Shown here: positions 1-34,801 of the stretch, one piece after another
How the letters are laid out: each line of letters starts with the position of its first letter
Position numbering within the stretch: the stretch's first letter is position 1
Translations under genes and position numbers: made by a program
The notes under the pieces: model-generated
Databases searched by the model: none
What the model saw: the letters and a program-made list of their open reading frames with translations, nothing else
Told to the model about the DNA's origin: nothing
Assembly (NCBI GenBank): GCA_024280415.1
Contig: JAJRQE010000046.1
Coordinates: 1 to 34,801, forward strand
Length of the DNA stretch: 34,801 nt
Direction of reading: 5' to 3'
From: Spirochaetota bacterium
Lineage (GTDB): Bacteria > Spirochaetota > Spirochaetia > B11-G9

Positions 1-848
1 ATGTTCTTATTCAGGGAGAGAGTGGAACAGGTAAAGAGCTCATAGCACGTACTATCCACTATATGAGTTCCAGAAGAGATAAGCCTCTGGCTGTTGTGGA
101 TTGTGCATCACTTCCGGATAATCTCCTGGAAAGTGAACTGTTTGGATATGAAAAAGGAGCCTTTACAGGTGCTGACAGTCGGAAAAAGGGGCGAATCGAG
201 CTTGCAAACGGAGGAACTCTTTTTCTTGATGAAATAGGAGAGATAAGTCTGACTCTTCAGTCGAAACTTCTTCGTGTTATTCAGGAGAGAGAATTTCACA
301 GGGTAGGAGGGCTTAGTCCTGTGGAGGTCAATTTCAGACTAATAGCTGCAACAAATAAAAATTTAAAAAAAGAGGTCGAACTGAAGAAATTCAGAAGTGA
401 TCTTTTCTACAGATTAAACGTTGTTACTCTTGAGGCTCCTCCTTTACGGAACCGAAAGGATGATATCCCTCTCCTTGTAGATCATTTTATAGAAAAGATA
501 TGCAAACGTGATGGAATAATGAGGAAAAAAGTAGCAGAAGAAGTTCTTTTGGAACTCATAACCTTTAACTGGCCGGGGAATGTCCGGGAACTTGAAAATT
601 GTGTGGAGCGAATGATTCTGTTTACTGAATCAAATATTATCCAAAGTTCTTTTATGGGAAACAGTGTTCCTGGAAGTAAAGGTAATACACCTCCTGATTC
701 CGATCTTGATCTGAACCTGATAGAGAAAGAAACTATACTAAAGGCACTGGAGCAGAGCAATTGGAATAAAGTTGAGGCTGCCAAACTTCTTAACATTGGA
801 AGAAAGTCGCTCTACAATAAAATAAATAAATTTAATATAGATTATTAA
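1..848 (+). CDS. Sigma-54-dependent transcriptional activator, 5'-truncated by window edge
   Basis: This is an AAA+ enhancer-binding protein that would remodel sigma-54 RNA polymerase. The reading frame is open from base 3, so an internal ATG at 63 is not the start and the N-terminal sensory domain lies outside the window. Visible in order are Walker A GESGTGKE (encoded about 18-41), the sigma-54 contact loop GAFTGA, Walker [12 protein letters not shown], the second-half motifs [11 protein letters not shown] and [10 protein letters not shown], and a C-terminal Fis-type helix-turn-helix ([21 protein letters not shown]). It ends 150 bp before tctC, whose upstream region carries a perfect -24/-12 promoter and paired dyads, so the natural inference is that it activates the tct operon. 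Whether it is a response regulator (NtrC type) or a ligand-sensing activator cannot be told from this fragment. The family call is very secure; the target is inferred. Confidence 0.95.
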
Positions 849-852
849 AAAA

Positions 853-870
853 CTGTGCTAAACAGCACAG
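853..870. promoter_or_regulatory. Perfect inverted repeat, possible activator site (or weak terminator)
   Basis: The sequence CTGTGCT-AAAC-AGCACAG has 7-bp perfect arms. It begins 5 bp after the activator stop codon and is about 105-125 bp upstream of the predicted tctC transcription start, a normal place for a sigma-54 enhancer site. A related dyad follows 30 bp further on. A T-rich stretch (tcttcttttg) lies 6 nt past the stem, so a weak terminator for the activator gene is the alternative. Confidence 0.5.
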
Positions 871-882
871 TCGGTCTTCTTT

Positions 883-900
883 TGTGTCCCGTTCGGCACA
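883..900. promoter_or_regulatory. Second TGTG-N-CACA dyad upstream of the sigma-54 promoter
   Basis: The imperfect dyad TGTGTC-CCGTTC-GGCACA shares the TGTGC/GCACA half-site theme with the repeat at 853-870. The two centres (861.5 and 891.5) are 30 bp apart, close to three helical turns, so a protein could bind both on one face. This fits a pair of upstream activator sites for the Fis-type regulator next door. It is an inference from spacing and sequence only. Confidence 0.4.
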
Positions 901-950
901 CCTTTTCTTTAAAAATGATACTGAGCACCTCTTAATTACCATTTAAAAAT

Positions 951-967
951 TGGCATGATAATTGCTT
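951..967 (+). promoter_or_regulatory. Sigma-54 (-24/-12) promoter of the tct operon
   Basis: TGGCATGATAATTGCTT matches the sigma-54 consensus TGGCAYRN4TTGCW at every fixed position. GG (952-953) and GC (964-965) are separated by exactly 10 bp, as the holoenzyme requires. Transcription would start near 976-978, about 22 nt before the tctC ATG, leaving room for the AGGAGG ribosome binding site at 990. The adjacent gene encodes a sigma-54 activator, which supports the call. Confidence 0.88.
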
Positions 968-998
968 GTAGTATGGCAACAACTAATTAGGAGGACGT

Positions 999-1967
999 AT
1001 GAAAAAATTACGTGTTTTAGCTTTTTTAATGGTATTAATACCAGTTTTGATGTTTGCAGCCGGACAGGATGAAAATCAGGCAGAGGATAACTATCCTTCA
1101 AAACCAATTACCCTTATTGTTCCCTCAAGTGCAGGAGGAGGAACAGATACTATGGCTCGTCTTTTTGCAGAAATTGCAAAAGACAAAATTGGACAGAATT
1201 TTGTAATAGTCAATAAGAGTGGTGCAGGTGGACAGATTGGTTTTGAAGCAATTGCAGGCTCTACTCCTGATGGATACACTATAGGAGCTGCTTTTACTCC
1301 CCATATTGGTGCGCACATGGCTGCGGGACGGGCAAAATATACTCTTGACAGTTTTCTTCCCCTTGCAAACTATGTAACAGATCCGGGAGTTCTTGTTGCA
1401 AATGTAAACAGCAGCTTTGAAACACTGGAAGATGTAATAATTGCTGAGAAATCTAATCCAGGATCCCTGACAGGGGCAACAACAGGTCCAGGAGGAGATG
1501 ATTCCTTTGCACTTGTTGGATTTAATAATGCTGCCGGTATTAAAATCAAGGAGGTTCCCTCAAAAGGATCTTCGGAAGAGAAAGTTAATATTCTAGGTGG
1601 TCACGTAGATCTTGCATTCATGAACTATTCACAGATCGAGGCTAACTATAAAGCAGGTGATGTTCGAATCCTTGCTGTAATGACTCCTGAGCGTCTCCCT
1701 TATGCACAGGAAATCCCAACATTTACCGAACTTGGATTCGATGTCTATTCCGATTCATCGAGAGGTTTTATTGCCCCTGCGGGAATTCCTGATGCAGCAT
1801 ATAAAAAGCTGGTACAGGTTTTTTCAGATGTAGTTGAAGATCCCAAGTTCCTGGAAGCAGCTAAAGGACAGCTTCTTTTAAACTACATGAATGCAGATGA
1901 TTACGGTAAGTATCTTGAACGTGTAAAAGATTCAACCAAATCTGTTTTTGCAAAAAACCCCTGGTAG
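999..1967 (+). CDS. tctC: Tripartite tricarboxylate transporter solute-binding protein (TctC/Bug family)
   Basis: Periplasmic substrate-binding subunit of a TTT-type carboxylate uptake system. The 322-residue product opens with a signal peptide (basic MKKLR, then a hydrophobic stretch ending near MFAAG), followed by the Bug-family opening YPSKPITLIVPSSAGGG, with GTDTMAR next. Length is typical of the family (about 300-330). A strong AGGAGG sits 5 nt before the ATG. It is the first gene of a tctC-tctB-tctA operon (gaps of 17 and 9 nt) read from the sigma-54 promoter at 951-967. Bug proteins bind diverse carboxylates (citrate, tartrate, aromatic acids), so the substrate cannot be assigned. Confidence 0.93.
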   Translation: MKKLRVLAFLMVLIPVLMFAAGQDENQAEDNYPSKPITLIVPSSAGGGTDTMARLFAEIAKDKIGQNFVIVNKSGAGGQIGFEAIAGSTPDGYTIGAAFTPHIGAHMAAGRAKYTLDSFLPLANYVTDPGVLVANVNSSFETLEDVIIAEKSNPGSLTGATTGPGGDDSFALVGFNNAAGIKIKEVPSKGSSEEKVNILGGHVDLAFMNYSQIEANYKAGDVRILAVMTPERLPYAQEIPTFTELGFDVYSDSSRGFIAPAGIPDAAYKKLVQVFSDVVEDPKFLEAAKGQLLLNYMNADDYGKYLERVKDSTKSVFAKNPW

Positions 1968-1984
1968 GTGAAAGGTAATAAACA

Positions 1985-2422
1985 ATGAAAGTTTCTTCGA
2001 CTAATATTCTCTCTGGAGTAGTTGGAATAGTCATAGCCCTGGGAATGTATTTGTATGCAGGAACCTTTCCTTCGAGAGCTGCATCTGCAGCTCTCTATAT
2101 CAGGTTTCTTGCTGTAGTACTGGGTTCCTTTTCAGTTATTCTTCTTGGAAAGTCTTTTTATTCAAAGAATTCAGATAAAATTGGCTGGATTGAAAGACCC
2201 CGTTTCTTCTTTGCAACTGCCGGTCTTCTAATAGTCTATATAATAATTATGAATGTAATAGGTTTTTTTCTTTCGAGTTTTCTTTTTATGTTCGGTCTGG
2301 CATGGATCCTTGGATATAGAAGATTAATTTCACTTTCCATAGGGAGTTTTTCACTTCTTGCACTTATCTATGTAGTTTTTGTGCACTTTCTGTCGGTGCC
2401 AGTTCCTACCGGTTTATTTTAA
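1985..2422 (+). CDS. tctB: TTT transporter small membrane subunit TctB
   Basis: Small integral-membrane subunit of the tripartite tricarboxylate transporter. The 145 residues contain four predicted membrane segments: near residues 8-25, 37-55, 73-92 and 95-135 (the last two regions rich in F, L, I and V). This matches the known four-helix TctB layout and length. It sits between the binding protein and the large permease, as usual for this operon. TctB sequences diverge strongly, so the call rests mainly on topology, size and position. Confidence 0.85.
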   Translation: MKVSSTNILSGVVGIVIALGMYLYAGTFPSRAASAALYIRFLAVVLGSFSVILLGKSFYSKNSDKIGWIERPRFFFATAGLLIVYIIIMNVIGFFLSSFLFMFGLAWILGYRRLISLSIGSFSLLALIYVVFVHFLSVPVPTGLF

Positions 2423-2431
2423 AGGAGATTT

Positions 2432-3949
2432 ATGATGTTTGATTTATTAGTAGCCGGAATGGGAAGATTGGCAGATCCTTTTGTCCTGTTTTCGATATTT
2501 TCCGGCACTGTGGGCGGAATTATCATTGGTGCTATTCCCGGTTTAACAGCAACAATGGCAGTTGCACTTCTTATTCCTGTAACATTTGCCATGGATCCTG
2601 TAGCGGGACTCGCTTTAATGGGTGGGGTTTATTCCGGAGGAATGTACGGAGGAGCAATATCCTCTATTCTTTTAAAGACTCCAGGTACTCCCGCAGCAGC
2701 AGCAACTGCATTTGACGGATATCCTCTTACCAGGCAGGGTAAAGGAGGTGTTGCTATAACAGTAGCAACTGTTGCAAGTTTTACAGGAGGCATAGTTTCC
2801 ACAATTTTTCTGATTACTCTGGCCCCCCTTCTTGCAAGAATGGCGTTAAAATTCGGGCCACCTGAATATTTTCTTCTTGCTATTATGGGTCTTGCAAGTA
2901 TTGTAACCCTGACTTCCGGTAATCTTATAAAAGGCTTACTTTCAGGATTACTGGGGCTTATAATTGCCACAGTAGGAATGGATCCCATTGCAGGGTATAT
3001 CAGGTTTTCTGCAGGTATACCACATCTCTACGAAGGTGTTTCATTTATGCCTGCTCTGATTGGTTTATTTTCTGTCAGTCAGATACTGGAATTAACAGCA
3101 GAAAGTAATATTGTTCAGGAACTCAGTATAGATATAAAAACCTTAAAAAGGGAAAAACTTCCCAAAGGTCTGGGGCCAACTATTGCCAGGGGTTCTCTTA
3201 TTGGGAGCTTTGTGGGTATGCTCCCCGGAGCAGGTGCAACAATAGCTGCATTTATTTCCTATAATTTTACCAAGCAGTTTTCCAGGGATAAAGATTCTTT
3301 CGGGAAAGGTAATCCTAAAGGAGTTGCGGCTGCCGAAAGTGCGAATAATGGTGTTGTTGGAGGTTCTCTTATACCGTTATTAACTCTTGGTATTCCAGGA
3401 AATTCAGTAGCCGCTGCTTTAATGGGCGGACTGATGATTAAAGGGCTAATTCCGGGCCCCGAACTGTTTACAAAATATGGAGAAATAACATATGCATTTA
3501 TACTCTCACTTCTTGTTGCAAATGTTATTTTTCTTATTCTTGGTTTATATCTCGCCCCTCTTTTTGCAAAGGTTGCAACAGTTTCCAATGCTATCCTTAT
3601 CCCTTCAATTGCAATTCTTTCTGTAATTGGGAGTTATGCCATGAACAACAGTATGTTTGATGTTTATCTTATGCTGTTTTTCGGAATCAGCGGCTACTTT
3701 CTTCATCGGGCAGGATTTTCCCTGGGTGCTATTGTTTTGGGGTTAATTCTCGGACCTATTGCTGAGCAGGGTTTTGGTCAGTCATTGATTATATCCGGTG
3801 GATCACCGGTTATATTCGTATCCAGTCCTATCAGTATAGCACTTATTATAATAACACTTGTCCTCCTTCTTCCTGGAATAATTAAAAAAAAGAAAGTAGA
3901 TTCGCCTGCTTTGGGAATTGAACGGGAAGTATCTATCGAAGAAGATTAA
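2432..3949 (+). CDS. tctA: TTT transporter large permease subunit TctA
   Basis: Large membrane subunit (505 residues, about 12 hydrophobic segments) that carries the substrate across the inner membrane. Family hallmarks visible are GTVGGIIIGAIPGLTATM near the N-terminus, GGVYSGGMYGGAISSILL with the following TPGTPAAAATAFDGYPL, and in the second half GMLPGAGATIAAFISY and LTLGIPGNSVAA. The two glycine/proline-rich loops form an internal duplication typical of TctA. An AAAGGAG motif precedes the ATG, and a second ATG follows immediately in frame, leaving the exact start uncertain by one codon. Last gene of the operon; a strong terminator follows. Confidence 0.95.
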   Translation: MMFDLLVAGMGRLADPFVLFSIFSGTVGGIIIGAIPGLTATMAVALLIPVTFAMDPVAGLALMGGVYSGGMYGGAISSILLKTPGTPAAAATAFDGYPLTRQGKGGVAITVATVASFTGGIVSTIFLITLAPLLARMALKFGPPEYFLLAIMGLASIVTLTSGNLIKGLLSGLLGLIIATVGMDPIAGYIRFSAGIPHLYEGVSFMPALIGLFSVSQILELTAESNIVQELSIDIKTLKREKLPKGLGPTIARGSLIGSFVGMLPGAGATIAAFISYNFTKQFSRDKDSFGKGNPKGVAAAESANNGVVGGSLIPLLTLGIPGNSVAAALMGGLMIKGLIPGPELFTKYGEITYAFILSLLVANVIFLILGLYLAPLFAKVATVSNAILIPSIAILSVIGSYAMNNSMFDVYLMLFFGISGYFLHRAGFSLGAIVLGLILGPIAEQGFGQSLIISGGSPVIFVSSPISIALIIITLVLLLPGIIKKKKVDSPALGIEREVSIEED

Positions 3950-3970
3950 TAAAATAATACGAAGAAAATC

Positions 3971-4008
3971 AAAAGAGGCTGTCCGGTTACCGGACAGCCT
4001 CTTTTTTT
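3971..4008. terminator. Strong, bidirectional Rho-independent terminator
   Basis: AAAAGAGGCTGTCCGGT pairs perfectly with ACCGGACAGCCTCTTTT across one central base (in practice a 3-5 nt loop), followed by a run of T. It lies between the convergent tctA and permease genes. Because the stem is flanked by A-run and T-run on either side, it can stop transcription from both directions. Confidence 0.92.
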
Positions 4009-4014
4009 AGGTGT

Positions 4015-5298
4015 TTAAAGTACGTATTTAAGAATAAACAGTATTCCAACAATGTATGTAACAGGATGCACCTCTTTTGCTTTTCCTGTAAAGGCTTTAA
4101 GAATTACATAGGATAGCATTCCAAACATAATACCTTCTGCAATAGAGTAGGTAAGAGGCATCATTATAATTGTTAAAAATGCAGGAATTGCTTCTGTATA
4201 ATCTTCCAGATCAATTTCTTTTATTGGAGACATCATAAACAACCCAACTACAACGAGTACAGGTGCTGTTGCTGCTCCGGGAATCATTAGGAACAGGGGT
4301 GAGAGAAAAAGGGCAACAAGAAACAGAATTGCTGCTGTAAAAGCTGTAAGTCCTGTTTTTCCTCCTTCTGCAACACCAGCAGCACTTTCAACATAGGTTG
4401 TTACAGTACTTGTTCCAAGCATAGCTCCTATTGTTGTACCAACTGCATCTGCGAAAAGAGCAGCCTTTACCTTCGGAATATTTCCATCTTTGTCTATGAG
4501 ACCGGCTTTTGTAGATACACCGATAAGTGTTCCAACTGTATCAAACATATCAACAAATAGGAAAGTAAAAAGAACTATAAGCATATCCATGGAGAAAATA
4601 TTGGAAAAATCAAATTTGAATAAAATAGGAGCCAAAGATGGGGGAGCCCAGCTTCCTGAAGGGGCATGAGTAATTCCCATGGGAAATCCTATGAGGGTGG
4701 TTGCAACTATACCAATAAGCAGTGCACCTCGTACCTTAAAAACAAGGAGTATACCTGTAATTAAGATACCTATAATAGCCAACAGACCTGTTCCGCTTGT
4801 AACTTCTCCGAGGGAAACTACCGTTCCGCCGCCGCCGACAATAATATCGGCATTTACAAGGCCGATAAAAGCAATGAAAAGTCCAATACCCACAGAGATA
4901 GCTTTTTTGATATTCTGAGGAATTGAATTTACAATTGCTTCGCGCACATTAAAGGCTGTAAGGATCAGGAAGATAATACCTTCGAGAAAAACTGCTGTTA
5001 AAGCAAATTCCCAGGAATAACCCATACCAAGTACAACTGCATATGCAAAAAAAGCATTGAGACCCATTCCAGGAGCAAGAGCAAATGGAAGATTGGCAAG
5101 GAAGGCCATTACCATCGTTGCTATTGCCGCAGAGAGAGCTGTTGCTGTAAAGACAGCTCCAAAATCCATTCCTGCATCAGCAAGAATCAGCGGGTTGACA
5201 ATCAGTATGTATGCCATTGTCATGAATGTGGTCAGTCCTGCTAGTACTTCGACTTTTACTGAAGTTCCATGTTCCTTCAGTTTGAAAAGTTTTTCCAT
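4015..5298 (-). CDS. NCS2-family purine permease (AzgA/PbuG-like)
   Basis: Inner-membrane purine uptake carrier of 427 residues, about 12-14 hydrophobic segments. The N-terminal block (LKEHGTSVKVEVLAGLTTF, MAYILIVNPLIL), the APGMGLNAFFAY loop and the FLFVDMFDTVGTLIGVSTKAG motif identify the AzgA branch (adenine/guanine/hypoxanthine) of the NCS2 superfamily rather than the xanthine/urate or uracil branches. AAGGAG lies 9 nt before the start. It is divergent from adenine deaminase across a 427-bp repeat-bearing gap, and lies in a selenium/molybdenum maturation block, consistent with feeding purines into deamination and hydroxylation. Exact substrate within the purines is inferred. Confidence 0.9.
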   Translation of the reverse strand: MEKLFKLKEHGTSVKVEVLAGLTTFMTMAYILIVNPLILADAGMDFGAVFTATALSAAIATMVMAFLANLPFALAPGMGLNAFFAYAVVLGMGYSWEFALTAVFLEGIIFLILTAFNVREAIVNSIPQNIKKAISVGIGLFIAFIGLVNADIIVGGGGTVVSLGEVTSGTGLLAIIGILITGILLVFKVRGALLIGIVATTLIGFPMGITHAPSGSWAPPSLAPILFKFDFSNIFSMDMLIVLFTFLFVDMFDTVGTLIGVSTKAGLIDKDGNIPKVKAALFADAVGTTIGAMLGTSTVTTYVESAAGVAEGGKTGLTAFTAAILFLVALFLSPLFLMIPGAATAPVLVVVGLFMMSPIKEIDLEDYTEAIPAFLTIIMMPLTYSIAEGIMFGMLSYVILKAFTGKAKEVHPVTYIVGILFILKYVL

Positions 5299-5317
5299 TT
5301 ATAAACTCCTTTTGGTT

Positions 5318-5361
5318 GCTGAGATCGTTCCTCGGCACTTCGTGCCTGCGGTCCGACTCAT
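5318..5361. repeat. Dispersed repeat family A, copy 1 (CACTTCGTG hairpin)
   Basis: A 44-bp sequence beginning GCTGAGATCGTTCCTCGGCA, with an internal GGCAC-TTC-GTGCC hairpin. It matches a second copy at 10429-10472 at 40 of 44 positions in the same orientation. This copy sits directly upstream of the permease ribosome binding site, so it would be transcribed as part of that leader. A looser relative with the same GACAC-TTT-GTGTC hairpin lies near 8621-8650. Confidence 0.85.
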
Positions 5362-5650
5362 CCCCGGGCAGCAAACTTGTTTGCGACCAGGGATCTAAGA
5401 TTTTTTATAAGACTCATAATCTTATCCTGTATTTTTTCTAATAGCAAGGAAAATATGTAATAAATAATTTGAATTTATGTTTATAGCAAATGTTGTATAT
5501 AATAATGATAATAAATCAAATAAATGGTAGTAAATCTTCGTAGAGACGCAAAATCATATAATATTATTGGTAATATAATTTTATGTATAGATAACATTCA
5601 GAATGCAACACCCAGAGAAATAGGAAAAATAAAGAGAATGTTTTGATCCA

Positions 5651-5678
5651 GTAGAGACGTAGCATGCTACGTCTGTAC
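5651..5678. repeat. 20-bp perfect palindrome in the ade leader
   Basis: AGACGTAGCATGCTACGTCT (5655-5674) is a perfect palindrome. After one G-G mismatch the flanks GTA/TAC pair too. A partial relative starting GTAGAGACGC lies at 5540. It is 50 bp upstream of the ade start. It could be an operator, or a copy of the GTAGAGACG-type interspersed palindromes found in other bacteria. Confidence 0.7.
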
Positions 5679-5725
5679 CCAGCAAATTAAAATGTGATAG
5701 AGTAACCCTGTAGCAGGAGATATTT

Positions 5726-7462
5726 ATGGATAGTGGTAAAGATATATTAAAGAGAAAGATTTTGGTTGCTGCAGGTAAAAAGAAATGTGAGAGAGTTTTT
5801 CGAAATGCAAAAATTGTAGATGTTTTTTCCCATGAGATAGTAGAGGGATCTATTGGTGTTGATAATGGAAAAGTTGTAGGTATCGGCCCCTATGAGGGAG
5901 AAGTTGAGATTGATGTTAAGGGAAGGTTTCTTATGCCTGGCCTTGTTGACAGCCATGTTCATATTGAATCTTCTCTGGCTCCACCGGAAGGTTTTGCAAG
6001 AGCAGTCATTCCCCATGGGACTACAACAGTCATTGCCGATCCACATGAAATTGCAAATGTTAAAGGGGCTGAGGGGATCAGATTTATGACCAGAGCGGCT
6101 AAAAAGGTTCCTATGAATTTCTTTTTTATGATACCTTCCTGTGTTCCGGCAACTTCTTTTGAACATTCAGGAGCTGTTCTGGATGCCGGGGAAATAGATT
6201 CCCTTATGGATGATGAGAATGTTCTGGGGCTCGGAGAGCTGATGGATTATCCCTCGGTAATTACTGCAGATGAAAATATGCTGGATAAAATACTCACAGC
6301 AAGCAGCCGGGGCAAACTTATTGACGGTCATGGTCCCATGATAGAGGGGAAGGCTCTGAATGCATATGCTGCTGCAGGAGTACGTACTGATCATGAAAGT
6401 TCTACTGTGGACGAGATGCGAGAACGTCTCAGAGCTGGTATGTATATTCTCATGAGGGAGGGGAGTGCTGCACACGATCTTAAGGCTCTTTTAAAAGGTG
6501 TTACTGCTGGTAATTCCAGGCGATGTATGTTTTGCACAGATGACAGGCAGCCCGAGGATATTATTAAAAGCGGACATATTGATAATCATCTTCGAATCTC
6601 TGTAAAAAGGGGGATCGACCCTATAACTGCTGTCCAGATGGCAACAATTAATTCTGCAGAGTGCTACGGACTTGGTAATATCGGTGCAGTTGCGACTGGG
6701 TATGATGCTGATTTTGTCGTTGTTGATGACCTGAAAGATTTCAAAGTTCGGGAGGTCTACTTTAGGGGGAATCTTGTTGCAGAGGAAGGAGAAGCTGTCT
6801 TTAATGCTTCTAGAGAGGATATAACCTGTGTTTCCGGAAAATTAAATGTAAAACCTTTCGGAATTGAAAAGTTTACTCTTAAACTTAAGAGTGATATTGC
6901 AAGGGTTATGCGTCTAAAGGCACATTCACTTTTTACAGAGATGGTTCAGAGGAAAATATTCAGAGACGAAAATGGATACTATACCCAGCATTCAGAGCTG
7001 GATATTTTAAAACTTGCGGTTCTGGAACGTCATAACTCTACTGGTAATATTGGACTTGGTCTTGTCGAAAACTTTAAGCTTAAAAATGGAGCCATAGCCA
7101 CAACTATTGCACACGATTCCCATAATATAATTGTAATTGGCGATAATGATGAGGATATGTATAGTTCTGTAAATGAGCTGGTAAAAACAGGCGGGGGTAT
7201 TACTATGTGCAGCAAAGGTAAAATTCTTGGAACCCTTCCCCTCCCCATAGCTGGACTGATGTCGGATCAGCCTCTTCCGGAGATAAACAAAAAGCTTAAA
7301 GAGATGAATAAAACTGCCTATAAGGTGCTTGGAGTCAACAAAAATCTTGATCCTTTCATGACTCTTGCCTTTTTAGCGCTTCCGGTAATCCCGGAGCTGA
7401 AACTTACCGATGCAGGTTTGTTTGATGTAACAGAGTTTCGTTTTACGGATATATCTGTTTAA
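5726..7462 (+). CDS. ade: Adenine deaminase
   Basis: Hydrolyses adenine to hypoxanthine and ammonia. The 578-residue length and motifs fit the Ade amidohydrolase family: metal-binding GLVDSHVHIESS, the HGTTTVIADPHEIANVKG block, GHGPMIEGKALNAY, TDHESS, and CTDDRQPEDI before the C-terminal domain. CAGGAG is placed 8 nt before the ATG. It overlaps the convergent selD gene by 4 bp (shared TTAA). With the divergent purine permease and the selenium-hydroxylase maturation genes it suggests an adenine to hypoxanthine to xanthine route. It encodes a standard full-length enzyme with no visible defects. Confidence 0.95.
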   Translation: MDSGKDILKRKILVAAGKKKCERVFRNAKIVDVFSHEIVEGSIGVDNGKVVGIGPYEGEVEIDVKGRFLMPGLVDSHVHIESSLAPPEGFARAVIPHGTTTVIADPHEIANVKGAEGIRFMTRAAKKVPMNFFFMIPSCVPATSFEHSGAVLDAGEIDSLMDDENVLGLGELMDYPSVITADENMLDKILTASSRGKLIDGHGPMIEGKALNAYAAAGVRTDHESSTVDEMRERLRAGMYILMREGSAAHDLKALLKGVTAGNSRRCMFCTDDRQPEDIIKSGHIDNHLRISVKRGIDPITAVQMATINSAECYGLGNIGAVATGYDADFVVVDDLKDFKVREVYFRGNLVAEEGEAVFNASREDITCVSGKLNVKPFGIEKFTLKLKSDIARVMRLKAHSLFTEMVQRKIFRDENGYYTQHSELDILKLAVLERHNSTGNIGLGLVENFKLKNGAIATTIAHDSHNIIVIGDNDEDMYSSVNELVKTGGGITMCSKGKILGTLPLPIAGLMSDQPLPEINKKLKEMNKTAYKVLGVNKNLDPFMTLAFLALPVIPELKLTDAGLFDVTEFRFTDISV

Positions 7463-8505
7463 GTAACAATCTCTATCCTCTCTGCTCTGTCTGTTGTATT
7501 TCCAACAATGGACGGAGTATGTCCGGTTTTTTCCAGTTTTTTAAGTATTTCATTTACAAATTCGTTCGGGACTGCTACCAGCAGTCCTCCTGATGTCTGC
7601 GGATCAAAGAGGGTATATAGAATATCCTTCTTTATTTCATCAGCTTTATCTATAAAACTCATCCGGTATCGCTTGTTTCTTCCGGTTCCTCCTGGAATAT
7701 GCTTTTCTGCTATATACTTCATAGTATCAGGAAAGAGATTGATTGACTTAAAGTTTATTTTAATCCCTGCATCGGTTCCTGACATCATTTCACAGGCATG
7801 TCCGAGGAGACCGAATCCGGTAACATCCGTACATGCGGAAACCGGATAGTTCTGTATAATTTCCGATGCAGTTTTATTAAGGGTTGTCATTGATGCAGCA
7901 GCAGCAGTAATTGAGGTTTCCGAGGCCTTGCCGGCTCTCATTGCTGTATTTATTGTACCGGTTCCAAGAGGTTTTGTTGAAATAAGTGTTTCTCCCGGTT
8001 TTAGTGTATTGTTCCGGAGAACTTTATCCGGGTGAATAACCCCTGTTACTGCATAGCCGAATTTCAACTCAGGATCATCCAGACTGTGTCCCCCTACCAG
8101 TGCAGCTCCTGCTTCTATTAGTTTATCAAGACCTCCATCCATTATTTTTCTCAGATGCTCCATCGCCAGGGTATCTTTGGGATAACCAACTACACTCAGT
8201 GCAGTTATAGGTCTTCCTCCCATTGCATATACATCGGAGAGTGCATTGGCTGCGGCTATCTGTCCGAATGTAAATGGATCATTAACAATAGGCGGAAAAA
8301 AATCGATGGTCTGTATAAGGGCAATATCTTCCGATACTTTATATATTCCCGCATCCTCACTTGTTTTAAAATCTGCAATTAGATTTTCATATTCCGGCTG
8401 TTTCAGCCCGCAGAGAGCCTTGTCCAGGGTTCCTGGACCCAGTTTGGCTCCGCATCCTGCAAATTTAGTATATTTGGTAAGTTCAATCTGTTTAATTGTG
8501 TCCAT
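7459..8505 (-). CDS. selD: Selenide, water dikinase (selenophosphate synthetase)
   Basis: Makes selenophosphate from selenide and ATP, the selenium donor for selenocysteine and for selenium-containing molybdenum hydroxylases. I place the start at 8505 (MDTIKQIELTKYTKF), where GAGGAG lies 7 nt upstream, giving 348 residues; an upstream in-frame start at 8565 would run through a hairpin repeat and add 20 residues unlike the family. The active-site segment reads FAGCGAKLGPG: the catalytic Cys (18, equivalent to E. coli Cys17) and Lys21 are present, while the second Cys of E. coli (Cys19) is Ala. The catalytic residue is encoded as TGC, not TGA. Other signatures are GGHSLDDPELKFGYAVTG and ACTDVTGFGLLGHACEM. 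Confidence 0.95.
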   Translation of the reverse strand: MDTIKQIELTKYTKFAGCGAKLGPGTLDKALCGLKQPEYENLIADFKTSEDAGIYKVSEDIALIQTIDFFPPIVNDPFTFGQIAAANALSDVYAMGGRPITALSVVGYPKDTLAMEHLRKIMDGGLDKLIEAGAALVGGHSLDDPELKFGYAVTGVIHPDKVLRNNTLKPGETLISTKPLGTGTINTAMRAGKASETSITAAAASMTTLNKTASEIIQNYPVSACTDVTGFGLLGHACEMMSGTDAGIKINFKSINLFPDTMKYIAEKHIPGGTGRNKRYRMSFIDKADEIKKDILYTLFDPQTSGGLLVAVPNEFVNEILKKLEKTGHTPSIVGNTTDRAERIEIVT

Positions 8506-8525
8506 ATTAGCTCCTCTATGTTTTA

Positions 8526-8610
8526 GAGCTTCTTGCAAAACCATTGTTTTGCAAGAAGCTGTCATGGGGTCAAAAAGTTAACCTGTTACTCTGTAACTTT
8601 TTAACTTTTC
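8526..8610. repeat. Dispersed hairpin repeat family B, copy 1
   Basis: A perfect 15-bp stem with a CATT loop (AGCTTCTTGCAAAAC at 8527-8541 pairing with 8546-8560) is followed by a nested hairpin: outer AAAAGTTAA (8573-8581) with TTAACTTTT (8601-8609), inner GTTAC (8585-8589) with GTAAC (8593-8597). The segment 8526-8586 recurs in inverted orientation at 34404-34464, matching at about 54 of 61 positions. It is in the 5' leader of selD and downstream of the XdhC-YqeB gene. Confidence 0.85.
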
Positions 8611-8796
8611 TTCGACTAAGAATGGGTTCCCGACACTTTGTGTCGCCCATTTTATCTTTATTAAAGATCCTTGCCAATTTCAAAACCCAAGAGTTTTGAA
8701 ATTGACTCTTTATTCTTTAAATTCAGGAATCGGAATGGGTTCTGATCCAATTTGTGTCAGATCAAATAAATTTGCCGGATAATCTTACAGAACTGT
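8611..8796. repeat. Intergenic cluster of further hairpins between selD and yqeB; no gene seen
   Basis: Two more hairpins are visible: CGACAC-TTT-GTGTCG (8631-8645), like the core of family A, and AATTTCAAAAC-N6-GTTTTGAAATT (8676-8703), which shares the CAAAAC/GTTTTG core of family B. AATGGGTTC occurs at 8621 and again near 8734, suggesting decayed tandem copies. Any of these stems could serve as a terminator or processing site for the upstream minus-strand operon, but none has a clear T-run. Confidence 0.6.
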
Positions 8797-10386
8797 TTAT
8801 TTCTTTGGTTGTGTCAGAGTCAGCAATGCTTCGAGAGTTCCTCCTCCCACAGCTCTGGCCTTATCGGATATTGTAAAACAATTATCTACATTCCCCCGGG
8901 TATCCACATCCCCTATTTTAAATCCTTTTTCCGGAACTACCATTCCATCGTGAATAATCCCCCTGAGTACTCCATCCAGCTGGGATCTTATTTCACTTTT
9001 CCCTATTTTTGCCAGAAGATCTCCTTTTTTTACCAGATCTCCTATTTTTTTTAATACATCCACTTTTCCGGCTGTAGTCGACCTTACAACCCTTTTAGCC
9101 GATTCACCTCCGATTTCTCCCGGAATCCCTGTATTTGGTTCCGGTTTTCCCTTTAGAATAACTGTCCCCAGGTTATGTCCTCTGTTAGTTTCAACGACTG
9201 CATCCACATCCACTCCTGCTTCGAAACCCGGACCCAGTCCGATAACCACAGGTGCCATATTTCTGGTTGTTCCCAGATTTTTCTTTGCCAGTATGGCATC
9301 TATGACTGCAATGGGTTTAAGAATCTGAATATATTTACCGTCAGGATCTTCTATAACCGGAATTGCCCTTTCTGCAAGTATTGTTTCAACCTCTTTTTTA
9401 GTCGCAGCCTTTACTGCCGTTATTCCTGCCACTGTTACCGATCTGTCATACATTGCCTGAGAGTAGGAGACAGTGCTACGAATAACTGTCGGTTCAGCAA
9501 TCTCAAGGACAACAACCCTGAATCCTGAATTGTGGAGTCTTGCAATAGAGCCCGAGGCAATATCTCCCCCCCCTCGTACTATTACAAGGTTATCGAATTT
9601 TTGTTTTATCGATTTTCCCGAGGCTCCTGTCTGAACCATTTTAATTTCGGCAAGAATACTGAAAGCTATCTCTTCCGGGGTTTCTGCTTTTAAATCCAAC
9701 CCTACGGGAGCATATACAGAGGCAAGTTTTGCCTCATCAAAACCGTCTTCCTTCATATGATTCACCATTAATGCGACTTTTCGTCTGCTCCCCAGAAGGC
9801 CGATATAGGCTGCCCGGGAATTGACTACTGAACGTAATACGGCCTCATCCACACTTCCCGTGCATATTATAATATAAGTATTTTCATCAATACTGACTTT
9901 TTTAACTGCCGCTTCAATTTTATTATCATGGTAAAGCTGTCTTGCCATAGGGAATCGCTCTTCCGAGATAAATTCTTTTCTGTTTTCAACCAATGTAATA
10001 CTGTAATCCAGTTTTTCCGCCAGCCCTGCAATCTGAAGGGCAACATGTCCTCCTCCTATAATAAGCAGTTCCGGTCTTGGCACAATTACCTCAATAAATA
10101 CCTCCAGGTTTCCCCCGCAGGACATTGCTATACTTGTTTTACTGGTTCCGCTGTCCAGTTTGTACTCGACCATTCGAGACTGACCGGTTTTAAGGCAGGA
10201 AACAGCTTCTTTAATAATAAAAGATTCTGCAAGTCCCCCGCCGATGGTCCCTATTATACTGCTGTCACCAAGGATAATCATTTTTGCGTTACTTCTGGGG
10301 GTAGATCCCCTGGAGGAAACAATTGTTGCCACTGCAAAGGGTTTATTCTGTTCCCTCAAATCTGCTGCTGCCTGAAAAAATTCCAT
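8797..10386 (-). CDS. yqeB: XdhC-family / YqeB-family fusion for selenium-dependent molybdenum hydroxylase maturation
   Basis: A 529-residue two-domain accessory protein. The first ~255 residues are XdhC-like: an N-terminal block (FAVATIVSSRGSTPR, GTIGGGLAE, MSCGGNLEVFIE) and a Rossmann domain (LLIIGGGHVALQIAGLAEKL; IGLLGSRRK). The second part, from about residue 265 (LVIVRGGGDIASGSIARLH, VVIGLGPGFEAGVDVDAVVE, TNRGHNLGTVIL), is the YqeB/EF2563 family associated with selenium-dependent molybdenum hydroxylases. XdhC proteins protect and insert the molybdenum cofactor; YqeB's exact role is unknown. AGGAG precedes the start, which is 9 bp after the yqeC stop, so the two form an operon. YqeB and XdhC are separate genes in many genomes. 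Confidence 0.9.
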   Translation of the reverse strand: MEFFQAAADLREQNKPFAVATIVSSRGSTPRSNAKMIILGDSSIIGTIGGGLAESFIIKEAVSCLKTGQSRMVEYKLDSGTSKTSIAMSCGGNLEVFIEVIVPRPELLIIGGGHVALQIAGLAEKLDYSITLVENRKEFISEERFPMARQLYHDNKIEAAVKKVSIDENTYIIICTGSVDEAVLRSVVNSRAAYIGLLGSRRKVALMVNHMKEDGFDEAKLASVYAPVGLDLKAETPEEIAFSILAEIKMVQTGASGKSIKQKFDNLVIVRGGGDIASGSIARLHNSGFRVVVLEIAEPTVIRSTVSYSQAMYDRSVTVAGITAVKAATKKEVETILAERAIPVIEDPDGKYIQILKPIAVIDAILAKKNLGTTRNMAPVVIGLGPGFEAGVDVDAVVETNRGHNLGTVILKGKPEPNTGIPGEIGGESAKRVVRSTTAGKVDVLKKIGDLVKKGDLLAKIGKSEIRSQLDGVLRGIIHDGMVVPEKGFKIGDVDTRGNVDNCFTISDKARAVGGGTLEALLTLTQPKK

Positions 10387-10395
10387 TCGTAACTC

Positions 10396-11217
10396 CTATA
10401 GTTTTATAACCGCCATAACAGGGGGGGCGCTGAGATCGTTCCCCGGCGCTTCGTGCCTGTGGTACGACTCATAGTCGTTTTCAGTCATTGAAGTAATTAG
10501 AATCCTATCGATACCAATGGATTCTGATATGTACCCGGCAATCTCCTTTGCCGCCGAAATGCGAGATAACGTTTCGCTTTTATTAAATATTACAATTTTT
10601 CTGCTTTTAGGGGAAGTGTCTTTAAATAGTCCTCTATTTGAAATTATAAGTTTTGCAACTATAACAGGGGTAAGAATATCACCAATTGCTGTTTTTGTAA
10701 GAGTGGTAAATATTTCAGGCCGGTGAATATTTTTCTCATCTATTTCTGTGCCCACAGAGTCCATTCCAATAATACCTGCTGCAATGTCTGTATTTAAGGG
10801 TAAAACAGGTTCATATGGTGCCGGAGCCTTTATTGGTCTACCTCGCGCTCCGTCAGCCTCCACAAGGAGAATATCAAATAGTTCAGATTGGCGAATGTAT
10901 TCTATCTCTTCTTTTGAAAATCCTTTTATCTTTCTCTCCGTTTCAATAAGATTTCTGCCTGCAACTGTTATTGTTCCCCTGGCAGCACTATTCTGCATTA
11001 CCAGAGTCTCTGCTTTTCCTGTGAAAAAAATATCGCAGGGTCTGATTTTAACTTCAGGATGGAATATCATTGTAGTGGTAGTTACAAGAACTTTTTGTCC
11101 CAGAGTTCTAAGTTCAGTTGCCAGTCGATACATTGTACTGGATTTTCCGCCGCCGCCGACAAAGGCAATTACCTGTGGTTTTCTGACATCTATGCCGAAT
11201 GCATCAATAAGTTCCAT
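10396..11217 (-). CDS. yqeC: YqeC-type selenium-dependent hydroxylase accessory protein
   Basis: A P-loop protein of 273 residues from the YqeC family, found with SelD, YqeB and molybdenum hydroxylases. VIAFVGGGGKSSTMYRLA (about residues 16-33) is the nucleotide-binding loop, and VLVTTTTMIF, DILLVEADGARGRPIKAPA and IGMDSVG follow as in the family. Its biochemical step is not established. The C-terminus is odd: between LITSMTEN and the usual terminal PPVMAVIKL lie about 16 residues (DYESYHRHEAPGNDLS) encoded by a copy of the dispersed repeat family A. No clear ribosome binding site is seen before the ATG. A good promoter lies at 11265-11293 on this strand. Confidence 0.88.
   Translation of the reverse strand: MELIDAFGIDVRKPQVIAFVGGGGKSSTMYRLATELRTLGQKVLVTTTTMIFHPEVKIRPCDIFFTGKAETLVMQNSAARGTITVAGRNLIETERKIKGFSKEEIEYIRQSELFDILLVEADGARGRPIKAPAPYEPVLPLNTDIAAGIIGMDSVGTEIDEKNIHRPEIFTTLTKTAIGDILTPVIVAKLIISNRGLFKDTSPKSRKIVIFNKSETLSRISAAKEIAGYISESIGIDRILITSMTENDYESYHRHEAPGNDLSAPPVMAVIKL
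10429..10472. repeat. Dispersed repeat family A, copy 2, in frame inside yqeC
   Basis: Forty of 44 positions match the copy at 5318-5361, including the CGGCRCTTCGTGCCTG hairpin. Here the repeat is inside coding sequence and preserves the frame, adding residues near HRHEAPGNDLS just before the final beta-strand of YqeC. It starts right beside a run of seven G (10421-10427). Confidence 0.85.
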
Positions 11218-11264
11218 TTAAATTCGATCTGATTTAACAATCATCATTAGATTCATTGGAATCA

Positions 11265-11293
11265 ATTGTAATATTTAAAACAGGATTGGTCAA
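11265..11293 (-). promoter_or_regulatory. Sigma-70 type promoter for yqeC-yqeB
   Basis: Read on the minus strand: TTGACC (11293-11288), a 17-bp spacer, then TACAAT (11270-11265). Each hexamer is one mismatch from consensus. The start point would be near 11258, giving a leader of about 40 nt before the yqeC ATG. Confidence 0.65.
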
Positions 11294-11345
11294 ATTAAGG
11301 AGGCTCATCCTCAGAAAAAAAGGGGGGGGGAATATTTTCTTATGT

Positions 11346-11374
11346 TTGACTATTGCCGACTCTTTTAGTAAGTT
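11346..11374 (+). promoter_or_regulatory. Possible sigma-70 type promoter for the FmdE-like gene
   Basis: TTGACT, 17-bp spacer, TAAGTT. The -35 is good and the -10 weak. It would give a leader of about 22 nt containing AGGAGG. Just upstream lies an A7G9 homopolymer tract (11315-11330). Confidence 0.4.
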
Positions 11375-11403
11375 ATTGCTTTGTAATTTTAACAGGAGGC
11401 AAA

Positions 11404-12003
11404 ATGGAGTATCCGAAATTTTTTGAAAAAGTTGAGAAAATAGTATTAAAGGATGATTTGTCAGATTTTCTGGGTACATTTAAGGAGGGAATAGTTGAAT
11501 TTTCCTATACAGAAATTGTAAAAAGTGCAGGACACAGTTGTCCCACTATAGCAGGTGCATATCTTATGACCCTTAAAGGTCTTAAAGCGCTCTTTGTAAA
11601 CGAACTGCCTTTGCGGGGCAGGATTAAAGTTGAGTTCCCCGAAGCATTTGAAGAAGGGGTAACAGGTGTAGTTGCCAATACCATTTCCAATATTACAGGA
11701 GCCACGGAACTATCCGGGTTTAAGGGTATTGGGGGTAGTTTTGTAAGGCATTCACTTATGAAGTTTAATTCGGATATTGAATCGAGTGTCCGTTTTACAA
11801 GAATAGATACAGGAAAGACTGTTGATGTTGTCTATAATTCTGATTTAATACCCGGAAGTCCTAAAATTCAGGCACTTATGCCTAAGGTTCTTACCGGAAG
11901 TTCTTCTGTAGAGGAGCGAAAGGAATTCGGTGAACTGTGGCAGAGCAGAGTGGAACAGATTATAAGCCATGCAGACGATCTTGTTTCGGTGAGTATTAAT
12001 TAA
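11404..12003 (+). CDS. FmdE-like protein of unknown function
   Basis: A 199-residue protein starting at the ATG at 11404, which has AGGAGG 5-6 nt upstream; an upstream in-frame ATG at 11353 would overlap the probable promoter. The segment IVKSAGHSCPTIAGAYL resembles the conserved His-x-Cys-Pro region of the FmdE family (a domain named from molybdenum formylmethanofuran dehydrogenase operons, often metal binding), and PLRGRIKVEF, TGVVANTISNITGA and GFKGIGGSF follow. No signal peptide or membrane segment. It is divergent from yqeC across 186 bp, so a link to molybdenum or selenium handling is plausible but inferred. The fold assignment is by eye from one motif and should be treated as tentative. 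Confidence 0.6.
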   Translation: MEYPKFFEKVEKIVLKDDLSDFLGTFKEGIVEFSYTEIVKSAGHSCPTIAGAYLMTLKGLKALFVNELPLRGRIKVEFPEAFEEGVTGVVANTISNITGATELSGFKGIGGSFVRHSLMKFNSDIESSVRFTRIDTGKTVDVVYNSDLIPGSPKIQALMPKVLTGSSSVEERKEFGELWQSRVEQIISHADDLVSVSIN

Positions 12004-12016
12004 AAACTGACCCCAC

Positions 12017-12045
12017 TTGTATATCACCATCATCATGTTTAGAAT
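12017..12045 (+). promoter_or_regulatory. Possible promoter for proA-proB
   Basis: TTGTAT, 17-bp spacer, TAGAAT in the 76-bp gap before proA. The -10 is good, the -35 poor. The expected start, near 12052, would leave a leader of about 28 nt with a GGAGG site. Confidence 0.35.
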
Positions 12046-12079
12046 ATGCGGATCAGATATTTTTTCCGGAGGATAACAG

Positions 12080-13381
12080 GTGGGTATTGAAGAACAGGCG
12101 TTGGAAGTTAAAAAGGCACAGGTTTTTTTAGGTGCTCTGGGGCTGGAAAAACGGAACAGGGCCTTAGATGCCATAGCTCGAGGGATCAGACTCAGAGAAG
12201 ATGATATTATCGCAGCAAATAAAAGGGATTTAATAGCCGCAGAGTCAGAAAATATTGCGCCTCCTGTTCTTAAAAGACTGAAATTTGACACTGGAAAAAT
12301 TGATGAAGTCTGTAAAGGGATTGAATCTCTTATTAGACTTTCTGATCCTGTCGGCAGGACTATACTTGCCAGAGAACTGGATACCGATCTTGAACTTTAT
12401 CAGGTAAGTTGTCCTATTGGTGTTATCGGCATGATCTTTGAATCCAGACCGGATGCACTTGTTCAAATTGCAACACTGTGTTTAAAAAGCGGTAATGGGG
12501 TAATTCTAAAGGGGGGGAGTGAGGCTCTTCATACAAACAGAATCCTGTCAGAGATTATCAGGGATGCTTCTGTTAATGCAGGAATCCCTGATGGATGGAT
12601 TCAGCTTGCAGAAACCCGGCAGGAAGTTTCCCTGATGCTCGATATGGAAGATAAAATTGATCTTCTCATCCCCAGGGGATCAAACAGCTTTGTAAAATAT
12701 ATAATGAAAAATACAACAATACCTGTCCTTGGTCATGCTGATGGGATTTGTCATCTTTTTGTGGATAAAGATGCGGATGTTTCCATGGCTGTAGATCTGA
12801 CAGAAGATTCCAAGACCCAGTATGTTGCAGTATGCAATGCCCTGGAAACCCTTCTTGTTGACAGTTCAATTGCTTCCGATTTTCTACCCCTTATGAAGGA
12901 GAAACTGGAAAGTAAAAATGTTGAGCTGAGAGGATGTGAAATTACCAGGAAGTTTATAGATATAAAACCTGCAGTAGAAGAGGACTGGAGCACTGAGTAT
13001 CTTGATTATATTCTGTCGGTAAAGGTTGTAGATTCTCTGGATGATGCTATTTCACACATAAACAAATACGGCTCAGGGCATACAGATTCTATTGTTACAG
13101 GAAACGGAGAAAGTGCAGAGAGGTTTATGAATCTGGTGGATTCCGCAGATACCTTCTGGAACTGCAGTACCCGGTTTTCGGACGGGTTTAGATATGGTCT
13201 GGGTGCGGAAGTAGGGGTAAGTACCAATAAGATACATGCAAGAGGTCCTGTTGGCCTTGAGGGGCTTGTAATATATAAATGGAGGTTAAAGGGTAACGGA
13301 CATAAAGTTGCAGATGATTCGGTTGGCAATAGTACTTTTACCCATAGAATTATAGAAAAAGAGTACAAGAGATCCCTTTAA
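12080..13381 (+). CDS. proA: Gamma-glutamyl phosphate reductase
   Basis: Second enzyme of proline biosynthesis: NADPH reduction of gamma-glutamyl phosphate to the semialdehyde. The 433 residues match ProA length. Visible signatures are CPIGVIGMIFESRPDAL near residue 110, LKGGSEALHTN, LIPRGSNSFVKYI, and the catalytic-cysteine block VAVCNALETLLVD, with EVGVSTNKIHARGPVGLEGL near the end. The start is a GTG preceded by CCGGAGG with 8-9 nt spacing; no ATG is closer. Its stop overlaps the proB start by one base (TAATG), implying coupled translation. The order proA-proB is the reverse of the classic enterobacterial proBA. Confidence 0.96.
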   Translation: MGIEEQALEVKKAQVFLGALGLEKRNRALDAIARGIRLREDDIIAANKRDLIAAESENIAPPVLKRLKFDTGKIDEVCKGIESLIRLSDPVGRTILARELDTDLELYQVSCPIGVIGMIFESRPDALVQIATLCLKSGNGVILKGGSEALHTNRILSEIIRDASVNAGIPDGWIQLAETRQEVSLMLDMEDKIDLLIPRGSNSFVKYIMKNTTIPVLGHADGICHLFVDKDADVSMAVDLTEDSKTQYVAVCNALETLLVDSSIASDFLPLMKEKLESKNVELRGCEITRKFIDIKPAVEEDWSTEYLDYILSVKVVDSLDDAISHINKYGSGHTDSIVTGNGESAERFMNLVDSADTFWNCSTRFSDGFRYGLGAEVGVSTNKIHARGPVGLEGLVIYKWRLKGNGHKVADDSVGNSTFTHRIIEKEYKRSL

Positions 13382-14478
13382 TGAGAAATTTTGAGGGGCT
13401 CCAAAGGGTTGTTATTAAAATTGGAACTAATTTACTGACAAACAGTAAAGGTTTTGATATTGACTATGTTCATTCCATAAGTTCACAAATTGCAGGATTG
13501 CAAAAGAGGGGGCTTCAGGTCCTTCTTGTCAGTTCCGGTGCCATTGGAATGGGGGCAGGCGAAATAGGACTTAAATCAAGGGTCAGGGATATAAAGATGC
13601 GACAGGCCTGTGCTGATATTGGCCAGCCCCTTCTTATGCATCAGTACAAAGAGTCTTTTAGTAATTTTGACATCTCTATAGCACAGGTTCTTATTACTCG
13701 GGAAGTTTTAAATAATCGAACAACATTCCTGAATCTCCGGAACTCTGTGGAAACACTCCTTTCCCTGGGAATTATCCCGATATTCAACGAGAATGATTCA
13801 GTTTCCACAGATGAAATCGGATCTGCCTTTGGTGACAATGACAGGCTGAGTGCACTTGTTGCTTCTAAAATAGATGCTGATCTCCTAATAATACTTACCG
13901 ATATTGATGGTTTGTACAGTGGGGATCCAAGAAAGGATTCAGATGTCACCCTGATCTCCAGTGTTTCCGAGCTGACCCCGGAGATCCTGGCCTATGCAGG
14001 AAAAGCAGGATCTGAATTTTCGACTGGAGGGATGCAGACTAAACTTCAGGCCGTCAGCATTGCAGCAAATGCAGGCTGTAAGACGATTCTTGCCCATGGT
14101 GGGAAAAAAGATATCCTCTTACGTCTTATTGATGGAGAAGATGAGGGAACTGTCTTTCTGTCGGGAAAGAAGCTGGCAGCCAGATCCAGATGGATTCTTC
14201 ATAGCGATACTACCGGCCGGATTAATATCGATGATGGTGCGCTGAAAGCAATCAGACTAAGAAAGAGTCTTCTTCCATCGGGAATTATTTCGGTAGAGGG
14301 TACTTTCAAAGATGGAGATGTTATCTCTATTAATGGAATAGCCCATGCTGTGAGTAATTTTACAAGTACGGAAATTGAAAATATTATCGGTCATCATTCA
14401 AAGGATATATCTTCCATTATTGGTGAGGGGCACCGGGACGTAGTTGCCAGACCTGAAGATATTGTGTTTATTGAATGA
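13381..14478 (+). CDS. proB: Glutamate 5-kinase
   Basis: First committed enzyme of proline synthesis: ATP-dependent phosphorylation of glutamate. The 365-residue protein has the amino-acid kinase fold first (RVVIKIGTNLLT, VLLVSSGAIGMGAGEIGL, FNENDSVSTDEI, FGDNDRLSALVA, LLIILTDIDGLYSGDPR, STGGMQTKLQA) and a C-terminal PUA domain (about residues 275-365), as in the long ProB form. It begins within the proA stop. The last four codons, including the stop, are the first bases of a direct repeat that recurs 176 bp downstream. No terminator is seen after it. Confidence 0.96.
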   Translation: MRNFEGLQRVVIKIGTNLLTNSKGFDIDYVHSISSQIAGLQKRGLQVLLVSSGAIGMGAGEIGLKSRVRDIKMRQACADIGQPLLMHQYKESFSNFDISIAQVLITREVLNNRTTFLNLRNSVETLLSLGIIPIFNENDSVSTDEIGSAFGDNDRLSALVASKIDADLLIILTDIDGLYSGDPRKDSDVTLISSVSELTPEILAYAGKAGSEFSTGGMQTKLQAVSIAANAGCKTILAHGGKKDILLRLIDGEDEGTVFLSGKKLAARSRWILHSDTTGRINIDDGALKAIRLRKSLLPSGIISVEGTFKDGDVISINGIAHAVSNFTSTEIENIIGHHSKDISSIIGEGHRDVVARPEDIVFIE

Positions 14479-14547
14479 AGTTTTCTGCGGGAACCGAGTT
14501 GTCCTGTAACTGAAGATTCCTTTAACTCAATTAGGTATGTGCCGATA
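14467..14547 (+). repeat. 81-bp direct repeat, copy 1 (includes the proB 3' end)
   Basis: Starts with TTTATTGAATGAAG, the last proB codons and stop, and ends at GTATGTGCCGATA. It is repeated at 14643-14723, exactly 176 bp downstream, with differences only around TGTAACTGAAG versus TGCAACGCAAC. Confidence 0.93.
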
Positions 14548-14642
14548 TAAGCTATTCGGGGAAGCCTCGTAATGGTAGAAAACCAACATTACGAATGGCT
14601 CTCATTGAGGAGTTGAATATTAGGACGGTTGGTAGCGAAAAC
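14548..14642. other. Spacer between the direct repeats, possible structured RNA segment
   Basis: The 95 bp hold a clear hairpin, CGTAATG (14570s) pairing with CATTACG, with CCTC/GAGG outside it and a GGTTGGTAGCG stretch at the end. No open reading frame on the plus strand is convincing. The minus strand stays open through the repeats but the putative product has no recognisable domain and overlaps the radical SAM gene, so I do not call it. Confidence 0.5.
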
Positions 14643-14723
14643 TTTATTGAATGAAGTTTTCTGCGGGAACCGAGTTGTCCTGCAACGCAACATTCCTTTA
14701 ACTCAATTAGGTATGTGCCGATA
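14643..14723 (+). repeat. 81-bp direct repeat, copy 2 (leader of the radical SAM gene)
   Basis: Second copy of the element at 14467-14547. It ends 8 nt before the ATG of the radical SAM gene, so it forms most of that gene's visible leader. No good Shine-Dalgarno sequence is present in it. Confidence 0.93.
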
Positions 14724-14731
14724 AAAACTGT

Positions 14732-16234
14732 ATGAGTACTACTGTCTTTATAAATGCAATGGATCTGACTGAATATGCCTATAAGAAGCTGCCCTGTGGC
14801 ACTACAGCCTTTGATTCTGTTATCAAAAGTGCAGAAAGCCTTCCTGATCTGAAAAAAATTGTAATTATTGCCAGAAAAGATTTTATCAGGGAAGGGAACT
14901 TCAGTATAATTGAGCCCCAGGGGAGAGATATGCACAGCCTGATAAGAGTTTTTCAGGAAGAAATAGGGGATTCGGAAAATCTATTCTATTTGTATGGGGA
15001 TGCGCCTTTACTTAATTCTGCGGTTTTTGAGCGAATGTACCGGAACCATAATCAGTATTTTGCCTCCTATACATTTGCTGATGGTTTTCCCTATGGAATG
15101 GCTCCTGAGATCATTAAAGGTTCAGTCCTTGATCAGCTTCTTGGACTGGCAGAAAAAAACAGTATCCCAATATCACGGAAATCACTCTTTGAGCTGATAA
15201 AGATAGATATTAATTCATTTGATATAGAAACAGAAATTTCAAGAATTGATCAGAGAATGCTGAGGGTTTCATTAACTGCAGATACAAAGCGAAATTATAA
15301 TCAGCTCTGTAGAATAATGGATAATTTAGATTCTGACAGCATATCGGATGAAGATCACCTTATTGACCTTCTTGAAACAAGTCAGATACTTTTGAGAACA
15401 GAGCCTTCATTTATTAATGTTCAGATAACAGGAGGGTGTTATCAAACCTGCTCATACTGTCCCTATCCTGATATGGGTGGAGATATCATTAACAGGGATG
15501 ATGAGATGAGCATCGATCAATGGATAGAGATCCTCGAAAAGGTGGGAGAGTTCAGCGATGATGCGGTATTCAGTGTTTCTCTGTGGGGGGAACCTTCCAG
15601 ACACAGTAATTTTTTAGGTATAGTAAGTTCTCTTTTGGAAAGAGAGAAATTTAGGCTTATTATTGAAACATCAGGAATTGGCTGGGATCCTAAAATCCCT
15701 GAGGCAATTTCAAAAATTTCGCAGGGCAGAGTTGACTGGATATTATCAATTGACGCTGATAATGCAGAGTCCTACAGCCGTGTAAGGGGCGACGGATGGG
15801 ATGAAGTTGTGAGTACAGCCGAATATCTTCATGAACTCTTTCCGGAAAACTTATATCTCCAGCTGGTAAGGATGAAAGCCGAGGAGGAGCATCTGGAGAA
15901 CTTCTATCGGGGATGGAAAGAGAAAGGTTATAAAATGATAATTCAAAAGTATGACCATTTCTGCAAAGTTCTTCCGGACAGACGGGTTACAGACCTTTCT
16001 CCTGTAAGAAGATTCCCCTGCTGGCATCTTAAACGGGATCTGAATATTCTTATTGACGGAACAGTTCCTCTCTGTCGGGAGGATCTGAAAAAAAAGTATA
16101 AAATGGGAAATATATTTAAAGATAAAATTGATCTTATCTGGAAAAATGGTGAATCTGTATATATAAACCATCTGAATGGTGAATATTCTGATCTTTGCAG
16201 GGGATGTGATGAATACTATACCTACAACTTCTAG
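14732..16234 (+). CDS. Radical SAM/SPASM protein with nucleotidyltransferase-like N-terminus (spiro-SPASM type)
   Basis: 500 residues in three parts. Residues 1-225 look like a GT-A/nucleotidyltransferase fold (FINAMDL, IVIIARKDF, and NLFYLYGDAPLLNSAVF around 83-99, where GDAPLL resembles the metal-binding Asp region of IspD or CMP-sugar synthetases). Residues 230-400 are a radical SAM domain with C236-x3-C240-x2-C243 (GGCYQTCSYCPYP) to bind the 4Fe-4S cluster and SAM. The last 70 residues are a SPASM-like region with Cys 430, 448, 489 and 492 (CWHLKRDL, PLCRED, LCRGCDEY) for auxiliary clusters. I recall this architecture as a spirochaete-enriched family of unknown substrate. No clear ribosome binding site. 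It heads a seven-gene set. The chemistry is not known. Confidence 0.85.
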   Translation: MSTTVFINAMDLTEYAYKKLPCGTTAFDSVIKSAESLPDLKKIVIIARKDFIREGNFSIIEPQGRDMHSLIRVFQEEIGDSENLFYLYGDAPLLNSAVFERMYRNHNQYFASYTFADGFPYGMAPEIIKGSVLDQLLGLAEKNSIPISRKSLFELIKIDINSFDIETEISRIDQRMLRVSLTADTKRNYNQLCRIMDNLDSDSISDEDHLIDLLETSQILLRTEPSFINVQITGGCYQTCSYCPYPDMGGDIINRDDEMSIDQWIEILEKVGEFSDDAVFSVSLWGEPSRHSNFLGIVSSLLEREKFRLIIETSGIGWDPKIPEAISKISQGRVDWILSIDADNAESYSRVRGDGWDEVVSTAEYLHELFPENLYLQLVRMKAEEEHLENFYRGWKEKGYKMIIQKYDHFCKVLPDRRVTDLSPVRRFPCWHLKRDLNILIDGTVPLCREDLKKKYKMGNIFKDKIDLIWKNGESVYINHLNGEYSDLCRGCDEYYTYNF

Positions 16235-17171
16235 GAACCCCAGGATTCCCTATACTATGGTAGGGGGAAGGAAAAGTGATAAAGATCTCAGCCTTTCACC
16301 TGTTATAAGTATCCTTGTTCTTAACAGGGGGGGAAGACCGTACAAAGCTGAATATCTAAAACATCTGGAATCTCTGGGGGGGATAGAAATTATATCAATT
16401 CAGGGTCCGGGGGTGAGTTATGATGTTGAGTCCCTTTCTCTGAGATTTCCTCAGATACGGTTTTTGGTGTTAGGTGCAGATGCTTCTCCCGGGGAACAGA
16501 TAAACATTGGTATGATAGAGGCTTCCGGGAGAAATCTTATGGTATTCTGGGATGATATGCGGCCGGGATACCGTTTTACCGAAAGATTTTTACACAATAT
16601 TGATAAAACTTCTGTTCTATGTAGTGTTCCAATACTTCAGAGTACAAGATATGAGACTGTTCCTTCTCTCATGGCACCTGCTTTTCACGGCAGTCGTTTG
16701 AAAATGATATCTCTTATGCCCAGTGCCCATGGTGCGGAAACTCTCTATCCTTTTGATTATGCAGGAATATATAATAAGGAAAAATTTTTATTAAGTGGTG
16801 GCTTTGACTATAATATTGAAAATCAATATTGGCAGAAGATGGATTTTGGTTTCCGGGTACACATGTGGGGAGAGTCAATAACATTCAATACAGGTGTTAA
16901 AATAGAGTATCTTATAGAACAGTTCCCAGAAGATACGACCCCTGATCAATACTATAAATATTTTTACCTGAAAAATTTGATAGTCAGATTTTCCGGTGAT
17001 AATGCATCAATATCCTGGTCAAAATTTTTATCCTACTCTTTCAAGTCCGGTACATCCTTCCTGGCATCTCTGAAGGATTTTAAGGCTGCCAGAAACTGGG
17101 TAGATATAAATAAATTCAGATTTTCATGTGATGCGAGACAGGTTACAGATCTTTGGGAGGTTAAGGAATGA
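16209..17171 (+). CDS. Glycosyltransferase-like protein (GT2/GT-A type), unknown acceptor
   Basis: About 320 residues. After a short tail, SPVISILVLNRGGRPYKAEYLKHLESL opens a GT2-like Rossmann half, followed by IRFLVLGADASPGEQINIGMIEASG and LMVFWDDMRPG, where the acidic pair occupies the place of the DxD metal site. YAGIYNKEKFLLSGGFDYNI resembles the GT2 region where the enzyme closes over the acceptor. I use the ATG at 16209 (weak AGGGG upstream), which overlaps the preceding gene by 26 nt; starts at 16176 or 16257 are also possible. It overlaps the next gene by 4 nt (ATGA). The family call is moderate because sequence identity to classic GT2 enzymes looks low. Confidence 0.65.
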   Translation: MNTIPTTSRNPRIPYTMVGGRKSDKDLSLSPVISILVLNRGGRPYKAEYLKHLESLGGIEIISIQGPGVSYDVESLSLRFPQIRFLVLGADASPGEQINIGMIEASGRNLMVFWDDMRPGYRFTERFLHNIDKTSVLCSVPILQSTRYETVPSLMAPAFHGSRLKMISLMPSAHGAETLYPFDYAGIYNKEKFLLSGGFDYNIENQYWQKMDFGFRVHMWGESITFNTGVKIEYLIEQFPEDTTPDQYYKYFYLKNLIVRFSGDNASISWSKFLSYSFKSGTSFLASLKDFKAARNWVDINKFRFSCDARQVTDLWEVKE

Positions 17172-17866
17172 AAACAGCAGTTTTTCTACAGGTCAGGGTT
17201 GGTTCTACCAGGCTTCCCGGAAAAGCCCTGCTTCCTCTGGAAGGCCTTACTGTCATTGAGCATGCAATGAGAAACCTCATGGATGTTAATGCAGATGTAT
17301 TTGCAATTCTTACAGAACCGGAGAGCAAATCCCAGCTTGCAGGACTTGCAGAAAAATGGGGATATAAACTTTTTATAGGGGACAGAGAAGATGTTCTTAA
17401 GAGGTATGCAGATGCGGTTAAATATTTTTCTGCGGAAACGGTAGTCAGAGCTACTGGTGATAATCCTTTGGTTTCAGGATCTCTTGCAAATGATATCATA
17501 AGGTACCACAATCTAAAGAATGCCGATTTCAGTGCATTTACGGGAATGCCTCTTGGTACAGGAGTCGAAATATTAAGGGGTGAATCTATACTGCAGGCAA
17601 ATGAGCTTTCTACAGATCTTTACGAAAGGGAACATGTCTCCCCCTCACTCTATTTTAGGGAAAGTAAATTTTATATTAACAGAGTTCCGGTATCCGGTGA
17701 ATATTACTTTCCGGAAGGGAGAGTTACTCTGGATACCATAGAGGACTACAATTATCTTAAAAATATTTTCCGACAGTTAAATAATTGTAAACAAATTAAT
17801 ATTCAGACACTTGTTACCTGGTTAAGGATGAATATGCCTGTAAATAATTACGCTCTGGCTCAGTAA
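17168..17866 (+). CDS. SpsF-like cytidylyltransferase family protein
   Basis: 232 residues with the N-terminal nucleotide-binding signature of the CMP-sugar synthetase/SpsF family, FLQVRVGSTRLPGKALLPL, then GDREDVLKRY and VVRATGDNPLVSGSLAND, the metal-binding Asp region, and a late REHVSPSLYF and RVTLDTIEDY block. Members activate sugars or sugar acids as CMP derivatives or act beside N-acetylneuraminate/pseudaminate-like pathways in spore coat and flagellar glycan clusters. Translation is coupled to the upstream gene by ATGA, and only 3 nt separate it from the next gene, which has a PseG-like domain; that pairing supports a CMP-sugar route. Substrate unknown. Confidence 0.82.
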   Translation: MKTAVFLQVRVGSTRLPGKALLPLEGLTVIEHAMRNLMDVNADVFAILTEPESKSQLAGLAEKWGYKLFIGDREDVLKRYADAVKYFSAETVVRATGDNPLVSGSLANDIIRYHNLKNADFSAFTGMPLGTGVEILRGESILQANELSTDLYEREHVSPSLYFRESKFYINRVPVSGEYYFPEGRVTLDTIEDYNYLKNIFRQLNNCKQINIQTLVTWLRMNMPVNNYALAQ

Positions 17867-17869
17867 TAT

Positions 17870-19633
17870 ATGGCGGGAAAATCATTTCTCCTTGTCCCCT
17901 TAAGTAGAGCGGACAGCGGAACAGGGCATTTAAGGAGAATGATCAGCCTGTACCACCATCTGAAGGAAGGAGCTTCATGCTCGATCTATACAACAAAGGG
18001 GGAAAGTTCAGAAATTCAAAAATCTCTTATTTCGTATTCAGTCAGTTCAGATGATTTGATTGTTTCTGAAGATACGGGTTCCGACAGATGGGATTTTATT
18101 ATAATTGACTATAGGAAGACTCCCGGATCACTCTTTGATTATTTCAGAGGCAGGGGTAGTCTGATAGGAATTGATGAAGGGGGAGATTATCGAAGTGAAT
18201 TCCAGTTTCTTATAGATATTCTACCTTCCCTGCCAAATAGAATTCAGGCAAATATTTCTTCCCCGGGGTTGCTGAATCTTCCTCCGAAACATGAATATCT
18301 GAAGGTTGAAAAAGAGTATAAAAAGATTCTGATTACCTTTGGGGGTGAGGATCCTTTGGATCTTACCTCCAAAATCCTCATGTTTATACAGAAATATGGT
18401 TACTTCAGGAGTGCAGAAATTACTGTTGTTACCCAGAGTAGTTCCATAAAGGAATCCGGTGAAGATAGATTAAAAATTCTTATCAGTCCGGAAAATCTTA
18501 AAGATATGCTTGTTGATTACGATTTAATTATTACAAGTTTTGGGATTACAACTTTTGAGTCCCTCTCTTCCGGAGTCCCTTTCCTTCTATTAAATCCTGA
18601 AAAATATCATGAGAAATTATCAATTTTCTGTGGATTCCCTACATTGGGAGTGGTACTGCCTGAAAAGAAAAGAATGGATAAATTTCTTAAATCAGGAGTC
18701 TCCTACTTAGATCTGCAGCAAAAATATATTACCCGGACAGATCAGAATCTTGGAAATATTATTGGAAATCTAAAAAAAGGGAAAACCAATTGCCCTGTCT
18801 GTACCAATTCAGGTTTCAAAAACAAAATAATCTGCAGGACTGGAGCAGGAACCTATTACAAATGCAGAAGATGCAGGATTATATATCTTCTCCCCTTAAT
18901 ATCTTCCAGTAATAGTTATAGAAAAGAATATTTTTTTGAAGAGTATAAAAAGCAGTATGGGCGGACATATCTGGAAGATTTTAGAAAAATAAAGACTTTT
19001 GCAGCTGAGCGTCTGAATATTATAAACACTCTTGGGAAAAAATCTCAAACCGGATCCCCCTCTTTACTGGATGTAGGTTGTGCATATGGTCCTTTTCTTG
19101 CAGAAGCAGAATATTTTGGATACACTCCCGAAGGGGTAGAAATTATACCCGAAGCAGCAGAATATGTTCGATCCAATCTTGGTTTTCCTGTTTTCAGCAC
19201 CTGCTTTGAGGAGCTGGAAACTGAAAAGCAATTTGATCTGCTGACAATGTGGTATGTCATTGAACATTTTGATAAGCTTGATTCTGTTTTAATCCAGGTA
19301 AATAAATTACTAAAGTCTGGTGCTGTTTTTGCGTTTTCAACACCTGAAAGTACAGGAATTTCAGGACTTAAGGATCTGAAATCTTTTTTGAGAGGGAGTC
19401 CTTCGGATCATATTACGGTCTGGAGCACCAGGGCTGCAAAAAAGATTCTTCCTGGCTTTGGTTTTAGAATTAGAAAAATTCGAATAACAGGTCACCATCC
19501 TGAAAGATTTCCTTTTTTTAGGGTGCTGGAGCTTATATTTGGAGAAAAGGGTATACTTATTTTGAGTAAATTATTTAAATTGGGTGATACTTTTGAAGTA
19601 TATGCTGAAAAAATAAGGGAATATAATGGCTAG
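17870..19633 (+). CDS. PseG/SpsG-like domain fused to a zinc-ribbon methyltransferase
   Basis: 587 residues. Part one (1-300) resembles PseG/SpsG, the GT-B-fold UDP-sugar hydrolase of pseudaminic acid synthesis: SRADSGTGHLRRMISL, IIIDYRKTPGSLFDYF, IGIDEGGDYRSEF, ILITFGGEDPLDLTSKIL and IITSFGITTFESLSSGVP. Part two starts at a Cys-rich element (CPVCTNSG then CRRCRIIYL, about 304-340) and continues as a class I SAM methyltransferase (LLDVGCAYGPFLAEAEYFG with EGVEI following, MWYVIEHFDKL, LLKSGAVFAFSTPE). Such zinc-finger methyltransferases are common in sugar modification. The fusion implies the same substrate is hydrolysed or transferred and then methylated. No Shine-Dalgarno sequence is evident; it overlaps the next gene by 8 nt. 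Confidence 0.8.
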   Translation: MAGKSFLLVPLSRADSGTGHLRRMISLYHHLKEGASCSIYTTKGESSEIQKSLISYSVSSDDLIVSEDTGSDRWDFIIIDYRKTPGSLFDYFRGRGSLIGIDEGGDYRSEFQFLIDILPSLPNRIQANISSPGLLNLPPKHEYLKVEKEYKKILITFGGEDPLDLTSKILMFIQKYGYFRSAEITVVTQSSSIKESGEDRLKILISPENLKDMLVDYDLIITSFGITTFESLSSGVPFLLLNPEKYHEKLSIFCGFPTLGVVLPEKKRMDKFLKSGVSYLDLQQKYITRTDQNLGNIIGNLKKGKTNCPVCTNSGFKNKIICRTGAGTYYKCRRCRIIYLLPLISSSNSYRKEYFFEEYKKQYGRTYLEDFRKIKTFAAERLNIINTLGKKSQTGSPSLLDVGCAYGPFLAEAEYFGYTPEGVEIIPEAAEYVRSNLGFPVFSTCFEELETEKQFDLLTMWYVIEHFDKLDSVLIQVNKLLKSGAVFAFSTPESTGISGLKDLKSFLRGSPSDHITVWSTRAAKKILPGFGFRIRKIRITGHHPERFPFFRVLELIFGEKGILILSKLFKLGDTFEVYAEKIREYNG

Positions 19634-21281
19634 GACAACAGTTCTTATATTAGGCGGAAGTGTAATGCAGATTCCTGCTATAAAATATGCAAAAGAGATG
19701 GAATGGGATGTTATTGTAGCCGATGGTAATCAGGATGTCCCAGGAAAGGATTATGCGGATTACTTTGAACCCATTGACTTGAAAAACATCGAAGATATGA
19801 TAAAAATGGCTCGTGGTTACAGGGCAGTCGGCTCTCTTGATGCTGTTTTTACTGCAGGAACTGATTTTTCTGAAACAGTTGCAAGAGTTGCTGCTGCAGC
19901 AGGGTTGCCTGGAATCACTATTGATGCATCTATAAATGCAAGTAATAAGGGAAGAATGAGAGAAGTCTTTCTGAAAAACGGAATTTCTTCTCCTCTGTTT
20001 TTAACTGTTGACAATATTTCAGAATTTGAATGCAGTATTGTTAAGGAAAGAGGTTTACATTTTCCTCTTGTAGTAAAACCTGTTGATAATATGGGTTCCC
20101 GGGGGATACAGAAATCAGAGAACTGTGATGAACTTATTACCTCAATAAAGACAGCTGTCTCTTTTTCCCGATCAGGTTCTGTTATTTTAGAGGAGTATCT
20201 GGATGGGAAAGAATTCAGTATAGATGCTCTTGTGTATGATGACAAAATAACTATATGCGGATTTGCTGACCGGCATATTTTTTATCCTCCCTATTTTATT
20301 GAAATGGGACATACTATTCCGTCAGATATTGATGAAAATACAGCGACGGAGATCATTCAAGTATTTAAAGCAGGGGTCAGGGCTTTAGGGATAACAGAGG
20401 GTGCTGCAAAAGGAGATATCCGGTTAAGCCGTGGGAAAATATATATTGGAGAGATTGCAGCACGATTATCCGGAGGGTATATGTCAGGATGGACCTTTCC
20501 CTATTCCTCTGGTGTTCCTCTTACAAAAGCCGCTTTAAAAATTGCAGCAGGCCAGTCTCCTGGCGATCTGAGTCCTGTTTTCTCCCGGTTTACGGCAGAA
20601 AGAGCGTTCCTGTCTATTCCTGGAGTAGTTTCGCTCATTGAAGGTGTTGGTGATGCAAAGACTCTTCCCGGTCTATACGATATTTTCCCGAGGGTTGTTC
20701 CCGGGGATCATGTTAGATTTCCTGAAAATAATGTGGAAAAAGCCGGAAACTGTATTGCAGTAAGTGAGGATCGTTCTGCTGCTGTAAAATCTGCAGAGGA
20801 AGCCTGTAGGACGATTTTTGTCCGGCTGGAAGCCTGTAATATTAAAACAGAGGAATTCCTATTCGGATCTTACCAGAAATGGGTACAAAATGCGTTCACT
20901 CTGGAAGATAGTATTAATCTTGATTTTCTCGAAAAAATCCCTGATTATGAGTTAAATTCTTCTAAAAGTATAACCATACTGCAGCTGCCGGATTTAAACC
21001 GGGAATATTCTACAGAGTGGCATGGAAAGAGATTGAATAGAGCTTTCCAGGATGTTCTGGAGATGGATTATGGTGATTATACTGTGAATCAAACCCGTAT
21101 TTCTACCTTAAAGGCAAATAGTGGAAATAGGCGTAATGGAGTTGTTTTGGGTAAGATCTTCTACCATGCTTTTCTTCGGGGAGGGATACAGGGAGGAGTC
21201 TGGGTAATAGATTCGGCTTTGAAGATCTTAAGTGAGAAAAAAAGTTTGTCGGAGTTATTTTCAAAATGGAAAAAATATTAA
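19626..21281 (+). CDS. ATP-grasp ligase with an extra C-terminal domain
   Basis: 551 residues. An N-terminal preATP-grasp Rossmann half (TVLILGGSVMQIPAIKYAKE), then an ATP-grasp domain of the carbamoyl-phosphate synthase/PurK kind: FPLVVKPVDNMGSRGIQKSE near 153, VILEEYLDGKEFSIDALVYD near 195, and EIAARLSGGYMSGW near 278 for metal and ATP binding. From about residue 415 a 135-residue tail with no family I recognise includes ITILQLPDLNREYSTEWHGK. ATP-grasp enzymes join a carboxylate to an amine, thiol or another nucleophile through an acyl phosphate, so this one could attach an amino acid or acyl group to the sugar or protein made by the cluster. It overlaps genes on both sides (8 and 16 nt). 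Confidence 0.85.
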   Translation: MARTTVLILGGSVMQIPAIKYAKEMEWDVIVADGNQDVPGKDYADYFEPIDLKNIEDMIKMARGYRAVGSLDAVFTAGTDFSETVARVAAAAGLPGITIDASINASNKGRMREVFLKNGISSPLFLTVDNISEFECSIVKERGLHFPLVVKPVDNMGSRGIQKSENCDELITSIKTAVSFSRSGSVILEEYLDGKEFSIDALVYDDKITICGFADRHIFYPPYFIEMGHTIPSDIDENTATEIIQVFKAGVRALGITEGAAKGDIRLSRGKIYIGEIAARLSGGYMSGWTFPYSSGVPLTKAALKIAAGQSPGDLSPVFSRFTAERAFLSIPGVVSLIEGVGDAKTLPGLYDIFPRVVPGDHVRFPENNVEKAGNCIAVSEDRSAAVKSAEEACRTIFVRLEACNIKTEEFLFGSYQKWVQNAFTLEDSINLDFLEKIPDYELNSSKSITILQLPDLNREYSTEWHGKRLNRAFQDVLEMDYGDYTVNQTRISTLKANSGNRRNGVVLGKIFYHAFLRGGIQGGVWVIDSALKILSEKKSLSELFSKWKKY

Positions 21282-22312
21282 CTGCAGCTGCTTTAATTCT
21301 TCTAATCTCTGTCTATAGTTTTACAGAAGAGGTATCCACGGAGATGATCTCTATTAATGAAATTATTGAAACTACCGGTGCGGAATTCAGATGGGATCCT
21401 TTCAGATTTTTGGGTGAACTTTCCTTGTCTGATCAGACTGTTATTTTTCAACCAGGAATACCTTTCCTTCTGATCAATTATTCAGAAAAAACTGAAACTG
21501 TCAGTGTTGTAAGGGGCAGGGAGGGTGGAATATATTTCTCCAGGGAAGGGGCTGATATCATTATTGATCTTTTCAGTTCTGTTTCAGTCCCTGTAAGTAT
21601 TGTAAAAGTAAAAGCCATAATAATAGATCCGGGGCATGGAGGAAAGGATCCGGGAGCTGTTGGTCGTTTTCATTTGGATGACGGGCAGTTTGAACTGAAG
21701 GAAAAAGATGTTGTTTTATCTGTAGCCATGAATGTAGCGGAAAGACTGAAAAGCACCTACAGTGATAAGCAGGTCATTCTTACAAGATCCACAGATGAAT
21801 TTATTAGTCTTGAACAGCGGACTGTAATTGCAAACAGCATAGAACTTGGAGAGAATGAGGCAATAATATTTGTTTCGGTTCATGCAAATGCATCTCTAAA
21901 TCCCAGAGCCAATGGGTTTGAGGTCTGGTATCTGCCTCCTGAGTACCGTAGAGATTTACTTGATGACAGTACTATCGAAAGTGAATTGAGTGATGTAGTT
22001 CCCATTCTAAACACAATGCTGGAAGAGGAAATAACTGTAGAGAGTATTCTGCTTGCCCAGAGTATACAGAAAGGTCTTACTGTCTCCATTGGAGACAAAA
22101 TAGAGGACAGAGGTCTTAAAGAGGAGTCATGGTTTGTAGTCAGGAAAGCAAAGATGCCGGCTGTTCTGGTAGAGCTTGGTTTTATTACAAACCAGAAAGA
22201 AGCTCTTACTTTAAGGGATGAATCATACTTGAAGAAAGTCGGCGAAGGGATCTATAATGGCATAAGTGGTTTTATTAACCATTTTGAGATGCAATACTTT
22301 CCCGGGGAATAA
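21266..22312 (+). CDS. N-acetylmuramoyl-L-alanine amidase (AmiC/Amidase_3)
   Basis: Periplasmic zinc amidase that cuts the bond between MurNAc and the peptide stem. The 348-residue product begins with a signal peptide (MEKILTAAALILLISVYSF), has a 95-residue N-terminal part without clear family, then the Amidase_3 domain: IIIDPGHGGKDPGAVG (zinc His), a Glu-rich FELKEKDVVL (zinc Glu), FVSVHANASLN (zinc His), and AVLVELGFITN (catalytic Glu). All four metal or catalytic residues are present. A loop after the first motif (GRFHLDDGQFE) is somewhat longer than usual. It overlaps the ATP-grasp gene by 16 nt and precedes a GerMN gene by 3 nt. Confidence 0.92.
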   Translation: MEKILTAAALILLISVYSFTEEVSTEMISINEIIETTGAEFRWDPFRFLGELSLSDQTVIFQPGIPFLLINYSEKTETVSVVRGREGGIYFSREGADIIIDLFSSVSVPVSIVKVKAIIIDPGHGGKDPGAVGRFHLDDGQFELKEKDVVLSVAMNVAERLKSTYSDKQVILTRSTDEFISLEQRTVIANSIELGENEAIIFVSVHANASLNPRANGFEVWYLPPEYRRDLLDDSTIESELSDVVPILNTMLEEEITVESILLAQSIQKGLTVSIGDKIEDRGLKEESWFVVRKAKMPAVLVELGFITNQKEALTLRDESYLKKVGEGIYNGISGFINHFEMQYFPGE

Positions 22313-22315
22313 TAA

Positions 22316-22768
22316 ATGAATCTAAAAAAGAATAAAATAACTCTGCTGTTCATATCTGTTTTTGCTTTTCTGCTGCTATTCTCTACAGCATTTTATATTA
22401 TTAACGGGAGCAGAACCATCAGACGAGTTCTTTTCTTCCCTGGTAGAACCAATTATTCCGGGGAGGTGCGACGACTTCCACTGCAGGCATCAGTTGAAGA
22501 TGATGTTGAATTATTTGTAAAGGAATTAATTTTAGGCCCCTTTCAGATTGATCATTCGAGGGTTGTTCCTGAAAATACCAATCTTAAGAATCTGATGATA
22601 AGGGAGAAATCATTGCTTTATATTGATTTTTCAGCCGATTTTATTGTTCACGAAGATGAATTTACTATTCTTCCGGAAGAAATGAAGATTTTGATTAAAA
22701 AGAATATTGTATATAATTTCCCTTTTTTAAAGCAAATTTCAATCTCAGTTGATGGTCAGTCCCTTTAG
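22316..22768 (+). CDS. Membrane-anchored GerMN-domain protein
   Basis: 150 residues with one N-terminal membrane segment (about 9-29, LLFISVFAFLLLFSTAFYII) and a single GerMN-type domain: RVLFFPGRTNYSGEVRRLPL, then VELFVKELILGP, LYIDFSADFI and a late helix before FLKQISISVDGQSL. GerMN domains occur in spore-germination proteins and in non-sporulating bacteria next to amidases, where they likely bind cell wall. Its position 3 nt after the amidase gene supports a shared cell-wall role. Function beyond that is unknown. The flaA promoter follows after 54 bp. Confidence 0.78.
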   Translation: MNLKKNKITLLFISVFAFLLLFSTAFYIINGSRTIRRVLFFPGRTNYSGEVRRLPLQASVEDDVELFVKELILGPFQIDHSRVVPENTNLKNLMIREKSLLYIDFSADFIVHEDEFTILPEEMKILIKKNIVYNFPFLKQISISVDGQSL

Positions 22769-22822
22769 GAACAGGAAAATCGTTATTTAATAGCATATGT
22801 GTTTAAAAAAAAAGAAAAATCG

Positions 22823-22850
22823 TTGACAAACAAAAATCATTGCGTATAAT
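22823..22850 (+). promoter_or_regulatory. Sigma-70 type promoter of flaA
   Basis: TTGACA and TATAAT, both perfect consensus hexamers, separated by 16 bp. The start would be near 22857 and the leader about 33 nt. This fits the very abundant FlaA product and the observation in other spirochaetes that flaA is read by the housekeeping sigma factor. Confidence 0.85.
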
Positions 22851-22889
22851 TTTAGATACTTATTGAAAATGGTTTTAAAGGAGCAATGG

Positions 22890-23849
22890 ATGAAACGGTT
22901 CGGAATTCTTCTTGGTATCATGCTTATTGCAGTTAGTTTTTCGGTTTCTGCTGTAGAGTCAGTTCTTATCGATTTCTCTACACTGACAGCAGATATGGAA
23001 GATGGAAACAATAGTGCTACAACTGTAGATTTTTCTGGGAAAGCCGGTGTAGGCTACACAGACGAAGAAAAACAGCTTATGAAGACCTCTTTGGCAATTA
23101 AGAATTGGGATGTAGTTCTTAATTCTTCTGCAAGGACTGTCATGAATCAGAGGCTGTCATATACTATGGAAGCCCCTGTCAGGGCAGATGCATTAAATTA
23201 TGGCGGTGACACAGTAATGGGTATAAGGGTACATTTCCCTGAAGATCCATTCAATGCCTATGCAGTAGTGCAGCCCCCCTTCATGATACCGGGGTATATG
23301 CAGAAAGATGAGAATGACAAAACTGGAAGCAAGTTCGACGGCTTTGGTATAGTCAAAAATGTCGGTGCAATTAAGAGTATTGCAGTATCTGTCTATGGGA
23401 GTAACTTTACAAATGGTCTTGGTTTAATTCTAAGAGATCAGAACGGTGTTGAGAGAAATATATTTCTTGATTACCTTGATTTTAAGGGATGGAGAGATCT
23501 GGGTTGGGTAAACCCTTCATATATAGACGATATCAGAAACAGGGAATTGAAAAAGTATCCCCTCTATCCACGAACAACACCTATGCAGCAGCTTATTGGT
23601 TTTATTCTCTATAAGGATGCAGCACAGGATGGTGGTGATGTAATTACCTATATCAAGGATGTAACAATCAAATATGATTATGCTGTACTTCCTGGTGTTG
23701 ATGACATTGACAACGAAGCTCTATGGGGTATTCTAAGTCAAAGAGAGGAGTCAAGAAGAACTGCTGAATGGAGTAAACTTGGTGAAATCCAGGTATTGAG
23801 AGCTCTTGAAGATAAGCTTATCGATAAAACAGATAATACACAGGAATAA
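22890..23849 (+). CDS. flaA: Flagellar filament outer-layer (sheath) protein FlaA
   Basis: Periplasmic sheath protein of the spirochaete endoflagellum. I place the start at 22890, where AAAGGAG (22877-22883) is 6 nt upstream; this gives 319 residues with a good signal peptide MKRFGILLGIMLIAVSFSVSA. An upstream TTG at 22863 would add nine residues that carry the ribosome binding site. Family features are VLIDFSTLTADM, RVHFPEDPFNAYAVVQPPFM, GVIKSI-like stretches (GAIKSIAVSVYGSNF), LRDQNGVERNIFLDYLDFKGWRDLGWVNPSYI and DAAQDGGDVITYIKDVTI. Its own strong promoter and terminator make it monocistronic. FlaA marks the host as a spirochaete. Confidence 0.95.
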   Translation: MKRFGILLGIMLIAVSFSVSAVESVLIDFSTLTADMEDGNNSATTVDFSGKAGVGYTDEEKQLMKTSLAIKNWDVVLNSSARTVMNQRLSYTMEAPVRADALNYGGDTVMGIRVHFPEDPFNAYAVVQPPFMIPGYMQKDENDKTGSKFDGFGIVKNVGAIKSIAVSVYGSNFTNGLGLILRDQNGVERNIFLDYLDFKGWRDLGWVNPSYIDDIRNRELKKYPLYPRTTPMQQLIGFILYKDAAQDGGDVITYIKDVTIKYDYAVLPGVDDIDNEALWGILSQREESRRTAEWSKLGEIQVLRALEDKLIDKTDNTQE

Positions 23850-23874
23850 ACAATAGTATATTTACTAGAGCTAA

Positions 23875-23898
23875 AGCCACCTCCTATGGGGGTGGTTG
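23875..23898 (+). other. Hairpin between flaA stop and its terminator
   Basis: GCCACCTCC-TAT-GGGGGTGGT forms a 9-10 bp stem (about 23875-23897) with no T-run. The true terminator follows 25 nt later. It may protect the flaA message from 3' decay. Confidence 0.5.
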
Positions 23899-23921
23899 TT
23901 GACTGGTATTATACAGACAGG

Positions 23922-23951
23922 CTCCCGGTTATCGCGACCGGGAGTTTTTTT
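23922..23951 (+). terminator. Rho-independent terminator of flaA
   Basis: CTCCCGGT pairs with ACCGGGAG across a 7-nt loop (TATCGCG) and is followed by seven T. No coding sequence is seen between it and 24043; the gap includes a run of seven G around 23983. Confidence 0.92.
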
Positions 23952-24042
23952 GGTTGATCACAGATTGGTAGAGAAGGGCATTTGGGGGGGTATAATGATA
24001 ATAAAATATGAGCTTGTTTAATAAACCCAGACAGACAGTGAA

Positions 24043-24933
24043 CTACTTCAACAGATCAAGATCAAGACTGACCCCTGTTGTCAGACGGAATAAGAAAACA
24101 CCCGGACCGGAATTAGCAAGAGTTAAAGGGGTTGCATCACTGTAACCAAAAGAATAAATATTGCTTTCCATGTTTGTAATTAATTCTATTCCGTCCGAAA
24201 CTTTAAAAGTGAAATTAGTTCCCAGTATGAGTGAATTTAATCTGTTCTCTGTTGTGGAGGTGGCTCCGGAAACAAGATAGGTTCTTGAAACTGTCTGGTA
24301 GGCAAATGATACAAGTGTCCTTAATGGAACATTTTTTTGAAACATATCAATCTTAAAAGCATACTCTCTGAAGCTGTCATCAACTTCAAGGGTGCTGGTC
24401 TGTTTTGTAATAAAAGACTTGGAAGTAATACTGAATGAACATATTGCATTCGGAATATAGTATCCTATAGCTATCTCATTAAATTCCTGAATGTAATCCC
24501 CAGCTTTAATAAATCTGGAACCTATGGAACTGTCTGCTTTAAGGGATGCATAAATAAATCCTGGAAACTCAACCTGAACAGATGTTGAAATTCCGGATTT
24601 CATTGGTGTCTGGGCAGTATTGAAAAGTCCGAAAAATGGTCCAAGCCCAAGTTTAAAAAAACTATGCTGATATTCGAAAAGTGTAAAAGTAGTATATCTC
24701 AGTATAGGATCATAGAATACTCCGGCTTTTAAGATAATATCATCACTGATATTATCCTTTCCGAAGATACTGATTCCCCAGGGATAATAGGTTCCGGAGA
24801 ATGTAGAGACTGTAGAGGTGTCAGTCTTATCAAACGAAATATCACTTATATGAAAGAGTGTTGAGATTTCCATACCGGAAACCGGGATCAGGAAAATAGT
24901 TATAAAAAGTAAAACAAAAATAAATTTTTTCAT
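24043..24933 (-). CDS. Probable outer-membrane beta-barrel protein, unknown function
   Basis: 296 residues with a signal peptide (MKKFIFVLLFITIFLIPVSG) followed by alternating short hydrophobic strands and polar turns, many Tyr, Phe, Ser and Thr, and a C-terminal stretch FRLTTGVSLDLDLLK, all typical of an outer-membrane barrel or a periplasmic beta protein. No named domain recognised. Its ATG touches the stop of the upstream gene (24934), so the two are one operon, antisense to the flaA and cheA genes between which they lie. The stretch FELGLGPFFGLFNTAQTP-like region (residues 92-110) is unremarkable. The barrel call is inferred from composition. Confidence 0.6.
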   Translation of the reverse strand: MKKFIFVLLFITIFLIPVSGMEISTLFHISDISFDKTDTSTVSTFSGTYYPWGISIFGKDNISDDIILKAGVFYDPILRYTTFTLFEYQHSFFKLGLGPFFGLFNTAQTPMKSGISTSVQVEFPGFIYASLKADSSIGSRFIKAGDYIQEFNEIAIGYYIPNAICSFSITSKSFITKQTSTLEVDDSFREYAFKIDMFQKNVPLRTLVSFAYQTVSRTYLVSGATSTTENRLNSLILGTNFTFKVSDGIELITNMESNIYSFGYSDATPLTLANSGPGVFLFRLTTGVSLDLDLLK

Positions 24934-26091
24934 CTAGAACTCCGCCTTAACACTGATGACTCCCTCAAACATTTCATTAAGGGAATAGGGTAACAGTTGT
25001 GTATTTAACATAAGATTCCAGATAACACCGGAAGTAATAACACTAAGATATGGGGAAATAACAACACCGAATTGGTTGCTGCCTCCCGAACTTGAGTAGG
25101 TTGCTCCCCCTTCCAGTCCTCCATAGAAGGTACTTTGTAAGGGATCCCCGATTAGAAAATTTATATGGACATCAGATGATCCTGCATCTGCAGTAGGGTA
25201 CTGTAAATAAAATCCGGGATGTAGAAAAAGTGTAAGAATAATTGTCATATTATTTAGTTTAATTCTCGGTTCAAACAGGAAAAATAATCTATTTATGTCA
25301 AATGTCACCGCAGGATCCCATTGGGGTATCCCTATCTGGGCAAAAAATTCACCTGTACTCCCGGGACTGTAGTAGAAAAGAAAACCAGCCCTGTACAAAC
25401 CCATGGAGGAAGCGGGAAAACTTCCCCCCAGAAAACCTTCAATTTTAACTTTATCAAAATTCATGAGTACACGAAGATCACTGGAAAAGTAACCATCACC
25501 TAAATAGCCATCCTGGTATATATAGGCAGATGAGTTTATCCTGTCGCTGCCGAAATTGGTGGAAAGTTTAAATCCTGTTCCGTTTATTCTGTGAATTCCA
25601 TCAAATTCACTATTTGGGAAATATAAATACCCTCTGTAACGGGTGTTTATTGGAACTGAACCAAATAGAGTTGGGAAATCATCTCCGGAACCAAGTACAT
25701 CTGTTTTTCCTATGAAATAGGTGAGTTCGGTTGTAGAAGAAAATAGATCACGTATTGCAATTTCTGCTGACTGAAATTTAAGGTAGGTCTGATTGGAGAG
25801 AAATGTGGCAAGCTCCTGGGAAGTCCCGCTATAATCGGAAATATCTGCACTGGAATATCCAAGATCCATACTGTCGAAGCCAAGAATTAGGTTGCCTCCA
25901 AGCTTATATCCGCCTCCTACACGGAGATCAACCTTTCCCCTTGTTGTTAAAACAGGAATCCCGTTTGATAAAATTGCCCGGGAAATCAGTTCCATATTAG
26001 TTACATCTGTTTCAGCAGAAAATAGATTAAATGACAGAACAATAAGGAAAACAATAATCAGTAAAAAGACTCTTTTCGTACACAAGTTCAT
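24934..26091 (-). CDS. Probable outer-membrane beta-barrel protein, unknown function
   Basis: 385 residues starting with a signal peptide (MNLCTKRVFLLIIVFLIVLSFNLFSA). The mature part shows repeated amphipathic strands such as GGGYKLGGNLILGFDSMDLG, KVEIEG-type hairpins (FDKVKIEGFLGGSF) and GGLEGGATYSSSGGSNQFGV, and ends MFEGVISVKAEF, with a terminal Phe as in many outer-membrane barrels. No known family recognised. GGGAG is 7 nt before the ATG, and a TATAAT-like -10 lies at 26114-26119 on this strand. It is divergent from cheA and forms an operon with the gene after it. Confidence 0.6.
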   Translation of the reverse strand: MNLCTKRVFLLIIVFLIVLSFNLFSAETDVTNMELISRAILSNGIPVLTTRGKVDLRVGGGYKLGGNLILGFDSMDLGYSSADISDYSGTSQELATFLSNQTYLKFQSAEIAIRDLFSSTTELTYFIGKTDVLGSGDDFPTLFGSVPINTRYRGYLYFPNSEFDGIHRINGTGFKLSTNFGSDRINSSAYIYQDGYLGDGYFSSDLRVLMNFDKVKIEGFLGGSFPASSMGLYRAGFLFYYSPGSTGEFFAQIGIPQWDPAVTFDINRLFFLFEPRIKLNNMTIILTLFLHPGFYLQYPTADAGSSDVHINFLIGDPLQSTFYGGLEGGATYSSSGGSNQFGVVISPYLSVITSGVIWNLMLNTQLLPYSLNEMFEGVISVKAEF

Positions 26092-26113
26092 TTTGATACT
26101 CCCATCACCATAT

Positions 26114-26146
26114 ATTATACCTCTTTTATTAAAAAATTAAAGTCAA
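26114..26146 (-). promoter_or_regulatory. Possible promoter of the two beta-barrel genes
   Basis: On the minus strand a perfect TATAAT (26119-26114) is 23 nt upstream of the ATG. The nearest TTGACT (26146-26141) is 21 bp away, too far for a normal sigma-70 spacer, so the -35 may be a weaker element or be dispensable. Confidence 0.4.
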
Positions 26147-26179
26147 TTAATATAAGTATCGAAAATATTGGGAATTAGA

Positions 26180-26207
26180 TTGACGCTTTTGATTTATTAT
26201 TTAAAAT
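26180..26207 (+). promoter_or_regulatory. Possible promoter of the chemotaxis operon
   Basis: TTGACG, 16-bp spacer, TAAAAT, 45 nt before the cheA ATG at 26252. Just downstream, TTGAC-TTTAGCTT-GTCAA (26213-26230) is a small inverted repeat that could bind a regulator. Prediction by eye. Confidence 0.45.
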
Positions 26208-26251
26208 CGTACTTGACTTTAGCTTGTCAATATAAGATGATTATTCCTGAT

Positions 26252-28603
26252 ATGAGTGATTATTTAGATCCTAATAACGAAGAGTTACTAAAAGATTTTT
26301 ATGTAGAAGCAGAGATGCAGGTGGAAATTCTGGAACAGAATATACTTGTTCTGGAATCTAATCCCGGTAATATGGATGCTGTTGATGAGATATTCAGAGC
26401 TGCCCATACCCTTAAGGGTGCTTCTGCAACAGTACAGATGAATGAGCTGGCAGGTTTTACTCACATTGTGGAGGATGTCCTTGATGAAATCAGGGAAGGA
26501 TCCATAAAGGTTTTTCCAGTCACTGTGGACATTCTTCTGGAGGCCATTGATCTGATAAAAGAGATGCTGAGTTGCAGATCAGAAGGGACTGTCTACGATG
26601 AAGATATTTCCGGTCTGACAGGACAACTCAAGGGACTCCTTGACGGGAGTTCTGCTTCTGAAACGTCCTCTGGGGACACCATGAATGACACAGCAGAAAA
26701 TAATACCGATTTAACACTTTCAGAGTATGAACTCCTTGAACTTCTCGAAGCAGCAAATGAGGGCGAAAAGGTTTATGCGATACGAGTAAATTTTAACGAA
26801 GATCACCCTATGAATTCCATTGGCGGAATCCAGGTATTTGCAGCTTCGAAAAGTGCCGGAATAGTTCTTAGAACAATGCCTGATTTTGAAGAGATTTATG
26901 AAGATGTTTTTCATCCTGAAATTGTATATTATGTTTCTACTCCAGTTCCCGAAGAGGAGCTGTCTGCAAAATTAAATATTCCCGGGGTAGTTACATCCCT
27001 TTCACTGGATGAGCTCTCTTCTTCTTCAGAAGGAATAACAGGGGCGTCAAAAACTGTAGAAACCATGAAGGCAACACCCGGTAACGGTAAAGCTGACCCG
27101 CAAATTGACGAAAAGAAAAATGAAGCAGCATCCTTCGGTGGATCTACCGAATCTGATGATGGAAAGTCTGAGAAGAAAGTAAAAAAGGAAAAAGAGTTAA
27201 AGAAAAGAAAAAACCTGGGTTCTGTTCTTCGTGTTGACAGCCGGAGAATTGATAATCTTCTTAACCTTGTAAGTGAGACTGTTATTACAAAAGCAACTTT
27301 CACTCAGATCGGGAATAATTTTTCCGAGGTTGAGGCCAGTCTGAATGATCAGGAAAGACTCTACAGAGACGGGCTGAAAAGGCTTATTAATTCATTCCAG
27401 AGCTATGTGGAACGAGCAGGAGAAGGACTCACTGCAAACGAGATAAAATCTGAGATGAATGACCAGTTTTCTGATCTTTTTGCAGCCTTTGAGGAGTCCA
27501 AATCCAATTTCAAGAATACCATAGTAAAATTCAGATCAACTTCGCAGAACCTTGCAAGAACAACCAGTGAGCTTCAGGAAGCAGTTATGCAGATCCGGAT
27601 GGTTCCTATTAGTCAGATTTTTTCCCGTTTCCCACGGCTTGTCAGGGATGCTTCAAAATCCCTTAGCAAAAATATAAACCTGAAGATTATTGGTGAAGAT
27701 ACGGAACTGGATAAATCTGTAATCGAAGATCTTCTCGATCCACTTATTCACTGTGTCCGTAATTCTGTCGATCATGGCATAGAGATTCCTGAGGAACGTA
27801 TTAGATCAGGTAAACCTCCTGAGGGAGAGGTAATACTAAAAGCCCGGAATGAGGGCAGCCTGATTATTATCGATATTGAAGATGATGGAAAAGGAATTGA
27901 TGTGGAAGCTGTTCGTACTAAGGCTGTAGAACGGGGAGTAATCCATCCAAGTAAGGTTCTTTCCAATGTAGAGGCATTTAATTTAATTTTTGAACCTGGG
28001 TTTTCCACAGCAAAAAAAGTATCTGATATTTCCGGAAGGGGAGTTGGTCTTGATGTGGTTAAGCGAAAAATTGAAAAACTGAACGGTAATGTGAACGTAT
28101 GGTCTGAGTTGGGTGTAGGGAGTAAAATTACTATAAAAATACCTCTTACTCTTGCAATTATCCAGGCTCTTCTTGTTCGGATAGGTAGCGAGGTCTATGC
28201 CATACCAATTACTTCTGTCATTGACAGTCATAGAATCAAACCGGCAGAAATAAAGCTTATTGATGGTTACGAAGTTATTGATGTACGGGAGGATGTTATT
28301 TCTCTGATACGACTTGACAGGCTGTTTAATATTCCCACAGAGTCATCAAGTGAATATAATTTTGTTGTAATTGTAGGAAGCGGTGATAAAAAAATGGGGC
28401 TTATGGTTGATTCTCTGATCGGTGAAGAGGATGTAGTAATTAAGCCCCTGAAGGACAGATATACAAGTTCTCCCGGAGTTGCCGGAGCAACAATTTTGGG
28501 AGATGGTATTGTTGCTTTAATTATTGATGTAAGTCAACTTCTTGATCTTGGTTTAAAGCAGGAGATAGAAAACCGAAGAAGACGTTCTGCTTCGATAATG
28601 TAA
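26252..28603 (+). CDS. cheA: Chemotaxis histidine kinase CheA with enlarged dimerisation domain
   Basis: Cytoplasmic kinase that phosphorylates CheY under receptor control. The start is taken as the ATG at 26252 (MSDYLDPNNEELLKDF), giving 783 residues; earlier TTG or ATG starts are possible and no good ribosome binding site is visible. In order: HPt domain with phospho-acceptor His52 (AAHTLKGAS), a low-complexity linker ending in a Lys-rich run, dimerisation domain opening LLNLVSETVITKATF, HATPase (CVRNSVDHGIEIPEERI, DIEDDGKGID, SGRGVGLDVVKRKIE), and a CheW-like regulatory domain. About 91 residues separate VITKATF from QEAVMQIRM, versus roughly 30 in E. coli as I recall it, so the P3 helices carry an insertion of about 60 residues. 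That trait is described for spirochaete CheA. Confidence 0.95.
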   Translation: MSDYLDPNNEELLKDFYVEAEMQVEILEQNILVLESNPGNMDAVDEIFRAAHTLKGASATVQMNELAGFTHIVEDVLDEIREGSIKVFPVTVDILLEAIDLIKEMLSCRSEGTVYDEDISGLTGQLKGLLDGSSASETSSGDTMNDTAENNTDLTLSEYELLELLEAANEGEKVYAIRVNFNEDHPMNSIGGIQVFAASKSAGIVLRTMPDFEEIYEDVFHPEIVYYVSTPVPEEELSAKLNIPGVVTSLSLDELSSSSEGITGASKTVETMKATPGNGKADPQIDEKKNEAASFGGSTESDDGKSEKKVKKEKELKKRKNLGSVLRVDSRRIDNLLNLVSETVITKATFTQIGNNFSEVEASLNDQERLYRDGLKRLINSFQSYVERAGEGLTANEIKSEMNDQFSDLFAAFEESKSNFKNTIVKFRSTSQNLARTTSELQEAVMQIRMVPISQIFSRFPRLVRDASKSLSKNINLKIIGEDTELDKSVIEDLLDPLIHCVRNSVDHGIEIPEERIRSGKPPEGEVILKARNEGSLIIIDIEDDGKGIDVEAVRTKAVERGVIHPSKVLSNVEAFNLIFEPGFSTAKKVSDISGRGVGLDVVKRKIEKLNGNVNVWSELGVGSKITIKIPLTLAIIQALLVRIGSEVYAIPITSVIDSHRIKPAEIKLIDGYEVIDVREDVISLIRLDRLFNIPTESSSEYNFVVIVGSGDKKMGLMVDSLIGEEDVVIKPLKDRYTSSPGVAGATILGDGIVALIIDVSQLLDLGLKQEIENRRRRSASIM

Positions 28604-28639
28604 ATAAGCGAAAGCCCGAAAGCGTATACGGAGAGAATG

Positions 28640-29926
28640 ATGAACGCTGTAATTGAAAATAACGAAACTTTTGTAAATAAAAATCTTGAAAATATTAATT
28701 TTAAGATGGTTGCTTTTTCTCTGGCAGGAAAAGATTACAGTATTGATATAATGAAAATCAGAGAAATATCAAAAGCAAAACACTTCACCTATGTTCCCAA
28801 TTCTCTTCCCTATGTTAAAGGTGTCTATAATCTGCGAGGTGATATTATATCAATAATTGACCTCAGAACTATGTTCAATCTTCCTACTGTAAGTTCTGAC
28901 GGTAAGCAGTCAGATGAAATAATTATACTGAGACTTGAGGATTATCTTCTTGGAGTTATAGTTGATTCCATAGATAAGGTTGTTGGTATTGAATCGTCAA
29001 CAATTCAGCCTCCCCATCCAATATTCGGTGATATTAATATTAAATTTATCCAGGGAGTAGTTGAGAAGGATCAACGGCTCTATATTATTCTGGATGTGGA
29101 AAGAATATTTGGTCAGGAAGCTTTAATTGATGAAGTTGCTCCTGCTGAATATCATGCTCCTGAGAGATTCTCGGAGGATAAGGTTGAAGAGATCAGTATG
29201 GGGTTTATTGCAGAAACACTGCGAACCTTTAGTAAGTTTAATGTAACAGATCTGAATAACAGATGGGTTGATAAACGTTTTGATGAGTGGAAAACCTTAC
29301 GGGGGAACAGTTCCGAGGCACTGCAGCTTCATTCCGAAGCTGATTCTGATGAGTTTCTTTCTAAATTTTATTCTTCCGACACAGGACGGTTCTGGAGCGA
29401 TGATTATAGAAATAGTGTGGGAACTTTATTTGAAAGTAATATGGCTGGTGCAATAAGAATCTGGAATCCCGGATGCGGAAAAGGCTATGAGACTTATTCC
29501 CTGGCAGCTCTTCTTTCCGAAAGGTATAAGGATGCCAGTATAAAGATTTGGGCCAACGATAAAGATCTAATGAGTATCTCCAATGCACCTAACCTTATAA
29601 TTGATAAACAGAACCTACCGGAATATATGGATAAGTTTGTTATACCCGTAAATGATAAATTTCAGTTTGGACAGGAATTAAAGGATATAATTCTTTTTGA
29701 ATATCATGATATTACCCATCCAAATACGTTTCCTGAAGTTGATATTATCATTGCCAGGGATATTCTTTCATTTCTTAGTTACAGTGATCAGCTTAGAATG
29801 ATAGCGGAATTCAGAGAAAAACTTAAAAGTGGAGGTCTCCTGTTAATCGGTGAGAATGAAAATATATATTCTGATGACTGGAAGATGGTGAAAAGTTCAA
29901 ATATAACTGCCTATAAAAAGGTATAA
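28640..29926 (+). CDS. cheW: CheW fused to a CheR-like methyltransferase domain
   Basis: 428 residues. The first ~165 are a CheW coupling domain (FKMVAFSLAGKDYSIDIMKI, YVPNSLPYVKGVYNLRGDII, DSIDKVVGIESS). After a linker with an amphipathic helix, residues 235-428 are CheR-like: FWSDDYRNSVGTLFE, the SAM-site region IRIWNPGCGKGYETYSLA, IKIWANDKD, DIIIARDILSFLSYSDQLRM and LKSGGLLLIGENENIY. The usual CheR CR-N in the DxIxCRNVLIYF motif reads ARDILSFL, so activity is uncertain. Two start codons are adjacent; GGAG spacing favours 28640 over 28637. CheW-CheR fusions are reported from spirochaete arrays. 36 bp after cheA; 18 bp before cheX. Confidence 0.9.
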   Translation: MNAVIENNETFVNKNLENINFKMVAFSLAGKDYSIDIMKIREISKAKHFTYVPNSLPYVKGVYNLRGDIISIIDLRTMFNLPTVSSDGKQSDEIIILRLEDYLLGVIVDSIDKVVGIESSTIQPPHPIFGDINIKFIQGVVEKDQRLYIILDVERIFGQEALIDEVAPAEYHAPERFSEDKVEEISMGFIAETLRTFSKFNVTDLNNRWVDKRFDEWKTLRGNSSEALQLHSEADSDEFLSKFYSSDTGRFWSDDYRNSVGTLFESNMAGAIRIWNPGCGKGYETYSLAALLSERYKDASIKIWANDKDLMSISNAPNLIIDKQNLPEYMDKFVIPVNDKFQFGQELKDIILFEYHDITHPNTFPEVDIIIARDILSFLSYSDQLRMIAEFREKLKSGGLLLIGENENIYSDDWKMVKSSNITAYKKV

Positions 29927-29944
29927 TAATTTAAGGAGTTCTGT

Positions 29945-30409
29945 ATGAGAGTTGAGTATATTAATCCATTTGTTGAAGCTGCCTTTGATATCTTGAAAGA
30001 GGTTCTTGGTGACGATGTGCAACGGGGAGAGCTTTATCTTAAATCAACTTCCAAATCAGTAATGGGTGTTGCCGCTTTTGTTGGTCTTGCAGGTAATGTA
30101 GAAGGCAGGGTTCTTTTTGATATGTCAATGGAAACTGCTCTTGCAATAGCTTCTGAAATGAATGGTGAAACCCTCACTGTTCTGGATGATCTCGGCAAAG
30201 CAACTATTACAGAGCTTGCCAATATGATAACAGCCCAGGCAGTAACAAAGCTTCATGACCTGGGATTTGTGTTTGACCTTACTCCGCCAGCTATTTTTAC
30301 TGGTGAGAATATGGAAATTACCGATAATGAGGTAGAAGCTCTGATTGTTCCTGTAATTACCAAACAGGGAAAGATTGAAATTAATGTAGCTGTTCGAGAA
30401 AGAACTTAG
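29945..30409 (+). CDS. cheX: CheY-P phosphatase CheX
   Basis: 154-residue phosphatase of the CheC/CheX/FliY family, the principal CheY-P phosphatase in spirochaetes. The catalytic ExxN pair is visible as E90 and N93 in ITELANMITAQAV, and the VEGRVLFDMSMETALAIAS segment is typical. AAGGAG lies 7 nt before the ATG. It sits in the conserved cheA-cheW-cheX-cheY order known from Borrelia and Treponema. Confidence 0.93.
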   Translation: MRVEYINPFVEAAFDILKEVLGDDVQRGELYLKSTSKSVMGVAAFVGLAGNVEGRVLFDMSMETALAIASEMNGETLTVLDDLGKATITELANMITAQAVTKLHDLGFVFDLTPPAIFTGENMEITDNEVEALIVPVITKQGKIEINVAVRERT

Positions 30410-30421
30410 GAGGAAGTTGCT

Positions 30422-30856
30422 GTGAAAACTAAAATGGATTTTCCAAGCATTAATGAGAGAAAACCGGAAGGACAAGGTGCTGGAGGTGAAGCCTATAAGG
30501 TTTTAATAGTTGATGATTCAATGTTTGTCAAAAAACAAATAAGCCAGATATTAACGTCAGAAGGTTTTGAAGTTGTAGGGACAGCTGGCGATGGTCTTGA
30601 GGGTCTTGAAAAATATAAAGAGCTTTATCCTAATGTAGATTTTGTGACTATGGATATAACAATGCCCAAAATGGATGGTATTTCATCTCTTGAGAAAATT
30701 CTGGAGTTTGATAAAGATGCAAAAGTAATCATGGTCAGTGCTTTGGGAAAGCAGGATCTTGTCAAAAAAGCCCTCATGATCGGTGCTAAAAATTATATTG
30801 TAAAGCCACTTGACCGTGTTAAAGTTCTGGAAAGAGTTCTTCAAAGTATCAAGTAG
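30422..30856 (+). CDS. cheY: Chemotaxis response regulator CheY
   Basis: Single-receiver protein that controls flagellar motor switching. I use the GTG at 30422, which has AGGAGG at 8-nt spacing; the product is 144 residues with an extra 24 or so residues before the receiver core. Receiver landmarks: acidic pair in VLIVDDSMFVKKQ (Asp31, Asp32), phospho-acceptor Asp78 in FVTMDITMPKMDG, Ser106 in MVSALGKQ, Lys128 in YIVKPLDR. No output domain. The N-terminal extension (about 20 residues rich in Gly, Glu and Lys) is unusual, and a start at the ATG 12 nt downstream would shorten it only slightly. Confidence 0.95.
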   Translation: MKTKMDFPSINERKPEGQGAGGEAYKVLIVDDSMFVKKQISQILTSEGFEVVGTAGDGLEGLEKYKELYPNVDFVTMDITMPKMDGISSLEKILEFDKDAKVIMVSALGKQDLVKKALMIGAKNYIVKPLDRVKVLERVLQSIK

Positions 30857-30885
30857 TATCTGGTATCGGTTTTAGGAAGTTTTGG

Positions 30886-30959
30886 GGGCGGCTAGCTCAG
30901 TTGGTTAGAGCACTTGCTCGACATGCAAGGGGTCACAGGTTCGAATCCCGTGTCGCCCA
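30886..30959 (+). tRNA. tRNA-Val (GAC), with C at position 33
   Basis: A complete cloverleaf: acceptor GGGCGGC with GTCGCCC (one G-T wobble), D stem GCTC/GAGC, anticodon stem CTTGC/GCAAG with loop TCGACAT (anticodon GAC at 30920-30922), 5-nt variable loop, T stem ACAGG/CCCGT (one A-C mismatch) and loop TTCGAAT, discriminator A. CCA is not encoded. Position 33, almost always U, is C here. It follows cheY by 29 bp and may be co-transcribed with it. Confidence 0.92.
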
Positions 30960-30987
30960 TTTGAAATTTCTTGTAATATATAGAGTC

Positions 30988-31020
30988 AAAGCGGGGAAAT
31001 TTATTTTTCCGCTTTTTTTT
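30988..31020 (+). terminator. Rho-independent terminator after tRNA-Val
   Basis: AAAGCGG pairs with CCGCTTT across 14 nt that can form a further short A/T stem, followed by about eight T. It ends the plus-strand cheY/tRNA transcript and lies at the 3' side of the convergent alcohol dehydrogenase gene. Confidence 0.85.
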
Positions 31021-31056
31021 TGTTCTTTTGACAGATTGTGAAACGAACTGTAAAAA

Positions 31057-32232
31057 TTACAATGCCATTCTGTAGATTGTTTCAAGATCCTGATCAGTAT
31101 AGTTTTTTATTCCCCATTGTCCGCAGATAATGCGAGCCTGCTTTACAAGCTCATTAAAATCAGGGTTAGGAATACCTGCTTCTCTAAGATTCAGTGGACA
31201 TCCTGTACGACCAATCCAGCTGCTGAAACGGTCAATAATTAAATTGCAGGCTGAATCTTCAGAGAGTCCATCAATCTCTCTTCCCATCATCAAAATATTT
31301 TTCCCGAATTGAATGATCCGGAGTGAGACAGATCCTTTTTTGTATCTTAACCAGGAAGGAAATATGGCTGACAGACCTGCACCATGAGGGATGTCATAAA
31401 CAGCACTTAAAGGGTGTTCCAGCATATGGTTAGGAGTTTCCGCACCCTCCACTCCTGCATTGCACAATCCGTTCCATGCCAGGGCTCCGGCCCACATGAG
31501 AGAAGATCTGGCTTCAATATTGGTACTATCCTTTAGAACAATATCCAGGCTGGTCATTACTGCTTTAACCATCCCCTCAACAAAACCGTCCTGTACAGGA
31601 GCGAATTTATCAGTTGAGGTAAAGTAACCCTCCAGAAGGTGGCTCATAATATCAAAGCTGGCATATGCTGTGTAGTCCAATGGAATTGTAAGTGTAAGTT
31701 CAGGATCAAGAAAAGATACTGCAGGAACAATAAGGGGAGATCTTACACCGAATTTTTCATTAGTTTCGGTTTTGGTGAGCACACTTACCTGATTTGTTTC
31801 TGAAGAGGTAGCAGGGAGTGTCTGGACGGCAATTATGGGGAGAGCTGATTTGATTTCTGCCGTCTGGTCATAGAAGTCCCATAAATTACCTGAATAGCGG
31901 GCTCCGGCAGCTATAGCCTTGGATTCATCAATAACACTACCACCTCCGACACCTATTATCATATCAACATCTGCTGCTGTCGCTTTATCTTTACCCTCAA
32001 GGGCATGTTCCAATACAGGATTTGGTTTTACACCTGAATGTTCTGTAACAGTAATATTTGAATTTTTAAGAATTCTAAGTATTTCTGAGTGAAGACCACT
32101 TTCTTTTATACTATTTATCCCATAAACGAGAAGGGCATTTGTCCCCAGTTTACCGGCTTCGGTGCCAATATTTTTTAGAACACCACTGCCGAACAATATT
32201 TTTGTTGGAGAATAAAACTCAAAATTCTGCAT
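31057..32232 (-). CDS. Iron-containing alcohol dehydrogenase
   Basis: NAD(P)H-dependent group III alcohol dehydrogenase, 391 residues, likely an aldehyde or butanol-type dehydrogenase (YqhD/BdhA side of the family). GVGGGSVIDESKA (95-107) is the dinucleotide site. The metal ligands Asp194 and His198 (SFDIMSHLLEGYF) and His269 and His283 (NHMLEHPLSAVYDIPHGAGL) have the spacing of E. coli YqhD. Substrate is not determined. Nearest upstream neighbour is the leuD-like gene, 150 bp away, with no obvious strong promoter in between, so joint transcription is possible. Confidence 0.92.
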   Translation of the reverse strand: MQNFEFYSPTKILFGSGVLKNIGTEAGKLGTNALLVYGINSIKESGLHSEILRILKNSNITVTEHSGVKPNPVLEHALEGKDKATAADVDMIIGVGGGSVIDESKAIAAGARYSGNLWDFYDQTAEIKSALPIIAVQTLPATSSETNQVSVLTKTETNEKFGVRSPLIVPAVSFLDPELTLTIPLDYTAYASFDIMSHLLEGYFTSTDKFAPVQDGFVEGMVKAVMTSLDIVLKDSTNIEARSSLMWAGALAWNGLCNAGVEGAETPNHMLEHPLSAVYDIPHGAGLSAIFPSWLRYKKGSVSLRIIQFGKNILMMGREIDGLSEDSACNLIIDRFSSWIGRTGCPLNLREAGIPNPDFNELVKQARIICGQWGIKNYTDQDLETIYRMAL

Positions 32233-32382
32233 TTAACCACCCCTTGTTCCTCTGTATAGATCTATTTGCGATCAGACTTTCAAATCCTAAAAGTCATAAA
32301 CATTCCATAATTCCTGTATAAGTATATTAATGTTAACTGCTATAAACCATATCAGAATTAAATAGTTATTGTATATACCTGT

Positions 32383-32904
32383 CTAATAATTTTTGTCAGC
32401 AAAATTGATCCACCCACCAGCTTCAACCAGAGAACGGTCAAATTCAGAAACAGTAAAAGGGATCGATATTGATTTACCCCCTGATTTTAGCACAAAAACA
32501 GCCTTGGGAAAATCAGTTTCAATACTGGTTTTTAAACCCTTAAAGATTTTGAATATCTCTTCAATTGTTTCTTTATCGAGTTCAACTGCCATCATACCGC
32601 AGTTAAACATATTTTGTTTAAATATCCGGGCAAAGTTTTCAGCAAGAACCAGATTAATTCCATTAACTTCCAGCGCCCAGGGAGCATGCTCTCTCGAGGA
32701 GCCGCATCCAAAGTTTTCTCTTGTTATAATTACCGATTTCCCGGGTATATCTTTTGTAGTAAATCCTTCAAGCTTTAGGTCTTCAAGAAGATATGGTTTT
32801 AATGCTGCTTTTGTTATTTCAGTCAAATATTTTGCAGGAATAATTTCATCTGTATTTATATCAGATCTTTCAAGAAACAGAATTTCGCCATTAAAATTTT
32901 TCAT
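32383..32904 (-). CDS. Aconitase-superfamily small subunit (LeuD-like)
   Basis: 173-residue swivelling-domain subunit of a two-subunit hydro-lyase of the 3-isopropylmalate dehydratase/homoaconitase type. The motif ENFGCGSSREHAPWALE (about 63-79) is family-defining. The loop DEIIPAKYLTEI near residue 20 contributes to substrate choice in this group: the position after YL is Thr-Glu here, not the YLRT I recall for bacterial/archaeal isopropylmalate isomerases. Together with the absence of leuA or leuB nearby, this leaves the substrate open (isopropylmalate, citramalate-derived, methylmalate or homoaconitate types). GAGGAG is 12 nt upstream of the ATG; 21 bp after the large-subunit stop. Confidence 0.88.
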   Translation of the reverse strand: MKNFNGEILFLERSDINTDEIIPAKYLTEITKAALKPYLLEDLKLEGFTTKDIPGKSVIITRENFGCGSSREHAPWALEVNGINLVLAENFARIFKQNMFNCGMMAVELDKETIEEIFKIFKGLKTSIETDFPKAVFVLKSGGKSISIPFTVSEFDRSLVEAGGWINFADKNY

Positions 32905-32925
32905 ATATGCTTATTTCTCCTCTAA

Positions 32926-34209
32926 TTAGTCCAAATTGTCAGGTGTTGTAATGTACCCTGTTACTGATGTTGCAGCGGCTACTGCAGGGCTCATAAGATG
33001 TACCATACCGCCTTTACCCATTCTGCCATTAAAATTTCTGTTTGTAGTGGAGGCACATACTTCTCCTGCGGCAAGAACACCGTTACTCATACCCAGACAT
33101 GCACCGCATGTAGGATTTGTAACACAGAAACCAGCTTCCATGAATATGTCGATCAGGCCCTCTTTCATGGCCAGTTTATAAACATCAGGAGTTGCAGGTG
33201 AGAGAATACCACGGACACTATCACTTATTTTTCTTCCTTTTAGTACAACAGCAGCTTCCCTTAGATCTTCAATCCTTCCATTTGTGCAGCTGCCTATATA
33301 GATCTGATCTACCTTTATTTTTTCTTCAGTATTTACTTCCTGTACCTGATCGGGCTTATACCCAACAGTCATCATTGGTTTAAGGTCTGTAATATCATGG
33401 ACAATTATTTTTGTGTATTCTGCATCTGCATCAGAATGCCATTTTTCAAAATCAGAGAGAGCTTTCTCTTTTGATTCATAATCATCCTTTATAAATTTCC
33501 AGAGGTATTCAACTGTAGTGGAATCAGGATAACATATACCGCTTGTTCCTCCAGCCTCAATTGCCATGTTGCACAGAGTCATTCTCTCTTCCATGCTCAT
33601 TTTTTCAACGACAGGACCTGTAAATTCCATTACCTTATTTGTCGCTCCGTTGACACCTATTTTACCAATGACAGACAGTATTACATCTTTGGCAAATACT
33701 CCTTTCCGAAGGATACCTGTTATGTTGATTTTTATTGTTTTCGGATAATGAAAGGCACAAACACCTTTTAATATACCAACTTCCAGATCTGTAGTTCCCA
33801 CTCCAGCTGCAAATGCTCCGAATGCACCGTGAGTACAAGTATGAGAGTCACCCATAATTATAGTATATCCGGGTCTTACAAATCCCTTTTCAGGAAAGAG
33901 AGCGTGGCACACGCCATTTTTACCAATATCAAAAAAATCTCTGATATTTTGATTTCTGGCCCATTCCCTCATTATTCTTGCCTGAGTGGCTGTTTTAGAG
34001 TCTTTGGAAGGTGTTACATGGTCTATTACAGCTTTGATTTTCGTAGAATCAAATACACGATCCATCCCCCTTTCCTTAAGGTCATTTATTGCAACAGGGG
34101 TTGTAATCTCATGGCAGAATACAGCATCCAGCTGGATAACATTAATATCCCCGGATGGATTATCAATTCTATGCGTATCAAAAATCTTCTCAGCAATTGT
34201 TTTTCCCAT
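32926..34209 (-). CDS. Aconitase-superfamily large subunit (LeuC-like)
   Basis: Iron-sulfur subunit of the same hydro-lyase. Start at 34209 (MGKTIAEKIFDTH), because the upstream TTG frame at 34221 reads through the GAGG ribosome binding site; this gives 427 residues, the short archaeal/anaerobe type rather than the ~466-residue bacterial LeuC. Signatures: FCHEITTPVAI, IMGDSHTCTHGAFGAFAAGVGTTD, IYIGSCTNGRIEDL and PTCGACLGMSNGVLAAGEVC, supplying the 4Fe-4S cysteines, and STTNRNFNGRMG. The compact length again points to the two-subunit methanogen/anaerobe branch. Substrate not assigned. Confidence 0.9.
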   Translation of the reverse strand: MGKTIAEKIFDTHRIDNPSGDINVIQLDAVFCHEITTPVAINDLKERGMDRVFDSTKIKAVIDHVTPSKDSKTATQARIMREWARNQNIRDFFDIGKNGVCHALFPEKGFVRPGYTIIMGDSHTCTHGAFGAFAAGVGTTDLEVGILKGVCAFHYPKTIKINITGILRKGVFAKDVILSVIGKIGVNGATNKVMEFTGPVVEKMSMEERMTLCNMAIEAGGTSGICYPDSTTVEYLWKFIKDDYESKEKALSDFEKWHSDADAEYTKIIVHDITDLKPMMTVGYKPDQVQEVNTEEKIKVDQIYIGSCTNGRIEDLREAAVVLKGRKISDSVRGILSPATPDVYKLAMKEGLIDIFMEAGFCVTNPTCGACLGMSNGVLAAGEVCASTTNRNFNGRMGKGGMVHLMSPAVAAATSVTGYITTPDNLD

Positions 34210-34490
34210 TTCTAACCTCAATTTAAGTATCTATCAGATAAATTATTACTCTTTAGAGTCAGTTTTTAAAATCTGTTTTTTGCAGGATCCTCTACATCAA
34301 GCAGCTTTGTCGGAAGCCGAAAAGCTACTATTATTTATAAAGAAAAAATCCCATAGAGTAAATAGGTGACAGCTGTCTGCACTCTACACCGGTCATAATA
34401 GCAACAGTTTAACTTTTCGACCCCATGACAGCTTCTTGAAAAGCAATAGTTTTGCAGGAAGTTCTTTAAAAATACTTTTTCCTTATACCC
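34210..34490. other. Intergenic region with repeat B copy; no intact gene seen
   Basis: Between the start of the leuC-like gene and the end of the kinase fragment. It should contain the promoter of the minus-strand leuCD genes, but no clear hexamer pair was found. A short stretch around 34285-34350 (reading DPLHQAALSEAEKL on the plus strand) looks coding-like but is not attached to a gene. The only defined element is the repeat at 34404-34464. Confidence 0.4.
34404..34464. repeat. Dispersed hairpin repeat family B, copy 2 (inverted)
   Basis: Matches the reverse complement of 8526-8586 at about 54 of 61 positions, including GACCCCATGACAGCTTCTTG. The stem here is imperfect (CTTCTTGAAAAGCAATAGTTTTGCAGGAAG), so this copy seems older. 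It lies 27 bp beyond the 3' end of the kinase fragment. Confidence 0.85.
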
Positions 34491-34646
34491 CTATGGAAAG
34501 TTAAGAGTGAATTCCGTTCCATTGTTCCTTTTTACGGATATATTCCCTGCTAACTGGTCAGTTAAGATATGCACTAACTGCAAACCCGTTGACTCGGTGC
34601 TGTATATGTCAATATCTTCAGGAAGTCCTTTCCCATTATCCTTTTC
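34491..34646 (-). pseudogene. Fragment of a sensor histidine kinase C-terminus
   Basis: About 50 residues match the end of a HATPase domain of the HisKA_2/HWE kind: DNGKGLPEDIDI (G1-type box), STESTGLQLVHILTDQLAG (G2-type box) and ISVKRNNGTEFTLNFP to the stop. Nothing upstream in this frame belongs to a kinase: the H box, N box and sensor are missing, and the preceding DNA encodes a HypF fragment in another frame. It is therefore a remnant or a chimeric junction, not a working gene. Confidence 0.75.
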
Positions 34647-34801
34647 AGAGTGAACAGAATCCATTTTCCGCCATACATGAGGCAATATGTGCATAGTGAT
34701 GCTGGATTTCTGTTTTCGGTAAGTCATAGTCTGCAAAAAAACGTGTGGTCATATAATCGGGATGCAGATCCTGTGCAATCAGGGAAGGTGAAAGGCGGTA
34801 G
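34645..34801 (-). pseudogene. hypF: Fragment of carbamoyltransferase HypF, truncated at its 3' side
   Basis: Reading from the window edge on the minus strand, 51 residues to a stop contain YRLSPSLIAQDLHPDYMTTR and the block QHHYAHIASCMAENGF, which match the HypF region with DLHPxY and the His-rich QHHHAH motif of its Kae1-like domain. HypF makes the carbamoyl/cyanide ligand of [NiFe] hydrogenase. The homology stops at MAENGF, so about 300 C-terminal residues are absent and the frame ends after FCSL. The 5' part lies outside the window. Junction with the kinase fragment falls at about 34645-34662. Confidence 0.7.

Follow-up and report, generated by a model that had tools for sequence, protein, structure and literature searches.

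The window analysed here is a 34,801-nucleotide stretch of DNA from a Spirochaetota bacterium. At positions 14732-22768 it holds seven consecutive, tightly packed open reading frames on the plus strand, with flaA downstream. The lead gene (14732..16234) encodes a spiro-SPASM protein (TIGR04321) with Radical_SAM and SPASM matches and a sub-threshold NTP_transf_3 match at its N-terminus. It is followed by a glycosyltransferase-like protein of predicted GT-A fold (16209..17171), an SpsF-type cytidylyltransferase (17168..17866; CTP_transf_3), and a PseG-like nucleotide-sugar hydrolase domain fused to a zinc-ribbon methyltransferase (17870..19633; partial PseG and Methyltransf_23). The remaining genes encode an ATP-grasp ligase with an L-amino-acid-ligase C-terminal domain (19626..21281; ATP-grasp_4 and LAL_C2), an N-acetylmuramoyl-L-alanine amidase (21266..22312; Amidase_3) and a GerMN domain protein (22316..22768; Germane). 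FlaA, the periplasmic flagellar filament outer-layer protein, is encoded on the same strand at 22863..23849 (FlaA domain).

Recomputed coordinates agree with the first-pass annotation on the seven genes and their positions, on overlaps of 26, 4, 8 and 16 nt, and on the two 3-nt gaps. These values take position 16209, the second ATG, as the start of gene 2; the mechanical reading frame begins at 16176, which makes the first overlap 59 nt. Within the packed cluster there is no room for a precursor peptide gene; a 253-nt gap lies upstream. Its neighbours are flaA and cheA. Profile matches also bear out the domain assignments made earlier, gene 2 apart.

The packed arrangement is more than chance. 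The order radical SAM, glycosyltransferase, SpsF, PseG/methyltransferase, ATP-grasp, amidase, GerMN and flaA is shared by 44 of the 52 long loci that belong to the same class, and a core of the radical-SAM gene, SpsF and PseG is found in 16 of 24 loci from other classes. The cluster is thus a conserved spirochaete locus, as had been proposed; that its genes are not conserved together elsewhere, named beforehand as grounds for rejecting it, is not what was found. Related loci were searched with an alignment as the query, a single window protein having given no match, and the neighbour counts for SpsF exclude the SpsF-like N-terminal domain of spiro-SPASM itself. SpsF and PseG form one fused protein in 31 of the 52 long same-class loci, and a single-frame SpsF-PseG fusion occurs at 35 loci overall; in Treponema-like genomes the fusion includes the methyltransferase too. 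In Brachyspira and in the group f52, spiro-SPASM has no adjoining SpsF or PseG.

Not all seven genes appear to belong to one pathway. In T. denticola-like and T. pallidum-like genomes, amidase, GerMN and flaA lie apart from the sugar genes, so cell-wall remodelling, earlier suggested as the end of the pathway, is not supported, and the idea that all the genes serve the cell wall was rejected. The amidase and GerMN genes travel with flaA, and these three are best read from gene order as an adjoining flagellar module outside the sugar chemistry.

Among the sugar genes, the cluster SpsF keeps its catalytic loop QxRxxSxRxxxK, a loop present in 86 of 86 SpsF sequences. In its own genome it is the sole CTP_transf_3 protein over the cut-off, and in 8 of 8 same-class spiro-SPASM genomes tested the cluster SpsF is the sole CMP-sugar synthetase candidate at that level. 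The PseG domain matches TIGR03590 partially (2.9e-11, under the equivalog cut-off), and its GxGHxxR motif is kept in 65 of 66 sequences. Gene 2 had been called GT2-like. Its predicted fold is indeed GT-A, nearest to polypeptide GalNAc-transferases, but alone it has no Pfam match, and weak matches to GT2 families are confined to 3 of 27 homologues. The ATP-grasp protein scores over the cut-off for both ATP-grasp_4 (59.2 bits) and LAL_C2 (55.7 bits), matches 3vot with an E of 1e-23, and has a tail terminating in GGxQGxxxxxD. A close full-length relative occurs in 16 of 16 same-class spiro-SPASM genomes tested, even when it is encoded elsewhere in the genome. The idea of ATP-grasp orthologues in every spirochaete class was dropped, as the best matches outside the class bear an FMN-dehydrogenase-like domain.

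The lead protein scores 532.7 bits against TIGR04321 (cut-off 250), covering model positions 3-510 of 510. It belongs to a named NCBIfam subfamily that is uncharacterised in function. The model name, spiro-SPASM, gives no function, and no paper naming the protein was found in a literature search. The subfamily is spirochaete-restricted within the searches made. Residues 1-185 form a degenerate SpsF/cytidylyltransferase domain. The nucleotidyltransferase-like N-terminus noticed earlier is therefore of cytidylyltransferase type, but appears from its sequence to be a dead copy of SpsF, a pseudo-enzyme. Residues ~227-410 have the radical-SAM fold, in which the CX3CX2C cysteines C236, C240 and C243 are intact in the window protein, and residues 411-500 form a SPASM/twitch region with C430, C448, C489 and C492.

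Across the family, the CX3CX2C motif is intact in 41 of 97 genomes and lost in 56, with at least 13 changes of state on the tree. Proteins without it include those of Treponema denticola-like and T. pallidum-like genomes. Because the motif is lost so widely while three SPASM cysteines are invariant, radical chemistry is not likely to be the conserved role of spiro-SPASM. The closest solved relative, and the only one at E<1e-6, is BtrN (profile E 6e-18), the butirosin amino-cyclitol dehydrogenase (PDB 4m7t). The two share a radical-SAM core and a twitch with a single auxiliary cluster (TMt 0.70-0.74). BtrN, however, has no cytidylyltransferase domain, and its activity depends on the SAM cluster, which is missing from most spiro-SPASM proteins. 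Neither the loss of CX3CX2C nor the SpsF ancestry of the N-terminal domain was found described in the searchable literature.

Evidence for the setting in which these genes work can be provided by their distribution. Of 296 Spirochaetota genomes, 240 have a strong spiro-SPASM match, and every one of these also has Maf, the flagellin nonulosonate transferase. Thirty Borreliaceae-like genomes have flagellin and lack spiro-SPASM, Maf and NeuB alike. Fifteen genomes without flagellin have no spiro-SPASM, and no Maf save one weak match. The absences represent few independent losses (Borreliaceae; f9/f12), so that p-values for co-occurrence overstate the evidence. The T. pallidum-like reduced genome keeps spiro-SPASM along with four Maf matches, and four Maf matches are also found in the window organism's own genome.

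Co-occurrence with flaA or flaB had been suggested as a check. A flagellar link stands, given the flagellin-less genomes, but neither FlaA nor flagellin alone accounts for the pattern; FlaA as the partner of spiro-SPASM was rejected, since it is present in 3 of 3 Borreliaceae-like genomes tested, where spiro-SPASM is absent. Because the phyletic pattern tracks Maf instead, the broader idea of surface decoration in general is unsupported.

NeuB is found in all 21 spiro-SPASM genomes examined, including the window organism's own (E 3e-59), with matches that fall under the equivalog cut-offs. In the same genome, at L272, a 502-aa dehydratase adjoins a 395-aa aminotransferase-like gene, also under equivalog cut-offs. 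The T. pallidum-like genome has adjacent dehydratase and aminotransferase genes too (PseC, 6e-95), likewise under those cut-offs.

Taken together, these observations suggest, with a probability of about 0.7, that the first five genes serve to activate and decorate a nine-carbon sugar, a nonulosonic acid (NulO; pseudaminic- or legionaminic-like), for a Maf-dependent flagellin glycan made by the following scheme. Parts, order, co-distribution with Maf, NeuB and ATP-grasp, and one SpsF per genome are read directly from the sequences, and from these we infer all functions. A dehydratase and a PseC-like aminotransferase, encoded elsewhere, would make a diamino-sugar nucleotide. The PseG domain would free the sugar, an unlinked NeuB/PseI-type synthase would form the NulO, and SpsF would convert it to CMP-NulO. 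The fused methyltransferase may O-methylate an acyl group, which the ATP-grasp enzyme would amide-link to a NulO amine, as in the T. denticola FlaB glycan. Maf proteins would then move the NulO onto FlaB, with the GT-A protein as a possible co-transferase. Spiro-SPASM would partner SpsF or bind the sugar nucleotide, with radical oxidation only in lineages retaining CX3CX2C. The exact sugar is left open, because SpsF scores closer to KdsB models than to PseF and the NeuB matches are under equivalog cut-offs. The CMP-activated sugar acid, methyl group, ATP-grasp-made amide and flagellar link of the first-pass annotation are all supported.

A flagellin glycan is reported in T. denticola, and cryo-EM density points to one in Leptospira; the window organism is not among these. 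According to the passage of PMC9481697 that cites Kurniyati 2017, the T. denticola FlaB glycan has a mass of 450.2 Da and is essential for filament assembly and motility. The mass calculated for a mono-N-acetyl NulO with an O-methyl-trihydroxyhexanoyl amide is 450.185 Da, equal to the reported value. The structure of the acyl group in T. denticola was reportedly given in Kurniyati's 2017 study; no quotation naming it was found in the literature search.

Alternately, the cluster might make a nonulosonate polysaccharide or lipid glycan of the cell surface, flaA adjacency being historical. The GT-A protein might be one that builds polysaccharides, and LPS-type NulO clusters (NeuB with NeuC-like and other sugar genes) form separate loci in some spirochaetes. 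This is unlikely in view of the 240 of 240 genomes that pair spiro-SPASM with Maf, the 0 of 15 flagellin-less genomes that have it, its retention in the reduced T. pallidum-like genome with four Maf matches, and the flaA and cheA neighbours.

For spiro-SPASM itself, a tentative reading, put at slightly less than even odds, is that a protein of radical-SAM descent does a conserved job throughout the phylum other than radical chemistry. Built from a dead SpsF domain and a BtrN-like fold with only the auxiliary metal site, it would support the live SpsF as the flagellin glycan is made, either as its obligate partner or as a scaffold that binds the sugar nucleotide; the SAM cluster would have been lost many times independently while the protein was kept. 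A BtrN-like dehydrogenase acting on a CMP- or UDP-sugar in every species, with unusual cluster ligands in the motif-less forms, is unlikely. BtrN is the sole solved relative at E<1e-6, and the SAM-binding loop is largely retained in the motif-less proteins (G in 46/56, E or D in 56/56); yet none of the 56 has CX3CX2C or a relaxed three-cysteine variant in the radical-SAM region, and the tree requires those 13 or more changes. SPASM enzymes often modify peptides or proteins, and CteB, SuiB, anSME and SkfB are among the fold matches. A role as RiPP-like or flagellin maturase, in line with the peptide or protein modification that the first-pass annotation mentioned for SPASM enzymes, is nevertheless very improbable. 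It is disfavoured by the kinship with BtrN, by the loss of the SAM motif, and by a SPASM region with only four conserved cysteines against the two-cluster, seven-cysteine set of peptide-modifying enzymes. In addition, no precursor gene fits within the packed cluster, and the N-terminal domain is of cytidylyltransferase type, not a peptide-binding RRE.

The cluster was said to match no single known pathway, which is half right. SpsF, PseG, NeuB and Maf do form a known pathway type; for the additions of spiro-SPASM, GT-A protein, methyltransferase and ATP-grasp ligase, no assignment was found in the accessible literature. An example of the known type is the legionaminic acid pathway of Bacillus subtilis sps (PMC7439481), which uses an SpsF-type cytidylyltransferase, SpsG/PseG-type hydrolase, SpsE/NeuB synthase and aminotransferase for a CMP-nulosonate. 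Spirochaetes, in contrast, fuse SpsF, PseG and methyltransferase and add spiro-SPASM, the GT-A protein and ATP-grasp; the B. subtilis target is the spore crust, whereas theirs would be flagellin.

Maf-dependent flagellin glycosylation in Campylobacter, Aeromonas and Clostridium shares the NulO synthase, CMP activation, Maf transferases and a phyletic tie to flagellin. The spirochaete genes differ in adjoining flaA, and the spirochaete filament is periplasmic. We know of no radical-SAM/SPASM or ATP-grasp member in those systems. In the case of the T. denticola glycan, every sugar gene of the cluster is present in Treponema denticola-like genomes and the calculated mass fits one methyl and one amide-linked acyl group; there, however, spiro-SPASM lacks the radical-SAM cysteines and ATP-grasp is at another locus.

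The cluster thus offers candidate genes for flagellin glycan synthesis in spirochaetes, among them those that cause syphilis and periodontitis. If the reading of spiro-SPASM is true, the family has lost its radical-SAM site time after time and yet strongly retained the protein, which would make it a clear example of enzymes preserved for a role that is either not catalytic or catalytic in another way. Since related species hold both intact and motif-less spiro-SPASM, that role is directly testable.

The seven plus-strand genes at 14732-22768 are followed by flaA (22863-23849). Their reading frames, overlaps and gaps, and the flaA gene downstream, are as the first-pass annotation described. Domain scans agree with its assignments except for gene 2 (16209-17171), which it called GT2-like and whose own sequence matches no Pfam family. 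Weak GT2-family matches appear in 3 of 27 aligned gene 2 homologues, and the predicted structure (pLDDT 89) adopts a GT-A fold whose closest matches are polypeptide GalNAc-transferases (TMq about 0.6, identity 10-15%). Gene 1 (14732-16234) encodes a full-length member of NCBIfam family TIGR04321, 'spiro-SPASM'.

The cluster is located in a motility neighbourhood: flaA is followed by two genes on the minus strand and then at once by a chemotaxis run (26168-30856). The run comprises CheA (26168-28603), a CheW-CheR fusion (28637-29926) and two small genes. The adjacent minus-strand genes (24043-26091) encode proteins of 296 and 385 aa with no Pfam match at 1e-5; the pair occupies the same place in a related genome (L039). 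A purine-type cluster at 4015-11217 encodes a permease, adenine deaminase, and XdhC-like and YqeC-like proteins.

Gene order was read over 12-20 kb around spiro-SPASM in many spirochaete genomes. Exactly GT2-SpsF-PseG-methyltransferase-ATP-grasp-amidase-GerMN-FlaA follows spiro-SPASM in 44 of 52 long loci of the window's class, and at least SpsF-PseG is kept in 16 of 24 loci of other classes. Because of this, the genes can be regarded as conserved together in other spirochaetes, the point on which the first-pass annotation had staked its proposed pathway. The other 8 of the 24 loci (Brachyspira-like f24 and f52) have spiro-SPASM without SpsF-PseG. A single ORF encodes both SpsF and PseG in 35 loci; Treponema-like genomes merge SpsF, PseG and the methyltransferase into one protein of about 850-880 aa. 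One genome (G278, f15; locus L253) has a split cluster, with spiro-SPASM and GT2 at one locus and PseG-methyltransferase, ATP-grasp and amidase at another, SpsF lying just upstream.

In the T. denticola-like (G165) and T. pallidum-like (G056) genomes amidase-GerMN-flaA stands separately from the sugar genes as a block of its own, and for this reason it is not counted in the sugar chemistry. Four genes lie upstream of flaA in G165, preceded by a divergent one, and this layout fits the operon of PMC9481697.

In each of eight same-class spiro-SPASM genomes tested, no CTP_transf_3 protein other than the cluster SpsF scores over the cut-off; the eight include the window's own genome, the T. denticola-like one and the T. 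pallidum-like one. This SpsF is the candidate CMP-nulosonate enzyme, if these genomes make CMP-nulosonate. Its loop QxRxxSxRxxxK is conserved in 86/86 sequences and the GxGHxxR motif of PseG in 65/66. NeuB/PseI-type synthases are present, unlinked to the cluster, and a dehydratase adjoins a PseC-like aminotransferase in the window's own genome and the T. pallidum-like genome. At four loci (L272, L274, L275, L278) a gene read as NusG/RfaH-like adjoins a PseB/Cap5D-like dehydratase, which suggests dedicated antitermination of that sugar locus.

Close full-length ATP-grasp relatives occur in all 16 same-class spiro-SPASM genomes examined, even where the gene lies away from the cluster; the best matches from outside the class differ in architecture. 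In five Brachyspira-like and other non-Spirochaetia loci (L254-L258), the best relative (723-782 aa) is fused to a C-terminal domain read from sequence as FMN-dependent dehydrogenase/IMPDH-like; four of these proteins carry a cysteine-rich linker.

A single set of 296 Spirochaetota genomes served to compare the presence of spiro-SPASM, flagellin, NeuB and Maf. Of these, 240 give a strong spiro-SPASM match (E<1e-30), and every one of the 240 has flagellin and Maf. Thirty Borreliaceae-like genomes have flagellin and lack spiro-SPASM, NeuB and Maf; FlaA was found in 3/3 examined for it. Among 15 genomes without flagellin, spiro-SPASM is absent from all and Maf from 14. The 11 genomes left over, which also give no strong match, are drafts less than 90% complete. 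Because the absences represent a few clades, co-occurrence p-values are not readable as probabilities. The co-distribution favours Maf-dependent nonulosonate glycosylation of flagellin over a link to FlaA or to a surface polymer. Most spiro-SPASM genomes of the set have 3-5 Maf-family matches, about equal to their flagellin gene number; these may be flagellin-specific transferases.

Residues 1-185 of spiro-SPASM are homologous to SpsF by profile comparison (probability 98.5%, E 2.5e-15), and the SpsF nucleotide loop is absent from this domain in 97/97 proteins. The AlphaFold model (pLDDT 92, pTM 0.90) matches cytidylyltransferase 6oew at its N-terminus (TMt 0.70) and radical-SAM/SPASM enzymes at its C-terminus. 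Below 1e-6 by profile there is a single solved relative, the amino-cyclitol dehydrogenase BtrN, which has one auxiliary cluster.

The radical-SAM motif CX3CX2C, present in the window's protein, is intact in 41 of 97 genomes and lost in 56. All three cysteines are gone in 44 of the 56 motif-less proteins, which include the T. denticola-like and T. pallidum-like ones, and in all 56 the rest of the radical-SAM domain holds neither the motif nor a relaxed three-cysteine version of it. At least 13 state changes are required on a tree of the 97 rows built without the motif columns; these are probably losses, since regain is unlikely. Mean pairwise identity is equal in both groups, which gives no hint of general decay among the motif-less proteins. 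All 97 proteins have the SPASM-region cysteines C430, C448 and C489, and 95 of them have C492; the spacing (X17, X2) suggests one metal cluster. Judged from these sequences, the conserved function cannot depend on SAM cleavage, unless motif-less forms have unusual ligands.

Work by Kurniyati from 2017 is said to have described the T. denticola glycan as a mono-N-acetylated pseudaminic-type acid with a 2-methoxy-4,5,6-trihydroxyhexanoyl amide. The residue mass computed for this composition, 450.185 Da, agrees with the 450.2-Da glycan on T. denticola flagellins, which PMC9481697 reports to be indispensable for motility and for assembling the filaments. Its methyl and amide-linked acyl groups would match the expected products of the methyltransferase and ATP-grasp ligase. 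None of the sampled genomes could be recognised as Leptospira; in L. biflexa, cryo-EM density at Ser/Thr of FlaB1 was read as glycans (PMC13144727).

From sequence and predicted structure, we infer a scheme in which the PseG domain, NeuB and SpsF would make CMP-nulosonate, and the methyltransferase and ATP-grasp would add a methylated acyl group. Maf would then move the glycan onto FlaB, perhaps assisted by the GT-A protein. Spiro-SPASM, which adjoins SpsF and carries a dead copy of it, would most simply be an SpsF partner or a sugar-nucleotide-binding protein, and BtrN-like radical oxidation may be an optional activity in lineages such as the window's.
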